Assembly: GCA_027486845.1 (NCBI GenBank) | Contig: JAIXOL010000029.1 | Span: 62,001 to 126,000 of the forward strand | From: Cytophagaceae bacterium | Lineage (GTDB): Bacteria; Bacteroidota; Bacteroidia; Cytophagales; Spirosomataceae | Length of the DNA: 64,000 nucleotides | Reading direction: 5' to 3' | In this document: positions 1-64,000 of the stretch, one piece after another | Layout: the number at the start of each line of letters is the position of its first letter | Numbering within the stretch: position 1 is the stretch's first letter | Position numbers and translations under genes: made by a program | The notes under the pieces: generated by a model | What the model was told of the DNA's origin: nothing | Databases searched by the model: none | What the model saw: the letters and a program-made list of their open reading frames with translations, nothing else

Positions 1-2818
1 GAATGCTCAAGTGTCAGATACTGTCGTGGTATCTCATTCAAATGCAGTAAATATCGGTTTTGGTACAAAACCTCTTGAACAAGTAACAAGTGCAATTTCT
101 ACGATTCGTGGAGTGGATTTGGAAAAAAACTTTACTTTAAATCTAGGGAATACACTTTACGGACGTTTAGCAGGTTTCTCAGTTACGCAGGGAGGCTCAG
201 AGCCGGGTGCATCTACACCTAATCTTTTTGTGCGTGGTATAAATACGTTCGGCGGTGCGAGCAATGCCCCTTTATATATCATTGATGGTTTTATTAGCAA
301 TGGTTCGGGTACCGCAAATGCCTTCATACAATTAATGCCAGAAGAAATCGAAACGATTTCGATATTAAAAGATGCTTCGGCAACTGCTATCTATGGAGCA
401 AGAGCGGCAAATGGAGTAATTTTAGTAACAACTAAATCTGGTGGCGAAGGCCCTCTAAAAATTTCATTTACTACTAAACAAGGTTTCAATCAAGCACAAT
501 ACCTGCCTAAGTTTATGGGTGCGTATAACTATAGTGTGTTGTATAATGAAGCACTCAATAATGACGGCTTGCCTTCAAAATTTACTACGGCAGATTTGGA
601 AGCCTATCAAAACGGTACAGACCCTGTTTTTCATCCTGACGTAAATTGGTATAATGAATTATTAAGAAAAACTGCACCCGTTTCAAACTATGACTTGACT
701 TTCAACGGTGGTGATAAAAATGTAAGGTATTTTGTGATGCTCAACGCCTTGCAAAGTCAAGGATTATTCAAGAATTTTGGTGATTTAGATGCCGAAAGTT
801 CTAATTCAAAGTATTCGAAGTACAATTTTCGTACAAACTTAGATATTTCATTGAATGCAAATTTATCGGCGGAATTCAAAATTGCAGGTTCGATTGAGCA
901 AACAGATAATCCAAATAATTATACAACTGGAGGAACATTTAACTTATTACAAACTTTACCTCCAAATGTTTTTCCTGTGTATAACCCAAATAAAAGCTTT
1001 GGTGGCAACGCTTTGTATTCTAATCCAGTAGCGAATTTGCTATCAACTGGTTTTTATCGAAACAATTCTCGTACAATTTTGTCTTCATTGAAGTTTACCG
1101 AAAAACTTGACATGATTACTGAAGGTTTAAGTGCTTCAGCTGCGGTTTCGATTAATAATTATTTTGAATCAGGTTCAAGAAAATCTAAGCAATATCCTCG
1201 TTATTCAATTTCGAAAGGAGTAGTTGGAGATACACTGTATAGTCCTGTTATCGGTCAATTAACGTCTTTGAGTGGTGCAGAAGAAACGCTTGATCAATAT
1301 CGAAATACAATTATTCAAGCATTTTTGAATTATAAAAGAACTTTTGGCAAAAGCGATATTTCAGCTATGCTTATGTTCAATACCGATAATATTACTTTTA
1401 ATGGCCCTGCATCCGACCCATCTTCGCCAACAGCTAATTCAACCGACCCATATAAGCACAATGCAGGGGCTGGTCGTTTTACGTATGCTTATAACAATAA
1501 GTATATTGCCGAGTTTTCGGGCAGTTATATGGGAACTGAGATTTTTGCACCTAGTAAACGATACGGTTTCTTTCCGGCGGCATCACTTGGTTGGATTCTA
1601 ACAAATGAAGGTTTTTTCAAGAAAAATAAGACAATAAACTATCTAAAACTCCGTGGCTCTTATGGGCTTGTTGGAAATGATATTATTGCTTCACAAGGTT
1701 TATCTACCCGATATGCCTATACGCCAACATTTGGTGGTGGTGGCTACTTTTTTGGTACAGGAAACACCGCTGTAGGAGGTTTTGCCGAAAATGCCATTGC
1801 AAATCCAAACATAACATGGGAAAAAGAAAAAACGATGAATGTTGGTGTCGATGTTACGGTCTTCAATAATTTTGATGTTTCATTTGATTATTTTAACCGT
1901 GACCGCTACGATATTTTAGTAGCTTCGAATAGCACTACACCTTTGTTTTTAGGTATAGTAACTCCAAATTTAAATCAAGGAAAAACCAACAATAAAGGTT
2001 TTGATTTATCGGTTCGTTATAACAAAAACATCAAGAAAGACCTTCAGTTTTTTGTAGAAACCAATGTTTCTTATTCAAAAAACAAGATTGTTTTCAATGC
2101 TGAATCTCTTCAATTAAATCCAGCATTATACTCAACTGGTTCGTCAATCGGGCAACCATTTGGTTTAAAAGCAATTGGATTTTATAGTGTAGAAGACATT
2201 GCCAAAAGAGCAGTTGATTTTAGAAGTGTGCCTGGTGTTTTAACCGAAGTAATAAAACCGGGCGATATTAAATACCAAGATATTGGCGGACCAGATGGAA
2301 AACCAGATGGTATTATTGATGGAAGTGATAGAATGGCCATTGGAAATGTGGGTTTACCTTATCTAGTTGTAGGTCTACATACAGGACTAAAATATAGGGC
2401 TTTTGATGCTGATTTTATTTTTCAAGGGGTAACTGGAAATACTGTTTATTTAGGTGGAAATACATTTCATGCTTTTCAAGGCAACGGACAAGTTGCTCCA
2501 ATCGCACTTGGAAGATGGACTCCAGAAACCGCTGATAAAGCCGATTATCCAAGATTATCTTCAAAAGATAACTTAAATAATTATCAATTTTCATCTTTTT
2601 GGCAACGTGATGGTAGTTTTATCAAACTACGTAGTGCTGAAATTGGCTATACATTACCTGCTAGTATATCTGATAAAGTCAAAATTAGTACTGCCCGAGT
2701 TTTCATAAACGGTACTAATCTTTTCTCAATTGATAAAATACCTTATGGCGACCCCGAGTCTTTGACTGGTTATCCTGTGACAAGAACAATAACACTCGGT
2801 TTGAAAATCCAATTGTAA
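1..2818 (+). CDS. SusC/RagA-family TonB-linked outer membrane protein, 5' truncated by the window edge
   Basis: TonB-dependent outer membrane transporter that imports oligosaccharides with its SusD partner. The frame is open from base 2, so the true start lies upstream; the GTG at 11 is an internal Val codon, not a credible start. The visible part begins in the loop before the plug (NIGFGTKPLEQVTSAIS). It continues through the plug signature, with YIIDGF near residue 90 and ILKDASATAIYGARAANGV near residue 125, and then a long beta-barrel region ending in an aromatic/hydrophobic C-terminus (TLGLKIQL). Signal peptide, any STN domain and most of the carboxypeptidase-like domain are outside the window. 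A SusD gene follows after 22 bp, so the pair is an operon. The family call is very safe; the substrate cannot be read from the sequence. Confidence 0.95.
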   Translation, partial: NAQVSDTVVVSHSNAVNIGFGTKPLEQVTSAISTIRGVDLEKNFTLNLGNTLYGRLAGFSVTQGGSEPGASTPNLFVRGINTFGGASNAPLYIIDGFISNGSGTANAFIQLMPEEIETISILKDASATAIYGARAANGVILVTTKSGGEGPLKISFTTKQGFNQAQYLPKFMGAYNYSVLYNEALNNDGLPSKFTTADLEAYQNGTDPVFHPDVNWYNELLRKTAPVSNYDLTFNGGDKNVRYFVMLNALQSQGLFKNFGDLDAESSNSKYSKYNFRTNLDISLNANLSAEFKIAGSIEQTDNPNNYTTGGTFNLLQTLPPNVFPVYNPNKSFGGNALYSNPVANLLSTGFYRNNSRTILSSLKFTEKLDMITEGLSASAAVSINNYFESGSRKSKQYPRYSISKGVVGDTLYSPVIGQLTSLSGAEETLDQYRNTIIQAFLNYKRTFGKSDISAMLMFNTDNITFNGPASDPSSPTANSTDPYKHNAGAGRFTYAYNNKYIAEFSGSYMGTEIFAPSKRYGFFPAASLGWILTNEGFFKKNKTINYLKLRGSYGLVGNDIIASQGLSTRYAYTPTFGGGGYFFGTGNTAVGGFAENAIANPNITWEKEKTMNVGVDVTVFNNFDVSFDYFNRDRYDILVASNSTTPLFLGIVTPNLNQGKTNNKGFDLSVRYNKNIKKDLQFFVETNVSYSKNKIVFNAESLQLNPALYSTGSSIGQPFGLKAIGFYSVEDIAKRAVDFRSVPGVLTEVIKPGDIKYQDIGGPDGKPDGIIDGSDRMAIGNVGLPYLVVGLHTGLKYRAFDADFIFQGVTGNTVYLGGNTFHAFQGNGQVAPIALGRWTPETADKADYPRLSSKDNLNNYQFSSFWQRDGSFIKLRSAEIGYTLPASISDKVKISTARVFINGTNLFSIDKIPYGDPESLTGYPVTRTITLGLKIQL

Positions 2819-2840
2819 TTCATTAAAATCTACGTTTAAG

Positions 2841-4571
2841 ATGAAAAAATATATTTATGTGTTAATCGTTTTTGCCATTGGTACATTTAGTGCCTGCCAA
2901 AAACTTGACCGAGAGTTTGTAACAACCATTGGACAAAAAGAAATTGAACAATCTTTTGGTAATGTACAATCATTATTAAATGCCATTTATTCTGATATCC
3001 CTGATGGCACTTTGTATATTGGAGGAGCTGCCATGATGGCATCAGCCACTGATGAAGCTGAATTTACGTCCGAAACAAATTCAATACAAAGTTTTAATTC
3101 GGGTAGTTGGAACGCCATCAATAACCCAGATTTAGTTTGGGGTAATTATTATAGAGGCATTCGTAAAGTGAATCAGTTTTTGGTTTCAACGGGAAAAATC
3201 AATCTTGACCCATGGAAACTTGACCCATCACCATCTGCACAAGCAGTTTATAATACAAACCTTGCATCAATTCGAAGATGGACTTACGAAGCAAGATTTT
3301 TACGAGCATATTTTTATTTTGAATTAGTAAAACGCTATGGTGGCGTGCCGATTATCAATAACGCACTTTCTGTTGAAGATGATTTTTCAAGTATTCAGCG
3401 TAGTTCATTGAACGAATGTTTGCAATTTATTACAGCCGAGTGTGATTCTGCTGCCGCAAAATTGCCTTTAAATGCTTCAACAGCTCCTTATGTAGTTGCC
3501 AATGATTTGGGGAGAGTTACAAGACTAACGGCTTTAGCACTAAAAAGTCGTGTGTTATTGTATGCAGCAAGTGATTTATTCAATAACCCAACTTGGGCTG
3601 GTGGATATGCAAATCCTGCGTTGATTTCTTTACCAGCTGGCGACCGTACTGCCCGTTGGAAAGCCGCTTCGGACGCAGCAAAAGCTGTGATTGATGCCGG
3701 GGTATTGCCCACTTTAGGAGCGTATAAAAGTTTATTCAATACATTTAATAATGCCGAAATTATATTTACCAGAAGTAATGCCGCAAGCAATCAATTTGAA
3801 AGGAATAATTCACCGATTGGCTTTAATTTAGGTCAAAGTGGCAATACACCTTCACAAGATTTAGTTGATGCTTATGAGGTGAGAGTAAGTGCAACTTCTG
3901 CGGTAAAATTTAATTGGAATGACCCAACAATGGCTGCTAATCCTTATGCCAACCGTGACCCGCGTTTAGGTTTAACGATTGCCGTCAATAATTCATCTTT
4001 TGGTACACCTGCCCGAAACCTTCAAATTTTTACTGGTGGACTTGATGCAAAACCAATAATTAATGCTACAAAAACAGGATATTATCTAAGAAAATATCAA
4101 ATCGAAAGTTTGAATCTTTTGAATAATAATACAGGGGTTCATAGTTGGATTATTTTCCGATACCCTGAAATTTATCTCAATTATGCAGAGGCTCTAAATG
4201 AATGGAGTCCTGGCAATGCAGACATAAAAAAATATGTTGATATCGTCAGAACAAGAACTGGAATTGCGATGCCTCCAATGCCTACTGGATTGTCACAGGC
4301 AGAAACAAGAGAAAGAATTCGAAATGAAAAACGCATTGAATTTGCTTTTGAAGACCACCGATTTTGGGATGTTCGTCGATGGATGCAAGGCTCTGAGTTC
4401 TTCGGAAAGCCGCTCACTGGTGTAGAAATTACCAGAAACTCAGATAATACCTTTAAATACAAGCCAACAAAGGTCGAAGATAGAACTTTCAGTCCAAAAA
4501 TGTATTTATATCCTATTCCTCAAAGCGAACTAAATATTGCAAAAGGCTTGGTTCAGAATCCTCTTTGGTAA
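2841..4571 (+). CDS. SusD/RagB-family nutrient-binding outer membrane lipoprotein
   Basis: Surface lipoprotein that caps the SusC barrel and binds the glycan. The 576-aa product starts with a lipoprotein signal (FAIGTFSAC, Cys near residue 19). It has the SusD hallmarks: an early helix region with LLNAIYSDI, YEARFLRAYFYFELVKRYGGVP near residue 150, and the C-terminal RNEKRIEFAFEDHRFWDVRRW near residue 500. It ends with YPIPQSELN...NPLW, typical for the family. It lies 22 bp behind the SusC gene and is followed by a hairpin terminator at 4637-4669, so it closes a two-gene operon. The sugar specificity cannot be inferred. Confidence 0.95.
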   Translation: MKKYIYVLIVFAIGTFSACQKLDREFVTTIGQKEIEQSFGNVQSLLNAIYSDIPDGTLYIGGAAMMASATDEAEFTSETNSIQSFNSGSWNAINNPDLVWGNYYRGIRKVNQFLVSTGKINLDPWKLDPSPSAQAVYNTNLASIRRWTYEARFLRAYFYFELVKRYGGVPIINNALSVEDDFSSIQRSSLNECLQFITAECDSAAAKLPLNASTAPYVVANDLGRVTRLTALALKSRVLLYAASDLFNNPTWAGGYANPALISLPAGDRTARWKAASDAAKAVIDAGVLPTLGAYKSLFNTFNNAEIIFTRSNAASNQFERNNSPIGFNLGQSGNTPSQDLVDAYEVRVSATSAVKFNWNDPTMAANPYANRDPRLGLTIAVNNSSFGTPARNLQIFTGGLDAKPIINATKTGYYLRKYQIESLNLLNNNTGVHSWIIFRYPEIYLNYAEALNEWSPGNADIKKYVDIVRTRTGIAMPPMPTGLSQAETRERIRNEKRIEFAFEDHRFWDVRRWMQGSEFFGKPLTGVEITRNSDNTFKYKPTKVEDRTFSPKMYLYPIPQSELNIAKGLVQNPLW

Positions 4572-4636
4572 AATATTTTTATTCAGTATCATTTTGGATA
4601 TTAAATTTGATTAAGGTTAATAATAATGGTAAATCG

Positions 4637-4669
4637 AATCGGGTAGCTAATTTGCTACCTGATTTTTTG
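4637..4669 (+). terminator. Rho-independent terminator of the first susCD pair
   Basis: An 11-bp stem, left arm 4637-4647 (AATCGGGTAGC) and right arm 4654-4664 (GCTACCTGATT) with one G-T pair, closes a 6-nt loop and runs into a T-tract at 4663-4668. It lies 65 bp after the SusD stop and before the degraded ketoisomerase gene. Confidence 0.85.
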
Positions 4670-4730
4670 TAATTTTTAACCATATCGGAGAAAGATTCTT
4701 GAGTTTTCTTTTAAAATATTGAGGTTGTAA

Positions 4731-5126
4731 ATGGCAAAATTAATTGAAATAAATACCTATCATGATAAAAATGGAATTTTAGCTGTTCTTGAATAGCCAG
4801 TTCTACCATTTGAAATAAAAAGAGTTTTTTGGATTTATAATAACTCTTCAGAAAGTGTCAGAGGAAAGCATCGACATAAAAAAAGTACTCATCTGCTTGT
4901 TTGTATGGTTGGTTCTTGCAAAATTTATGTAAAAAATAAAAGTGAGGAGAAAATATTTACACTTAACAGTCTAAATAAGATATTACTTTTAGAGCTTACT
5001 GATTGGCGAGAAATGTAGAGTTTTTCAGAGAACAGTGTGCTTTCTTGTTTTTCGGATGAACTATATGACCCCAATGACTATATAATAACGCTTTACATAA
5101 TTAATCAATCTGTGTTGGAGAAATAA
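4731..5126 (+). pseudogene. FdtA/QdtA-type (WxcM-like cupin) dTDP-sugar 3,4-ketoisomerase, interrupted by two TAG codons
   Basis: One uninterrupted frame of 132 codons except for TAG at 4794-4796 and TAG at 5016-5018, ending in TAA at 5124-5126. The translation shows the family order: an N-terminal strand (MAKLIEINTYHDKNGILAVLE), then PFEIKRVFWIY, the cupin metal/active-site region RGKHRHKKSTHLLVC, FTLNSLNKILLLE, TDWREM, and the end YDPNDYIITLY. FdtA/QdtA proteins have the consensus pattern PFEIKRVYY...RGxHAHKK...WxEmxxFS...YDExDYI at the same spacing. Intact relatives isomerise dTDP-4-keto-6-deoxyglucose for surface-sugar synthesis. There is no frameshift or deletion, so decay looks recent. 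TAG acts as a normal stop in other genes here, for example at 18772-18774, so recoding is unlikely. Confidence 0.75.
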
Positions 5127-5152
5127 TCATTAATAGTTTTTAATTCAAACAA

Positions 5153-6583
5153 ATGGTATTATTAAAAGTTAGCCCATCCAATTTTGAAATACTCATTGGC
5201 AGATTACATCCTTTGGTTATTCACTTACCAATTGGCATTTTATTGTTAGTAGCTCTTTTTGAATTTCTTGCAAGAAAAGAAAAATATACCGTTTTACGCC
5301 CAGCAATTATAAAAATGGCGTTTTGGGGTATGATTTCAGCCATATTTTCGTGCGTTGCAGGTTATTTGCTTTCAAAGAGTGGAGGTTATGAAAAAGATTT
5401 ACTTGTTTGGCATAAATGGTTTGGAATTGTCTTGGCAGTGATTGCAACTGCTTTTTACATTTTCAAAAAAATTGAGAAAGAGTTTAAGCAATTTGGTATT
5501 GTTAGTTCAGCTATTTTTACAATTATGCTGGCTGTAACTGGGCATTTAGGTGGAGCATTAACTCATGGAGAAGATTTTTTAACCCAACCTCTCTTATCTT
5601 TGCTTGGTTCAGCTCCCGTGAAAGTGGTTCGTAAGCCTATTACCAATATCAATGAGGCCTTAGTTTACAATGATATTATCAAACCTGTTTTAGAACAAAA
5701 ATGTGTGCAGTGCCATAATTCCCAAAAGCAAAAAGGTAATCTTAGAATGGACACGCCAGAACTATTACTTAAAGGTGGCGAACACGGAAAAATAATTTTA
5801 GCAGGAAATACTAACGAAAGCGAAATCTACAAAAGACTTTTATTATCTGAAGAAGATGAACACCGAATGCCACCCAAAGGTAAAACTCAACTTACTGAGC
5901 AAGAAATTGTGCTGCTTCAATGGTGGATTCAGACAGGGGCTGCCATGGATAAAAAAGTAGCGAATTTGGCGAAAGATGATAAAGTTAAAACAATTTTAGC
6001 AAGTTTACAAGTAGGGGCGGGTGGTCAAGAAACGAATGAGTACGGCAAAGAAGTTAGCGAATTTTTAGAAGAAAAAGTGCCAAACCTTGCGACCAAGGAC
6101 ATCGAATCTCTTACAAAAATGAATATAAGTGTGGATGTTTTATCCCCAAAAAATGGCTGGGTAAGTATTAATACGGTAAACAATACAGGCTTTAATGATG
6201 CTCAAATTGGTTTATTGCTTCCTCTTAAACTTCAAATTGTTTGGCTAAATTTGGGTGATAGTCAGATTACAGGAATTTCTTTAAAAACAATCGGAGAATT
6301 GATTAATTTGACAAGACTAAACCTTGAAAATACCTCCGTGTCCGACGCAGGACTGCAAAACCTTTCAAAACTTAAAAATTTGCAATATTTAAACTTGGTT
6401 AATACTCCGATAACCAATGCAGGTTTAGAAATACTTAAAGAATTCAAATCGTTAAAAAAAGTTTATTTGTGGCAAAGCAAAGCGACTTTGGTTGGGGTTG
6501 AAGCACTCAGAAAAGCCCTACCAAATAGTGAAATTAACATTGGGGAAGAGTTAATTACAATCAAGCCTATTGAATCAAAATGA
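5153..6583 (+). CDS. Membrane-anchored planctomycete-type cytochrome c protein: DUF2231 + PSCyt1 + leucine-rich repeats
   Basis: A 476-aa three-part protein. Residues about 15-140 hold four hydrophobic segments beginning LHPLVIHLPIGILLLVALFE, the DUF2231-type membrane domain. Residues about 165-265 form a PSCyt1-like haem c domain with CVQCH near residue 183 and a probable axial Met in HRMPPKGK near 240. Residues about 355-450 are leucine-rich repeats (LTRLNLENTSVSDAGLQNL and LQYLNLVNTPITNAGLEIL). It probably sits in the inner membrane with haem and repeats in the periplasm. It overlaps the next gene by 4 bp (ATGA), so the two are coupled. This architecture is seen in Planctomycetes and some Bacteroidota; no enzymatic role is established that I know of, and an electron-transfer role is inference. 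Confidence 0.85.
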   Translation: MVLLKVSPSNFEILIGRLHPLVIHLPIGILLLVALFEFLARKEKYTVLRPAIIKMAFWGMISAIFSCVAGYLLSKSGGYEKDLLVWHKWFGIVLAVIATAFYIFKKIEKEFKQFGIVSSAIFTIMLAVTGHLGGALTHGEDFLTQPLLSLLGSAPVKVVRKPITNINEALVYNDIIKPVLEQKCVQCHNSQKQKGNLRMDTPELLLKGGEHGKIILAGNTNESEIYKRLLLSEEDEHRMPPKGKTQLTEQEIVLLQWWIQTGAAMDKKVANLAKDDKVKTILASLQVGAGGQETNEYGKEVSEFLEEKVPNLATKDIESLTKMNISVDVLSPKNGWVSINTVNNTGFNDAQIGLLLPLKLQIVWLNLGDSQITGISLKTIGELINLTRLNLENTSVSDAGLQNLSKLKNLQYLNLVNTPITNAGLEILKEFKSLKKVYLWQSKATLVGVEALRKALPNSEINIGEELITIKPIESK

Positions 6584-9500
6584 AAAATAAACACATTTTT
6601 GTCCTTGTTATTTCTTGTGGTTTTCTTTTTTGGTCTTGCTCCAATCAGATAGAAATTCCAAAAGAAATATTGACTTATGAAGAGACATTGCCCGAAACGG
6701 TAGATTATAATTTACACATCAAGCCCATTTTATCAGATCGATGTTTCAAATGCCACGGACCCGATAAAGCTAAAATTGAGGCAGGCTTGCAGTTAGCAAA
6801 TTTTGAAGGAGCAACCCTCGAATTAGAAAGCGGAGCAAAGGCAATTGACCCCAAAAATATTGGTAATAGTGAACTAGTCGCTCGAATTTTAAGCAAAGAC
6901 CCCGATGAGGTTATGCCAACACCTCAAAGTCATTTAACACTTTCTGATGAAGAAAAGGCTTTACTCATCAAATGGATTAAGCAAGGAGCGGAATACAAAG
7001 AACATTGGTCATTATCGAAAATTGAAAAGCCCGATGTTCCTAAAGTTGGCAATAGTTTTTTAGCTCGTTGGGGTTTGGTTGAAGATGAGGAAACAATGTG
7101 GGTAAAGAATGAAATTGATTATTTTACCTTAGCAAAAATGAAAGAAAAGGGCTACAAACCAAGCCCAAAAGCGAATAAATATACGCTACTACGCCGAATT
7201 TATATGGATTTGACCGGTTTGCCTCCAACGCCTCTGGAAATTGAGACATTTATTAATGATAAATCTGCAAATGCATATGAAAAAGTAGTTGATAATTTAA
7301 TAAAATCGAAGCACTTTGGTGAGCAGCAGGCAGTGAGTTGGTTAGATTTAGCTCGCTACGCCGATTCAAATGGCTACCAAGATGACGCTCTTCGCACAGC
7401 ATATCCCTATCGTGATTGGGTCATAAAATCTTTTAACGAAAATTTGCCATTTGATAAATTTGTTACCTATCAGTTAGCAGGTGATTTATTATCCAATCGT
7501 AACAACGAACTGTCCACTAAAGAAATGATGGTAGCAACGGGTTTCAATCGAAATCATGCCCAAAGTGAAGAAGATGGAATTGTTCCTGAAGAATATCAAG
7601 TAGAATACGTTGCTGACCGAACCAATACTTTTGGTAAAGCCTTTTTGGGTTTAACTATGGAATGTTGCCGCTGCCATGACCATAAATATGACCCTATCAG
7701 TCAGAAAGACTATTATTCATTGTTCGCATTTTTCAATAATGTGAACGAACACGGGCAATCGCCACATGTTTCTACATCAAGTCCAGTAATGACTCTTCCG
7801 AGAGCAGAGGCTGAAAAAAAGATTAATTTTATTAAAAATCAATTATCTTTTATTGAAAAAAATAAACAGAAGGACGCTGTTTTGATTGGTCAAAGATTTG
7901 AAAAATGGCTTGCCAAAGGAGCTAATAACCAATTGATTTCACCCAAAAAAGATTTATTGATTGATATTCCTTTTGATGTAAAAGGTGTAAAATTAGAAGG
8001 TGAAAATAAAGAAAAGAAAAGACCTTTTTTTGTAAACCTTGTCAATGATACTCTTGGTATGGAAATGTACGGTGATTATGAAGCCCGACCTGTTTCAATA
8101 AAAGGCCGACGTGGTTTAGGTGTAAAATTTATTGGAGACGGTTATTTGAAAATTCATGAAACTAGCAATTGGTGGAACATGAAAAACTTTGACCACCGTA
8201 CCGTTGGTAATTTTGAACGAAATCAACCATTCACCGTCAGTCTTTGGGTTGGCATCATTGACCCAAAGTTCAAAGGTCAAATTTTTAACAGAAATTCAGG
8301 CCCATTGGCTGGTTGTAAAGGCTACGAATGTAAACGATTGGAGGACGGCCGATTGTCTTTCAGAATCAATAATGTGTGGCCCGACAACGCCATTGATTTT
8401 GAGACTGACCAAATCTTAAAACCGAATGAATGGACCTATATTACTATGAGCTACGATGGTTTGAGTAAAGCATCAGGATTAAAAGTTTATCTCAACGGTA
8501 AATTGGCAAAAGGGGCGTTTGTTGCAGCTAATCTGGATGGCAGTATTATTTGGGACAAAAACCATGTGATTTTTAAAAGTTACGCTGCCTCGTCCAATTT
8601 TTCATTTGGTAAAATGCACACCACCATCAATAAGGGTTACGCCGTAGATGAACTTAAAATTTTTGGTAGAGAACTGACACCTCTAGAAGTTCAAAGTGAA
8701 ATGAGCCAGAAAGATTTAGTACAAAATGCTTTAAAAACACCTTCAGAAAAACGTACAGAATACCAAAAAGAAGCTCTTTTTGATTATTATGCTAAGCATA
8801 TTGACCCCATAACCCAACATTTGGATGCTAATACTCAAAAGCTAATTGGCGAAGAAGTGGAAGTATTAAATAAGGAAATAGATATTATGGTGGTTCGAGA
8901 CCGTCGAAAACTGCGTAAATCTTACATTTTACAAAGAGGGGTATACGATGCTCATGGTGAAGAGGTTACCGCCGAAACACCACTAAAAATCGGAAAATTA
9001 CCAAGTTCTTTTCCTCGCAATCGCCTTGGACTGACGCAATGGCTATTAGATAAAGAAAATCCTTTGTTTGCTCGGGTAATGGTAAATCGTTTTTGGCAGC
9101 AATATTTCGGAACTGGTTTAGTAAAAACCCAAGAAGATTTTGGTAATCAAGGAGAATTACCTTCTCACCCCGAACTATTAGATTGGCTAGCAATAAAGTT
9201 CAGAGAAGATGGTGAAAGCTGGGATACCAAAGCATTTATCAAGCGAATTGTGATGTCAGCTACTTATCAGCAATCATCAAAAGCCACCAAAGAGCAAATC
9301 GAAGCTGACCCCGATAATCGTTGGTTGGCAAGAGGAGGTAGCTATCGTTTTAGTGCCGAACAAGTGCGGGATAACGCCTTGGCAGCCAGTGGTTTATTGG
9401 TCAGAAACATCGGTGGGCCAAGTGTTTATCCTTATCAGCCTGAAGGTATTTGGGAGGCACTTGCTACCCGAAACGTAACAAATTATGTGCAAAATCACGG

Positions 9501-9966
9501 CGATAGTTTGTACCGCCGAAGCATGTACACGATTTGGAAACGCACAAGTCCACCTCCAATGATGCTCAATTTTGATTCACCTGACCGCAGTTCATGTACA
9601 GTTCGAAGGCAAAAAACAGCTACACCATTGCAAGCTTTAGTGACGCTTAATGACCCTCAATTTGTAGAAGCGGCAAGGGTTTTAGCAGAAAGAGTTATTA
9701 AGAAAAAAACACGTTTTGATGCACGAATACAATTCTTTTTTCAATCGGTGGTTTCAAGAAATCCTCGCCCAAATGAGTTGCAAATTCTAAAAACTTTATA
9801 TGATTCTGAATATCAAGCTTTTACTAAAGATATTAAAAGGGCAGAATCTTTGCTTGCAGTTGGTGAATTTGCAAGAGATAAGGAGCTGAATATCAGTGAA
9901 TTGGCTGCCTATACGGTTGTAGCAAATACCATTTTAAATTATGATGAAGCAATAGTAAAACGATAA
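6580..9966 (+). CDS. PSCyt1-DUF1549-LamG-DUF1553 haem c lipoprotein
   Basis: A large 1128-aa exported protein with a lipoprotein signal ending FLFWSC (Cys near 20). Residues about 45-140 are a PSCyt1 domain with CFKCHGPD near 55 and a candidate Met ligand in EVMPTP. Residues about 180-400 are DUF1549 (PSCyt2), including [18 protein letters not shown] and [20 protein letters not shown], itself a Cys-rich CxxCH motif. Residues about 490-690 look like a LamG/concanavalin jelly roll ([29 protein letters not shown]). Residues about 800-1085 are DUF1553 (PSD1), with [33 protein letters not shown], and [15 protein letters not shown]. Two CxxCH motifs mean potentially two haems. It is coupled to the membrane cytochrome in front and followed after 19 bp by the DUF1501 gene, its usual partner. 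The reaction is unknown. Confidence 0.9.
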
Positions 9967-9985
9967 TTTTAAAAATTACGAAGAA

Positions 9986-11428
9986 ATGTCTAACGACCTA
10001 CAAGACCAAGTGCATGACCAAATGAGTCGGCGTACTTTTTTAACCAACTCTGGTATTGGTTTGGGTGCTGCAGCATTGTCGGCTATTTTACCAAATACAG
10101 CTCAAGCTTCCGAAAGTAATCATAAAATTGGGCCACACTTTGCCCCGAAAGTAAAAAGGGTTATTTATTTACATCAAAGTGGAGCCCCTTCTCAACTCGA
10201 AACCTTTGATTATAAGCCTAAACTCGAAGCAATGTGGGGGCAAAATTTGCCTGAATCAATCAGAGGAGGGCAACGGCTGACAGGTATGAGTGCGGGACAA
10301 AGCTCATTTCCTTTGGCGGCTTCTGCTTTCAAGTTTGCACAATATGGTAAAAGTCGTGCATGGATTAGTGATTTATTGCCCTACCATAAGCAAATCGCCG
10401 ATGAGTTGTGTTTCGTAAAATCAATGCACACCGAACATATCAATCACGATCCTGCCATCACTTTTATTCAAACGGGTAATCAAATCGGAGGTCGTCCGTC
10501 AATGGGTTCTTGGATGAGTTATGGCTTGGGTTCAGAAAATCAAAACCTTCCTGCTTTTGTTGTATTGCTTTCAAGAGGAAGAGCAGGCGACCAACCACTT
10601 TATGCCAAATTATGGAGCAATGGTTTTATTCCTTCGGTGCATCAAGGGGTAGTTTTTAGGTCTGGCATAGACCCCGTTTATTACCTCAATAACCCCAATG
10701 GCATTGATAAATCGTCCAGAAGAAATATGTTAAGTGCTTTGTCAAAATTGAGCGAAGACCAATACAAACAAGTATTAGACCCCGAACTCGATAGTCGTAT
10801 GAAGCAGTACGAAATGGCGTATCGAATGCAAAGCTCTGTTCCCGAAACCTTAGATATATCAAAAGAACCCGATTCAGTTTTTAATATGTATGGTCCCGAT
10901 AGTCGTATTCCTGGGACTTTCGCTGCAAATTGTCTTTTAGCCAGAAAATTAGCTGAAAAAGATGTACGTTTTATTCAACTTTACCACCAAGGTTGGGACC
11001 AACATGGAAACTTACCTAAAGACATTCAAATCATGGCAAAGTCAGTTGACCAAGCATCGGTAGCGTTGATTAAAGATTTGAAACAAAGAGGGCTTTTAGA
11101 CGATACATTGGTCGTTTGGGGAGGTGAATTTGGGCGTACAAATTATTCCCAAGGAAAACTCACGAAAGAAAATTATGGAAGAGATCACCATCCACGCTGT
11201 TTTTCAATTTATATGACTGGCGGCGGCATAAAGAGAGGTATTTCTTACGGAGAAACTGACGAATTTGGCTACAATATTACCAAAGACCCTGTTCATATAC
11301 ATGACCTTCAAGCAACAATCATGCACTTGATGGGCATTGACCATGAGCAACTTACCTTTAAGTTTCAAGGTCGCCGTTATCGTTTAACAGATGTTGCGGG
11401 AAAAGTAGTAAAACCAATTTTAACTTAA
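9986..11428 (+). CDS. DUF1501 family protein, Tat-exported
   Basis: A 480-aa protein of the DUF1501 family, distantly related to the sulfatase/alkaline phosphatase fold. The twin-arginine signal [20 protein letters not shown] begins at residue 13, so the start could also be the internal Met there. Diagnostic parts are [20 protein letters not shown] near residue 52, [17 protein letters not shown] near 150, [11 protein letters not shown] near 335, [15 protein letters not shown] near 375 and [17 protein letters not shown] near 395. The conserved His and Asp residues suggest a metal site. DUF1501 genes nearly always travel with DUF1549/DUF1553 genes, as here. Tat export implies folding before export. 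Function unproven. Confidence 0.9.
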
Positions 11429-11455
11429 TTTTTATAAAAAACATAGAAAAATATC

Positions 11456-12775
11456 ATGCAAAATCGACGTGATTTTATTAAACAAACTGCCATCGTAGGT
11501 GCAGGAGTGCTTACTTCTTCTAATCTTTTTGCTTTTCATGGTTCACCCAATGAAAAAGTGATTTTGGGAATAATGGGAACAAATAGCCGTGGAATGTTTT
11601 TGGCAAAATCTTTTGCCAAATTACCAAATGTTGAAATTGCCTATATTTGCGACCCAGATGCAAAGGTTTTGGCAAAAACCATTGCTGAAATTGAAAAAAT
11701 GACAGGTAAAAAACCACAAGGTTTTGCCGATGTTCGCAAAATGCTGGAGAAAAAAGATTTTGATGGAATGGCTATTTCTGCTCCTGACCATTGGCATACG
11801 CCAGCGGCTATCATGGGATTGCAGGCAGGTAAAAATATTTATATTGAAAAACCATGTAGTCATAATCCCAAAGAAGGCGAAATGTTGGTTGAAGCCACCA
11901 ATAAATACAACAAATTGGTGCAAATGGGGAGTCAACGTCGCACATTCAGTAATGTAAAAGACATGATTGCAAAATTGCACAGTGGAGCAATCGGACGGGT
12001 GTATTTTGCTCGTGGATGGTATGTCAATAATCGAAAATCGATTGGAAAAGGTAATATTGCGGCAGTTCCACAAAACCTTAATTTTGATTTGTGGCAAGGT
12101 CCCGCACCTCGCCGTGAGTATAAAGATAATTTGGTACATTATAATTGGCATTGGTTTTGGAATTGGGGAACGGGCGAGGCACTGAATAATGGTACCCACG
12201 AATTAGATGTGATTCGTTGGGGTTTAGGCGTTGATTTTCCAACGCAAGTAGTTTCAGCAGGTGGTCGTTATCACTTTCAAGATGATTGGGAAACGCCTGA
12301 TACACAAACGATTACCTATAATTTTCCAAATAATATTGGATGTACTTGGGAAGGGCGTAGTTGTAATGGGTTTAACTCAGAAGGAAGTGGGAGAGGAGTG
12401 ATTTTTTATGGAGATAAAGGCACAATTACTTATACAGAAGCAAACAGTTATAAAATTTTCGATGGTGCAAATAAATTGGTTTCAGAAGTAAAAGATGATA
12501 CACCGTTCGATCCAAAGAATGCGGTTAGTCCAACCGAATTATTGGATGGGCTTCATTTAGCAAATTTTTGTGAAGCAATTCGTGGGAAAGAACAAATAAA
12601 TGCACCAATTTTGGAAGGACATAAATCAACGCTTTTGCCACAATTAGGAAACATTGCGTACCGAGTCGGTAGAACGCTTAACTGCGACCCAAGCAATGGG
12701 CATATTTTGAACGACAAAGAAGCAATGAAATTATGGTCAAGAGAATATGAGAAAGGTTGGGAAGTGAAAGTATAA
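11456..12775 (+). CDS. Gfo/Idh/MocA-family oxidoreductase with Tat signal
   Basis: A 439-aa NAD(P)-dependent sugar oxidoreductase-like protein. The Tat motif RRDFIKQTAIVGAGVLTSS starts at residue 3. The Rossmann domain begins at ILGIMGTNSRGMFLAKSF near residue 37 and includes the strand end IAYICDPDAK; SAPDHWHTPAA and the catalytic-region IYIEKPCSHNP follow near residue 130-140, matching the family EKP motif. The C-terminal alpha/beta domain includes WHWFWNWGTGEALNNGTHELD near 225-245. Exported members such as GFOR carry tightly bound NADP and work in the periplasm; that mode is likely here but inferred. It sits 27 bp after DUF1501 and is followed closely by the PQQ dehydrogenase. Confidence 0.92.
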   Translation: MQNRRDFIKQTAIVGAGVLTSSNLFAFHGSPNEKVILGIMGTNSRGMFLAKSFAKLPNVEIAYICDPDAKVLAKTIAEIEKMTGKKPQGFADVRKMLEKKDFDGMAISAPDHWHTPAAIMGLQAGKNIYIEKPCSHNPKEGEMLVEATNKYNKLVQMGSQRRTFSNVKDMIAKLHSGAIGRVYFARGWYVNNRKSIGKGNIAAVPQNLNFDLWQGPAPRREYKDNLVHYNWHWFWNWGTGEALNNGTHELDVIRWGLGVDFPTQVVSAGGRYHFQDDWETPDTQTITYNFPNNIGCTWEGRSCNGFNSEGSGRGVIFYGDKGTITYTEANSYKIFDGANKLVSEVKDDTPFDPKNAVSPTELLDGLHLANFCEAIRGKEQINAPILEGHKSTLLPQLGNIAYRVGRTLNCDPSNGHILNDKEAMKLWSREYEKGWEVKV

Positions 12776-12789
12776 ATCTATTCGAAATA

Positions 12790-14934
12790 ATGATAAAGAT
12801 GCCTCTATTGTATAAAAATTACCAAAGGAATTTAAGTTTAACTCGAATTCCTTTGGCAATTCTTGTAAGTTTGCTGTTCATTTCAAGTGCGGGAAATCCT
12901 ACATATACCGATTGGACTGCCTATAATGGCGGCAATGATTGCAACCATTTTTCAGCACTAACACAAATAAATCCTGCCAATGTTTCACAGCTAAAATTGG
13001 CTTGGGAATATGCTTCAGGCGGAGCCGATAGTGTAAAAAATACTACCCAAATTCAGTGCAATCCATTGATTATTAAGGGAGTAATGTTTGGAGTTTCAGC
13101 AGCTTCACAAGCATTTGCCATAGATGCATCTACAGGAAAAGAAATTTGGAAAACCAATTTCCAAGAAAAAACTTTCAACATGACGAGCCGAGGTGTTACT
13201 TATTGGACAGATGGAAAGGAGGCTCGTATTTTCTTTGCTTATGGAGCTTTTCTTTATGCACTAAATGCCCAAACTGGACAAGTGATTTTCTCTTTTGGAA
13301 CAAATGGAAAAATCAATTTGATTGACGGTATCAAACGACCCGGTGCAGATGAATATGTAGTGTCGAATACGCCAGCAGTTGTGTATAAAAATACCTTGAT
13401 TGTCGGTACAAGAGTTTCTGAAAGTGCCACGGCGTTGCTTGGTGATATTCGAGCTTTTGATACTCGGACGGGTCATAAAATTTGGACTTTCCATACCATT
13501 CCACGACCAAACGAATTTGGCTACGCTACTTGGGAGAAACAAAATTATCAAAATTTAGGTGGTGCAAATAATTGGATGGGCATGGCAATTGACCAAAAAC
13601 GAGGCATAGTTTATGCTCCAACAGGTTCGGCAGCCTTTGATTTTTATGGGGGAAATAGAAAAGGTGATAACTTATTTGCCAATTGTTTATTGGCATTGGA
13701 TGCAAAAACTGGTAAAAGGCTATGGCACTTTCAAACCGTCCATCACGATATTTGGGACAGAGACATTCCTGCTCCGCCTAATTTATTTACTATTATTCAA
13801 AAAGGGCAAAAAATTGATGTAGTTTCGGTTTTGAGCAAGCAAGGTTTTACATTTGTTTTTGACCGAGTTACAGGAAAACCTATTTTTCCGATTGAAGAAC
13901 GAGCTTTTCCTGCCTCTAAAATCAGTGGAGAGCAAGCATCGCCAACGCAGCCCATTCCTTTACTTCCTGAGCCATTTACTCGACAAAGTTTTACTGAAAA
14001 GGATGTTAATTCATTTGCTTCAAATCGTGATGAAATCATTGAGCAAGTCAGAAAAGCAACTACTGGACAGCCTTTTACGCCATTAGGTCAAAATCGTACT
14101 GTTTTCTTTCCAGGCACTGACGGTGGAGCCCAGTGGGGAGGAGCAGCGGTAGATGAAAATGCAATTATGTATATTCCTGCGAAAGAAAATCCAGTATACA
14201 GTTCTTTGATTGAAGCACCAAAATCTAAAGAAAATCATACTCTTTTGTCAGGGAAACAACTTTATCAGACCTATTGCCAATCTTGTCATGGAGCAAATCG
14301 AGAAGGAAATGAAGATGGAACTTATCCTTCTTTGCAAAAAATAGAAGGTAAATATTCTGAAACATCTATGCTTCAATTAATGAGCAAAGGTCGTGGCATG
14401 ATGCCTGCTTTTACCCAATTGCAAGAGGCTGAAAGTAAGGCAATTGTACAATTTTTGTTTGGGAAAAATACTGAAATTAAAACAACAAACGAATCAAAAC
14501 TTTCGAAAGTACCTTATTTGCACACGGGTTACAATCGTTGGTATGATAGCAATGGCTACCCGATAAGCACGCCGCCTTGGGGAACACTCACTGCTATTGA
14601 TATGAATACGGGCAAACGTCGTTGGCAAATTCCTTTGGGCGAATATCCAGAACTTACCGCCAAAGGAATACCCATTACAGGAACGGATAATTATGGTGGG
14701 GCTGCCATAACAGCCGGTGGCGTTTTGTTTATTGCCGCCACAAAAGACCAACAATTTAGAGCCATCGACCGACAAACTGGCAAAATTTTATGGCAAGTGG
14801 CACTTCCTGCTGCTGGCTATGCTTCGCCGAGTGTTTATGCTGTGAATGGCAAACAATATGTTGTAATTGCTTGCGGTGGTGGAAAACTAAAAACTAAATC
14901 AGGCGATAAGTATTTGGCATTTGCTTTGCCTTAA
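12790..14934 (+). CDS. PQQ-dependent dehydrogenase (quinoprotein) with inserted cytochrome c domain
   Basis: An exported quinoprotein that oxidises a sugar or alcohol and passes electrons to its own haem c. I chose ATG at 12790 (about 714 aa) because the longer frame start at 12757 lies inside the previous gene; a Met at 12799 is also possible. Propeller repeats include LAWEYASGGAD near residue 70, TGKEIWKTNF, TGHKIWTFHTIPRP, HHDIWDRDIPAPPNLF near 320 and the final TGKILWQVALPAAGYASP. A haem c motif YCQSCHGAN near residue 495, with candidate Met ligand GMMPAF, is inserted between propeller blades, as in membrane-type quinohaemoproteins with this layout. It needs PQQ, but no pqq synthesis genes are in the window. 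It is the last gene of the 5153-14934 operon. Confidence 0.9.
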   Translation: MIKMPLLYKNYQRNLSLTRIPLAILVSLLFISSAGNPTYTDWTAYNGGNDCNHFSALTQINPANVSQLKLAWEYASGGADSVKNTTQIQCNPLIIKGVMFGVSAASQAFAIDASTGKEIWKTNFQEKTFNMTSRGVTYWTDGKEARIFFAYGAFLYALNAQTGQVIFSFGTNGKINLIDGIKRPGADEYVVSNTPAVVYKNTLIVGTRVSESATALLGDIRAFDTRTGHKIWTFHTIPRPNEFGYATWEKQNYQNLGGANNWMGMAIDQKRGIVYAPTGSAAFDFYGGNRKGDNLFANCLLALDAKTGKRLWHFQTVHHDIWDRDIPAPPNLFTIIQKGQKIDVVSVLSKQGFTFVFDRVTGKPIFPIEERAFPASKISGEQASPTQPIPLLPEPFTRQSFTEKDVNSFASNRDEIIEQVRKATTGQPFTPLGQNRTVFFPGTDGGAQWGGAAVDENAIMYIPAKENPVYSSLIEAPKSKENHTLLSGKQLYQTYCQSCHGANREGNEDGTYPSLQKIEGKYSETSMLQLMSKGRGMMPAFTQLQEAESKAIVQFLFGKNTEIKTTNESKLSKVPYLHTGYNRWYDSNGYPISTPPWGTLTAIDMNTGKRRWQIPLGEYPELTAKGIPITGTDNYGGAAITAGGVLFIAATKDQQFRAIDRQTGKILWQVALPAAGYASPSVYAVNGKQYVVIACGGGKLKTKSGDKYLAFALP

Positions 14935-14959
14935 TTTTATAATGGCGACGTTCAAGTAA

Positions 14960-15040
14960 TTAATGCAATATTTTTTGGTTAAAAATATAATTTGGTATAT
15001 CAAAAATAGGTCTTTTTCGAGGTCGATTGTTTAGTTCCTT
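14960..15040 (-). pseudogene. IS30-family transposase C-terminal remnant
   Basis: Reading the minus strand from about 15037, one frame gives ELNNRPRKRPIFDIPNYIF followed by NQKILH and a TAA at 14962-14960. The NNRPRK-x-x-x-F-x-x-P pattern is the C-terminal signature of IS30 transposases (LNxRPRKxLxFxTPxxxF). Only this tail is visible; the rest is gone and no terminal repeats were found. It lies directly downstream of the GlxA-like remnant on the same strand, so an IS30 insertion may have truncated that gene. Confidence 0.45.
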
Positions 15041-15064
15041 TATGCCATGACTGATTTATTATCC

Positions 15065-15340
15065 TCAAGGCTTGGAAACCACTAATTTTTCAGCGTCATT
15101 TTCTTCAATAAAGTCTTGATTTTCATGAATTTCAATGCCTTTATGGTCTTTTTTGTTTGAAATATTGAGTAAGTTAATTGGGGGTATTTACTTTTTTCTA
15201 CCCAAAAACATCTTGGTTATATAATTTCCAATTTCAGTTTCATAACATTTCTCAATCAAATAAATATAAAGATTCTGAAACGAGAGTGTTGCACTGCCTG
15301 TAATAGTTTTGCCATTTTCTACTACGATTTTTTCATCCAT
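15065..15340 (-). pseudogene. GlxA/AraC-family transcriptional regulator remnant
   Basis: On the minus strand, ATG at 15340-15338 opens a frame with one in-frame TAA at 15190-15188 and an end at TGA 15067-15065. The first part reads KIVVENGKTITGSATLSFQN and LYIYLIEKCYETEIGNYITK; the second reads KKDHKGIEIHENQDFIEEN and DAEKLVVSKP. This matches the junction region of GlxA-type proteins (DJ-1/PfpI amidase-like domain followed by the start of an AraC helix-turn-helix), where the pattern xKDHxDxEIxxxQxFIExN is common. Both the N-terminal half and the DNA-binding domain are missing, so it cannot work. Identification is by recalled family pattern only. Confidence 0.6.
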
Positions 15341-15571
15341 TATTTTACTTTAAAAAACATATTTCTATAATCGGTTGATGCAAATCATGATGTAGCCTGA
15401 TACTTTTTGCATATTTTAAAAAATATATTTTCAAAAAAACATATTTTTTTGAGGATTTCATCTGTACTGGTGTCTCTTACATTTAAAACTACGATTATTT
15501 TTATTTTTAATTAGAATATTACAACAAAACAAGGAGTATAAATAGAATACAACACCTAACATTTTTTTCTA

Positions 15572-16162
15572 ATGCAAGAGTATTTGTCAAATACGGAGAA
15601 TAGAACTTGGCAAGCCTTTAAATTGGGCGATAGGAAAGCATTTGAAAAATTATTGAATCAATACTACCCTTTATTACTCAATTATGGTCAGCGGTTGATA
15701 CGTGATAATGATTTTGCCCAAGATTGTCTTCAAGATTTTTTTATCGATCTCTGGAATCATCGTGAAAATCTTGATACACCACAGTCAATAAAAGCATACC
15801 TGTTTTCCTCTTATCGTCGAGCATTGTTTAAAGAAAAAACTCGTAATTTTTGGAATCGTAACGTTATTGAACTCAACGAAGAATATGAAATAGAGGTGCA
15901 GTTTAATATCGAGACATATCTGATTAACAACGAAATCGAACATGAAACACTTTTGAAACTCAAATACTATCTTTCAACCCTCAGCAAGCGGCAAAGAGAG
16001 GCTGTATATCTAAGATTCAATCAAGAGTTGGAATATGAAGAGATTTCACAAATTATGTCAATCAACCATCATTCTGCAATAAATTTGGTTTATGAAGCCT
16101 TAAAACTATTAAGAAAAAACTGGGTGATGAGCTTCATCATCTGTTTAATAACAATACAATAA
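15572..16162 (+). CDS. ECF RNA polymerase sigma factor, FecI-like
   Basis: A 196-aa sigma-70 family ECF factor. Region 2 spans about residues 25-95: LNQYYPLLLNYGQRLIRDND, DFAQDCLQDFFIDLWNHREN and IKAYLFSSYRRALFKEK. Region 4 spans about 125-180: LKYYLSTLSKRQREAVYLRF, then YEEISQIMSINHHSAINLVY, the helix-turn-helix that reads the -35 box. It is followed after 5 bp by a FecR-type anti-sigma gene and, beyond an inserted IS66 element, by an STN-domain SusC and SusD. This is the usual trans-envelope signalling layout in which glycan binding at SusC is relayed by FecR to the sigma factor. ATG at 15572 is the only reasonable start. Confidence 0.93.
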   Translation: MQEYLSNTENRTWQAFKLGDRKAFEKLLNQYYPLLLNYGQRLIRDNDFAQDCLQDFFIDLWNHRENLDTPQSIKAYLFSSYRRALFKEKTRNFWNRNVIELNEEYEIEVQFNIETYLINNEIEHETLLKLKYYLSTLSKRQREAVYLRFNQELEYEEISQIMSINHHSAINLVYEALKLLRKNWVMSFIICLITIQ

Positions 16163-16167
16163 ACGCA

Positions 16168-17226
16168 ATGAATAAATTTGAGGATTATCAACTAGAAGAT
16201 TTTGTCCAAGACCTTTTTTTTAGAAAATGGGTATTGGGGAAATTACCGCCTGAAAATCAATTTTGGGAAAATTGGCTCAAAAAATACCCTAAAAAAAGAA
16301 TCCTTATTGAAGAAGCAAAATCTTTGGTGATTGCATCGCAAATTGAAAGTATTGACATTCCTGAACAACAAATTCAAGAAGGCATTTCAGCTATTTTGCA
16401 TCATACAAAAGCCCATTCTAAGAGCCTTTATGAACAAACCTGGTTCAGAGTTGCGGCATCAGTAGCCATAGTGATGCTATTTATGTGGATTTACCCAAAA
16501 TCAGAATTATCAAAAAATATTTCAGAAAAAATTAATCTTTCCAAAGCCACAGAAACTGAAAATAATGGTTCGCAACCACTTAACCTAAAACTAAGCGATG
16601 GCTCAACTGTAACCTTGAAGAAAGGTAGTAAACTACAAGTTTCAAATGATTTCGGACTTCAGACTAGAACCGTATTTTTGACTGGAGAGGCTTTTTTTGA
16701 AGTACAAAAAGATCCTCAACATCCATTTTTGGTGTATGCAGGCGGCATTGTAACTAAGGTTTTAGGGACAAGCTTTACTATAAGAGCTTATAATAACGAA
16801 GCAAAAACCTTAGTGGCTGTTAGGACTGGAAGAGTTACAGTTTATCAAGAGGAAAAAACAAATAAAAGAAATCAAGTTCATAACGAGCAAATTTTGCTTA
16901 CTCCCAATCAACAAGTAGTTTTTGAAAAAAAAGAAGAAAAATTAGTTAAAACATTGGTTGAAAGTCCAGTTATTCTACTTCCTTCTGCCGAAAATGAAAA
17001 TTTTGAATATGATGAAACTCCCATTCCGAAGGTCTTAATTCAACTCGAAAAAGCCTACGGCGTTAAGATTATTTTTGATGCTGAATTGTTAGCTAATTGT
17101 AACCTAACAGCGACTTTTGGCGACGAACCTCTTTACGATAAAATGGGCATTATTTGCGAAACTATTCAAGCACGCTACGAAATAGCTGATGGTCAAATCG
17201 TAATTTATGCTAAAGGTTGTAGGTGA
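16168..17226 (+). CDS. FecR-family anti-sigma factor
   Basis: A 352-aa single-pass inner membrane regulator. The cytoplasmic N-terminus (about 1-90) binds the sigma factor; one transmembrane helix lies near 92-110 (WFRVAASVAIVMLFMWIYP). The periplasmic FecR domain follows at about 130-220 (LKLSDGSTVTLKKGSKLQVS, FLTGEAFFEVQKDPQHPFLV, TKVLGTSFTIRAY), and a C-terminal DUF4974 domain at about 280-350 (IPKVLIQLEKAYGVKIIFDA). DUF4974 resembles the STN domain and is thought to contact the SusC signalling domain. It ends 116 bp before the left end of the IS66 element. Confidence 0.93.
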   Translation: MNKFEDYQLEDFVQDLFFRKWVLGKLPPENQFWENWLKKYPKKRILIEEAKSLVIASQIESIDIPEQQIQEGISAILHHTKAHSKSLYEQTWFRVAASVAIVMLFMWIYPKSELSKNISEKINLSKATETENNGSQPLNLKLSDGSTVTLKKGSKLQVSNDFGLQTRTVFLTGEAFFEVQKDPQHPFLVYAGGIVTKVLGTSFTIRAYNNEAKTLVAVRTGRVTVYQEEKTNKRNQVHNEQILLTPNQQVVFEKKEEKLVKTLVESPVILLPSAENENFEYDETPIPKVLIQLEKAYGVKIIFDAELLANCNLTATFGDEPLYDKMGIICETIQARYEIADGQIVIYAKGCR

Positions 17227-17334
17227 GCCACCTAGCTTGAATAGTTTTATAATTTATCAGTAGCAAGTGTAAAAAAACAAAATAAAGATAAGCATCAAAA
17301 CCATTCATTTTCACAAAAAAGCAACTCATTATGA

Positions 17335-17342
17335 AGAAAAAA
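17335..17342. repeat. Left copy of the 8-bp target-site duplication of the IS66 element
   Basis: AGAAAAAA, identical to 18779-18786 on the other side of the element. Eight base pairs is the duplication length of the IS66 family. Confidence 0.88.
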
Positions 17343-18778
17343 GTAACTAACCAGTTTCAGAAATAGTATAAAAATAGTGTAATAAGGCAAAAAATCAGTA
17401 CATTTATATTTATCAATGACAAAAGATTTAAAGATACAAGATTTAGAATCCAAATTGGATATGGCTTTGACCCGTATAAGCGAGTTAGAAGCCCTTGTAT
17501 TAAAATTGTCAATCCTTAAAACGAGTTCTAATAGTAGTATTTCACCTTCAACAGATTTAACTCGTAAAAACCAAAGTCTTCGAGAAAAGAGTAATAAACC
17601 AGTTGGTGGTCAGTTAGGACATAAGGGTTATGGCTTGAAAATGAGTGTAACACCAGATGTGATTCAAAGTATTTACCCCAATTTCTGCAACGTTTGTGGC
17701 AACTCCTTAACAGATTCGGATTTTGAATTGAAAATTCGTCGCCAAGTAATAGACATACCCCCTATTGTTCCTATCACGACAGAATATCAATGTTTTGGCA
17801 TAGTGTGTACTTGTGGTCATCACCAATTAGGTACTTTTCCTGAGGGTATTGATAGACCTATTCAATATGGCGAAAATATACAAACTCTTGCTGTTTATCA
17901 AAACTGTTTTCAATACTTACCTTTTGCTCGTTTACAAGATTTTTTTCAAAAAGTTTGCAATTTATCTATCAGCAAAGGTACTATCGAAAACATTATTCGC
18001 CGAACCGCACAAAAAGCCAAGCCAATTTATGAGAAACTACATCAGGTTGTAAGTATCTCATTTTTCGTAGGTTCGGACGAAACTGGTTTTAAACTTAATA
18101 CTAAAAAAGGTTGGTTCTGGGTATGGCAGACCGCCATTGTTACTTATATTGTTGCTGCGTGTTCTCGTTCAAAAGCTGTAATTAATGAAACCTTTCCCGA
18201 GGGATTACCTAATTCTATTCTTTGTTCTGACCGTTTAGCAGCCCAATTATCTACTATCAGTAAAGGTACTCAAATTTGCTTGGCTCATTTGCTCAGAGAT
18301 TTGAATTATCTAAGTTCAGCAGAACAAACTTTTTGGGCAAGTGATTTTAAGACTTTACTTAAAGATGCCATTGCACTCAAACAACAGCAATCGGCTTACA
18401 GTAAAAGTGACACCAAAGCCTTAGAAATTCAACAAAGACTTGACAAATTACTTGACGACAAACTTTTAGATGAATTACTAAAAAATCAAGTCAAGTATAA
18501 ACAGACTATTACTTTTTTTCGAGGTATGACCAAACTTAGATACGCTTTATTCCCTTTTCTTTACGACAAAAGAATACCTTTCGATAACAACTCTTCAGAA
18601 AGAGCTATTCGTATGATAAAGGTCAAACTAAAAGTATCAGGACAGTTCAAATCGCTACATCAAGAATTTGCAATTATTCGTTCTGTGATTGGCACAGCTA
18701 TCAAAAATAATCAATCTGTATTCCATGCTATAAAAGCTGTGGTAAATATGCCGTTGCCAATTATTACTGGATAGTTAC
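17343..18778. mobile_element. Complete IS66-family insertion sequence, 1436 bp
   Basis: The left terminal repeat is GTAACTAACCAGT (17343-17355) and the right one ACTGGATAGTTAC (18766-18778); they match as inverted repeats at 12 of 13 positions and start with the GTAA typical of IS66. A perfect 8-bp duplication AGAAAAAA flanks the element. It carries a single transposase gene, with no separate TnpA/TnpB genes, and the transposase stop codon lies inside the right repeat. It sits between fecR and the STN-type susC, about 130 bp before the susC start. Intact repeats, intact gene and identical duplications indicate a recent insertion. Confidence 0.93.
17416..18774 (+). CDS. IS66-family transposase (TnpC-type)
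   Basis: A 452-aa DDE transposase. The N-terminus has a short coiled-coil leucine zipper (IQDLESKLDMALTRISELEA). It is followed by the characteristic KTSSNSSISPSTD segment near residue 35-50, a Cys-rich zinc-finger region (NFCNVCGNS) near 93, and the DDE domain. Catalytic candidates are Asp in FFVGSDETGF near residue 219, Asp in ILCSDRLAAQ near 272 and Glu in FDNNSSERAIRMIKVKLKVS near 395. All three are present and there is no frameshift, so it is probably active. It is the only gene in the element. Confidence 0.93.
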   Translation: MTKDLKIQDLESKLDMALTRISELEALVLKLSILKTSSNSSISPSTDLTRKNQSLREKSNKPVGGQLGHKGYGLKMSVTPDVIQSIYPNFCNVCGNSLTDSDFELKIRRQVIDIPPIVPITTEYQCFGIVCTCGHHQLGTFPEGIDRPIQYGENIQTLAVYQNCFQYLPFARLQDFFQKVCNLSISKGTIENIIRRTAQKAKPIYEKLHQVVSISFFVGSDETGFKLNTKKGWFWVWQTAIVTYIVAACSRSKAVINETFPEGLPNSILCSDRLAAQLSTISKGTQICLAHLLRDLNYLSSAEQTFWASDFKTLLKDAIALKQQQSAYSKSDTKALEIQQRLDKLLDDKLLDELLKNQVKYKQTITFFRGMTKLRYALFPFLYDKRIPFDNNSSERAIRMIKVKLKVSGQFKSLHQEFAIIRSVIGTAIKNNQSVFHAIKAVVNMPLPIITG

Positions 18779-18786
18779 AGAAAAAA
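18779..18786. repeat. Right copy of the 8-bp target-site duplication of the IS66 element
   Basis: AGAAAAAA immediately after the right inverted repeat, matching 17335-17342. Confidence 0.88.
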
Positions 18787-18917
18787 TAATATACTAACAA
18801 AAAAGTCGATAGTGTTTGCACCACCACCGACCTTGATTTTCTGAAATTGTTTAGAAAAGTCTCAGAGGTGTTTTCGTCAAAATTCTCTTTAAATCTTACA
18901 AAAAACAATCAAAAGTA

Positions 18918-21900
18918 ATGAAAATAAAATTACCAAAGGATGTAATATTCCTCAAACTCATGAGAATATCAGTTACTCAATTGTGCTTGGCAATACTCTT
19001 TGTAGGACTTTCCTACGCCAAAGATTCATTCTCCCAAGAAATGCTCGAAAAACGAATTACCTTACGAGCAGAAGAAAAATCAATCAAAAGTATTCTTACA
19101 CAAATTGAGAATGAAACAAACCTCAAATTCGTGTATAGCCCAGCGGCAATAGATGCCCAAAGAAAAGTTTCTATCAATGTTCAAAATCAATCTTTGAAAG
19201 AGACATTTGATGCTTTTTTCTTGCCGCTTCGTATTAAATATCGTCTTTCCGGCAAAAAAATAGTATTAAGTACCCAAACCAATTCAACCAGTTTAATTGA
19301 AAACAAGGCATTTAACTCTAATCTTTCAATTGAAAATAATTTTTTGGATTTTATCGTAAAGGGAACTGTAACCGATGAAAAAGGTGAAGGATTACCAAGT
19401 GTAAGCGTAAGTGTAAAAGGTACGCCTCGAGGAAGTACTACCAATACAAATGGTGAATATTCAATCAGTGTACCTGATACCAAAGCCATTTTGGTTTTTA
19501 GTTATATCGGTTTTGAATCGAAAGAAATTGAAGTTGGTAGCAAAACAACCTTGAATGTTTCACTAAAAGTCGATAACAAAACCCTCGAGGAGGTTGTGGT
19601 GGTTGGATATGGTACTGTAAAAAAATCAGATTTAACAGGTTCAGTATCTTCAGTAAAAGCTGAGCAGATTGCTGCTTATCCTGCTGGAGGAATCACTCAG
19701 GTTTTGCAAGGTAGAGCGGCTGGAGTGCAAATCCAATCTAACAATGGAGACCCAGGAGCTTCTTTCAAAATAAGAATCAGAGGTGGAAGCTCAATTAATG
19801 CAAGTAGTGACCCAATATTTGTAATTGATGGTTTTGTAGGCGGAACATTACCTCCTCCTGAAGATATAGAGTCGATTGAAGTATTAAAGGATGCATCTGC
19901 TACAGCTATTTATGGTTCGAGAGGTGCAAATGGAGTAGTAATGGTAACAACAAAACAAGGTAAGGAGGGTAAAACAAAAGTTGAATTTAACACCTCTTAT
20001 TCATCACAGAATGAAATTAACCGACTTGAATTGCTGAATGCTGAACAATATACGGCTTATGTAAAAGAAGTAATTCCAACCTATGTTTCCCCAGGTGGGA
20101 ATACCGATTGGCAAGACCAAATTTTCAAAACGGGTGCAATTCAAAATCACCAATTGTCATTTTCTGGGGGCAATCAGTCGGTAAAATACTATGTTTCTGG
20201 TTCAATTTTTGACCAAAAAGGTATAATTATTGGTACTGATTTTAATAGATACTCTTTGACAAACAATTTGTCATTTAAAGTAAATGAAAAAATTAAAGTC
20301 GGTGTTAATCTTTTCGCACAACGCACAGGCCGAAAAGGAACTCGAACACAAGAAGGCTCTGGAGGTGCAAATGAAGCAGGAGCCGTGTCGTCAGCTTTTA
20401 AATTCATGCCTAACCAAGGTGTTTATAATAATGATGGTACATATACACTTGCTTTGCAAGGCGACCCGATTGATAACCCGTTTGCCATTATTACAGAACG
20501 TTTAAATGAATCAGTTAATGACCGATTACAATCCAACTTTTCGGTAGATTATGATATTCTAAAGGATTTAAAGTTCAAGGCAACCTTAGGTGCTTCAATA
20601 AACAATCAAAGACAAGGAACTTTTATTCCGACGACCTTAAATCAAGGTAGGGCTGTTGGCGGAGAAGCCACCCAAGACGGAAATAAAAACACCAATATTA
20701 TCAATGAAAACTACCTAACTTACACAAAAACACTTGCAGGCGTGCATAATTTGAGTGTTTTAGGTGGATATTCATTCCAAAAAACAAGATTTGAAAACTG
20801 GGGAGCAAGAGGGCAATCTTTTATAACTAATGCTGTATCAGTATGGAATCTTGGTTCTGCCTCTGTGTATCAAGCACCAAATTCTAATTTATCCGAAGCA
20901 CAATTGTCTTCCTATTTCGGACGAATCAATTATGGATTTAAAGACCGCTATTTATTGACTTTAAATGCTCGATATGATGGTTCTTCAAACTTTAGTAAAA
21001 ATAATAAATGGGCGTTTTTCCCATCAGGTGCAGTTGCATGGAATGTAATGAATGAAGCTTTTATGAAAAACTTTAAGCTCTTTGATTCTTGGAAAATTAG
21101 AGGCAGTTATGGCCTTACAGGAAATCAGGCCATCGGACCGTATCAAACATTAGCTGGATTCTCGTCAACATTAGCTGTCATCAATGGAAAAATTGTAAAT
21201 GCCGTTAGACCAACTACAGTCGCCAACGATAATTTAACATGGGAAACAACAACACAGTTTGACTTGGGTACGGATATTAGTTTTTTAAATAACCGTTTTA
21301 ACCTTACATTAGATTATTATAATAGAGTTACAAAAGATCTGTTGTTTAGTGTACCGTTGCCCCAATATTCTGGTTTTCAAACACAGTTGAAAAATATTGG
21401 AAAAGTTGAAAATAAAGGATTTGAAATTGGTTTGAATTCAAAAGTTTTGACTGGTGCGTTTAAATGGAATGTTGACATAAATGTGTCAGCCAATAAAAAC
21501 AAAGTACTTGAATTGCCTGATAATAATGATATACAATATGGTGCTGGTCCTGGCCACATGATTGGTTTAGGTAATACCCAAATTTTAAGAGTTGGTCAGC
21601 CGGTTGGTAGTTTTTTGGGTTGGGTTTATGAAGGTGTTTACCAAACAGGAGATGCTTTTTTACCAGGTGCAGGGTTTGAAACTGTAGCAGGTGGAGAGAA
21701 GTTTAAGGATTTGAACGGAGACGGAAAACTAGATGCTAATGACCGCCAAATTGTAGGTAACCCAAATCCAAAATTTATTTGGGGAATCAGTAATGATTTC
21801 AAATACAAAAATTTTGACTTGAATATCTTCTTTCAAGGTTCACAAGGTAATGATTTGTTGAGTTTTACACTACTTGAAATAGAATCTATGGCGAGTCCAT

Positions 21901-22274
21901 ATAATTCAACTATCAAAGCTCTCAACCGTTGGACACCATCCAATACGAATACTGATATACCAAAAAGGTCTTTAAGCCGTACACAAAGGGTTTCTACGAG
22001 ATGGGTTTATGATGGTAGCTATGCTCGCCTCAAAAACCTAGCAATAGGCTATAATTTGCCCTCAAATATGCTTAAAAAAGCATTTATTAGTAAACTCAGA
22101 ATATATGCAAGTGCTCAAAATATCCTGACGTTTACCAAGTATCCTGGTTATGACCCAGAAGTAAATTATAATTCTGATGGTAGTGGAAGTGCTGCTAATC
22201 GCAACCTTGGTTTAGATTATGGCAGTTATCCTAACGCTAAATCTTATACAATTGGACTAAACATTGGATTTTAA
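18918..22274 (+). CDS. SusC/RagA-family TonB-dependent transporter with STN signalling domain
   Basis: A full-length 1118-aa outer membrane transporter. Signal peptide about 1-40. The STN (secretin/TonB short N-terminal) domain is at about 45-105 (KRITLRAEEKSIKSILTQIE, LKFVYSPAAI), the part that contacts a FecR protein. A carboxypeptidase-D-like domain begins at GTVTDEKGEGLPSVSVSVKG near 148. EEVVVVGYGTVKKSDLTGSV near 225 starts the plug, which continues through YGSRGANGVVMVTTKQGK near 335-350. The barrel ends in SYTIGLNIGF with a C-terminal Phe. The upstream FecI/FecR pair is its expected regulator; an IS66 element now lies between. SusD follows after 11 bp. Confidence 0.96.
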   Translation: MKIKLPKDVIFLKLMRISVTQLCLAILFVGLSYAKDSFSQEMLEKRITLRAEEKSIKSILTQIENETNLKFVYSPAAIDAQRKVSINVQNQSLKETFDAFFLPLRIKYRLSGKKIVLSTQTNSTSLIENKAFNSNLSIENNFLDFIVKGTVTDEKGEGLPSVSVSVKGTPRGSTTNTNGEYSISVPDTKAILVFSYIGFESKEIEVGSKTTLNVSLKVDNKTLEEVVVVGYGTVKKSDLTGSVSSVKAEQIAAYPAGGITQVLQGRAAGVQIQSNNGDPGASFKIRIRGGSSINASSDPIFVIDGFVGGTLPPPEDIESIEVLKDASATAIYGSRGANGVVMVTTKQGKEGKTKVEFNTSYSSQNEINRLELLNAEQYTAYVKEVIPTYVSPGGNTDWQDQIFKTGAIQNHQLSFSGGNQSVKYYVSGSIFDQKGIIIGTDFNRYSLTNNLSFKVNEKIKVGVNLFAQRTGRKGTRTQEGSGGANEAGAVSSAFKFMPNQGVYNNDGTYTLALQGDPIDNPFAIITERLNESVNDRLQSNFSVDYDILKDLKFKATLGASINNQRQGTFIPTTLNQGRAVGGEATQDGNKNTNIINENYLTYTKTLAGVHNLSVLGGYSFQKTRFENWGARGQSFITNAVSVWNLGSASVYQAPNSNLSEAQLSSYFGRINYGFKDRYLLTLNARYDGSSNFSKNNKWAFFPSGAVAWNVMNEAFMKNFKLFDSWKIRGSYGLTGNQAIGPYQTLAGFSSTLAVINGKIVNAVRPTTVANDNLTWETTTQFDLGTDISFLNNRFNLTLDYYNRVTKDLLFSVPLPQYSGFQTQLKNIGKVENKGFEIGLNSKVLTGAFKWNVDINVSANKNKVLELPDNNDIQYGAGPGHMIGLGNTQILRVGQPVGSFLGWVYEGVYQTGDAFLPGAGFETVAGGEKFKDLNGDGKLDANDRQIVGNPNPKFIWGISNDFKYKNFDLNIFFQGSQGNDLLSFTLLEIESMASPYNSTIKALNRWTPSNTNTDIPKRSLSRTQRVSTRWVYDGSYARLKNLAIGYNLPSNMLKKAFISKLRIYASAQNILTFTKYPGYDPEVNYNSDGSGSAANRNLGLDYGSYPNAKSYTIGLNIGF

Positions 22275-22285
22275 ACCTCGAAAAA

Positions 22286-23791
22286 ATGAAAAACATAATT
22301 AATATTATTTTGATTGCTTTCATAGCAAACCTTACATTTTCATGTGCTGATTTGACCGAAAAACCTATTGGATTGTTATCGCCAGATGGTTTTTACAAAA
22401 GTAAAAGAGATGTAGAAAGTGCCATTTTTGGTGCATACAGTTCATTGGCTTCTGAGCCTTTATTTGGGCGACAATTTTTATCTGCAATCATGTTGAGAAG
22501 TGATATGGTGGACATTGGAAATAGAGGTACTTCAGCTGAGCGTATTCAGGTTAATGACTTTACGATGGAGGCTTCAAACGGTATGGTGGCAAGATTTTGG
22601 CCAATATGGTTTCAAGTTATAAGTGCTGCAAACTCTGCCGAAGCAGGTGCAAAAAGTTTAGGTTTGCCCGAGGCTGAAATAAATCCATTAATCGCAGAAG
22701 CAAAGTTTGTTCGAGCATTTAGTTATTATCATCTGGTTCGTAATTTTGGAAACCTACCATACATTGATAGTTTCGTAAGTGATCCCGAAAGCGTCAAGAC
22801 AATTGGAAAAACTTCGGAAGAAGAAATCTATAAAAAATTAATTGTCGATTTGGAATATGCTAAACAATGGTTGCCTGACAAACAAGCTAATGATGTGCGG
22901 AGTCGCCCATCGAAAGGTGCGGCAGCTGCCTATCTTGCATCGCTTTATTTAACCCAAGGCAATTACCCAAAAGCATACGCTGAAGCAAAATATGTAATTG
23001 ATAATAAAGACAAATTTGGTTATCGTTTGGAATCAGACTACCAAGACTTATTTGTTGCTACCAAAGCCGATGCTATTAAAGAAACAATCTTTGCTGTTGA
23101 TTTCTTGGGAAATATTAATTCTGGAAATTATAACGACGATCTCATGGCTCCTATGGTAGGTAATAGGCTTCCAGAAGTGGGCGGTTTTGGTGTATTAGTG
23201 CCTTCTTTAAAAGTATATACTACTTGGGATAGCAGAGATTACCGTAAAAAAGTAAGTTTTCAAGATACTTGCATTATAGCTGGTAAAGTGTATCCTTACA
23301 CAACGTTTCCTGACCCAAGACCACATATTGACAAGTGGAGACGCTTCCCAGGGAATGCTGGAGCTGGTGCAAGATATTCTGATTTTAATTACAATGATTT
23401 TAGGTACGCTGAAGTATTATTAATTGCTGCCGAAGCTATTGGCGAAATTTCTGGACCGAATGACGAGGCGTATGGATATTTAAATCAGATTAGGGCAAGG
23501 GCAAGAAATGCAGGAGGAAAAACACAAACATTTCCAGCAAATGTGCCTACTAATCTTGGCAAAACAGATTTTATCAACTTAGTGCTGGAAGAAAGACGTT
23601 TAGAATTGGCATTTGAATTTAAAAGATGGTATGACATCAAAAGAAGAAAATTAGGTGATGATGTATTCAAAGGACCAAATTCACTAGAGCCTCGCTCGGC
23701 ATTTGATTCTAAACGAGATTACCTGATGCCAATTCCAAGTACTGAAATTGCCATTAATCCAAATTTAGCCCCGCAAAATCCTGGCTATTAA
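22286..23791 (+). CDS. SusD/RagB-family nutrient-binding outer membrane lipoprotein
   Basis: A 501-aa SusD homologue with a lipoprotein signal (ANLTFSC, Cys near residue 20). Family marks are VESAIFGAYSSLAS near 45, AEAKFVRAFSYYHLVRNFG near 137, DVRSRPSKGAAAAYLASLYL near 205 and the C-terminal EERRLELAFEFKRWYDIKRR near 435, ending in PIPSTEIAINPNLAPQNPGY. It is 11 bp behind the STN-type SusC and followed by a long inverted repeat at 23818-23892 that probably ends the transcript. Confidence 0.95.
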   Translation: MKNIINIILIAFIANLTFSCADLTEKPIGLLSPDGFYKSKRDVESAIFGAYSSLASEPLFGRQFLSAIMLRSDMVDIGNRGTSAERIQVNDFTMEASNGMVARFWPIWFQVISAANSAEAGAKSLGLPEAEINPLIAEAKFVRAFSYYHLVRNFGNLPYIDSFVSDPESVKTIGKTSEEEIYKKLIVDLEYAKQWLPDKQANDVRSRPSKGAAAAYLASLYLTQGNYPKAYAEAKYVIDNKDKFGYRLESDYQDLFVATKADAIKETIFAVDFLGNINSGNYNDDLMAPMVGNRLPEVGGFGVLVPSLKVYTTWDSRDYRKKVSFQDTCIIAGKVYPYTTFPDPRPHIDKWRRFPGNAGAGARYSDFNYNDFRYAEVLLIAAEAIGEISGPNDEAYGYLNQIRARARNAGGKTQTFPANVPTNLGKTDFINLVLEERRLELAFEFKRWYDIKRRKLGDDVFKGPNSLEPRSAFDSKRDYLMPIPSTEIAINPNLAPQNPGY

Positions 23792-23817
23792 TTAATTAAT
23801 TTCTGATGTATTAAATT

Positions 23818-23893
23818 AAGCCTGTTTTTACCCATAATGGATTGACGCCTTTAAACACTCGTTGATAAAAATTTGGGTTTAAACAGGCTTTTA
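23818..23893 (+). terminator. Long inverted repeat, probable terminator after the second susCD pair
   Basis: The left arm at 23818-23834 and right arm at 23874-23890 pair over 17 positions with two mismatches (AAGCCTGTTT...ACCCA against TGGGT...AAACAGGCTT) and are followed by TTAT. The 39-nt loop is long for a simple terminator, and a second GCCTTTAAAC segment in the loop could form an alternative pairing. It ends 15 bp before the start of the GH88 gene, so it may also act as a leader structure. Confidence 0.6.
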
Positions 23894-23907
23894 TATGTAT
23901 TAATTTT

Positions 23908-25083
23908 ATGAAATCATTCCTTTTTTTAAGCTTATTGTGTCTTGTTACCTTTGGAATAAAGGGGCAATCTTTAAATAAAAAAATTGCAAGGCAATTAAAA
24001 TATTCTTTGTCAGAAGTTGCGAAAGCAAAAGTGAGAAATCCAAAAGTTGTAAGTCCAAGATCCATGAGAGACGATACACTTTTTATGGTTCCTTCAAAAG
24101 ATTGGACATCTGGATTTTATGCGGGAAATCTTTGGTACACGTATGAATTAACAAATGACGAATTTTGGAAACAAAAAGCCATAGAATTTACTGCCCCAAT
24201 TGAAAATGAAAAAAATGATAAAACTACCCACGACTTAGGGTTTAAGTTGTATTGTAGTTTTGGGAATGGTTACAGACTAAGCTCAAATCCAGCATATAAA
24301 GAAATTTTACTACAATCTGCACGTACGCTTTGCACACGATATAACCCAATAGTAGGTAGTATGAGGTCTTGGGACCACAGCACCGACAAATGGGCGTTTC
24401 CGGTAATAATCGATAACATGATGAATTTAGACCTATTATTTTGGGCATTTAAACAAACCCAAGATTCGCTATTCTATAATGTTGCAATAAATCATGCCAA
24501 TACTACCATGAAAAATCATTTTAGAGAGGATTATAGTTCTTATCATGTAATTGATTATGATGCAAAAACTGGAAAAGTTACCAAGAAAAATACTCACCAA
24601 GGGTATAGTCACGAATCTGCATGGGCAAGGGGGCAGGCATGGGCATTATACGGTTTTAGTATGTGTTATCGAGAAACTGGCAATAAAGCCTACTTAAAAC
24701 AAGCCGAGAAAATTGCTGAATTCTTATTAAATCATCCGAATTTACCAAAAGACTTAATTCCCTATTGGGATTTTAATGCTCCTAATATTCCAAATGCTCC
24801 ACGCGACGTTTCGGCTGCAACAATAATGGCTTCTGCTTTATATGAAATGAGCATTCAAGTTTCAGAGAAAAACAAATATTATAGAGAAATAGCTGACCGA
24901 ATTATGGATAATGTTAAAAATAATTACATGTGTAAACCTAAAACAAATGGTGGTTTTTTATTAAATAATAGCACTGGACATTTACCAGGTAATCATGAGA
25001 TAAATGTACCAATTGTATATGCTGATTATTATTATTTGGAAGCTCTCCTTAGAAAAAGAATCCTAGATAAGATAAAAAATTGA
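23908..25083 (+). CDS. Glycoside hydrolase family 88 unsaturated glucuronyl hydrolase, exported
   Basis: A 391-aa (alpha/alpha)6-barrel enzyme that removes the unsaturated uronic acid left at the non-reducing end after a polysaccharide lyase cut. It has a signal peptide (about 1-20, ending GIKGQ). Catalytic-type Asp residues are in KTTHDLGFKL near residue 109 and in VIIDNMMNLDLLFWAF near 170, the two positions used by GH88 enzymes. HQGYSHESAWARGQAWALYG near 230 and PYWDFNAPNIPNAPRDVSAA near 288 are also family signatures. It lies just after the second SusCD pair and is followed by its own terminator (25146-25184), so it may be co-regulated with susCD or expressed alone. It points to an acidic glycan. 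Confidence 0.93.
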   Translation: MKSFLFLSLLCLVTFGIKGQSLNKKIARQLKYSLSEVAKAKVRNPKVVSPRSMRDDTLFMVPSKDWTSGFYAGNLWYTYELTNDEFWKQKAIEFTAPIENEKNDKTTHDLGFKLYCSFGNGYRLSSNPAYKEILLQSARTLCTRYNPIVGSMRSWDHSTDKWAFPVIIDNMMNLDLLFWAFKQTQDSLFYNVAINHANTTMKNHFREDYSSYHVIDYDAKTGKVTKKNTHQGYSHESAWARGQAWALYGFSMCYRETGNKAYLKQAEKIAEFLLNHPNLPKDLIPYWDFNAPNIPNAPRDVSAATIMASALYEMSIQVSEKNKYYREIADRIMDNVKNNYMCKPKTNGGFLLNNSTGHLPGNHEINVPIVYADYYYLEALLRKRILDKIKN

Positions 25084-25145
25084 AAAAAATTTTGTACTTG
25101 TTACCCAAAAGATTTTAGTCTCATTGATTAAGAAAGATATTTTTT

Positions 25146-25184
25146 AAAATCCTTTTGAATTTTACAGTTCAATAGGATTTTTTT
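25146..25184 (+). terminator. Rho-independent terminator after the GH88 gene
   Basis: A 14-bp stem with one mismatch, 25146-25159 (AAAATCCTTTTGAA) with 25168-25181 (TTCAATAGGATTTT), closes an 8-nt loop and runs into a T-tract to 25184. Confidence 0.85.
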
Positions 25185-25314
25185 AAGTATATTAGAATTA
25201 TTCATGCCGATTTTTAAGAAACTTTTGCGGTGGATAAATCATACACAGGATAAAAAAATCTATTTAACTCTGAGTAGATGTGTTTTTTTGGTTAAAAGTA
25301 AAACGAAAAGAATA

Positions 25315-25368
25315 TAATCTAAAAATTAACGGGAAAAACACCATTTGATAGCGTTTCGTATATAAAAT
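25315..25368 (+). promoter_or_regulatory. Conserved 54-bp upstream block, copy 1
   Basis: TAATCTAAAAATTAACGGGA at 25315-25334, then 16 bp, GCGTTTC at 25351-25357, 3 bp, TATAAAAT at 25361-25368, ending 19 bp before the ATG. The same three elements with the same spacing occur at 41623-41676 before the paralogous beta-helix gene. It is probably promoter plus operator; which factor binds is unknown. The rest of the 304-bp gap before it holds the GH88 terminator and otherwise no gene. Confidence 0.65.
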
Positions 25369-25387
25369 TAAATATCCTAAATTATAC

Positions 25388-26767
25388 ATGAAAAACAGTC
25401 TCAAATTGACATTTATTGGATTCTTTCTATGTACATCGCTTTTTGGGTGTGACCAAAAAGAAGTTGGTAATATTACCGTTATTACTCCTCAACCTCCAAT
25501 CACAACTTCAATAAGTAAAAGCTATTACGTATCTGATGGAACAGGGTCTGATGCAAATAATGGATTATCAATTTCTTCGCCATTAAAAACAATAACAGCG
25601 GGTCAAAATTTAGCAGCTCCGGGCGATACTGTTTTTATCATGAATGGTAACTATCTTCCCAATACAACAATTCAACTTAATAAATCGGGTAGTGAAGGAA
25701 AGTACATTACTTACAAAGCCTATAAAGGTCATTCCCCAAAATTCTCTTTTTTAGGGGCTTTTTGGAATGCCGTTTCTATCAATGCCTCATATATTGTAGT
25801 GGATGGAATTGAATTTCAAGGCAATAATCAAAATTTGACATATAATGATGCCTTAGCTTCATATAATGATAAACTGGCAGGTGGTAATAACAATAGTTTG
25901 TATGCCACTTATAATATGAATGGTATTAGCATTGGCGGCCCAGCAGCTGAATCAAAATTTCCGCACCATATTATCATTCGAAATTGCAAAGTACACGATT
26001 TTCCTGGTGGCGGATTGAGTTCAATTCAAGCGGATTATACAACTTTTGAAGGAAATACTGTCTATAATAATGCATGGTATATGATGTATGGTGGAAGCGG
26101 AATCAGCATTTTAACACCCTTTGATAGTGACTCAAATACTGGATATAAAAACATTGTTCGCAACAATATTTGCTACAATAACAAAACAACCATTCCCTGG
26201 ATTAGTCAACAAAGGTTGAGCGATGGAAATGGTATTATCATTGACGTAAATCTGCGTCCTTATAATTCAACTGCTACCGACAAACCTTACAAAGGTCGAA
26301 CGTTGGTCGAGAACAATATAAGTTTTTATAACGGTGGTTCGGGGATTCACGCATTTGATGCTGCACACATTGATATTATCAATAATACTGCCTATAATAA
26401 TGCCCAAATCATGCTGACATATGCCGATATTTTTGCCAATACCTGCAATGATGTAAAAATCATGAACAATATTATTTATACCAAAACTGGCGGAAATTGT
26501 AATTCTAATAATAAAAATACCAACGTAACATACGACTATAATATCTATTTTGTAGGAAAAGTAGCGATAAAAGGGCCAAACGATAAAGTGCTTGACCCAC
26601 AGTTTGTTAATATTTCTACCGATGGTACGTTAGCCAATTTCGCTGTAAAAGTGGGTAGTCCAGCCATAGATGCAGGTACGAAAAGTATTTTTTCACCCAA
26701 AGATATCAAAGGTGTTGCTCGTCCAAAAGGGGCTTCAGTTGATTGTGGAGCGTACGAAGTTCAATAA
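25388..26767 (+). CDS. Right-handed parallel beta-helix lipoprotein (pectate lyase/PL9-like fold)
   Basis: A 459-aa surface or outer-membrane lipoprotein. The lipobox LFGC places Cys near residue 21, followed by the acidic-charged stretch DQKEVG, similar to Bacteroidota lipoprotein surface-export signals. The domain opens with YYVSDGTGSDANNGLSISSP and GDTVFIMNGNY (residues about 48-95), typical of DUF1565/PL9-type beta-helix enzymes. Helix-turn repeats follow (IIIRNCKVHDFPGG, TFEGNTVYNNAWYMMYGGSG, IINNTAYNNA). The end PAIDAG...DIKGVARPKGASVDCGAYE is the usual cap of this group. Whether it is a lyase or hydrolase is not proven. It has a close paralogue at 41698-43302 with T9SS export instead, and it heads a long operon. 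Confidence 0.88.
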   Translation: MKNSLKLTFIGFFLCTSLFGCDQKEVGNITVITPQPPITTSISKSYYVSDGTGSDANNGLSISSPLKTITAGQNLAAPGDTVFIMNGNYLPNTTIQLNKSGSEGKYITYKAYKGHSPKFSFLGAFWNAVSINASYIVVDGIEFQGNNQNLTYNDALASYNDKLAGGNNNSLYATYNMNGISIGGPAAESKFPHHIIIRNCKVHDFPGGGLSSIQADYTTFEGNTVYNNAWYMMYGGSGISILTPFDSDSNTGYKNIVRNNICYNNKTTIPWISQQRLSDGNGIIIDVNLRPYNSTATDKPYKGRTLVENNISFYNGGSGIHAFDAAHIDIINNTAYNNAQIMLTYADIFANTCNDVKIMNNIIYTKTGGNCNSNNKNTNVTYDYNIYFVGKVAIKGPNDKVLDPQFVNISTDGTLANFAVKVGSPAIDAGTKSIFSPKDIKGVARPKGASVDCGAYEVQ

Positions 26768-26784
26768 TATTTAGAAATAATCTT

Positions 26785-28065
26785 ATGAAACGCAGAAAAT
26801 TCATTGAACAAACAAGCCTATTTTCGGCAAGTTTATTATTCACCTCATTTATTACAAAAGCTACTAAAAAACCAAATCCAACGATTTTATTGGTTTCGGG
26901 TTGGCAAGATGTAAACATCGGTGATATTGGACACACACCAGGATTACTCCATGTTTTAGAAACTTTTATTCCGAAGGCAACGGTGATTTTATGGAAAAAA
27001 AGCAAAGGTCAAGAAGTAAAGAAATTACTAAACAAAAATTTCCCAAAAGTAAAAATTATTTACGGTACCGTAGATAGTAATAAAGATTTAGAAAATCCTG
27101 AAATTATAGACGCATTTACAAAAGCTGATTTGATGGTTCACGGTTCGGGTCCACTTTTGGTAGGTGCAGATAACTTGGCATGTTGGATGAAACATACGAC
27201 CAAACCTTTTGGTGTGTATGGCACAACACTCGAAAATCCGAGCAAATATCACCAAGAAATTTTGCAAAAAGCAGCCTTTATCTATACCCGCGAAACCAAG
27301 TCCATCGAACACTTAAAAAAGGTCGGAATTACAGGTAATCATGTACAATTTGCTCCCGATGCTACCTTTTTTATGAATATTCGTGATGATGAAAAAGGAA
27401 ATGCGTTTTTGAAAGCAAACGGTTTGGAAGATAATAAATTCATTTGTGCCGTTCCTCGTTTACGCTACACGCCATATCATAAATTCAACCCAAACAACAA
27501 TGGCTGGAATACTGAAAAAATAAAACAGGTAGAAGAAACAAACGAGAGATACAAAGAAATTGACCATGCCAAACTTCGTGAAGCAATGATTGCATGGGTA
27601 CGTGAAACGGGAAATAAGGTATTGATTTGTCCAGAAATGACCTATGCCGTTGATATAATGGACGAACTACTTATAAATCCCCTACCAGAAGACGTAAAAC
27701 CGTTTGTTATAAAACGGGGTTATTGGCTGCCCGATGAAGCCGCTTCTATTTATGCCAAGGCTCACACTGTTTTGAGTTTTGAATGTCATTCTCCAATCAT
27801 TGCTGCGGCAAACCGAACACCCTGCTTTTATTTACGCCAACCAGAAGATACCATTAAAGGACAGATGTATTATGATTTAGATTTTAATGATTGGGTTTTT
27901 GAAATAGATAAAACAACGGGCACACAAATTGCCGACCGCTTGCGTGAAGTCTGGAAAGACCATGACAAAGCAAAAGCAAAACTGAAATCAAGAATGGATA
28001 AAGTTGAAAATATTTATAAGGATAGAACAGCATTTTTACACAATATTTTGGTTAAAAAATCTTAA
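26785..28065 (+). CDS. Polysaccharide pyruvyl transferase family protein with Tat-like signal
   Basis: About 426 aa from ATG 26785; a longer in-frame start at 26743 lies inside the previous gene. The N-terminus KRRKFIEQTSLFSASLLFTS is a twin-arginine-like signal. The body matches the polysaccharide pyruvyl transferase fold (a GT-B-like two-domain fold): WQDVNIGDIGHTPGLL near residue 42, DLMVHGSGPLLVGADNLACW near 116, PFGVYGTTLENPS, VQFAPDATFFMN and, in the second domain, YAKAHTVLSFECHSPIIAAA near 330. Classical members add pyruvate ketals to exopolysaccharides in the cytoplasm. Export of this one would be unusual and suggests another job within the degradation operon. It is followed by ROK, EamA and SIS genes. 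Confidence 0.75.
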   Translation: MKRRKFIEQTSLFSASLLFTSFITKATKKPNPTILLVSGWQDVNIGDIGHTPGLLHVLETFIPKATVILWKKSKGQEVKKLLNKNFPKVKIIYGTVDSNKDLENPEIIDAFTKADLMVHGSGPLLVGADNLACWMKHTTKPFGVYGTTLENPSKYHQEILQKAAFIYTRETKSIEHLKKVGITGNHVQFAPDATFFMNIRDDEKGNAFLKANGLEDNKFICAVPRLRYTPYHKFNPNNNGWNTEKIKQVEETNERYKEIDHAKLREAMIAWVRETGNKVLICPEMTYAVDIMDELLINPLPEDVKPFVIKRGYWLPDEAASIYAKAHTVLSFECHSPIIAAANRTPCFYLRQPEDTIKGQMYYDLDFNDWVFEIDKTTGTQIADRLREVWKDHDKAKAKLKSRMDKVENIYKDRTAFLHNILVKKS

Positions 28066-28070
28066 AAACC

Positions 28071-29024
28071 TTGAAAAAACTCGTCATCGGTATTGATATA
28101 GGAGGGACTCGAACCAAAATTGGTTTGGTAGATTTAACTTTGGGTAAAGTGCTTGAAACGGTTATTTATCCAACTGAATCTAAAAATGTCACTAATTTTG
28201 AACAAAAAATAGGTGAAACTATCCAGTATTTTCAAGCAAAAATTACCGAAAATCAAATAATTTTGGGCGTTGGTATTGGTGTTTCAAGTTTTGTTTTTGA
28301 AGACGGAACGGTAGATTCTACCTATGGATTCATGGATTTTATGGAAGATTATTCATTAGCCGAAATCATTGAAAAAGCTTATAACTTGCCTTGCAAAATA
28401 GATAACGATGCTCGCTTGGTAGCCTTGGGCGAGGCACATTATGGTCAAGGAAAAGGTTTTGAAAGAGTTTTAGTTTTAACACTCGGAACGGGTTTAGGCT
28501 TGGGTTTTGTAGTCAACCAAAAACTTAATGAAAAATTACCATTTGGTCACATGGGTGGACATATCAGTATTACTCAAAATGGTGAAAAATGTTATTGTGG
28601 AAAAATTGGCTGTCTGGAATCACTTGTTTCTGCCACAGGTATTTTGAAAGCAGCTCAAAAGCTCAAATGGCACGAGAAAAATCTAAATTTACCTTTTACA
28701 GTTGAAAGCATATTCTACGCAAGCGAGTCGGGCAATAAAGAGGCAATGTTGATTATTAATGATTTTTTGGAATACCTAAAAATTGGCATTTCGAACTATA
28801 TCAACCTTTATGCTCCCGATAGGATTATTTTGGGAGGAGGCGTTGCCAAAGGGCTTAAAATATATTTGCCAATTTTACAAGAAATCACGCAATTAGGGCC
28901 TTTTAAAGCCTATAAAACAAGTATCGAAATTTCAGAACTCGAAGAAAATTCTGGCATTTTAGGTAGTGCCGCACTATTTAATAACATAATTAAAACTCCT
29001 CCATTGGGGGTTAAGGTGCTATGA
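28071..29024 (+). CDS. ROK-family sugar kinase
   Basis: A 317-aa cytoplasmic kinase of the ROK family. It starts with TTG at 28071, since no ATG fits the N-terminus. The phosphate-binding motif VIGIDIGGTRTKIGLVD is at residues 4-20; the catalytic Asp lies in CKIDNDARLVALGEA near 110; TLGTGLGLGFV near 140 is the second phosphate loop. The zinc site is GHMGGHIS...CYCGKIGCLES near 160-184, with His and three Cys. There is no N-terminal helix-turn-helix, so it is an enzyme and not a ROK repressor. It overlaps the EamA transporter by 4 bp. The substrate is probably a hexose or N-acyl hexosamine released by the operon enzymes (inference). Confidence 0.92.
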   Translation: MKKLVIGIDIGGTRTKIGLVDLTLGKVLETVIYPTESKNVTNFEQKIGETIQYFQAKITENQIILGVGIGVSSFVFEDGTVDSTYGFMDFMEDYSLAEIIEKAYNLPCKIDNDARLVALGEAHYGQGKGFERVLVLTLGTGLGLGFVVNQKLNEKLPFGHMGGHISITQNGEKCYCGKIGCLESLVSATGILKAAQKLKWHEKNLNLPFTVESIFYASESGNKEAMLIINDFLEYLKIGISNYINLYAPDRIILGGGVAKGLKIYLPILQEITQLGPFKAYKTSIEISELEENSGILGSAALFNNIIKTPPLGVKVL

Positions 29025-29908
29025 AAACAAACGCATGGATATATTATTCGATTGCTGCAGCTCTTTTTTGGGGAGTCTGGGGCGTTGTAGCAAAACTGAT
29101 TTCTGAAGATGTAAATTCTTATGCCAACCACGTTTTGTTTACTGTCGGGATGTTGTTTACGCTTCCTTTCGTATTGGGAAAAATTAGAAAAGAAAAACCC
29201 ATTCGGAAGGGGGTTATTTGGGGCATTGTTTCAGGAATATTGGCTGTGACGGGCAATGTAGCAGTTTTTAAAGCCTTTTCAAGTGGTGGTTTAGCAGCAA
29301 TTGTCATTCCTCTTACTAATTTATATCCTTTAGTTACTATCGGAATTGCCCTTTTGGTATTTAAAGAAAAATTGAATTGGCTGAATGGCATTGGTATTTT
29401 GTTAGCAATTCCTGCGGTTATAATGCTTTCGGGACAATCCTTATTGTTTGATAATCCCGCTGATTTTATCAAAAATATTGGACTTAATTCTTGGTTGATT
29501 TTCTCTTTTCTTGCATTATTTTTCTGGGGTGTTTTTAGTGCTGCCCAAAAAATTACAACTAATTATATTTCTGCCGAATGGGCATACCTTGCATTTATCG
29601 TTTCGTGCTTATTTATTTCAGTGGGTTTTATTGCTATAGGTAAGGTTAGTTTTGATTTTTCTCAAAAAACGCTTTTACTCGGTTCGCTCGCAGGAATGCT
29701 AAACGGACTCGGTGTTTTATGCAGTTTTGCTGCTTACAAAGCCGAAGGCAAAGCCTCACAAGTAACTACCATTGCTGGTGCTTTGCAACCAGTTTTTACG
29801 ATTGTTTTAGCGATTGCTTTTTTGTCCGAAAAGATTACATATATCGAAATAATAGGTATTTTTATTTCCATTTTGGCGGCTTTAGCATTGTCTTATGAAA
29901 AGAAATAA
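29021..29908 (+). CDS. EamA/DMT-superfamily sugar or metabolite transporter
   Basis: A 295-aa inner membrane protein with about ten transmembrane helices in two EamA repeats. Repeat 1 runs from YYSIAAALFWGVWGVVAKLI to LSGQSLLF (about 5-145). Repeat 2 runs from WLIFSFLALFFWGVFSAAQK to the C-terminus (about 155-290). The segment GGLAAIVIPLTNLYPLVTIG near 88-107 is the usual EamA helix 3-4 motif. It is coupled to the ROK kinase (ATGA overlap) and followed by a SIS isomerase, so it probably imports the sugar that the kinase phosphorylates. The substrate is inferred from context only. Confidence 0.88.
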   Translation: MKTNAWIYYSIAAALFWGVWGVVAKLISEDVNSYANHVLFTVGMLFTLPFVLGKIRKEKPIRKGVIWGIVSGILAVTGNVAVFKAFSSGGLAAIVIPLTNLYPLVTIGIALLVFKEKLNWLNGIGILLAIPAVIMLSGQSLLFDNPADFIKNIGLNSWLIFSFLALFFWGVFSAAQKITTNYISAEWAYLAFIVSCLFISVGFIAIGKVSFDFSQKTLLLGSLAGMLNGLGVLCSFAAYKAEGKASQVTTIAGALQPVFTIVLAIAFLSEKITYIEIIGIFISILAALALSYEKK

Positions 29909-29938
29909 TTGCCTATAATCATGTAAATTATACGAAAA

Positions 29939-30859
29939 ATGAATAAAATTTTAGCAGAAATCTTAGAAATTCCCGAACGAGCAACAGCCGTTTTAGATTC
30001 ACCGATTAAAAAACTACCATTAAATGTGCCTTATTTGGGCATGGGATCATCTTATTTTGCTCCTTTGGCTTTCAAATATATGGGTTTAGATATTCAGCCA
30101 GAAATTGCCTCTGAATACTTTAATTATTTATCTTTTGAAAACAAAAAACCTTTAGGTGTCATACTTTCTCAGTCGGGAAAAAGTAGCGAGGCACTTTGGT
30201 GTACGCAACTTTTTGAGCAATACATCGCCATTTCAAACTATCCTGAAAATGAATTGAGTAACCTTGAAAATGTGTTGGATGCGGTGCCAATGATGGCAGG
30301 AGAAGAACATTTCTCTTCTTCAAAAACGTTTATAAATACCCTTTTGGTGCTTTTTCGTGGTTTTGGATTTGACCCAAGTCGTGCAATAGATTTATTAATC
30401 AAAAAAATGGGTGAGTATGAAGTCAAAGGAAAAAAACTGGCTGATGAGGTTTTTGATCTTTTACAGACTAAAAAAATTCATGGCATTTATATAACAGGAA
30501 GTGGTCCAAATGTGGCTACTGCCATGGAAGCGGCTTTAATTATGAGCGAGAGTACGAAGCTCAGTTTTCAAGGCTTGGCAATGGCACAATATGATCATGG
30601 CCCAAAAGAAACCGCAGAAAATAGCATCCTAATTCAGGTTCTTGCAAAAGGAAAATCCTATGAAAGAAGCTTAAATCTTACTGAAAAAGTAAAAACGTTT
30701 GGAGCTACTGTTTTCACGGTGGAAGAGGCTGATGCCGAAGAGCATTTTTCGATTTTGCATAACATTGTAACTTTCAATTTTTTTGCATATTATCTTTCGC
30801 AAAATCTAGCGATTACAGAAATGTTTGCAGTTGGGGGTAAAATTACTGAGGTAGAATAA
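29939..30859 (+). CDS. SIS-domain sugar isomerase/deaminase-like protein
   Basis: A 306-aa protein with two SIS (sugar isomerase) domains, like the isomerase half of GlmS or AgaS-type proteins. SIS 1 includes VPYLGMGSSYFAPLAFKYMG near residue 30 and PLGVILSQSGKSSEALWC near 73, the phosphosugar-binding SQSGxSxE motif. SIS 2 includes HGIYITGSGPNVATAMEAAL near 180, followed by SESTKLSFQGLAMAQYDHGP near 203. Its place after a ROK kinase and a transporter suggests it acts on the phosphorylated sugar, probably an amino sugar or ketose-6-phosphate. No glutaminase domain is present. Exact reaction unknown. Confidence 0.87.
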   Translation: MNKILAEILEIPERATAVLDSPIKKLPLNVPYLGMGSSYFAPLAFKYMGLDIQPEIASEYFNYLSFENKKPLGVILSQSGKSSEALWCTQLFEQYIAISNYPENELSNLENVLDAVPMMAGEEHFSSSKTFINTLLVLFRGFGFDPSRAIDLLIKKMGEYEVKGKKLADEVFDLLQTKKIHGIYITGSGPNVATAMEAALIMSESTKLSFQGLAMAQYDHGPKETAENSILIQVLAKGKSYERSLNLTEKVKTFGATVFTVEEADAEEHFSILHNIVTFNFFAYYLSQNLAITEMFAVGGKITEVE

Positions 30860-30951
30860 TTTAATTTTTTATTTTGAACATCGATTTACATGGTTATTTA
30901 TTTCCAAAATAACATGCATTATATTTCAGGTAAATATTAAAAATAATAAAA

Positions 30952-31746
30952 ATGGTTGATTATCAGGCGAAAAAAATAAACACTTCTATCAAAATTGATG
31001 GTGATGTAAATAAAGACGTATGGAAAAATGCCTTTTGGAGTAAACGTTTTGTGGATATGGTAACTGGTGAGGCTGGTATGTATAATACCCAAACAGCCAT
31101 ACTTTGGAATGACACACACCTGTATATTGCCTTTTTAGCCGAAGAACCTTTTGTTGAAGCTCAGCTAACCGAAAGAGACAGTATTATTTTCTTAGAGAAT
31201 GATTTGGAGTTGTTTATTGATGGGGGTGATTGCTATTATGAATTGGAAATCAATGCATTAAATACCATTTACGAGGTTTTTTTTATTTGGAAAGATGCTT
31301 ACACCAAAGGAAGTAAATTCGACATACCAGCATTTGATGTACATCAGTCGCAGTCATATACCTTTGGGGGCGATTATGACAGAACTGGAGCTTCATTTTG
31401 GAAAGGAACGCATCCAAGAGGGGTACGATGGGCTTTTACTAACTTTGATATGGAAGGTTTGCAAACGGCAGTAAAGGTTGATGGTAGTCTTAATGATAAT
31501 TCAGATATAGACAAAGGATGGAGTCTCGAAATTGCAATTCCTTGGAATAGTTTAATCCTGCTTGCCAATGGCAGAAATCTTCCCCCCCAAAACACGGATG
31601 TTTGGAATATGTTTTTAGGTCGATTTCAAAAGTTAATGTTAAATGGCAAAGAAATACAACCTCACCCAGCTACTGCACTCAATAGTCATGAAATTTATGA
31701 TACACATTTGCCAGAAAAATGGAGTAAGGTTGAATTTGTATTGTAA
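30952..31746 (+). CDS. CBM9-like carbohydrate-binding protein, no signal peptide
   Basis: A 264-aa protein resembling family 9 carbohydrate-binding modules and DOMON-like sandwiches. Hallmarks are KIDGDVNKDVWKNAFWS near residue 18, TQTAILWNDTHLYIAFLAEE near 48, NDLELFIDGGDCYYELEINA near 83, and GWSLEIAIPWNSLILLA near 186. The start MVDYQAKKINTS has no export signal and I found no better upstream start in the 92-bp gap. That is odd for a carbohydrate-binding protein, though stand-alone members of this kind occur in Bacteroidota. It sits between the SIS and GH38-like genes in the same orientation. Confidence 0.85.
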   Translation: MVDYQAKKINTSIKIDGDVNKDVWKNAFWSKRFVDMVTGEAGMYNTQTAILWNDTHLYIAFLAEEPFVEAQLTERDSIIFLENDLELFIDGGDCYYELEINALNTIYEVFFIWKDAYTKGSKFDIPAFDVHQSQSYTFGGDYDRTGASFWKGTHPRGVRWAFTNFDMEGLQTAVKVDGSLNDNSDIDKGWSLEIAIPWNSLILLANGRNLPPQNTDVWNMFLGRFQKLMLNGKEIQPHPATALNSHEIYDTHLPEKWSKVEFVL

Positions 31747-31779
31747 CATCAAATTTTTTGAAAATTTCCAACCAATAAA

Positions 31780-34371
31780 ATGAAAATAACTTTAACGCTC
31801 ACTTTACTGTTTTTGTGTAGCCTTTGTATCGCTCAACAAAGACGCTTGTATATCGCCAACGACGACCACACAGATTATATGTGGACGGCCAATGAAGCAA
31901 AATATGACTCTGCGTTTGCACAGATGTTGGATTTTTATTTGCACCAAATTGATTCTACTGCCCTGCAACCTGGTAAAAATAACGCACCTGATTTTCAAGC
32001 AAGATTTAATTGCGATGGAAGTGCTTGGTTAAAGGCATATCAAAAATATCGTTCATCCGCACAATTTAATCGTTTAATTTCAGCTATAAAATCGGGACAT
32101 ATTAGTAGTCCGCTGAATAGTTTGGTAAGCACTTACGGGGCACAGCCAACCGAGGCGGTTTTGCGAGGAATGTTTTATGCAGGAAGTTTAGAACGTGCTT
32201 ATAACCTGCGATTTACCCTAGCTCAGTCGATGGAAAACAATACGATTCCACTAGGTTTAGCATCGCTTTGGGCGGGTTCGGGCGTGAAATATAGTTACAA
32301 AGGCATCGGTGGATATGGCAGTCAAATGACTTATGAATATCGTGAAAATCGAAGAAAACAATTGTATCACTACACAGGTTTAGACGGTTCAAGTGTACTT
32401 ACAAAATGGTACGATTACAACGAAAAACGCAATCCTGCCTTTGGTGGTTATGCTGAATGTCGATTGTATCCTAAGAAAAGACCCGTTAGCCAAACCGTTG
32501 AAATTGAACAAGTTATAGATAAATTAGATGCTTATACCAGCACAAAAACCTATCCTTTCAATATTGCCGCAGCATTTGGTTATGGTTGGGACGACCTTTC
32601 AACTTTTGTCTCAAATCCATTTATTGAGGCAGCTAAAAACAAAACCAATGAAACCCGCAAAGTTCGAGTTTCTAATGAAGTGGACTTTTTTGAAGATGTA
32701 GAAAAAACGTATAAAAATCTTCCATCAGAATCCCTGAGTTATGGCAACGAATGGGATATTTATTGTGCTTCAATGAACGAAACTACTGCAAAAGTGCGTC
32801 GTTCAGTGGAAAAATTACGGGTTGCAGAAGGACTTGCTTCAATTGTTTCTTTAAAGAATAAACAATTTGGTTCAAATTTGACTGAATCTAAACTAAAGGC
32901 GTGGGAATCACTTGGCTTTTATTGGGAACACAATTGGACAGCCGATGGCCCAGTGAGCAGAAATATTCGAGCAAATTGGCAGGATAAACTAGAAAATAAT
33001 TTGACCAATTATGTTGATTCTTTACTTTTACTTTCCTCTAATGAATTAGGGAAACAACTCAAAAAAGCTAAAAATCCACGGTTTTATGTTTTTAATCCTT
33101 TGAGTTGGACTCGAAATGATGTAGCAGATATTGCTTATGATGGCGATTTTCCCGTGAAAGTGATTGATGTTTCTTCCAAGCAAGAAGTTACTAATCAACT
33201 GATTACGAAAGGAAATAAGAGATATTTGAGAATTTGGGCGACAAATTTGCCATCGGTTGGCTATAAAGTTTTTGAAATTCATAACGGTTCGCCAAAGATT
33301 TTTTCTAACGAACTTTCAGCATCGGGTAATCAGATTTCAAACCAATTCTACAAAATAAAAATCAGTCCGTCAGGAGCAATTACTGAAATTATCGACAAGA
33401 AAGCCAAAAACAAACAATTGGTTTTGGATGGAAAATCTTTGAATGATTTGGGCATAAAAAACCTGCAAGAAGGCACATTGATGGTAGAAAATGTAGGTTC
33501 TGTTTCGGTAACATTAAAAGCCGTTTCCCAAGACCCAATTTTGCATACGGTACGTATTACCTTATTTGCTAATAACCCAAGAATTTTGCTTGAAGACAGT
33601 ATTCAAGCCAATTTTAAGGACGTAAAAACTTGGGATTTTGCATTTAACCTAATAAACCAAACGACCCGTCATGAAGAAGTTGGGGCGATTTTAACAGCTA
33701 AGTCAGAAAAACGAGGAGGACATTATTCTTCCCAACAAGCCCGACTCGATTGGCAAACCTTTAATCATTTTGCTGATATGAGCGAAGCTAATTATGGCGT
33801 AACACTCTCAAATCAAGATTGTAGTTTTTTCAAATTAGGTGACAGCAAAGTTGATTCTTTACACGAAAATTCAACAGAATTGCACGTTTTGGCGGGCGGA
33901 CAAGTTGATAAAAAATTAGAGGATAAAGGTATGATGGGCATTTTTAACCAAAATGGACAGCAATCGTTTTTTTATAATTTTGCTTTAACTACTCATAAAG
34001 CTTTTGATGCTACTGAAGCCATGAAGTTTTCTATGGAACACCAAAATCCTTTGACAACGGGCTGGATTGAAGGAAAAAATGGAGATAACCAAAATAAATT
34101 TTCACTACTTTCTGTGAGCGACCCAAATGTTTTGCTTTGGAGTGTAAAACCTGCGGAAGAGGGCATTGAAAATGGCCTAATCACTCGCTTTTGGAATTTT
34201 AATGCAAAACCTGTAAGCCCAATCTTAAAACTTTCAAAACCCATAAAAACTGCATGGCAAACAACGCATATTGAAACCAATGAGCAAAAGTTAAAGCCTT
34301 TAAACGGTATTTTGAAGGCAAATTTTAATCAGTTTCAAATGAAGACATTTCGCTTGAATATCAATAATTAG
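31780..34371 (+). CDS. GH38-like (alpha-mannosidase-type) glycoside hydrolase, exported
   Basis: An 863-aa protein with a signal peptide (about 1-18, ending CIAQ). The catalytic domain begins with ANDDHTDYMWTANEAKYDSA near residue 26; the HxD pair is in the position of the first zinc ligands of GH38 (HxD in the N-terminal strand). Later GH38-like features are FNCDGSAWLKAYQKY near 72, ALWAGSGVKY-type ASLWAGSGVKYSYKG near 160, a three-helix bundle region, and a beta-sandwich C-terminal half (FYVFNPLSWTRNDVADIAYD near 428 onward). Where typical members have Asp in an M-D-x-x-G-x-T segment before the AGVKY strand, this one reads MENNTIP, so the usual nucleophile may be replaced. Substrate and even activity are uncertain. 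Confidence 0.75.
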   Translation: MKITLTLTLLFLCSLCIAQQRRLYIANDDHTDYMWTANEAKYDSAFAQMLDFYLHQIDSTALQPGKNNAPDFQARFNCDGSAWLKAYQKYRSSAQFNRLISAIKSGHISSPLNSLVSTYGAQPTEAVLRGMFYAGSLERAYNLRFTLAQSMENNTIPLGLASLWAGSGVKYSYKGIGGYGSQMTYEYRENRRKQLYHYTGLDGSSVLTKWYDYNEKRNPAFGGYAECRLYPKKRPVSQTVEIEQVIDKLDAYTSTKTYPFNIAAAFGYGWDDLSTFVSNPFIEAAKNKTNETRKVRVSNEVDFFEDVEKTYKNLPSESLSYGNEWDIYCASMNETTAKVRRSVEKLRVAEGLASIVSLKNKQFGSNLTESKLKAWESLGFYWEHNWTADGPVSRNIRANWQDKLENNLTNYVDSLLLLSSNELGKQLKKAKNPRFYVFNPLSWTRNDVADIAYDGDFPVKVIDVSSKQEVTNQLITKGNKRYLRIWATNLPSVGYKVFEIHNGSPKIFSNELSASGNQISNQFYKIKISPSGAITEIIDKKAKNKQLVLDGKSLNDLGIKNLQEGTLMVENVGSVSVTLKAVSQDPILHTVRITLFANNPRILLEDSIQANFKDVKTWDFAFNLINQTTRHEEVGAILTAKSEKRGGHYSSQQARLDWQTFNHFADMSEANYGVTLSNQDCSFFKLGDSKVDSLHENSTELHVLAGGQVDKKLEDKGMMGIFNQNGQQSFFYNFALTTHKAFDATEAMKFSMEHQNPLTTGWIEGKNGDNQNKFSLLSVSDPNVLLWSVKPAEEGIENGLITRFWNFNAKPVSPILKLSKPIKTAWQTTHIETNEQKLKPLNGILKANFNQFQMKTFRLNINN

Positions 34372-34473
34372 CTAATAAAATGATACATAAATTTGCTTTA
34401 TTGCTGATTTAACATTCAAGATTATTTGCGAATAATGATAAAATAGCCACGCTAAATTTACCAAAATAAATCA

Positions 34474-35241
34474 ATGAAACAGCTCAAAAAAATTATTTTT
34501 TTATTCATTTTATGCTTAAACATAAAACTTAAAGCACAAGACGTTTTGATTGTTGCCGATGAAATACCAGCAATGGAGGCATTAGCTAAAGCATTTAAAA
34601 ATGCTGAAAATTTGGACTGTAAAATTGTTAAACAAGCCGATATGCCCACTTCATTGACTAATTATAAGGCAGTTATCGTGTATATTCACAAAGAATTGTT
34701 TCCTGAAGCCGAAGAGAAATTCATTAGCTATACCAAAAATGGGGGTCGCTTGATTTGCTTGCACCATACTATCAGCACTTTCAAGAAGCCCAATAAAGAT
34801 TGGCTAACTTTTATGGGAGTTGAGTTACCTAAAAAAGATGTAAAAGAAGGGGGTTATAAATACGTGGGAAACATCAATATGGAGGTTGTAAACTTAGCTC
34901 CTAAGCATTTTATAACGACCAATAAAATATCATATCCGACTAAAATAGCTTACAAAAGAGAAGGGCAAACAAAGGAGAAAAAGCTCGCTGGCTTTGAGTT
35001 GCCAAATACCGAAGCCTATGTCAATCAGAATAATTTAAGTCCACGCACTATCTTAATGGGACTTCGTTTCAAAGATAAATCAGACCAAATTTGGATGCAA
35101 GACCGAGCAGTTTGGTATATGCCCGTAGAAAATGGATGGCTTTTTTATAGCCAACCTGGGCATGCTATAAGTGATTTTGAAAATCAAGTTTATACCCGAA
35201 TTATAATAAATGCTGTACAGTATTTATTAAGATTAAAATGA
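34474..35241 (+). CDS. ThuA-like domain protein, exported
   Basis: A 255-aa protein of the ThuA/trehalose-utilisation family, which has a class I glutamine amidotransferase-like fold. The signal peptide is about 1-22 (ending KLKAQ). The fold shows in VLIVADEIPAMEALAKAFKN near residue 23, YKAVIVYIHKELFP near 66, and the elbow-like strand GGRLICLHHTISTF near 89. ...GWLFYSQPGHAISDFENQVY near 225 is the GHxxxxF... motif typical of ThuA domains. It is the last gene of the operon that begins at 25388, after the GH38-like enzyme. ThuA proteins are common in periplasmic sugar-oxidation gene sets; their reaction is mostly unknown. Confidence 0.88.
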   Translation: MKQLKKIIFLFILCLNIKLKAQDVLIVADEIPAMEALAKAFKNAENLDCKIVKQADMPTSLTNYKAVIVYIHKELFPEAEEKFISYTKNGGRLICLHHTISTFKKPNKDWLTFMGVELPKKDVKEGGYKYVGNINMEVVNLAPKHFITTNKISYPTKIAYKREGQTKEKKLAGFELPNTEAYVNQNNLSPRTILMGLRFKDKSDQIWMQDRAVWYMPVENGWLFYSQPGHAISDFENQVYTRIIINAVQYLLRLK

Positions 35242-35245
35242 TTTT

Positions 35246-35338
35246 GTTTGACCCCATTCGGGGCGGCAGCCGCTGCTGTCAGATATTATTAGTATTATTG
35301 TTTTTCTACCAATATGCGACCCCTAATGGGGTCGAACC
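35246..35338. repeat. Palindromic 93-bp intergenic element
   Basis: Ends are inverted repeats: 35246 GTTTGACCCCATTCGGGG and, reading the minus strand from 35337, GTTCGACCCCATTAGGGG, which agree at 16 of 18 positions. Each arm is itself a small palindrome (CCCC..GGGG). A further GGCAGC-CGCT-GCTGTC hairpin lies inside at about 35263-35280. The GC-rich ends contrast with the AT-rich neighbourhood. It sits between convergent genes and looks like a non-autonomous repeat of the REP/MITE kind; it may also stop transcription from both sides. Confidence 0.65.
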
Positions 35339-35405
35339 TTAATTTTACAATAATCTAAACTAAATACGATGAACTACTTACCAAGAAATACAGATGGAGA
35401 AATTT

Positions 35406-36626
35406 TTATATTTTGATAGCATCAATGCCAACACCCAATAGTTTTAAAGAAATCTTATTTAAATCATGGTGACTGCCTTTTATGTGGATGGTTGAATGTG
35501 AATGCTCTATGGATTCTCCAGGGGCCAATTCGGCCGCAGGAGATGAGCTTTCAATTTCATAAAACTTCCCAAGCTGTTTGCCCTGATTAAGGCCATCGTT
35601 GTAGGCATTAATGGCATCTCCCTCAAATGGCTTTTCTTGAATTTCCCACATAGAATTTACATAGTCCAATTTGTTTTTTGGAAGAGTGAAACTAGCAAAC
35701 GTCAAAACGCCATGGAGTGCATCATAACTTGCCACCAAAGGAAGAGCACGCTTTGGAGAAACACCAATTTTAGCACGATATTTACTGTCGGCTTTAAACA
35801 GCAACAGACCATCATTAATTTTCAGCCTTTCACTAGGCACTTTGCCAAAATAATCGTCTGTCACAATCTTACCTAAAATCGTATCGTCGCCTTGTTTGAA
35901 TGGAATAGCAACGGTAGTTTTCTCGTCGGCATTGAGCATGCTTAAAATCCAAATAGATAGCATTCCCGAATTTTTATCCCATTTTGTTTTGCCTTGATTA
36001 GTCACTATATTTTCCGACTTAATGCCTACAACTTTTGCGGTATTGGGAAGTGTAAAGTCAAGGATTTTTTCAATGCTTGCTTTGTCTAATAGTTTTATGT
36101 TTCGGTTTACTTTTAGATCAAATTTGTTTCCCGAATAGTTTTCTAACAACATTTCCTTTTCGAAGTTCGCTTCTTTTTTTGAAACGGAAGTTAATTTAAA
36201 CGATTCCGTATCAATTTCCTTGGGCACAAACCAGTTATCGAAAGTAAAATCTACGCTTTTTTTGAAATAAATAGAAAACTGACCTCCTTCTGGCCCTAAC
36301 CAAAACCGTTCTTCACCTCCAAAAGGGCTAATGTGTTCAGAGGATTTCCCACTTGCAATCAGCTCGTGATTTACCCAGCCAAAACTTGTACCTTCATTTC
36401 CATCTACCGTACTTGTCATTACCCTTCCTTGGTAGGCAGGTAATACTATTATTTGGGCATCTGACTGATCATCCTCCAAAACTAACAAATCTTTGTGGTG
36501 TGTTTTAAGAAAATGGAGATCATATCCAAAACTTCCTTTTTTGAAGGAAATACTTGATGTCTCATTTTTTTGATTTTGCATGCAAGATGTTAAGGTTGCT
36601 GTTAAAAATAAAACTAAATTTTTCAT
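35406..36626 (-). CDS. DUF6786-like lipoprotein (mutarotase-like beta sandwich)
   Basis: A 406-aa lipoprotein (lipobox ATLTSC, Cys near residue 15). The sequence LVLEDDQSDAQIIVLPAYQG near 48, RVMTSTVDGNEGTSFGWVNH near 68 and SPFGGEERFWLGPEGGQFSI near 100 recall the DUF6786 family, probably a galactose-mutarotase-like supersandwich. I recall no experimentally shown function. It is third in a minus-strand operon after GH116 and an (alpha/alpha) barrel protein, with an 11-bp gap. It may bind or epimerise a released sugar, but that is only a guess. Confidence 0.65.
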   Translation of the reverse strand: MKNLVLFLTATLTSCMQNQKNETSSISFKKGSFGYDLHFLKTHHKDLLVLEDDQSDAQIIVLPAYQGRVMTSTVDGNEGTSFGWVNHELIASGKSSEHISPFGGEERFWLGPEGGQFSIYFKKSVDFTFDNWFVPKEIDTESFKLTSVSKKEANFEKEMLLENYSGNKFDLKVNRNIKLLDKASIEKILDFTLPNTAKVVGIKSENIVTNQGKTKWDKNSGMLSIWILSMLNADEKTTVAIPFKQGDDTILGKIVTDDYFGKVPSERLKINDGLLLFKADSKYRAKIGVSPKRALPLVASYDALHGVLTFASFTLPKNKLDYVNSMWEIQEKPFEGDAINAYNDGLNQGKQLGKFYEIESSSPAAELAPGESIEHSHSTIHIKGSHHDLNKISLKLLGVGIDAIKI

Positions 36627-36637
36627 CTTTTTTTAAT

Positions 36638-38248
36638 CTAATTGATTGTTATGTAAAGGATTTCATTAGGCTTAACATTCACAGCCAAACCGCTTGCAAG
36701 AATTTTCCCTTCACTATTCTTAGGTTTTTGGTTGCCTATTTTTACAGAATAATTTTTAGAAGTATCTAGCGTGTACCATTGCTGAAATTGGTTTATTCTC
36801 GGATAATCCACAGGAAAGTGCATAAAATCTCTGAAGCGTGGAATATCAAATTTGAGTATTCCTTCCCAACCTGTTTTACAACTAATAGCAATTTTTAACT
36901 TACCCTTATCATTTACGGCTCCAATCTGAAGTTGGTCGTTCCAAGGCACAGGAACAATCCCTTGGGTTTTCCAGAGGCAATACATGAGGGTAGTTCTAGC
37001 AAAATTTCCGTCTCCGTGCCAGCCTTCAATAATTCCATCTGATTTCTGAAAACCCCAAAGGACTTTTATTTCACTATCGAGCCACTCTTTTACTGAAGGT
37101 ATTGGATCTCTGTTATACAAATTCAAAGTACCTTCTATGGCATCGGCATAACCGTCGGCATTGCCCTCCCAATCGTGGTTTCTATATTTTTGGTTTAAGG
37201 AATTCAGAGCTTTTTTCACGGCCTGCAGGTACTCGGGTTTAGCATCAATTTGATTCACAAAATAGTAGGCGTTGAATGTATATCCAAAATTATCGGCTAT
37301 CCGTTTAGAAAGAATCTCTCCAGTTACTGGATTTATCTCATCATAAAAAAGCCCATCTTCATTTCTCCCTACTTCCAAAATCCGGTCTAACATTTGGTGG
37401 ATGAAAGGTTGCCATTGTTTCTTTTTATGAGGCATGGCATAATAAGCAGCCAGATAAGTTTCGCACAAACCTGAAATGATTTCACATCCGTGGTCTCTAA
37501 TTCGAAGTCGATCTAAGTTGGTTGGCAACCTTTCGGTGCATAAATAATAATCTGCTATTTCTATCGCCCAATCCAAATATTCCTTTTTACCAGTAAACCA
37601 ATACATTCTTGTAAGCACCTGTAATAAATCTCCATTCACCTCCACGACTGCATTTTTTCCAAATTTACTGTCTTTCACTTCTTTGACCATCCTGGTGATA
37701 CGAGGTATATCATCCAATATTTCCAGCATTCTGTCGCTCCATGGGCTTTTTCCCAACCACTCCGTCAACGGGATCAATCCATCTTTCATGTATTCGGCTG
37801 CACCAAAAACTATTTGGCTGGAGTCGGGCTGTTCGTTTAAAAATCCTTTTTTTGTAAAGGAATAAGTATCAGGTAGTTTGCCAATCCTCGAAGTTATCTT
37901 TTGCTCCGTTTTAAGCATCTCTAATGCCGTATTATCAAAATAGGCAGGCATTAGAACAAAAGCTGTCAAAACCATATATGGATAATTGTCGGCGGCGGCA
38001 TCCCAAGCATTCCAATAGGAATCTTTTAAATTACGAGGAATTAAGCCCGTGTTAGGGTCGGCTTTTTGTGTCCAAGCATTCACATAATTTATACTTCGGT
38101 TAAAGCCTTCGTTTACCAAAAGTCCATTTTTTAGGGCTTCTGAAAACGCTGGGTCTTTTATATTTTGGGCCTTGGCATCAATTATCCAAAAAATGGCAAT
38201 GAAGCAGTAGGCCAAAATGGCTTTGAAAAAAGAAAAATTATTCTTCAT
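36638..38248 (-). CDS. Exported (alpha/alpha)6-barrel glycoside hydrolase-like protein, family unassigned
   Basis: A 536-aa protein with a signal peptide (about 1-28, ending DAKAQ). It is helix-rich with Trp/Tyr/Asp-rich motifs typical of six-hairpin glycosidases: WNAWDAAADNYPYMVLTAFV near residue 80, ADYYLCTERLPTNLD near 232, RIRDHGCEIISGLCETYLAA near 250, NADGYADAIEGTLNLYNRDP near 360 and GIIEGWHGDGNFARTTLMYC near 400. A small beta domain closes the C-terminus. I cannot place it in a CAZy family by eye; uronate-releasing or GH127-like barrels are possible. It lies 50 bp behind GH116 and 11 bp before the DUF6786-like gene in the same operon. Confidence 0.65.
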   Translation of the reverse strand: MKNNFSFFKAILAYCFIAIFWIIDAKAQNIKDPAFSEALKNGLLVNEGFNRSINYVNAWTQKADPNTGLIPRNLKDSYWNAWDAAADNYPYMVLTAFVLMPAYFDNTALEMLKTEQKITSRIGKLPDTYSFTKKGFLNEQPDSSQIVFGAAEYMKDGLIPLTEWLGKSPWSDRMLEILDDIPRITRMVKEVKDSKFGKNAVVEVNGDLLQVLTRMYWFTGKKEYLDWAIEIADYYLCTERLPTNLDRLRIRDHGCEIISGLCETYLAAYYAMPHKKKQWQPFIHQMLDRILEVGRNEDGLFYDEINPVTGEILSKRIADNFGYTFNAYYFVNQIDAKPEYLQAVKKALNSLNQKYRNHDWEGNADGYADAIEGTLNLYNRDPIPSVKEWLDSEIKVLWGFQKSDGIIEGWHGDGNFARTTLMYCLWKTQGIVPVPWNDQLQIGAVNDKGKLKIAISCKTGWEGILKFDIPRFRDFMHFPVDYPRINQFQQWYTLDTSKNYSVKIGNQKPKNSEGKILASGLAVNVKPNEILYITIN

Positions 38249-38298
38249 CGAAATTATTTTTTAAGGTTTTCAGCTACAAATTAAGTATCTTTTTTCTT

Positions 38299-40860
38299 TT
38301 ATTTTACTATAATGGAAATAGTATTATTGCCTCCAAAACTTAAAATTTCATTTTGCAAAACTTTGTATCCTTTTCCATGAATTGAAAATTTATTTAATTC
38401 TATTTTACCGTGCAAAACTGTTAAACTAGCCGTATTTCCTTGTATTTTGCAAGTTCCCCAAGCATATCCATTACTCCAAAAATACATCCCTGGAGTAGCT
38501 GTAAATTCCATCGACTTTTCGTTAGCATTGTATTTAAACCCACTTAAGGCCAAAATGGAAGACCAGCTAGCCATGGCTCTGGCATAATGATGCCCACATT
38601 CAGGCTCGTCATAGGGGTTTCTTTTTTCACCATCGAAACGGTCACGTATACTTTTGATACATTTTAGTCCGTTTTCAGTTTGTCCTTCATAGAGCATTCC
38701 TATGGCGGCAGCATATTCAAAACCCGTCATGGTTTCTGCAAAATATGGAAACGGAACGTCCAGTCTTCCTTTTGGCCAACTGGCCATAATCAAACCCGAT
38801 TCATCGCCCATTCCATACGATCGCATATTATTGAATGAATTGCCAAATGCATTTACAAAATTATTTTTCATCACCGAATTCAGGGCTTTTTGCACATTTT
38901 CTTTTTTTGCCAAATAGCCTAAATTGCAAACATGAGCCATGTATTGACCCACAAGCTGGTCTACCAAACAACCAGAACCCAATTGATATGGCGGTATTTT
39001 TAGGTCAGGTTTTTTCATGTCTAAGTATTGAAAAGTAAGCGGGTCGGTAATTTTATGCTCGTAATATTCACCATTGTAAAGGTTGCTATCTACCCATTCG
39101 CTCCCTTTCTTGAAAATTGATTCACATTTTTTTGCAAATTCTAAGTCCTCCATCGCAATAGCCATTTTCTCAGATGCTCTCAAAGCCCCAAAATACCAAA
39201 ATTGCATTTGAGGATTAGGTCCAAAATAATCTACATCCATGGTGTTGTGTTGCTTGCCTTCTTGCACGCCATCCATGTTTCCATCCCAGCCTTTTTCAAC
39301 CCAAGCGTAGGCCATGGCAGCTTTTACTTTTGGCCAATGTTTTCTTAGAAATTCATTATCCCCCGAAAGTATCCAATCTCTATAAAACCGCATAATTGTA
39401 CCCATTTGTCCGTCGGCAGCGGCTACATGGTCTGTTGTAAAGTTTTTTTCCAATGGAAGTTCCACCCTATTCCTCATTTTACCATTTTCTTTTGTACCGT
39501 AAGTAAACTCTACGTCACGCATGGTTTTGGCGAGTTCACCATACAAAAATGAAGTGGCTGTTTCGTAGTTCCACACATGCGTACAAGAGCCTGCACAAGA
39601 CCCAAATTCGTCCATTACACCCTCCCAGCCCATCAGATGACCCGATGGAATCCTAAAAACGGTCTGAGAGCGAAGTGTGCTTAGATTAAAAAGAGCGGCT
39701 TCTTTTACATAGTTAGGAGCGGTGGTTTGCGTAAAGGCTTTTACAAATTTCAGAGATTCATTTTCTAACTTATGAATGTTTTTTACTTCTTTTTCTAGCA
39801 CATTCCAAGCATCTTGATATTGGTTGGTATAAAAGTTTCCGACTATATTGGTTTTATCATTGTTCCAATCCATGCGGTTCGGGAAGTGCCAAGTAATATA
39901 AAATGTAAACACTTGCGATGATTTGGCAGGTATAATTTTTTTAATTGCCAAAGATGCCATAGGGTTATCATCTACCAATTCTGGTTTATCAATTAATATT
40001 CCGTCCGCACTAAAATCGTCCCAAAAACTTAAAGTTGCATTTTCCCAATCATTTTTGGAAGAAGAACGACGATAGCTAACAGACTTATTCTCTGGTGTTG
40101 ACAAAGCTATTGTACCCCAAGCTGGATCAGTAATGGGTACGCCTGATGAATTCATGAAAATACCTCTAAAATTAGGTTCCTCTCTGTAGGTGTTTAAGTT
40201 CTTTTTTGCTCCTGTAGGTATTATGTCGCCTTTCCAATCTTTTCGAAATGAGCTGCCATCTTGACCGATAAAGTTTCGCATGGTACCACAAACGGCAACT
40301 TCTACTGCAGTGCTTGCAGGATTAGTGACTTCATATTTTAGTATAGCTATAGGAATGCTACTGGCATCGGCATTTCCGGGAATAAATGGATTAAAACCTA
40401 TTATTTTTACTGATACCGGCATTTGATTATCCTTCAAGTTAACCTGCCCAAAAGGATAGGAAGCATCAAAAGATGCTGATGAAAACCTAGGCATTCCGTG
40501 GTTGTTTACGGGCCGTCCTTCATAATGCTGATACTCGCTTGGATGCAGTGGACCAATCAAAGCTTTAGTTATGGCTTTTTTGTTTTCAGGTTTTACATAA
40601 ATAGAAAAAAAAGGTGCGTTGTTACCTGCTGTCACGGTGCTGTAGTTCATACCAGGCCGGTTCATAATTTGCCAAGCTTTGAGTTCCCCTCTTCCTCCCA
40701 AAGAAACCGTTCCCGTGCCGATTCCGCCCATTGGTAGAGCGATATTCAACAATTTGCTTTGGTCGTAATGCTTCAAGATGAGGCAACCATTAAACATGTT
40801 TTGGGCATAAACAATACCAAAGGATGCTTGAAAAAGTAGAAATAATTGTATTTTTTTCAT
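38299..40860 (-). CDS. GH116-family beta-glycosidase (GBA2-like), exported
   Basis: An 853-aa enzyme with a signal peptide (about 1-19). The N-terminal domain has the family opening NIALPMGGIGTGTVSLGGRG near residue 37, ELKAWQIMNRPGM and later IPAKSSQVFTFYITWHFPNR near 312, as in bile-acid beta-glucosidase N-terminal domains. The C-terminal (alpha/alpha)6 catalytic domain includes DEFGSCAGSCTHVWNYETAT near 417, AAADGQMGTIMRFYRDWILS near 470 and KQHNTMDVDYFGPNPQMQFW near 525, the latter matching the GH116 HNTxD region. It acts on beta-glucosides or beta-xylosides in characterised members. First gene of a minus-strand operon; a TATATTTG box resembling the Bacteroidota -7 element lies at 40884-40891 on this strand, without a clear -33 partner. 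Confidence 0.88.
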   Translation of the reverse strand: MKKIQLFLLFQASFGIVYAQNMFNGCLILKHYDQSKLLNIALPMGGIGTGTVSLGGRGELKAWQIMNRPGMNYSTVTAGNNAPFFSIYVKPENKKAITKALIGPLHPSEYQHYEGRPVNNHGMPRFSSASFDASYPFGQVNLKDNQMPVSVKIIGFNPFIPGNADASSIPIAILKYEVTNPASTAVEVAVCGTMRNFIGQDGSSFRKDWKGDIIPTGAKKNLNTYREEPNFRGIFMNSSGVPITDPAWGTIALSTPENKSVSYRRSSSKNDWENATLSFWDDFSADGILIDKPELVDDNPMASLAIKKIIPAKSSQVFTFYITWHFPNRMDWNNDKTNIVGNFYTNQYQDAWNVLEKEVKNIHKLENESLKFVKAFTQTTAPNYVKEAALFNLSTLRSQTVFRIPSGHLMGWEGVMDEFGSCAGSCTHVWNYETATSFLYGELAKTMRDVEFTYGTKENGKMRNRVELPLEKNFTTDHVAAADGQMGTIMRFYRDWILSGDNEFLRKHWPKVKAAMAYAWVEKGWDGNMDGVQEGKQHNTMDVDYFGPNPQMQFWYFGALRASEKMAIAMEDLEFAKKCESIFKKGSEWVDSNLYNGEYYEHKITDPLTFQYLDMKKPDLKIPPYQLGSGCLVDQLVGQYMAHVCNLGYLAKKENVQKALNSVMKNNFVNAFGNSFNNMRSYGMGDESGLIMASWPKGRLDVPFPYFAETMTGFEYAAAIGMLYEGQTENGLKCIKSIRDRFDGEKRNPYDEPECGHHYARAMASWSSILALSGFKYNANEKSMEFTATPGMYFWSNGYAWGTCKIQGNTASLTVLHGKIELNKFSIHGKGYKVLQNEILSFGGNNTISIIVK

Positions 40861-41697
40861 TACTTAAGGCTGAAAGTTAAAATCAAATATATGTTTTTTT
40901 TAATAGTATATTTTTCAATAATCGTATTTTTAATTTGGCGTTGTTAATTATTATTGAATTAATATTTCTTTTTGCCGCTTTTTTACAATCAGCAATTTCA
41001 TTAAAGATTTTTGATTTTGATAGTTTTGATTTTCAAATGTTTATAATTTACCGCTAAGTATCAAAGACTCCAAGGAATAATCATTTCTCCGTGTTTCTAA
41101 AATCTTAGTCATCAATGTTTCATTTTATTTTTCAAGCAGACCCCTACCAACTTACTAACTTAAGTTTCGAGGTTAAAAAATGCCATACATTATATGCTTT
41201 GTGTGCCTTGCAAGACGGGCATTCTTTATTTTGCGGATTGCCGCCCGTTCAAAAAAGAATCAAAAAAACACTTTTTGTGTAATGATCCTCTGAAAAATTT
41301 CTATTTGGGTACTTTACATTTAAAAAAAATTGTCTTGGCGAAATTTTACTGCAGACTACATAAAAAATATTAGGAACAATTAGTATTAAATTTGAAATTA
41401 TAACTAGCTGATAATTAGCAATTAACATCAATTGTGATTTTGTACGTGTTTGATTATTAGTTTTTTATTTTCCTCCGAAACTTCAGTCAATAATTTACAT
41501 TATTCCATTTTGTAAATTAATATTGTCGTTTTGCTTAATTATTTTTTTAATTCATTAATTCAAATAAATTGTACCCTAGGGAATCGAAAATTATTAAAAG
41601 AAAAAGAATAAATACAAAGATTTAATCTAAAAATAAACGGGATAAATCCTATTTATGTGCGTTTCACTTATAAAATAACCCTTTTTTATTTTGTAAC
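40861..41697. other. 837-bp divergent intergenic region
   Basis: It separates the minus-strand GH116 operon from the plus-strand beta-helix operon and should hold both promoters. It contains the conserved block at 41623-41676 and a stem at 41215-41220/41243-41248 (ACGGGC with GCCCGT). No protein with family resemblance is encoded; the short frames are AT-rich noise. No RNA gene is recognised. Confidence 0.6.
41623..41676 (+). promoter_or_regulatory. Conserved 54-bp upstream block, copy 2
   Basis: TAATCTAAAAATAAACGGGA at 41623-41642, 16 bp, GCGTTTC at 41659-41665, 3 bp, TATAAAAT at 41669-41676, ending 21 bp before the ATG. The first element differs from copy 1 (25315-25334) at one base of 20 and the other two are identical with the same spacing. 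Confidence 0.65.
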
Positions 41698-43302
41698 ATG
41701 AAATACATATTCCTTATTCTTTTTTTTGTGTCCTTCAATTCTTTTGCTACCGATTATTATGTTTCGGCTACTGGAAGTAATACTAATACTGGAAAATCTT
41801 CTAATTCCCCTTTTCTCACAATACAAAAAGCCCATGATTTAACGGTGGCAGGAGATACAGTTTTTGTCATGAATGGCACCTATGGTTCTCAATCAGGCCC
41901 AATTTTGAATGTTACCCGTTCTGGTGCTGTCACTGGTTATATTACTTTTAAAGCCTTCAAAGGGCATTTTCCTAAAATTACTGCGGCGGGCAATGTCTGG
42001 AATGCTGTATCAATCAATGGCTCATACATTGTTTTTGATGGCTTTGAAATGATTGGTAATAACGCCAATATCACTTATGATAAGGCACTTGCCAGTTATA
42101 CCGAAGCGGCAAATGGTGGCACAAATTGGTCAACCTATGCCAATTATAACACGAATGCTATCACGATTGGAGGCCCAAGAGATGAATCTAAATTACCACA
42201 TCATGTAGTGATTCGTAATTGTAAAGTACATGATTTTCCAGGCGGCGGTATCAACTCTATTCAAGCCGATTATACAACCATTGAAAACAATGTGGTTTAT
42301 AACAATGCTTGGTACATGATGTATGCGGGCAGTGGTATTAGTATTTTGACACCCTTTAATTGGGATAGAGCCACTGGGTACAAAAACATTATCAGAAATA
42401 ACATTTGTAATACTAATAAGACAACAATTCCATGGGTGAGTGTGAAAAAATTAAGCGATGGTAATGGCATAATTATAGACGTTAATCAAAGAGCCTATAA
42501 CGACCAAAGCGGCACTACGCCTGACCCCGCAAATGCCTACACAGGCAGAACTTTGGTAGAAAACAATGTTTCGGTAAATAATGGTGGATCAGGCATTCAC
42601 ACTTACAAAGCCGACCACGTGGATATTATCAACAACACTGCCTATCATAATGGAACCGTTGTGGGCTACCCAGATATTTTTAGCAACGCATGCCAAGATG
42701 TAAATATCATTAATAATATTATATATGCTCGATTGGGCGGCGATTGTAATTCAAAACCCAAAAATGCAAGTGAAGTTTATAGCCATAACATTTATTTCAA
42801 TGGAAAAGTGGGATTTCAAGGGCCTAATGACGTAGTTATCGACCCACAATTTGTGAACCTTTCTACTGATTTATTTTTGGGAAATTTCAACTTGAAAGCT
42901 AGCAGCCCGGCCATTGACCAAGGTACAAATGCCGCTGGACTTTATGGTCAAAAAGATATTTTGGGCATTGCTCGCCCGCAAGGAGCAAAACCAGATAAAG
43001 GAGCTTATGAATTTAATAATTCTCCCGTTACAATTATCACTTCTTTGGAGAAGCCATTTGATTCTGAGGCGATTCTTTATCCAAATCCTGTTTCAAAAAT
43101 TTTATCTGTTAAGCTATCAGAAACGCAAAAAAGTAATGCCCAAATTGAAATCTTGAATTGTTATGGCATTTCAATAAAAAAGCAATTGCTCGATAACCAA
43201 ACAAATGAAGTAAGCGTTGAACAACTTTCGTCGGGACTGTACATCGTTGTTATTTCGCATGATAATCGGATTACTTCAGTGCATAAATTCCTCAAACAAT
43301 AA
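41698..43302 (+). CDS. Parallel beta-helix protein (PL9-like) with T9SS C-terminal sorting domain
   Basis: A 534-aa secreted protein, paralogue of the lipoprotein at 25388-26767. The signal peptide is about 1-18 (FNSFA), with no lipobox Cys. The domain opens YYVSATGSNTNTGKSSNSP and continues with IRNCKVHDFPGGGINSIQAD, NNAWYMMYAGSGISILTPFN and KLSDGNGIIIDVNQRAYN, near-identical in wording to the paralogue. It is followed by a C-terminal sorting domain at about 455-534 (ILYPNPVSKILSVKLSETQ, IEILNCYGISIKKQLL, VSVEQLSSGLYIVVI, SVHKFLKQ), the type A signal of the type IX secretion system. It is thus secreted or surface-attached through T9SS. It heads the operon that runs to 53892. Confidence 0.9.
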   Translation: MKYIFLILFFVSFNSFATDYYVSATGSNTNTGKSSNSPFLTIQKAHDLTVAGDTVFVMNGTYGSQSGPILNVTRSGAVTGYITFKAFKGHFPKITAAGNVWNAVSINGSYIVFDGFEMIGNNANITYDKALASYTEAANGGTNWSTYANYNTNAITIGGPRDESKLPHHVVIRNCKVHDFPGGGINSIQADYTTIENNVVYNNAWYMMYAGSGISILTPFNWDRATGYKNIIRNNICNTNKTTIPWVSVKKLSDGNGIIIDVNQRAYNDQSGTTPDPANAYTGRTLVENNVSVNNGGSGIHTYKADHVDIINNTAYHNGTVVGYPDIFSNACQDVNIINNIIYARLGGDCNSKPKNASEVYSHNIYFNGKVGFQGPNDVVIDPQFVNLSTDLFLGNFNLKASSPAIDQGTNAAGLYGQKDILGIARPQGAKPDKGAYEFNNSPVTIITSLEKPFDSEAILYPNPVSKILSVKLSETQKSNAQIEILNCYGISIKKQLLDNQTNEVSVEQLSSGLYIVVISHDNRITSVHKFLKQ

Positions 43303-43311
43303 ACACATTTT

Positions 43312-44808
43312 ATGAAAAATATTAGATTATATTTTACAGTAATTGCCTTATTACAAGTAAATTATGTATTTTCTCAAAACTACAATATCCTTGATTTTGG
43401 GGCAAAAACCGATACCACTTTTTTGAATACAACAGCTATTCAGTCAGCCATTGATAAATGCTTTTTGCAAGGTGGCGGAGAAGTAATTATTCCAGCAGGA
43501 CGATTTTTTACAGGAACAATCTTCTTAAAATCGAATGTATATTTGAATCTCTCGGCTGGGGCAGTGTTGCAAGGAAGTTATAATCCAATGGATTATCCAG
43601 AACACAATATTTTTTCCGCCAAAAAGTTTGGTACAATCACGCACAATGGCATCTATGTTGAAAGCATGAAAGCTCTTGTTATTGCCGATAATGCTCACCA
43701 TATTGGAATTAAAGGCGAAGGCACGCTTAAAGGAGCAGGCGAGGGAAAGGCTTTCCAGTTGGGAATAAACAAAGACGGAAAGCCCAAAAACATCTTTTTT
43801 ATTGCTTGTAAAGATGTCATTTTAAAAGAATTTGATATTCTTAATGCCGCCCAAATCTGTATATCTATTTCGGGGTGCGAAAGAGTTTTAATTGATGGAA
43901 TTTATATGAGAAGTTTGGTCAATTGGAATGGAGATGGACTTGATATAGACGGAAAAGATATAATTATTTCAAACTCAACTATCGATTCGGAAGACGATGC
44001 CCTATGTTTCAAAAGCGAATATTTGAACAAATTTTGTGAAAATATTACCGTAACCAATTGCGTACTTTCTTCACTTTGTAATGGAATCAAATTTGGAACG
44101 GGTTCTCGCTCAGGTTTTCGCAATATAACGGTCAATAATTGTGTGGTCAAAAAGGCCTCGTTCAATGGCTATCGCCACTGGAATATGCCACCAAGTATAG
44201 TTTATCATCCCGAAATTCAAAGTCTAAATACGGGAATTGTCATTCTGGGCGTTGATGGTGGCGTTGTTGAAAATATCAATATTTCAGACATCATTATGAC
44301 CGATGTTTTAAGTCCAATTTTTATTAGAGTTGGTAAGCGTTTTCTAAATCCAGAAAACAAACCTTCTGTGATGCGGCAAATTAATATTCAGAACATTCGA
44401 GTAGAAAGTAGGAGTGTTATTCCATCAGTAATTGCAGGTTTAGAAGAAAGTTCTGTGGAAGACATTAGGCTTTCAAACATTCGTATTTCTGTGCCAATTA
44501 CCGTTAGTTCGGATTCTCTAAAAACGTTTCCTGCCGTCATTCCTGAAAACCTCAAAGGCTATCCTGAAAATAGACTCACCTTTGGTACAAAAATTTCTGC
44601 TGCTGCTTTTTATATCAAACACGCTAGAGGAATCAAATTGAATGATATTTCAATAAAATATGCTGAAAATGAAGCAAGACCAGCTTTTTTAATTGATGAT
44701 GTAAAAGACCTTAAGTTGAAAGCCATTTTTGTTAACGACAAAAAATTAAAGAATAATCCAACCATGGTTTTGAAAAAAAATAGTGAAAAAATTGAAGTAA
44801 TTGATTAG
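43312..44808 (+). CDS. Glycoside hydrolase family 28 (polygalacturonase-type)
   Basis: A 498-aa exported beta-helix glycosidase with a signal peptide (about 1-21, ending VFSQ). The N-terminal segment NILDFGAKTDTTFLNTTAIQ near residue 24 and GGGEVIIPAGRFFTGTIFLK near 58 are classic GH28/pectinase openings. Catalytic Asp candidates are in WNGDGLDIDGKD near 203 and in DSEDDALCFKS near 225, matching the GH28 NxD and DD positions. GIKFGTGSRSGFRNI follows near 260, where polygalacturonases carry G-H-G; the His is absent. This variation is common among GH28 members that act on other uronate or rhamnose-linked sugars. Likely target: pectin-type backbone or side chain. Nine bp after the T9SS beta-helix gene. 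Confidence 0.9.
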   Translation: MKNIRLYFTVIALLQVNYVFSQNYNILDFGAKTDTTFLNTTAIQSAIDKCFLQGGGEVIIPAGRFFTGTIFLKSNVYLNLSAGAVLQGSYNPMDYPEHNIFSAKKFGTITHNGIYVESMKALVIADNAHHIGIKGEGTLKGAGEGKAFQLGINKDGKPKNIFFIACKDVILKEFDILNAAQICISISGCERVLIDGIYMRSLVNWNGDGLDIDGKDIIISNSTIDSEDDALCFKSEYLNKFCENITVTNCVLSSLCNGIKFGTGSRSGFRNITVNNCVVKKASFNGYRHWNMPPSIVYHPEIQSLNTGIVILGVDGGVVENINISDIIMTDVLSPIFIRVGKRFLNPENKPSVMRQINIQNIRVESRSVIPSVIAGLEESSVEDIRLSNIRISVPITVSSDSLKTFPAVIPENLKGYPENRLTFGTKISAAAFYIKHARGIKLNDISIKYAENEARPAFLIDDVKDLKLKAIFVNDKKLKNNPTMVLKKNSEKIEVID

Positions 44809-44818
44809 AAATGTACCT

Positions 44819-46990
44819 ATGAAAAATAAAACAATTGGGCTTTGGCTTGTACTTTTTTGTCTGAAATTCCAACTGAATGCCCAGCAAAATGCCTCCAAAA
44901 ATATTGCCGACAAATATTATCAACTCATCGAGGCACCTACTTCATCCGATAAGTGGAATGCTTGGCGATTAGAACTAAAGGCTTGGAAGGATTCAACTTT
45001 GAATTTTCTTAAATATAAAGGTGAAAATTATCAAAAAAAGGAATATAAATGGGCTTCCAGTGCGTATGCTACTTATTTTTTGATGGCAAATGATAAAAAT
45101 CTTTATGACAAAAATGGTCATTACGACATCAAAAACTGTCTAAAAAAGTATGAAGAAAATTATGGAGGTGTGGATGTGGTGGTTTTGTGGCCTACATATC
45201 CGCAGTTAGGTTTTGATAATAGAACCCAATATTCATTTTACCGAAATCTTCCTGGTGGTGTTCTTGGCTTGAAAAAACTCTGTGATGAACTTCACCAAAT
45301 GGGCAAAAAGTTAATGATTGCCTACAATCCGTGGGATAATAGTGCTAGAAATCAAGGAAGAACCGATGATGAAGAATTGCTCGATATGCTGAAAGAAACA
45401 GGAGCAGATGGGGTGTATTTAGATACAATTTCAAATATTGATGGCTTTTTTCAACAGATGCAAAAAACGAATCGAACGGCGATTTTTCAATCAGAAATAC
45501 CAATTACACCACTTGCATTAAACCAAGTGCATCAATCGTGGTTGGAGGTTGGTTGGAATGAAAAAGTCAAAAACCTGGAATTTGGCGAAGTACCTGCCAT
45601 TGTTCGTAATCGTTGGTTGGAGCAGCGACATACAATTTATCGGTTATCTCGATTTAGTCATGAGCAATCCACCATTATTCAAAATGCCTGGATAAATGGT
45701 TGTGGAGTAGTTTTCTGGGAAAATGTGTTCGGTACTATCAATGAACTAAATCCCCGTGACCGCACGCTACTTCGCTCTATGTTGCCAATTCAGCGACAAT
45801 TTTCTGAATTTTTCACCGAAGGCAACTGGTTTCCGCTATTTCCCATCAAACTCAACCGAGTTTATGCTAGTCAATGGAGTTTAGGCAACAAAAAATTGTG
45901 GACAATTATCAATCGCCAAGAGCAAGTGGCAAAGGGCAGAATTGCTGAATTTGATGAAATAAAAGGAATGAAGTACTTTGATTTGATAGCCGGAACGGAA
46001 ATACAAACCGAAAAAGAAAATGGGAAAATCGCCTTGTATGCTACTTACAAACCCAAAGCAATTGGTTGTATTTTGGCGATTCCTGAAAGTGAATTGACCA
46101 ATGAATTCTATACCTTTCTGAAAAAACAAAAAGATATTTATCGAAAAGCTGATTTTAACAATTCTTTTACTCAACCTACACCACGTTTAAAAACTGTTGT
46201 TTTTACTAAAAAATATACTAAAAATTCGCTACCCAAAGGTATGATAGCGATTCCAGTACCAACTGATTCTGCAAAAATGACCCTTGCTTTTCGACAAAGA
46301 GAGTGTGGTTTTTATCCCCTTGGAAATTTTACGGATTATGCCTTGAGTCAAAATAGGAATGAGATTACATCAGGTAGGGTAACTGCAAAATTAAAGCCTT
46401 TTGCTATAGATGAAACGCATGTAACCAATGCCCAATTTGCTCAGTTTTTAATAGCAAGTGCTTATAAACCAGCACATTCAGAAAACTTTTTGAAACATTG
46501 GGTAAATAACGCACCGCCCATAGGTAAGGAAAACCACCCAGTTGTTTGGATAACATTAGACGATGCACGTGCTTATGCCAAATGGGCTGGAAAACGACTA
46601 CCGACCGAAGCCGAATGGCAATGGGCAGCCCAAAATGGTAAAGAAGAAACATCTTATCCTTGGGGAAATAACTTTGATTCAACAGCTGTAAATACAGGAC
46701 AATGGAAAGGCTCAACTTCAGTTAATACATTTGAAAAAGGAAAAACAAAAATGGGTCTGTACGATATGAGTGGCAACGTATGGCAAATGACTGAAAGCGA
46801 GCGAACCGATGGCTATAACAATTTTCTCATTTTAAGAGGCGGGAGTTGGTACGCCAACCGTGCCTCCGAATGGTATTCCGATGGTGGAGCTCAGAAAACA
46901 AATTTTGGAGCAAAATATTTACTGACTTGGGCAGGGTTGGATAGGTGTGCTACCGTAGGCTTTAGATGTGTGGTAGATACTCAAAATTGA
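44819..46990 (+). CDS. TIM-barrel glycosidase-like protein fused to a SUMF1/FGE-like domain
   Basis: About 723 aa from ATG 44819; a TTG at 44801 overlaps the previous gene and is less likely. Signal peptide about 1-22 (QLNAQ). Residues about 90-420 look like a (beta/alpha)8 glycosidase: GVDVVVLWPTYPQLG, LCDELHQMGKKLMIAYNPWD, ETGADGVYLDTISNIDGFFQ and a following beta domain. Residues about 525-723 are a formylglycine-generating-enzyme-like fold: FAIDETHVTNAQFAQFL, RLPTEAEWQWAAQNGKE, GLYDMSGNVWQMTESE, LRGGSWYANRAS, TVGFRC. The active-site cysteines of true FGE are absent after GGSW, so it is probably a binding domain. The fusion is uncommon in my recollection; enzyme specificity unknown. Confidence 0.8.
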   Translation: MKNKTIGLWLVLFCLKFQLNAQQNASKNIADKYYQLIEAPTSSDKWNAWRLELKAWKDSTLNFLKYKGENYQKKEYKWASSAYATYFLMANDKNLYDKNGHYDIKNCLKKYEENYGGVDVVVLWPTYPQLGFDNRTQYSFYRNLPGGVLGLKKLCDELHQMGKKLMIAYNPWDNSARNQGRTDDEELLDMLKETGADGVYLDTISNIDGFFQQMQKTNRTAIFQSEIPITPLALNQVHQSWLEVGWNEKVKNLEFGEVPAIVRNRWLEQRHTIYRLSRFSHEQSTIIQNAWINGCGVVFWENVFGTINELNPRDRTLLRSMLPIQRQFSEFFTEGNWFPLFPIKLNRVYASQWSLGNKKLWTIINRQEQVAKGRIAEFDEIKGMKYFDLIAGTEIQTEKENGKIALYATYKPKAIGCILAIPESELTNEFYTFLKKQKDIYRKADFNNSFTQPTPRLKTVVFTKKYTKNSLPKGMIAIPVPTDSAKMTLAFRQRECGFYPLGNFTDYALSQNRNEITSGRVTAKLKPFAIDETHVTNAQFAQFLIASAYKPAHSENFLKHWVNNAPPIGKENHPVVWITLDDARAYAKWAGKRLPTEAEWQWAAQNGKEETSYPWGNNFDSTAVNTGQWKGSTSVNTFEKGKTKMGLYDMSGNVWQMTESERTDGYNNFLILRGGSWYANRASEWYSDGGAQKTNFGAKYLLTWAGLDRCATVGFRCVVDTQN

Positions 46991-47018
46991 AACTTTGCTT
47001 TAAATGTAAACCATAAAT

Positions 47019-47993
47019 ATGAAAATTATAATAACGCTCATTGTAGCCATTTCATTTGTATCAATAAATACCATTGCTCAAAAAAATGTGTCTGAAAAGG
47101 TACATTCCAAAGGTGAATTAGTCTTCCAAACGGGTTTTGAAGGAAGCACTAAAGTTGTGAATGATTGGCATAAAAACGATTATGGTTCGCCTTTTCAGTA
47201 TATACAGGGTATTGATAGTACGCTTGCACCTAAAAACGATTGGAATAAAGATTGGGTAACCGTATTGAAGGGAGGTGTAATGCAAGTACAATATACAGGC
47301 GGCGATTCTACTAAAAGATTTGCCAAAGTGATTCCTGAACCCAATAACTCCAAAAACCATGTGCTTCATTATTGGTTGGACGATTCTTGGCAGGCTGATG
47401 GAGGACAAAAAAAAGCACGCATTCAAACTAATCTCTATGGAATCAAAAGCGGATTAAAAGAATTTACGCAGTCGGTGAGAGTATTTCTGCCCGAAGACTT
47501 CAATGCCGTGAAAAGCTATCCACATAAAATCTCTTGGTGTACAATTTCAGAGTTTTGGAACAATGAATGGTGGGTGAAAGATGAAAAATATGGTTTTAGA
47601 ATAACACTCGGAATTGGCAAACCTACGGCAGATACCAGTGAATTAAATTTTATATTAAATGCCGAAAATGGCTTTCCCCACGAAATTTGGAATGCTGACA
47701 ATCCAAAAGTGAAAGTACCAATTGGCAAATGGTTCACCCTTGATTATTACTTCAAAGAAGGAAACAAAGAAAATGGTCGAGTCATCGTTTCAATCACCCC
47801 CGATGGCGAGCCGACACAATTAGTTGCAGACGTTACAAACTTTACACATCGCATTGAAGACCCAAATCCGGATGGCTTCACAGGTTATAATCCTATGAAA
47901 CTTTATACCTCAAAAGAGTTGATTTCCTATATAAAATCGCAAGGCAAGACCCTTCAAATTTATTGGGATGATTTTAAATTATGGTCAAACTAA
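47019..47993 (+). CDS. Exported jelly-roll polysaccharide lyase-like protein
   Basis: A 324-aa protein with a signal peptide (about 1-20, TIAQ). It looks like a concanavalin-type beta jelly roll: GELVFQTGFEGSTKVVNDWH near residue 31, HVLHYWLDDSW near 110, and RIQTNLYG...EFTQSVRVFLPEDF near 125-150. HKISWCTISEFWNNEWW near 168, RITLGIGKPTADTSELNFIL near 192 and a C-terminal LQIYWDDFKLWS follow. This set resembles alginate/glucuronan lyase-like sandwiches (PL14/PL20-like), but I cannot fix the family. Its place between GH28-type genes in an operon suggests action on the same acidic glycan. It starts 29 bp after the SUMF1 fusion and ends 7 bp before the next gene. Confidence 0.65.
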   Translation: MKIIITLIVAISFVSINTIAQKNVSEKVHSKGELVFQTGFEGSTKVVNDWHKNDYGSPFQYIQGIDSTLAPKNDWNKDWVTVLKGGVMQVQYTGGDSTKRFAKVIPEPNNSKNHVLHYWLDDSWQADGGQKKARIQTNLYGIKSGLKEFTQSVRVFLPEDFNAVKSYPHKISWCTISEFWNNEWWVKDEKYGFRITLGIGKPTADTSELNFILNAENGFPHEIWNADNPKVKVPIGKWFTLDYYFKEGNKENGRVIVSITPDGEPTQLVADVTNFTHRIEDPNPDGFTGYNPMKLYTSKELISYIKSQGKTLQIYWDDFKLWSN

Positions 47994-47999
47994 AAAACT

Positions 48000-49451
48000 A
48001 TGAAAGCACTAATTTTGCTCATTTTAAACCTATTTTGTGCAAATACTTTTGCCCAAAACTTAACGCCTCACTCCGTTCCCGAAGAATTTGCTTCGGATTA
48101 TTATGAAGTAAAAGTAAACGGGAAGCCTGTACAAGTTTTTCATGCTGGATTAAATGTCTATTTCGCCAGTTTTGATTTTACTGGAAAAGCTGATGTAAAA
48201 GTTACTTCTAAATATAATTCTTCGAGTTATTCTGGGCAAACCTCAAATAAGGAATTGCCAAAAGTAGATGAAAAAGGCTATTGGCGAGGAGAAGTAAATA
48301 TTCGCCCTTTGTCAAAAAATATAAAGCCGCTATTGAATGGGTCGGATGTGAGTTTTTCGCTTTCTGAAGCAGGCCAATATTCGGTTGAAAGAGCTGGAAC
48401 GAGCTATTATAAAGACGATGTGATTTTTCTCTTCGCTAATCGTCCTGATGCCAGCATTCCTAATCTAGTGGCAAAAAATGTGATTCATCTTAAAGCTGGT
48501 ATTCATTATCGAAATATTGATTTGAAGAGTGGGCAAACGCTTTATTTAGATGCAGGAGCCGTATTATTTGGTGCTATCAATGTTTGGAATGCTAAAAATG
48601 TGTCCATTTTAGGAAGAGGAACGGTTGTTTATTACGGACCACAGTCAGAAACACATGATGACGGTTGGAAAAATCAGAAAAACTGGCATCCGCTTACCAC
48701 AAATAATGTGCAAGGTTTAACCGTTCGGGGTATTACGTTTGTGGGTAAAAGTCGCACATGGACAATTCAAACACATACTACTTTTGATGCTGTTTTCGAT
48801 AATATCAAGATTCTTGCCGTAAATCCCCAAAATATCAATGGTGATGGTATTGATTGGTACGGCGGCGGAAGAGCCAAAGTTCTCAATAGTTTTATTCGTT
48901 CAATGGACGATTGCTTTGCTTTTTTTACAAAAGATAGTTGTAAAGACATGTGGGCAACCACCAAAAATACGGAAGGAGAAGTTAAAGATATTTATATCGA
49001 AAATTGTGTACTTTGGTCGACCTTAGCCAATGTTTTTCGAATTGGGTTTAATGGACAAGCCTTATCTACGGATAATATCAGCATGAAAAATTGTGATATA
49101 ATTCATATCAGCAAAAGTGAGTGGTACGCTCCGTGGTCGTTGTTTTGCATGGTTAGTCCCAATAGCAAAGGTAAGGCCAAACACAGTAATTATTTATTTG
49201 AAAAAATCAGATTTGAAGAGCCAACCGCCCTTTTTGGACTTCAAAATCCTGAGTCTTCTTTTCAAGATTTGGTCTTAAAAGATATTACCATGATTGGTGA
49301 ACCAGTACCATCTCTTATCAAAAACAGCACAAAAAATATCACTTTCAATCATGTGATTTTGAATGGAAAATTAGTACTTTCTGAAAAGGATATTCCAATT
49401 AAAACGGGAAGTTTGATGCCTAAAAATGTTTTGTATCTGCAAAAAAAATAA
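48000..49451 (+). CDS. GH28-like parallel beta-helix glycosidase with N-terminal sandwich domain
   Basis: A 483-aa exported protein with a signal peptide (about 1-18, TFAQ). Residues about 25-150 form a beta-sandwich-like domain (YYEVKVNGKPVQVFHAG, YFASFDFTGKADVKV). Residues about 155-470 form a parallel beta-helix: FANRPDASIPN, IHLKAGIHYRNIDLKSGQTL, YLDAGAVLFGAINVWNAKNV, then the putative catalytic Asp clusters INGDGIDWYGGGRAKVLNS near 280 and RSMDDCFAFF near 300. The spacing of GDGID and MDD is as in GH28 and GH49 enzymes, and the N-terminal sandwich recalls GH49. It lies 6 bp behind the jelly-roll gene and 6 bp before a broken paralogous gene. Confidence 0.83.
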   Translation: MKALILLILNLFCANTFAQNLTPHSVPEEFASDYYEVKVNGKPVQVFHAGLNVYFASFDFTGKADVKVTSKYNSSSYSGQTSNKELPKVDEKGYWRGEVNIRPLSKNIKPLLNGSDVSFSLSEAGQYSVERAGTSYYKDDVIFLFANRPDASIPNLVAKNVIHLKAGIHYRNIDLKSGQTLYLDAGAVLFGAINVWNAKNVSILGRGTVVYYGPQSETHDDGWKNQKNWHPLTTNNVQGLTVRGITFVGKSRTWTIQTHTTFDAVFDNIKILAVNPQNINGDGIDWYGGGRAKVLNSFIRSMDDCFAFFTKDSCKDMWATTKNTEGEVKDIYIENCVLWSTLANVFRIGFNGQALSTDNISMKNCDIIHISKSEWYAPWSLFCMVSPNSKGKAKHSNYLFEKIRFEEPTALFGLQNPESSFQDLVLKDITMIGEPVPSLIKNSTKNITFNHVILNGKLVLSEKDIPIKTGSLMPKNVLYLQKK

Positions 49452-49457
49452 TTTTAT

Positions 49458-50923
49458 ATGAATTTCAAAAAAATACTCCTTCTGATATGTTTTTTGACTC
49501 CAATTTTCGGGGCTTGCAAAAAGGAAATAGGTGATATTGTAGTTACTCCAACAAAACCTATTATAGCTGCTAATGGAAAACTCGTTGTTTATCCTTCTCC
49601 TGGAGATTTGAGTAAAGTCGAACGTCTTACGCAATCAAACGACTACATAGTTGAAGTAAGAAAAACAGGTGAAACAAGCTACCAACCTTGTTTTGTATAT
49701 AAAACCGATAATTATTGGGTAGATACCTATTTTGGTGGTAAACCAAAACCCCAAACATCGGCTTCATTTACAAGTTTTGCTTTTGAAAAAACATCGGTGG
49801 AGGTAAAAATAACTTTCAAATCAACGGCAAATAGTGTAACGGTAAGACCGCTTAATTTTGGTATAAATCCATCCAGAAATGGCAACGTAATTACCTTCAC
49901 TTTGACTGAACCTAAGAAGATTTCTATCGAATTTAATGACCGAACGAATCCGCTGTTTCTTTTTGCCGAAGCGCCCCCGACATAGAGAATAAGGCAGCAA
50001 CTTATTATTACGGACCAGGCGTACATAACATTGGTTTACAAAAAGTTGTCAAATCGAACGAGTCGGTTTATATTGCAGCAGGGGCGGTGGTTGAAGGTTC
50101 GTTTATTATTCCATACAATACCCAAAACGTGAGTATCAAAGGACGAGGTATTTTGACGATGGGTGAATGGAAACACGAATCAACGGATATAACTTGGCTG
50201 GGACTTCACTCCGCAATCAAGGCAAATGGTGTAAGTAATTTGCAAATGGAAGGCGTAATCTTTACCAATACTTGTGGTTGGACAATTCCAATTTACAACA
50301 GTGATAATTTGACATTTAATAACCAATTCAGAAACCTCAAAATGATTTCATGGAATGGAAATACGGACGGTATTTGGGTAAATGGTAATAATCATATTAT
50401 AGATGATTGTTTCATTTTTAATAACGACGATATAATCATGTCGCACGGGGCAATGAACTGTAAAATATCTAATTTGGTGGCGTGGGGTGGACCTTGGGGT
50501 AGGCTGTATTATTTATCAAATCAGGCATCCACAACAGGGATTTTATTTGAAAACATCAATTTGATTGGCAAAGATGGTGGTGTAGAATTAATTCAAGTGC
50601 TCGGCGAAACGGGTACGAAGATAAATATTGGGAATATTACATTCAAAAATCTGAGAGTTGAGGCTCATCCAAAAACAAACAACTATAATACCAATAAGTT
50701 TATTATCTTTAATTCTGCTTATAAAAGTGTTACCAATTGGCTTTTTGAGGATATTACGATTGATGATAAAAATCCAGATGAAGGCGATTTTTACGGAACA
50801 GTAAACAGTCCAATTAATGGGGTGAAATTTAAAAACCTGAAAATTGGTGGAGTAAAAGTTAATTCATTATCAGAAGGAAATATGGATAAAAATGAATTTG
50901 CTACGGGAATCACATTTGAGTAA
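49458..50923 (+). pseudogene. GH28-like beta-helix lipoprotein, single frameshift in a C5 run
   Basis: Two frames join into one protein. Part 1 (49458-49985, 175 aa) has a lipoprotein signal (TPIFGAC) and a beta-sandwich domain ending LFLFAEAPP before a TAG at 49983. Part 2 continues in the -1 frame from GAC at 49979 (DIENKAATYYYGPGVHNIGL, AAGAVVEGSFIIP) to 50923, with Asp motifs GNTDGIWVNGNNHIIDD and FNNDDIIMSHGA as in GH28/GH49-type helices. The switch lies in GCGCCCCCGAC at 49971-49981: one extra C would restore the frame. Homopolymer position allows a sequencing error, a real mutation or slippage. The rest is intact. Its neighbour at 48000 is a full-length relative with the same domain order. 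Confidence 0.85.
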
Positions 50924-50962
50924 ATAGCTAAACTAAAATTAATTATTTTAATAAAATCAATC

Positions 50963-51826
50963 ATGCTAAACATTAATCGTTTATTTTTATTTTCATTCCT
51001 CTTTTTTGGTTTACTAGGTACACTTTCAGCCCAAAAAAATAAGCAGCTTTTTCCCCAAATACCTGGGATGGTTTCTTATACTTACCGCCAAAGTTTTGCC
51101 AAAGATGTAGCCGCAACGCTAGACACCTTAAAAATATTAGGCATTACCGACATTGAGTTTTCTAATTTATTTGGCAGGAAAGCCGCCGATATACGTGCTT
51201 TATTAGACGAAAGAGGTCAGAAATGTTCTTCTTTCGGCGTAAGTTATGCTGATGCTCAAAACAAAACTGCTGAAGTAGCCCAAAATGCCAAAACGCTAGG
51301 TGCAAGTTTTGTGCGAGTTGCGTGGATTATGCAAAAACCACCTTTTACAATTGAAGATGCCCAAAAAGCCGTTGAAAATTTCAACAAGATTGGTAAGCAA
51401 TTAAAAGATGAATTTGGCCTTACTTTCTGTTATCATAATCACGGATATGAGTACGCAAAATATGAAAATGGCACGCTCATGGATTATATTATTCAAAATA
51501 CAAATCCTAATTACGTGAGTTTTGAATTAGACATTTTATGGGCATTTTTTCCAGGACAAAATCCTGCTGATTGGCTAAAAAAATATCCTAAAAGATATAA
51601 ATTGATGCACTTGAAAGATTTGCGTAAAGGAATTATTGGCAATGATTCAGGTGGGACAGCAGTAGAAAATGATGTAGCTTTAGGAACAGGACAAATCAAT
51701 ATTTCTGAGATTTTGAAAGCCGCTAAAAAATCAAGTGTCGAGCATTTTTATATCGAAGACGAAAGTCCAAGTTACGGCAAACAAGTGCCGCAAACAATGG
51801 CGTATTTGAAAAATTTAAAGAAATAA
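50963..51826 (+). CDS. Exported sugar phosphate isomerase/epimerase-like TIM barrel protein
   Basis: A 287-aa xylose-isomerase-like TIM barrel (AP-endonuclease 2 fold). It has a signal peptide (about 1-24, TLSAQ), so it works outside the cytoplasm. Barrel strands are visible: GMVSYTYRQSFAKDVAATLD near residue 34, LGITDIEFSNLFGRKAADIR near 57, TFCYHNHGYEYAKYENG near 152 (His/Glu metal site), YVSFELDILWAFFPGQNPAD near 180, KLMHLKDLRKGI near 213 and EHFYIEDESPSYGKQVPQTM near 259. These supply the usual E-D-H-E metal ligands. Exported members are frequent in Bacteroidota glycan loci; their substrates (free sugars or keto-sugars) are mostly unknown. Five bp separates it from the GH36 gene. Confidence 0.88.
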   Translation: MLNINRLFLFSFLFFGLLGTLSAQKNKQLFPQIPGMVSYTYRQSFAKDVAATLDTLKILGITDIEFSNLFGRKAADIRALLDERGQKCSSFGVSYADAQNKTAEVAQNAKTLGASFVRVAWIMQKPPFTIEDAQKAVENFNKIGKQLKDEFGLTFCYHNHGYEYAKYENGTLMDYIIQNTNPNYVSFELDILWAFFPGQNPADWLKKYPKRYKLMHLKDLRKGIIGNDSGGTAVENDVALGTGQINISEILKAAKKSSVEHFYIEDESPSYGKQVPQTMAYLKNLKK

Positions 51827-51831
51827 TCCTT

Positions 51832-53892
51832 ATGAAATACATATTTTTTTTTATTTGCTTTATAAGCACATCAGTCTTTGCACAAAACATCAAAACTTGT
51901 CGTGCAGAATTGAGAAACGACACCTTAGTTATTGAAAATCAATTGATTAGCCGAAAGTTTTTATGGAATGGCGGAAATTTGATTTCTCGTTCACTGACTG
52001 ATGTCAAAGCTGGAAAAACTTGGAAAATGAACGGCAATAAACCAGATTTATCATTTCCGAATCAAACTGAAAAAGCAGAAAATGCTAACTTTTCTTCAAA
52101 AATCTTTGCTGAAACGGCCGTTACTCCCGAGCATTTAGAGGCCACAATTAGCTATTTTCTTGATAAATTGGCAATCAAACGTGTGTTTCGTTTGTACTCT
52201 AATTGTGCAGTCATTGCGTGCGATTTATATTACAGAGGTGAGTCAAATAGTGTTTGGTTGCAAGCCGGCACTAACATTGCCGACATGGTAAATCTCGAAA
52301 AATTAACACCGAGCAATGCAGGTAATAATACGCCCGTCATTGAAAAATTAGAGCTAACAGGCAGACACTGGAAGCTTAATGCCGTTGAGTTTTTTGATAT
52401 TACCGACCGTTTCAATAATTTAGTAAATGAGGTAAAAACAATTTCTTACCGCCCTAATTTTTATCGTGGAAATTTACTTTTTGCCCACGATAATATAAAC
52501 AATAATGGTATTTTTATTCTAAAAGAAGCACCTACTTCAAATGTTCAATTGGCCTATCCAGGTAGTGATTTTTTTAATGAATTTGGTAATTTTAAGTTAA
52601 TTGGAGCTGGTTTAAATCCTACTGATTTGCACCCAACTGAATGGCGACGTGGATATGGATTTGTCACAGGTGTATATGCAGGGGATGAGATAAACGCTAA
52701 TATTGCCTTGCGTGTATATCAGGAAAAAATTAGGATTCACAAGGTCGGAAGAGACGAGATGATTTTGATGAATACTTGGGGTGATAGAGGTCAAGATAGT
52801 AGAGTAAGAGAAAAGTTTGCTTTAGAAGAATTGGAAGCAGGGGCAAAACTGGGCATTACGCATTTTCAGTTAGACGATGGTTGGCAAACTGGTCGTTCAT
52901 CAAATTCTGCTATGAAAGGTGGTTCTTTGGAAAACATTTGGACTAATAAAAAATACTGGGAACCCAATCCAGAGAAATTTCCAAACGGACTTGAACCAAT
53001 TGTGAAAAAAGGCAAAGAATTGGGCATTGAAGTTTGTATTTGGTTCAACCCTGCCAAAGACAATAGCAATGAATACTGGGAAAAAGATGCTGATGTTTTA
53101 ATTGATATTTACAAAAAATATGGCATTCGTACCTTTAAAATTGATGGGGTAAATCTTCCAAATAAATTAGCGGAAGTCAATTTTAGAAAGTTTTTAGACA
53201 AAGTTAGTTTAGAAACAAACAATAATGTGGTTTTTAATCTTGATGTAACGGCAATGCGAAGAGGTGGCTATCATTATTTGAATGAATACGGCAATATTTT
53301 TCTTGAAAATCGCTATACAGATTGGACAAATTATTATCCATACACTACGCTTCGTAATTTATGGACTTTATCGAAATATGTGCCTGCTCAAAATCTCCAA
53401 ATTGAGTTTTTGAATAAATGGAGAAATCTGGACAAATATCCTGCAAATGATATTTTCGCTCCTAAAAATTATTCATTCGATTATCTTTTTGCCATCACTA
53501 TGTTTGCTCAACCTTTGGCTTGGTTTGAAGGAACGGGTTTACCAAGCGAGGCATTTGCATTAAGTAAATTAATAAAAACGTACAAAGAACATAATACAAA
53601 AATTCATTCGGGGCAAATTTTTCCGATTGGAAACGAGCCTGATGGCAAGCAATGGACTGGTTTTCAATCTATCCTTAATAAGAAAGAAGGCTATATTTTA
53701 GTTTTCAGAGAAGATAATGCTTCAGCCAAAAAAGCTGTAAAAACCTGGTTGCCTATGGGTAAAAAAGTAAATTTTAAACTCGTTGCTGGAACTGGAAAAG
53801 CCTTTGAAAGTCAAGTTCTTGAAGGAGGAAATGTGGTATTTGAATTCCCACACAAGAATATTTATGCCCTGTTTTCTTACGAATTTAAATAG
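51832..53892 (+). CDS. GH36-like alpha-galactosidase, exported
   Basis: A 686-aa glycoside hydrolase of clan GH-D. Signal peptide about 1-18 (SVFAQ). The N-terminal beta-supersandwich domain occupies about 20-290. The (beta/alpha)8 barrel starts with MILMNTWGDRGQDSRVREKF near residue 307 and includes GITHFQLDDGWQTGRSSNSA near 341, GIEVCIWFNPAKDNSNEYW near 396 and YGIRTFKIDGVNLPNKLAEV near 428, where FKIDG carries the expected nucleophile Asp. GNIFLENRYTDWTNYYPY near 485 is also family-like. A C-terminal beta domain ends the protein. It probably removes alpha-galactosyl or related alpha-linked side groups. It is the last gene of the 41698-53892 operon. Confidence 0.87.
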   Translation: MKYIFFFICFISTSVFAQNIKTCRAELRNDTLVIENQLISRKFLWNGGNLISRSLTDVKAGKTWKMNGNKPDLSFPNQTEKAENANFSSKIFAETAVTPEHLEATISYFLDKLAIKRVFRLYSNCAVIACDLYYRGESNSVWLQAGTNIADMVNLEKLTPSNAGNNTPVIEKLELTGRHWKLNAVEFFDITDRFNNLVNEVKTISYRPNFYRGNLLFAHDNINNNGIFILKEAPTSNVQLAYPGSDFFNEFGNFKLIGAGLNPTDLHPTEWRRGYGFVTGVYAGDEINANIALRVYQEKIRIHKVGRDEMILMNTWGDRGQDSRVREKFALEELEAGAKLGITHFQLDDGWQTGRSSNSAMKGGSLENIWTNKKYWEPNPEKFPNGLEPIVKKGKELGIEVCIWFNPAKDNSNEYWEKDADVLIDIYKKYGIRTFKIDGVNLPNKLAEVNFRKFLDKVSLETNNNVVFNLDVTAMRRGGYHYLNEYGNIFLENRYTDWTNYYPYTTLRNLWTLSKYVPAQNLQIEFLNKWRNLDKYPANDIFAPKNYSFDYLFAITMFAQPLAWFEGTGLPSEAFALSKLIKTYKEHNTKIHSGQIFPIGNEPDGKQWTGFQSILNKKEGYILVFREDNASAKKAVKTWLPMGKKVNFKLVAGTGKAFESQVLEGGNVVFEFPHKNIYALFSYEFK

Positions 53893-53906
53893 TTATTTAT
53901 AATGGC

Positions 53907-54015
53907 TTAGCTTTCTTTATTCCGATAGCTCACTGGCGAAACGCCCATTTGTTGCTTAAATAATCTTGAAAAATAAAAAGGGTCATTAATGCCTTTTACA
54001 CAAATACCTTTGGCC
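53907..54015 (-). pseudogene. AraC-family regulator, C-terminal helix-turn-helix remnant
   Basis: On the minus strand a frame reads [20 protein letters not shown] and then [15 protein letters not shown] before TAA at 53909-53907. The pattern G-x-N-D-P-x-Y-F-S-R-x-F-K-x-x-x-G-x-S-P-x-x-Y-R is the second helix-turn-helix of AraC proteins. An in-frame stop lies just upstream and no N-terminal part is visible, so only about 35 codons survive. It lies downstream of KduD in the direction of the minus-strand cluster and may be what is left of its regulator. The rest of this 309-bp gap holds only the minus-strand terminator. Confidence 0.75.
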
Positions 54016-54135
54016 AATCAATGGGAAATAAATGTGTATATGATGAACTTACCTAAACCAAGATATAATTTATGATTTTTCCTTTTCAAATCATAGTTTT
54101 TAAAAGTATGATTTGAAATCTTCATTAAAAACATA

Positions 54136-54178
54136 GAAAAAAATTATCCCCTAAAATGCAAACACTTGCTTTTAGGGG
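54136..54178 (-). terminator. Rho-independent terminator of the minus-strand cluster
   Basis: CCCCTAAAA (54148-54156) pairs perfectly with TTTTAGGGG (54170-54178), extended inside by GCAA/TTGC around an ACAC loop with one bulge. Read on the minus strand it is followed by ATAATTTTTTTC. It lies 24 bp after the KduD stop. Confidence 0.85.
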
Positions 54179-54201
54179 ACTAAAAACCAAAAGAATTTTT
54201 A

Positions 54202-54972
54202 TTACCTTCCCATCCAACCGCCATCAACAGTAACAATAGTTCCGTTTACATAATTGGCGGCATCCGAAGCCAAAAACAAGGTGATTCCTTTAAAATCTTC
54301 GGGAGTTCCCCAACGACCAGCGGGAATTCTCGACAAGATTGAGGCACTTCTATCGGGGTCGTTCCTTAAGGCTTCGGTATTATCTGTGCTGATATAACCT
54401 GGAGCCACTGCATTTACGTTTACACCTTTACCTGCCCACTCGTTAGCAAGGGCTTTTACTAAACTACCAATCGCTCCTTTGCTGGCAGCATAACCTGGAA
54501 CAGTGATTCCACCTTGAAAAGTAAGTAGTGAAGCCGTGAAAATGATTTTCCCATTTCCTCGTGCTACCATTTCTTTCCCAAATTCGCGAGCTAAAATAAA
54601 CTGTGAATTGAGGTTAATTTCCATAATTTCGTCCCAATATTCATCAGGATGCTCTGCGGCTGGCTTTCTCAAGATATTTCCTGCATTATTTACCAAAATA
54701 TCAACAACCATGTGGGCAGATTTTACTTTTTTGATAAAATCATACAAAGCCGAACGGTCTTTGAAATCACATTGGTAGGCATAAAATTTACGACCTAAGG
54801 CTGTAATTTCTTTTTCGATTTCACTATTTTCCAGTTCTAGTGAAGCTGAAACCCCAATAATATCTGCCCCAGCTTCTGCTAGTGCAATTGCCATCGCTCT
54901 GCCGATACCTCTTTTACATCCTGTAACGAGGGCGATTTTTCGGTCTAATCTAAAACTATTTAAGATGTTCAT
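54202..54972 (-). CDS. kduD: KduD-like 2-keto-3-deoxy/2-deoxy-D-gluconate 3-dehydrogenase (SDR family)
   Basis: A 256-aa classical short-chain dehydrogenase. NAD site TGCKRGIGRAMA near residue 18; NNAG near 95; catalytic Ser in IIFTASLLTFQGG near 140 and YAASK near 155. NAVAPGYISTDNTEALRNDP near 185 and the end GTIVTVDGGWMGR are characteristic of KduD and close relatives. KduD interconverts 2,5-diketo-3-deoxygluconate and 2-keto-3-deoxygluconate in breakdown of unsaturated uronates from pectin or alginate. This fits the GH28/GH88/lyase genes nearby. The gene ends the minus-strand series, 10 bp after the MDR dehydrogenase, with a terminator behind it. The exact substrate among related SDRs is not certain. 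Confidence 0.82.
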   Translation of the reverse strand: MNILNSFRLDRKIALVTGCKRGIGRAMAIALAEAGADIIGVSASLELENSEIEKEITALGRKFYAYQCDFKDRSALYDFIKKVKSAHMVVDILVNNAGNILRKPAAEHPDEYWDEIMEINLNSQFILAREFGKEMVARGNGKIIFTASLLTFQGGITVPGYAASKGAIGSLVKALANEWAGKGVNVNAVAPGYISTDNTEALRNDPDRSASILSRIPAGRWGTPEDFKGITLFLASDAANYVNGTIVTVDGGWMGR

Positions 54973-54982
54973 TTTTAAGAAT

Positions 54983-55996
54983 TTATTGAATTTCTAACAA
55001 ATATTTCATGCCGGCAGGGTTTTGGTCAATGGTTTCAAAAACCTTTTTAGCATCTGCTAAAGGCGAAACTTGGGTTATCATTTTATCTAAAGGCAAGGTT
55101 CCACTCGCTGCTAAGGCGATGGCCTCATCAAAGTCTTCTGGCTCATAAACTCTCGCTCCAATCAATTTTATTTCCCGCCAAAAGAAGCGGAATAAATCAA
55201 CCGCTTTCGGTTCTGCATGAATGGCTACCATTACAATTCTTCCTCTCACTTTTGGCAACTGAGTCATCGCAGTTACGCCCGCTTGTACGCCCGAAACTTC
55301 AAAAACTACATCAGCCATTGCTCCACTTGTAAATGCTTCAACCGTCTGTACTAAATCTTGCTCAATTGGATTAACTGTTTGAAAACCAAGTGATTGTATA
55401 AAATCAATACGGTTTTTATTTACTTCCGAAATCATGACATTTGCCCCTTTTTGGCGAGCAACTAAAGCCACCAACAGCCCGATTGGGCCACCGCCAATGA
55501 CAATGGCATTTTCGCCTGCAACAACTTCTCCCAAACGTACATCGTGGCAAGCAACTGCTAAAGGCTCAATCATCGCCCCGAGTTGTAGTGAAAGATTTTC
55601 AGGAAGTTTATGTAGCGTAAATGCTGGAACATTCCAATATTGCTGCATTCCACCCGGGGAATCAATACCGATAAATTTAAGGTTTTGGCCTATATGCCTA
55701 AATCCATTGTCGGCTGGCATTTCTATGCCTGGATTCAAAGGCCTAACAGTTACATTGTCACCTATTTTCCAGTCGCTTACGCCTTCGCCCAATTCCTCAA
55801 TTACGCCAGAAACCTCATGCCCGATGATTTGAGGTGGTTTTACTCGTGTATCCATCTTTCCGTGATAGATATGAACGTCCGTTCCACATACACCCACATA
55901 TGCCATTTTTAGGCGTACGTCTCCTTTTTCAAGGGGTTTATGAGAAGTTTCTATCAATTCAAAACTTTGATCTCCAATGTATTGTAGTGCTTTCAT
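54983..55996 (-). CDS. MDR-family alcohol/polyol dehydrogenase lacking the structural zinc cysteines
   Basis: A 337-aa medium-chain dehydrogenase. Catalytic zinc ligands are present: Cys in GVCGTDVHIYHG near residue 37 and His-Glu in IIGHEVSGVIEELGEG near 60. The NAD site is NAIVIGGGPIGLLVALVARQ near 165. The structural-zinc loop, normally CxxCxxCxxxxxxxC, here reads GIEMPADNGFRHIGQNL near 90-107, with Gly, Met, Asp and Gly in the four Cys positions. Relatives oxidise L-idonate, galactitol, sorbitol or threonine. Downstream KduD suggests a sugar acid or polyol substrate, but this is inference. It is the first gene after the interrupting toxin-antitoxin pair, so it may have its own promoter. 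Confidence 0.87.
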   Translation of the reverse strand: MKALQYIGDQSFELIETSHKPLEKGDVRLKMAYVGVCGTDVHIYHGKMDTRVKPPQIIGHEVSGVIEELGEGVSDWKIGDNVTVRPLNPGIEMPADNGFRHIGQNLKFIGIDSPGGMQQYWNVPAFTLHKLPENLSLQLGAMIEPLAVACHDVRLGEVVAGENAIVIGGGPIGLLVALVARQKGANVMISEVNKNRIDFIQSLGFQTVNPIEQDLVQTVEAFTSGAMADVVFEVSGVQAGVTAMTQLPKVRGRIVMVAIHAEPKAVDLFRFFWREIKLIGARVYEPEDFDEAIALAASGTLPLDKMITQVSPLADAKKVFETIDQNPAGMKYLLEIQ

Positions 55997-56052
55997 TAAT
56001 CGATTTTTTAAATATGATTACTTTTTTTAACTTTGTTTAAAATTATAAGAAA

Positions 56053-56256
56053 ATGACAACTTTAATTGTACATATAGATACTCCCCAAAATGCTGCCCGT
56101 ATTAGACTAGCGGTTGAAATGTTTAAAGGGGTTGAGTCAGTAATAAGTGATTCAGTTCATGAAAATTGGCTCAAACTATCTGAAAAAAGTTTGATGAATG
56201 AATGGAATGGTCCCGAAGATGATATTTGGGATAAAATTGAATTGCCCAAACAATGA
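56053..56256 (+). CDS. Small antitoxin-like protein partner of MazF
   Basis: A 67-aa protein (MTTLIVHIDTPQNAARIRLA at the start, then VESVISDSVHENWLKLSEKS). Short, charged and with an N-terminal beta strand typical of ribbon-helix or DUF-type antitoxins. No precise family is recognised. The call rests mainly on its 4-bp overlap (ATGA) with a MazF-type toxin gene, the standard antitoxin-first order. It lies on the + strand, divergent from the MDR dehydrogenase. Confidence 0.7.
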   Translation: MTTLIVHIDTPQNAARIRLAVEMFKGVESVISDSVHENWLKLSEKSLMNEWNGPEDDIWDKIELPKQ

Positions 56257-56585
56257 ACTATCAAAAAGGAGATATCATACTCATTCCTTTTCCATTTACC
56301 AATCAACGGGGGGCGAAACGTCGTCCTGCATTGATAATTTCTGACCAAACTGTACATCAAACAGGCGATGTTTTAGTCGTTCAAATTACTTCCCAATTTT
56401 ATAGTGATGCACTGACTGAACAAATTCACACAAGCGATCTTACTTATCCTCTTCCAAAACAGAGTTATATCCGATGTCACAAAATCTTTGTTGTAGAGCA
56501 AACGCTGATTATTGGCAAAATTTCTGCCTTAAACCCTTCTAAATATCAACAAGTTATTGATAAAATTTTAGCCATTATTGGGTAA
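56253..56585 (+). CDS. MazF/PemK-type endoribonuclease toxin
   Basis: A 110-aa type II toxin of the MazF/PemK/CcdB fold. The start YQKGDIILIPFPFTNQRGAK carries the family PFPFT segment, followed by RRPALIISDQ near residue 26, TGDVLVVQITS near 38 and SYIRCHKIFVVEQTLI near 71. Members cleave mRNA at short motifs and are neutralised by the upstream antitoxin. It is convergent with the VOC gene (10 bp between stops), inside the minus-strand catabolic series. Confidence 0.88.
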   Translation: MNYQKGDIILIPFPFTNQRGAKRRPALIISDQTVHQTGDVLVVQITSQFYSDALTEQIHTSDLTYPLPKQSYIRCHKIFVVEQTLIIGKISALNPSKYQQVIDKILAIIG

Positions 56586-56595
56586 AATATAAGAT

Positions 56596-56976
56596 TTATC
56601 TTTGAATTAATTGTAAAACATTACCTTCTGGGTCTAAAAAAGTACGAACTTTTCCACTACCAGTTGCGGTTGAAAGTACACTAGTCCATCGGATATTATG
56701 ATTATCTAGATGAGCAATTCCTGCCTCAATATCATCCACGCCAAAAGCTACATGTGACCAACCTGGGGTTAAATTTGTGCGTACTGGACGTGGATTAGAG
56801 TCAATCGGTAATATTTCGAGAATCACGCCATCGGGTGCTTTGAGTAGCCAAATTGGGCGAGGGTCTTTATAAACGACTTCAAAGCCTAAAACTTCACAAT
56901 ACCAATTTGATAAAACTTCTACATTTTCGGCAGCCACTGCTGGGTGGTCGATACCTTTTATTTTGAATGTACTCAT
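56596..56976 (-). CDS. VOC (glyoxalase/dioxygenase-like) superfamily protein, copy 2
   Basis: A 126-aa vicinal oxygen chelate protein with two beta-alpha-beta-beta-beta modules: IKGIDHPAVAAENVEVLSNW near residue 5 and GWSHVAFGVDDIEAGIAHLD near 74, ending RTFLDPEGNVLQLIQR. His at DHP, Glu at ILEILPI and His at SHVAF form three of the usual metal ligands; the fourth, usually Glu in GNxxEL, reads Gln here. It is closely similar to the adjacent gene 56973-57353 and overlaps it by 4 bp, so the two are a tandem duplication. Its reaction is unknown. Confidence 0.87.
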   Translation of the reverse strand: MSTFKIKGIDHPAVAAENVEVLSNWYCEVLGFEVVYKDPRPIWLLKAPDGVILEILPIDSNPRPVRTNLTPGWSHVAFGVDDIEAGIAHLDNHNIRWTSVLSTATGSGKVRTFLDPEGNVLQLIQR

Positions 56977-57353
56977 AAATTTGTTCGTTCTAAAATTTGA
57001 ATCATATTGCCTTCGCAGTCGAAGGCGTTTCGCACCTTTCCACCACCTATGGCATTGATAACTTCACCACCCCAAACTATATTTTTGGTATCTAAAAAAA
57101 TGATTGCTTGTTCTATGTTCTCAACCCTCAAAGCCAAATGCGACCAGCCAGGAGTCCAAGTGGTTCGATTTTGCCTTAAAGTATCGTCTTTTGGCATAAT
57201 TTCGAGCAATGTACCATCTGGAGCTTTGAGCATCCAAACTGGTTTTGGATGTAAAAACCATTTTTCATATCCAAATACATCGCAATACCAATCAGATAGT
57301 TTTTCTACATCATCGGCAGCTACTGCTGGATGGTCTATTCCTAAAAATTTCAT
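56973..57353 (-). CDS. VOC (glyoxalase/dioxygenase-like) superfamily protein, copy 1
   Basis: A 126-aa protein of the same family and length as its downstream neighbour. Motifs: FLGIDHPAVAADDVEKLSDW near residue 3, VWMLKAPDGTLLEIMPKDD near 42, GWSHLALRVENIEQAIIFLD near 70, and the end GKVRNAFDCEGNMIQILER, again with Gln at the usual fourth ligand position. It overlaps the heparinase-like gene and the second VOC gene by 4 bp each (ATGA), so three genes are translationally coupled. A role in handling keto or unsaturated sugar products is only a guess from context. Confidence 0.87.
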   Translation of the reverse strand: MKFLGIDHPAVAADDVEKLSDWYCDVFGYEKWFLHPKPVWMLKAPDGTLLEIMPKDDTLRQNRTTWTPGWSHLALRVENIEQAIIFLDTKNIVWGGEVINAIGGGKVRNAFDCEGNMIQILERTNL

Positions 57354-59416
57354 TTTGTTCGTTTTAATTTGTATTCATCACCCTCTTTTGTTATTTCCCA
57401 AGTACGACCATGCCCCGAAATCATTGAAAAAGAATCATTGTCATTGAGTTGCAAAGTCCAATTTTTGGTATCGCTTTTTAAGGTATAATTATTGTTTATT
57501 GCTTCTAAATTCCAATTAATCAATGCATTAGGCTCATCCAAAGCTATGGCGTGAACAACGGTGCGAGTTGCTAATTTTTCTTTTTCAGTAAAACGAAAAA
57601 CGAAACTATCGCTAGAGCTTCCCTCGCCCAATTGATTAGGTTCTGGGTGATAAGCATCGTGTAGAAAGCCGTAAACTGGAAATGAAAATGAGCCATTTCC
57701 TCCATGGAAAAGTTTCATGCCTGCGTTACTTTTTTTTACAGTCAAACAGTTTTTCTCTTTCAGCCAAACAGTTTTTCTATCGCGATTATTTACCACCCAA
57801 TTCCAAAGAGTTGTAACTGGATATTCTGCTGAAATCTTATCGACAATAAATAAAACATTACTTCCTGCCAAAATCCAACATCTTGAAAATGCTTGAATGG
57901 GTTGTCCATAAGCCCTGCCAACTTCTGAGCCAATTACTGAAATCACGTCATCTTTGGCACAAATCAACAAATTATCTCCTCTATCAATCTTTTCTCCACC
58001 TTTTCCATTGACGATTAATCTTCTTGGAAAAACGCTTTTTTGCTCTAACAATGAAGCTTTTGCTAAATCTTCCTGTAAACCCAAGGATTCTTTTTCAATC
58101 AAAAAAGTACAAGTATTATGGGTTTGTGAGCTACTTTCTAAGCCATGAATCAGGTTTCTATAACAAGAATGCCCTGGGTCTGCCAAAAGTCTTTCGTGAT
58201 TATGAACTAAAATAAAGCTGTTCAAATCACCATGCAAATGCCCTAAGCCATTGAGTGGTTGGCTTCCTCCGTTGGTAGCTATAATAGTCTTTCCTTCCCA
58301 AGCGTCACGAATGAATCCATTACCGTTTGAAAATACAGTCGTCAAAGGCAAACCGGCTTCTTCGGGCGAAATACTTTTTGAGTCGTATGTCAATAATGGA
58401 AGTGTCAAAAATCCCCAGTCATTTCTCATACCCAAAGTTGCTAAATCATGCGGTTCTTGGTTGGGGGATGAAACATAATATTTTTCAAAAAGCCATTTTG
58501 CTAAACCTCTTTCAGTTTGGTCTTCACTTCTTGCGGCTAAGTGCAGTAAAACATCGCCCGAAGGACGAAAAATAGCGGCACTATCGTTAAAATTAGCAGC
58601 TCTGGCTCGTGGTTCATCGCCCCAACCTTGCAATGGTTTGGTGTAAAACATGGAGGTAGCAAACCAATTTACATAATGATAATTGTTGAATGCGGTGCGA
58701 CGTTTCGCTGGATGATGAATTTTTGGATATTTTCTTTGGACGGCTTCTTTTGCAAAAGTCAAGGCTAATAAAAGATAATTACCATATTGTAAAGATTCAC
58801 CATAAGAGCCATCTTCTTGCAGGGCGTTTTGGCATAATTCAAACTCTGGCATTAATTCATTCACCGTTTTCTCATCTTCCACCACCACCGCCGAAACCAT
58901 TGCACCGCCAAATAAAATACTTCTCCAATTAGCTAAATGAATGTTTTTATCCAGCCATCTACGGCAAAGGACAATACCTTTCTCTTTTAAGGCGGTCTTT
59001 ATTTCATGTTGTTCGTTTTCTGAAAAAGCTTTTTTTGCTAAATCATAAACTGCCGAAATGCCCCAACACAAATGAGCCGTTTCCAAATGCCCCGTGAATG
59101 GTTCAGCATGGTCTCTAAATTCGGGACCTACCCATTCATAGTTGGATTTTCTTACGATTTCGAGCGACTCTCTTTTCAACCAATCGGCCAATTCGGGCGT
59201 TGGTTTAAGTGCATAACTCATAGCGGCATCCGACAAATACTCGGCGGTTGAATGCCACCAAATAGTCGTTGCGTTTGGTCCTAAGAGATTTTCCCAAGAA
59301 ACTCGTTGGTAAACTCTTTTTTGTAAGGCATGAAAAAACACCGAAATCAACGATTTTTCATCATCAATTTCGTTCAAAATGGCTATTTTTTCAGTATCAG
59401 ATAAAAATGTTGACAT
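57350..59416 (-). CDS. Heparinase II/III-like (alpha/alpha barrel + sandwich) protein without signal peptide
   Basis: A 688-aa protein. The N-terminal half (about 1-330) is a helical toroid (ATTIWWHSTAEYLSDAAMSY, DHAEPFTGHLETAHLCWGIS, EDGSYGESLQYGNYLLLALT). The C-terminal half carries the heparinase II/III-like motif LGHLHGDLNSFILVHNHERL near residue 390, LADPGHSCYRN and QTHNTCTFLIE near 435, typical of PL8/12/15/17/21-like lyases. The start MSTFLSDTEKIAILNEIDD has no export signal, so it should act in the cytoplasm, perhaps on imported oligosaccharides. It lies 1 bp after RraA-like and overlaps the VOC gene by 4 bp. Exact family not assignable by eye. Confidence 0.78.
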   Translation of the reverse strand: MSTFLSDTEKIAILNEIDDEKSLISVFFHALQKRVYQRVSWENLLGPNATTIWWHSTAEYLSDAAMSYALKPTPELADWLKRESLEIVRKSNYEWVGPEFRDHAEPFTGHLETAHLCWGISAVYDLAKKAFSENEQHEIKTALKEKGIVLCRRWLDKNIHLANWRSILFGGAMVSAVVVEDEKTVNELMPEFELCQNALQEDGSYGESLQYGNYLLLALTFAKEAVQRKYPKIHHPAKRRTAFNNYHYVNWFATSMFYTKPLQGWGDEPRARAANFNDSAAIFRPSGDVLLHLAARSEDQTERGLAKWLFEKYYVSSPNQEPHDLATLGMRNDWGFLTLPLLTYDSKSISPEEAGLPLTTVFSNGNGFIRDAWEGKTIIATNGGSQPLNGLGHLHGDLNSFILVHNHERLLADPGHSCYRNLIHGLESSSQTHNTCTFLIEKESLGLQEDLAKASLLEQKSVFPRRLIVNGKGGEKIDRGDNLLICAKDDVISVIGSEVGRAYGQPIQAFSRCWILAGSNVLFIVDKISAEYPVTTLWNWVVNNRDRKTVWLKEKNCLTVKKSNAGMKLFHGGNGSFSFPVYGFLHDAYHPEPNQLGEGSSSDSFVFRFTEKEKLATRTVVHAIALDEPNALINWNLEAINNNYTLKSDTKNWTLQLNDNDSFSMISGHGRTWEITKEGDEYKLKRTK

Positions 59417-59417
59417 A

Positions 59418-60164
59418 TCAGAAATAACCTCCGTTTTTAACTACATCTGTCGGTTTCATACCTGATTCTACCATTTCTCTGATTTCATCTTCTTTAAACA
59501 TCAGTTTTTCGGTCGCTATTAGCACATCGTAGGCGATGTTTTGTGGAATAGAAATTACGCCATCAATATCACCAAAAATCCAATCGCCAGGTTTGACAAT
59601 GACCTCACCCATCAAAATTGGTTTGAGGTAATGGTACATTCTAAAACGACCCAACATTCCTGTATTGGATTTGAATTGGTGGAATACAGGAAAACCTAAA
59701 TCTAAAATGGCTTGGGTATCTCTGATACCGTTGATAACTGCCCCTTTACAACCGATTTTCTTGGCAGCCATCGTCATTACTTCACCCCATTGCGAGGTTA
59801 CGGTATCACCAGTACAGTCCCAAACCACAATTGAGTCTTCATAAAGGGCTTCCAACATTTCGGCTCGCATTTCAAACTCGCCTTCGGTTGTAATGTCAGG
59901 GCCACCTTTTACTGTAAATGCCAAACCCGCCAGTTTCATGTTTTCTCTCAATGGAGAAAAATGCGAAGGCAAACTTGTTGAGTGCATTTGATAGTTGAAG
60001 CGAAGTATATCATTGACCGCACCTGTATAAAGTTTGAGGTAGCGTTCACGCATTTCGGCGACTGGGATAGGAAAAGGGGACAGCCCTCTGTCCCCCAGAG
60101 GGGGAACTTTTCCATTAGAAGTCATTTCATTTAATTGCACGTTATTTTTTTCGTTTGAATTCAT
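59418..60164 (-). CDS. RraA-like (HMG/CHA aldolase) family protein with in-frame palindromic insert
   Basis: A 248-aa protein of the RraA family, which includes class II 4-hydroxy-4-methyl-2-oxoglutarate aldolases. Motifs: YTGAVNDILR near residue 46, AGLAFTVKGGPD near 79, VVWDCTGDTVTSQWGEVMTM near 115, GCKGAVINGIRDTQAILDLG near 139 (the G-x-x-R-D metal/oxyanion segment) and GDWIFGDIDGVISIPQ near 193. The start ATG overlaps the stop of the upstream SDR (TAATG), which supports this start. Residues about 18-34 (GKVPPLGDRGLSPFPIP) are encoded by a palindromic repeat and are unlike the rest. It probably cleaves or processes a keto-acid sugar in the pathway. Confidence 0.87.
   Translation of the reverse strand: MNSNEKNNVQLNEMTSNGKVPPLGDRGLSPFPIPVAEMRERYLKLYTGAVNDILRFNYQMHSTSLPSHFSPLRENMKLAGLAFTVKGGPDITTEGEFEMRAEMLEALYEDSIVVWDCTGDTVTSQWGEVMTMAAKKIGCKGAVINGIRDTQAILDLGFPVFHQFKSNTGMLGRFRMYHYLKPILMGEVIVKPGDWIFGDIDGVISIPQNIAYDVLIATEKLMFKEDEIREMVESGMKPTDVVKNGGYF
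60076..60105. repeat. Double palindrome (REP-like) inside the RraA-like coding sequence
   Basis: On the plus strand, GGGGACAG (60076-60083) pairs perfectly with CTGTCCCC (60088-60095) around CCCT. TCCCCC (60091-60096) pairs with GGGGGA (60100-60105) around AGA, so the two hairpins share bases. The GC-rich block contrasts with the AT-rich gene and is in frame without a stop. Confidence 0.7.
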
Positions 60165-60862
60165 TATGCTAAAAATTTCATATTATCAAAATTGATTTCT
60201 CTAATCAACACATAGTCAGGCTGATTTAATACAAAAACGATGACCCTTGCCACGTCTTCTACTTTCAAAAACTTCTCTCGTGGTACTTGGCGGTCGCCCC
60301 AATAATTGCTGTCGGTAGGGCCTGGGTTGATGTCGGTTACTTTAATACCAAGTTTTAAGGCTTGGTCGGCGAGTCCGCTACTCAAACCCCTTGCTCCAAA
60401 TTTAGAGGCACAATAAATAGGTGCATTAGGATTGGTGCGTTGTCCTGCCATAGATATAACTGTTAGGATATGTCCCGATTTATTGGCTTTCATGACCTTC
60501 AATGCCTCTCTATTACAGAGAAAAACGCCTTTTACGTTAATGTCAATCATTTTTTCAAAGGTCTCTAAATCGGTTGTTGAAAGGTCTGGCGAAGTAAGTC
60601 CAAGTCCAGCATTGTTCAAGAGTGCATCCACTGTGCCGAAGGATTCCATACAAGCTGCAAAACCTACAGCAACATCGGCTTCTACGCTTACATCGCCTTT
60701 GAAAGAACGTAAATTTTCATGCGAAACTTCATCAGAAAGTTGATTGGTACGACTAAAATCAAAGACTTTTGCTCCTACTTCTAAAAGCATTAAAGCAGTA
60801 GCTTTTCCGATTCCACTTGATGCTCCCGTGATGAATACTACTTTGTTTTCTAAATTATTCAT
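60164..60862 (-). CDS. Short-chain dehydrogenase/reductase (SDR)
   Basis: A 232-aa cytoplasmic SDR. Cofactor motif VFITGASSGIGKATALM near residue 9; NNAG near 87; catalytic Ser in LTVISMAGQRTNP near 137 and YCASK near 150; INPGPTDSNYWG near 180. The C-terminal IREINFDNMKFLA is short. Related enzymes include sepiapterin-reductase-like and DEH (4-deoxy-L-erythro-5-hexoseulose uronate) reductases, so it may reduce an unsaturated uronate product, but the substrate cannot be fixed. It lies 6 bp after the symporter and is coupled to RraA-like by TAATG. Confidence 0.88.
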   Translation of the reverse strand: MNNLENKVVFITGASSGIGKATALMLLEVGAKVFDFSRTNQLSDEVSHENLRSFKGDVSVEADVAVGFAACMESFGTVDALLNNAGLGLTSPDLSTTDLETFEKMIDINVKGVFLCNREALKVMKANKSGHILTVISMAGQRTNPNAPIYCASKFGARGLSSGLADQALKLGIKVTDINPGPTDSNYWGDRQVPREKFLKVEDVARVIVFVLNQPDYVLIREINFDNMKFLA

Positions 60863-60868
60863 GATAGT

Positions 60869-62563
60869 TTATCTTTGGTTTTTTTTGAAATATAAAAATG
60901 AGGCTATAAAGAGGCATAAAAAGCCAGAACCTAAAGCGAGTTGTCCACTTAAAAGTGTGCGTGAAGGAAAACCCATCATCACAAACATCGAGCCCGTGAG
61001 GGCAAAGGCAATGCCGTACATGAGTTTGATGGCATTGGCAAAAGCATCGTCGTTTGTACTTTCTTTGGCTGGTACAAAAGGAATTGTAAGTTTATGAAAA
61101 AAGGCACTAACTCGTTGATTATAAGCCGAATCTTTTGAAGGAAAATAGCCCGAAATAATGAATACTGCAAAGCAAAATATAATTTCAACTAAAGTGGCAA
61201 TTGCCCATCTGATCTCTTCAATTGTTCCAATTCCTGCTATATTAAAGTAATCATTTTTTACAAAATTAAAATGCATCAAAAATCCTAAAATCACCCCTCC
61301 AAAAAGGGTTACCAATGCCCCCCAAGGTTGAGATTTTCTATTTAATACACCCACGATTACAGGGACAATCATTGGCACGGCAAAAATTCCTGCCAAAAGT
61401 TTATTGGCTTCAAAAGCTCCACCAAAACCAGCCACGAATAATGCTCCGATGGTAACTATAGAACCCACCAAAAGGGTCATTAGCCTGCCTACTAAAAGCG
61501 ATTCTTTTCCACTGGCATTGGGTCTAAAAACCCTTTGGTAAATATCACGAGTTAGTACACTGGCTGTAACGTTGTATTCTGCACTAAGTACTGACATTGT
61601 AGCGGCAAACATGGCTGCCATCATCAAACCCATTATGCCTGAAGGTAAAAGTTTTACACATAATGCCACATAAGCCATTTCAGGATTGGCTAAATCTGGC
61701 AAAATTACTCGGGCAGCCAATGGTGGGAAAAGAAATATGATTGGGAAAATAAAGAAAAATAGTGCTGACAAACCTGCTAATTTTTGTCCGTCAGTTTCTG
61801 TTTTGGCTGAATAAAAGCGTTGAATAAAAGTCCAATTGCCTAAATACCTAATGATTAGCAAAATATAATAAGTCATTAACCAAAAAGGCATTCCTTTTTT
61901 ACCGTTGAACCAAGTCATATTTTGTGGAATAACGGCTTGCATGTTTTCAATACCTCCTGCGGCATTGTAAGCCAGCGGAACTAAGATTAATGTAGCAAAA
62001 AAGAGAATTACAAACTGCACCACATCTGTAACAATAACTGCCCAAAAACCACCTACAACCGTGTAAAGTGTAACTACAATGCCACAACCAATCACTGCAG
62101 TTTCAAAAGGGATACCCGAAGCGGCAGTGATAAAAAGACCAATAGAATAAAGTTTTATCATGTCGTCGAGTAGCTTGAAAACTACACCGCTCCACGAAAA
62201 TATTTGTCGGATGGGGGCATTGTAGCGGGTTTCTAAAAATTCCACTGGACTCATGATTCCTGCTCTTTTCCATCGTTTGGCAAATAAACCAATGGCAATT
62301 AATGAAGGGAAAACCGTACTCCAAATAACAGTAATGGCCACTAAACCATCTGAATAGGCAATGCCAGCGTAAGCCACAAAAATGAAAGTACTAAACTTGG
62401 TCATGAAATTGCTAATGCCTCCCGCTATCCAAGATACACCACTTCCACCTTTAAAATAATCATTAATGTTTTTGACGAACCGCCCTAAGAAAATACCAAT
62501 ACCTGACATCATTACCATGTACAGGACAATCGCAACGTAATCTAATGTTTGTAATTTATTCAT
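60869..62563 (-). CDS. SSS-family sodium:solute symporter
   Basis: A 564-aa inner membrane transporter with about 13-14 hydrophobic segments. Family signatures: GIGIFLGRFVKNINDYFKGG near residue 21, GGISNFMTKFSTFIFVAYAG near 47, LETRYNAPIRQIFSWSGVVF near 109, and AAMFAATMSVLSAEYNVTAS near 316, the sodium-site helix. A charged C-terminal linker (SKDSAYNQRVSAFF) precedes the last helices. It probably imports unsaturated uronate mono- or oligosaccharides for the cytoplasmic lyase-like, SDR and RraA-like enzymes downstream; that is inference from the operon. The gene starts 2 bp after the stop of the GH88/105-like gene. Confidence 0.92.
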   Translation of the reverse strand: MNKLQTLDYVAIVLYMVMMSGIGIFLGRFVKNINDYFKGGSGVSWIAGGISNFMTKFSTFIFVAYAGIAYSDGLVAITVIWSTVFPSLIAIGLFAKRWKRAGIMSPVEFLETRYNAPIRQIFSWSGVVFKLLDDMIKLYSIGLFITAASGIPFETAVIGCGIVVTLYTVVGGFWAVIVTDVVQFVILFFATLILVPLAYNAAGGIENMQAVIPQNMTWFNGKKGMPFWLMTYYILLIIRYLGNWTFIQRFYSAKTETDGQKLAGLSALFFFIFPIIFLFPPLAARVILPDLANPEMAYVALCVKLLPSGIMGLMMAAMFAATMSVLSAEYNVTASVLTRDIYQRVFRPNASGKESLLVGRLMTLLVGSIVTIGALFVAGFGGAFEANKLLAGIFAVPMIVPVIVGVLNRKSQPWGALVTLFGGVILGFLMHFNFVKNDYFNIAGIGTIEEIRWAIATLVEIIFCFAVFIISGYFPSKDSAYNQRVSAFFHKLTIPFVPAKESTNDDAFANAIKLMYGIAFALTGSMFVMMGFPSRTLLSGQLALGSGFLCLFIASFLYFKKNQR

Positions 62564-62565
62564 AA

Positions 62566-64000
62566 TTATTTGATGATTAAATGGGCGAAAAATCCTAGTG
62601 TATAGGGTGAAATAACTCTAAATCCATTTTTTTGTAAGGCATCACCACCTTTGTTTACTTGGGCTGTTCCTGTTAAATAGCCATCTGGTGTAAGGTAGGG
62701 TAGAAGCCCAATTTGTGCTTTGATGGCCTTGTTTTTTGCGTTTTCATTTAATAATCCATGCTGAAAACCAAACATCAATGCAGCAGTAATTCCAGCCGTT
62801 CCAGAGGTTTCTAAGCCCGTTTCGGGTTTGTGAAAAAAGTTAAACCAAAGTCCGTTGGCTTGTTGATAAAGGATAACTTTTTCGACCGCTTTTTGGAAAG
62901 AATTTATCAATAAGTTTTTGTCTGTACTTTCAGGTAAATGCACCAAAGTTTTTGCCAAACCCAACAAATACCATGCTACGCCTCGACTCCAATTTTCAAA
63001 GAAAAGTTCGCCCTGTTCTGTACCTCGTTGATAAATATTGTTACCTTTTTCTAAAACTAAAACTCTTGATTGTAAAGTTTTTATGGCCAAATTTGACAAA
63101 TCTGGGCGATTTAAAGTTTTTGCCAAAACTGCCAAGGGATAGCTAACCGTATAACATTCTTCGGTTTTTACCATTCTATTATTTCCCGTTCCATCGGCAA
63201 TAACACCTTCGGCATTGGCGTGAGTCTCGCAAAATTCGATTGCTGTTTTTAGCAAAGGGTGTGTTGGATTGGTTTGTGCTAAAATGGCAAATGGTAAAAT
63301 AGACTCAACGGTATGGATTTTTTCAACCGTTTTTACGTTATTCAAATTGCAATATACCAAGCTATTTTGGGCAAAATAAAGATCTAATTGCTGCAACAAA
63401 ACTTTTTTTGCTTGATCAGAATGTTTACTCAATTCCAATAATCCATCCCAAACTATGCCCTGCTGCCAACCAAAAGTTTGTAAGGATTCAAGCGATAATA
63501 AACGGCCTTTCCAAGCGTCTTTTTTAATTTTATCGCCATAAACCAATAAATGTGGCAAATAAGCTTTCGGAGCTTTTTTTTGTGAATTATCATCTGAGAA
63601 AAACCAAAAAGGTTTTGTGCCTTTTATCATTTTTAGGATAATACCTTCTGTAAAAACAGCTTGTATATTTTCCTTCGGAATAAGTAATTCAAAAGGCTGC
63701 ATCAAAGCAGCAAATCTCAAATCCCAATCCGCTATTTTTTTGCCCGAAACAGCCGTTTTTACTTCAAAAATCAATTCTTCTCGCACATCAGTTGCACTTG
63801 TAATCCGTAACCGAGCAGATTCGTTTTTTTGTGGAATTGTCTGATTCCAAGATAGTTTTATGCCTTCATTTTCGGCTGAAATTACAGAAAATACCCAATC
63901 GAAAGCGATATAATTGTCAGTTGGTAAAATTGCTTCTCTACCCGAAACTTTGGCTAATAAATATTGATACGCATCTGCTTTTACCCAATTTTCAAAGGGG
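62566..64000 (-). CDS. GH88/GH105-like (alpha/alpha)6-barrel hydrolase, 5' end cut by the right window edge
   Basis: The frame stays open to the right edge, so the start is outside; the GTG at 63786-63784 is an internal Val. The visible 478 codons begin PFENWVKADAYQYLLAKVSG and IAFDWVFSVISAENEG, a beta-type N-terminal domain, then an (alpha/alpha)6 barrel. Barrel motifs: FGWQQGIVWDGLLELS, TEECYTVSYPLAVLAKTL, FFENWSRGVAWYLLGLAKTL and TSGTAGITAALMFGF, which parallel the WxRGxxW and SGTA segments of GH88/GH105 unsaturated uronyl hydrolases. The N-terminal extra domain is not typical. First visible gene of the minus-strand catabolic series; it leads directly into the symporter. Confidence 0.8.
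   Translation of the reverse strand, partial: PFENWVKADAYQYLLAKVSGREAILPTDNYIAFDWVFSVISAENEGIKLSWNQTIPQKNESARLRITSATDVREELIFEVKTAVSGKKIADWDLRFAALMQPFELLIPKENIQAVFTEGIILKMIKGTKPFWFFSDDNSQKKAPKAYLPHLLVYGDKIKKDAWKGRLLSLESLQTFGWQQGIVWDGLLELSKHSDQAKKVLLQQLDLYFAQNSLVYCNLNNVKTVEKIHTVESILPFAILAQTNPTHPLLKTAIEFCETHANAEGVIADGTGNNRMVKTEECYTVSYPLAVLAKTLNRPDLSNLAIKTLQSRVLVLEKGNNIYQRGTEQGELFFENWSRGVAWYLLGLAKTLVHLPESTDKNLLINSFQKAVEKVILYQQANGLWFNFFHKPETGLETSGTAGITAALMFGFQHGLLNENAKNKAIKAQIGLLPYLTPDGYLTGTAQVNKGGDALQKNGFRVISPYTLGFFAHLIIK

Follow-up and report, generated by a model that had tools for sequence, protein, structure and literature searches.

A promoter block shared by two beta-helix operons of a Cytophagaceae bacterium is probably read by a FecR-linked ECF sigma factor

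Glycan loci of Bacteroidota encode many ECF sigma factors, few of whose promoters are known. For Bacteroides thetaiotaomicron, the relevant part of a 2013 reconstruction describes ECF promoter prediction as challenging and in need of start-site data (PMC3878776), a transcriptome paper of 2020 states where it deals with these factors that no motif was known for any ECF of this species (PMC7366714), and a 2025 study brought the first candidate ECF motifs (PMC12596196). The same study, in its sections on SigW-1, describes a distant ECF sigma factor that acts on part of PUL59, is placed in family ECF251 and has a motif that failed the authors' own significance test, and it reports TGTT near the −10 position in Bacteroides ECF regulons (PMC12596196). 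In Flavobacterium psychrophilum a CGT box at −10 has been taken as a sign of ECF promoters (PMC9723704), and an AAC in the −35 element has been given as a rule for ECF-type promoters (PMC8103513). The account of rshA in Corynebacterium glutamicum describes a promoter that serves only the anti-sigma gene and is driven by the sigma factor, with a proposed role in quick shut-off (PMC3489674).

The DNA analysed here is a window of 64,000 nucleotides (positions 62001–126000 of contig C30), and it carries twice a block that we take to be a promoter under the control of a single ECF sigma factor, ECF2, whose gene lies ~7 kb to the left of the window; from sequence comparison we place the probability of this reading at roughly 0.82. 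The original prediction had described a three-part block with identical spacing at window positions 25315–25368 and 41623–41676, and both the coordinates and the spacing were borne out. The first copy consists of an A-rich stretch, TAATCTAAAAATT (25315–25327), a −35-like AACGGGA (25328–25334), a −10-like GCGTTTC (25351–25357) and a third box, TATAAAAT (25361–25368). In the second copy the A-rich stretch (41623–41635), delimited by comparison of the two sites, shares its first 12 positions with TAATCTAAAAATT, and it is followed by AACGGGA (41636–41642), GCGTTTC with a following AC (41659–41665) and an identical third box (41669–41676). All of these lie on the forward strand, as do the genes that follow. 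The first block precedes bhA (25388–26767), which encodes a right-handed beta-helix protein of 459 aa with PF13229 above the cut-off and a choice-of-anchor Q domain. The second precedes bhB (41698–43302), encoding a beta-helix protein of 534 aa with a type IX secretion tail (PF18962), for which PF13229 falls just below the cut-off (25.8 vs 25.9). A probable operon extends from bhA to 35241, with genes at 26743–35241 for a pyruvyl transferase-like protein, a ROK protein, an EamA protein, a SIS-like protein (below cut-off), an unknown protein, a GH38-like protein and ThuA; another probably extends from bhB to 53892, with genes at 43312–53892 for GH28, an FGE-sulfatase domain, four proteins without a hit, a TIM-barrel and a melibiase-like protein. 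Downstream of it, at 56253–56585, lies a MazF/PemK-like toxin gene (ORFs of at least 80 aa were considered).

The block is unusual in the genome and its boxes are more constrained than their surroundings. Across 5.36 Mb the pattern AACGGGA-N14-18-GCGTTTC-N2-4-TATAAAAT matches the bhA and bhB places only, a 39-base version allowing up to three mismatches reveals no third full copy, and none of 100 dinucleotide shuffles of the 64-kb window contained a match. In register, the two sites agree at 19/20 bases of box 1, 7/7 of GCGTTTC and 8/8 of TATAAAAT, compared with 8/16 in the spacer between the boxes, which had been predicted to be the less conserved part. In the 300 bases preceding the block, agreement is 4–12 per 20-base step, and the best 54-base ungapped match between the two 300-base upstream regions is 42, against a mean of 31.4 and a maximum of 37 for 300 first-order Markov controls. 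The boxes thus agree while the flanks are at chance, and recent duplication of the upstream region as a whole was rejected as the explanation, the two regions being alike in the block only. Further core copies, the absence of which would have spoken against the original prediction, are present in the same genome at two other genes, FecR2 and SusC2. Comparison with Emticicia sp. EMPMRC01, the nearest named relative among the fetched loci (97% in bhA), supports the predicted selection on the boxes: boxes 1 and 2 have 0/27 changes at both sites, while the flanks differ at 39/347 positions for bhA and 10/85 for bhB. The spacer at bhA has 2/16 changes and the third box 1/8; at bhB the whole block is unchanged.

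Only two of the three predicted parts stood up as an element. TATAAAAT is kept only in Emticicia and in genome G137, was not seen at the equivalent place in genome G169, Runella, locus L055 or the FecR/SusC sites described below, and was rejected as part of the element for this lack of general conservation; it probably lies at or near the transcription start and is not a recognition box. The A-rich stretch upstream of the −35 is possibly UP-like, and at the other promoters of the motif A-richness is its only general property.

The core of boxes 1 and 2 points to a candidate sigma factor. AACGGGAWA-N15-YGTTT has exactly four matches in 5.36 Mb, all on the forward strand of C30, before FecR2 (55363), SusC2 (56429), bhA (87328) and bhB (103636), while its reversed-pattern control has none in the source genome. 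The first two belong to a cluster left of the window (G000:C30:54731–61797), in which ECF2 (C30:54731–55351), whose only domains are sigma regions 2 and 4 (PF04542; PF08281/PF04545/PF07638), is directly adjoined by the gene of a FecR-type anti-sigma, FecR2 (C30:55401–56387; FecR, PF04773, and FecR_C, PF16344). A SusC/SusD importer is also adjacent, comprising SusC2 (C30:56501–59986; TIGR04056) and SusD2, a SusD-like frame that follows SusC2 and is matched by SusD2 orthologues elsewhere. AACGGGA-N17-YGTTT stands in the gap before FecR2 and again in the gap before SusC2, and ECF2 lies ~32–48 kb upstream of the bhA and bhB promoters. A second pair, SusC0/SusD0, follows SusC2-SusD2 on the forward strand (window positions 11–4571; SusC0 begins before the window).

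The motif follows a clade of ECF sigma factors to which ECF2 belongs. Searching 222 genomes of the family with ECF2 gave 39 with a match at E ≤1e-35, 23 of which form a clear upper group (E ≤6e-68; next 4e-44); in 241 genomes of the order, only the source genome and one other of the family match at E ≤1e-55. At 20 of these 23 clade loci the motif comes after the sigma gene and ahead of FecR, SusC or both, and it is shared among loci of seven genera. It is absent from 19 other ECF loci (best 8.9), including those of ECF1 and ECF3 on the same contig, 18 of the 19 being usable as L209 is almost without downstream sequence. On a tree of the ECF sigma factors the motif label needs 2 changes, against 14.3 in shuffles (0/500 as low). 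The three exceptions in the clade (L190, L196 and L197) have no motif in the 1.4 kb scanned downstream, and the gene order that follows their sigma genes is different. Loci of Dyadobacter-like genomes have further core copies directly after an ECF sigma gene. Genomes of the clade also tend to carry beta-helix relatives (15/23 vs 11/199; Fisher 3e-11, uncorrected for kinship). In G230 and likewise in G187, three ECF2-like genes are found within ~33 kb (L226, L227, L232, L233), and in G187 one of them stands immediately before a GH28/beta-helix run headed by the motif.

The weight matrix used in these comparisons was built from FecR/SusC promoters of other species, 31 places being reduced to 27 by merging four identical ones; L187 and L191 were left out for spacing misfit or too many mismatches, and L184 and L198 because the FecR place was not found. 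Its sites were first picked by a pattern derived from bhA and bhB and share one spacing by construction; the fair tests are leave-one-out, free-gap and beta-helix-only comparisons. With all like sites removed, 20/23 clade loci score 23.6 to 40.2, compared with a best of 8.3 among 17 outside loci and 9.3 among reversed controls of 40 loci. When the gap was left free (6 to 23), the distance from CGGGAAA to YGTTT was 15 in 26 of 28 clade pairs, the others being 14 and 22, and no such pair occurred outside the clade or in reversed sequence. A matrix made from five beta-helix promoters, containing no FecR/SusC site and excluding L016, L015 and L021, has its best match at the FecR/SusC motif site in 19/23 clade loci; 12/23 exceed the best of the 17 outside loci (4.1), the best reversed control within the clade reaches 4.4, and this matrix separates by place more than by score.

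The 27-site consensus reads AAA(A/G)(A/C/G)CGGGAAAA, ~13 weakly conserved bases and C(T/C)GTTTnAC, and GGGA of the −35-like element is invariant except for one base. ECF-type promoters have a near-fixed spacing of ~15–17 between their boxes. We take GGGAAA to align with the GGAAC position of the ECF −35; in the consensus ACGGGAAAA AAC itself does not occur at that place, a departure from the textbook −35. YGTTT begins with C in 12/27 sites and with T in 15/27, so that CGT proper occurs in under half. GGGAAA would then be the −35 and YGTTT the −10, an assignment supported by CGT/TGTT −10 elements described in sections of published work on Bacteroidota (PMC9723704, PMC12596196).

Within the source genome the four sites fit this profile unequally. 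On C30 the matrix ranks SusC2 (34.4), FecR2 (29.9) and bhB (16.5) ahead of the next place (12.8). Searched against the whole genome, a profile model, R1 (26 of the 27 sites, a near-copy from L182 being excluded), places FecR2 first (8.5e-5), SusC2 second (1.5e-4) and bhB third (E 0.25), the last by a small margin (14.3 bits vs 13.3 for the next). The bhA site scores 5.3, below at least 16 places on C30, three of them the other sites, and is not among the 12 whole-genome matches of model R1. This poor fit is due to its −10, which lacks the A and C usually found 3′ of YGTTTN, each present in 26/27 sites; bhA is counted as a probable target because its core is exact and conserved and because it resembles bhB. 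Mere counts of the pattern are less informative: the exact core has 91 matches in the 222 family genomes vs 79 for its reversed control, which indicates that the signal elsewhere lies in place and not in number, and a 3-mismatch pattern discriminates little in 16 genomes (331 vs 275 reversed). Exact AACGGGA-N15-17-GCGTTTC occurs in 9/98 genomes, the source genome included.

Relatives of the beta-helix genes were fetched as 51 loci from named genomes, and 26 of the 222 family genomes have a match. AACGGGA and GYGTTTC, with 16 bases between, stand just before the beta-helix gene in L015, L021 (EMPMRC01), G137 (L067), G169 (L075) and L055; the Runella counterpart (L016) has AACGTGA in place of AACGGGA, and many other beta-helix orthologues have no such pair just before the gene. 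In the 51 loci, four of the six matrix matches of at least 14 directly precede a beta-helix gene, namely L019 (20.4, Spirosoma fluviale), L055 (20.2), L016 (16.5) and L021 (16.5), and most loci have no such site. This recurrence of the core before some orthologous genes in other genera supports, at the sequence level, the suggestion that the two operons may be co-controlled. The contig of L055 is filed as an alphaproteobacterial MAG; its upstream region at the beta-helix locus nearly equals that of Runella L016, and it is probably misbinned. Further beta-helix relatives, with 39–47% identity, occur in cyanobacteria (Nostoc and others) and Paenibacillus, and the ten listed genomes of the same genus contain none at E ≤1e-60; the genes appear to be mobile or often lost.

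A profile scan of 13 regions of ECF2 genomes places the motif at the head of operons in G230 (30.4), G232 (30.8) and G187 (38.9) that include a beta-helix gene, a GH28 gene or both; in G169 it precedes bhB (23.8). Two lower-scoring sites, before ThuA in G169 (19.2) and before a beta-helix gene in G187 (14.8), hardly rise above chance-like matches, which reach 19.0. Altogether 51 matches of at least 11 comprise 24 before FecR/SusC, 6 before the operons and genes just named and 21 others, which are taken as chance, although one of these (19.0, G254) lies ~0.5 kb before a beta-helix gene. In G230 a motif and a bhA homologue are separated by homologues of PSD1 and DUF1501. In the window itself, PSCyt, DUF1549/1553, DUF1501, Gfo/Idh and PQQ genes of a type best known from Planctomycetes follow one another (5153–14934) between two SusC/SusD sets.

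The alternative that survives best also sees an ECF promoter in the block but assigns bhA, and possibly bhB, to a different sigma factor, for instance ECF1, and hence to a signal other than that of SusC2. bhA lies just after an ECF1-FecR1-SusC1-SusD1-GH88 cluster, its −10 departs from the ECF2 consensus, and a similar site persists in Runella, where no ECF2 orthologue is found. Against this, ECF1 (15572–16162, forward strand) falls outside the ECF2 clade, no motif is found near FecR1 or SusC1 (best 2.5) or at ECF3 (−6.4), bhB fits the ECF2 model better than all places but FecR2 and SusC2, and four genomes (G142, G176, G177 and G179) have a bhB orthologue behind SusC2-SusD2-SusC0-SusD0 and in the same orientation. 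ECF1 was thus rejected as regulator of bhB and is not the likely regulator of the block, and we consider control by another sigma factor unlikely. The best ECF2 match in Runella (G058) is 37% identical, with no motif at that ECF, and its site before the beta-helix gene (16.5) has CGTGA for CGGGA; G137 (89% complete) has no ECF2 orthologue (best match 29%). The sites in these two genomes are either read by another sigma factor or remnants. An IS66-type insertion (17343–18778; transposase ORF 17416–18774), absent in EMPMRC01, lies between FecR1 and SusC1, leaving 139 bases before SusC1, and may uncouple ECF1 signalling from SusC1.

Less probable still is an operator through which a DNA-binding regulator, such as a LacI, AraC or response-regulator protein, would act on an ordinary housekeeping promoter. 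An inverted repeat, AAACG-N20-CGTTT, would suit a dimeric regulator and is present at bhB, G137, G169, Runella and FecR2, and the ROK protein of the window could in principle be a repressor. The repeat is absent at bhA and SusC2 and occurs in only 2/27 FecR/SusC sites of other species, on which count a palindromic operator was rejected. In addition, the 150 bases before bhA or bhB contain no TAnnTTTG, the −7 box of the housekeeping sigma-ABfr, a Pfam scan of 43 window proteins (5 without match) gives a clear regulator domain only for ECF1 and FecR1, and the motif follows an ECF sigma clade and adjoins its genes. Of the single unknown regulator originally proposed, shared control is therefore retained, with a promoter for an ECF sigma factor as its most likely form in place of an operator. 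That the block is merely a relic of the bhA/bhB duplication is very improbable: the proteins are 61% identical over 426 positions and the whole block with TATAAAAT occurs only at these two genes, but the boxes agree between chance-level flanks and the core also precedes the unrelated FecR2 and SusC2 and beta-helix genes of other genera.

The reading of the block as an ECF2 promoter suggests a mechanism for the control of these operons. The core stands before FecR2, SusC2, bhB and bhA, and the motif tracks the ECF2 clade with a nearly fixed spacing. Of the 23 clade loci, 17 have it within 170 bases downstream of the sigma gene and ahead of FecR, and 17 have it 170–1480 bases downstream of that gene, where SusC begins; upstream of the sigma gene, 22 loci have complete sequence over 500 bases and none of them shows it there (best 3.9), so that the sigma factor would raise its own inhibitor and the importer, and not itself. 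We propose that a glycan engages SusC2 and that the signal passes via FecR2. No STN domain is matched in SusC2 at 1e-3, with ~155 residues ahead of its first matched domain, and SusC1 has one. ECF2, once freed, would bind RNA polymerase and recognise the motif, with transcription starting from ACGGGAWA (−35) and YGTTTnA(C) (−10), presumably near 25363 and 41671 for the two operons. The anti-sigma, the importer and both beta-helix operons would rise together, the sigma factor making its own inhibitor but not itself. Judging by the GH28, GH88, GH38-like and GH116 genes, the substrate may be an acidic glycan of plant or microbial origin. On a broader view, to which we give slightly better than even odds, a single ECF sigma factor would govern a glycan superlocus of several operons, with its own promoter code and one-sided wiring, towards anti-sigma and importer and not itself; operons would become targets either through a copy of the promoter or through a position behind SusC2.

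If this is correct, several distant sets of glycan-use genes would be switched on together, and comparisons of this kind could decipher the promoter codes of many FecR-linked ECF sigma factors in Bacteroidota. Sequence alone has here yielded a promoter code together with its probable sigma factor and four candidate targets, so that the regulon can be tested directly. The code was not found in print in the open-licence literature, where Emticicia and ECF sigma factors were not found together.

The arrangement resembles the ECF/FecR/SusC-SusD signalling described for B. thetaiotaomicron, where sigma, anti-sigma and importer genes also stand in a row and release of the sigma factor by a glycan has been proposed; it differs from what is set out in those sections in that the target promoter can be named from sequence and also precedes two operons 32–48 kb away, and in that the anti-sigma gene has its own copy and the sigma gene none within 500 bases (PMC3878776). 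As with SigW-1, as portrayed in the passages on that factor, an ECF sigma factor would act on glycan genes away from its own locus, with TGTT at about −10; SigW-1 is placed in family ECF251, and the likeness noted here is one of features (PMC12596196). The SM6 promoters of F. psychrophilum, whose genes include type IX secretion components, differ from the block in that the part of the paper describing them mentions no ACGGGA −35 (PMC9723704). The proposed wiring resembles that reported for SigH/RshA of C. glutamicum, in which the anti-sigma gene likewise has its own sigma-read promoter, there in a stress response and not in glycan use (PMC3489674).
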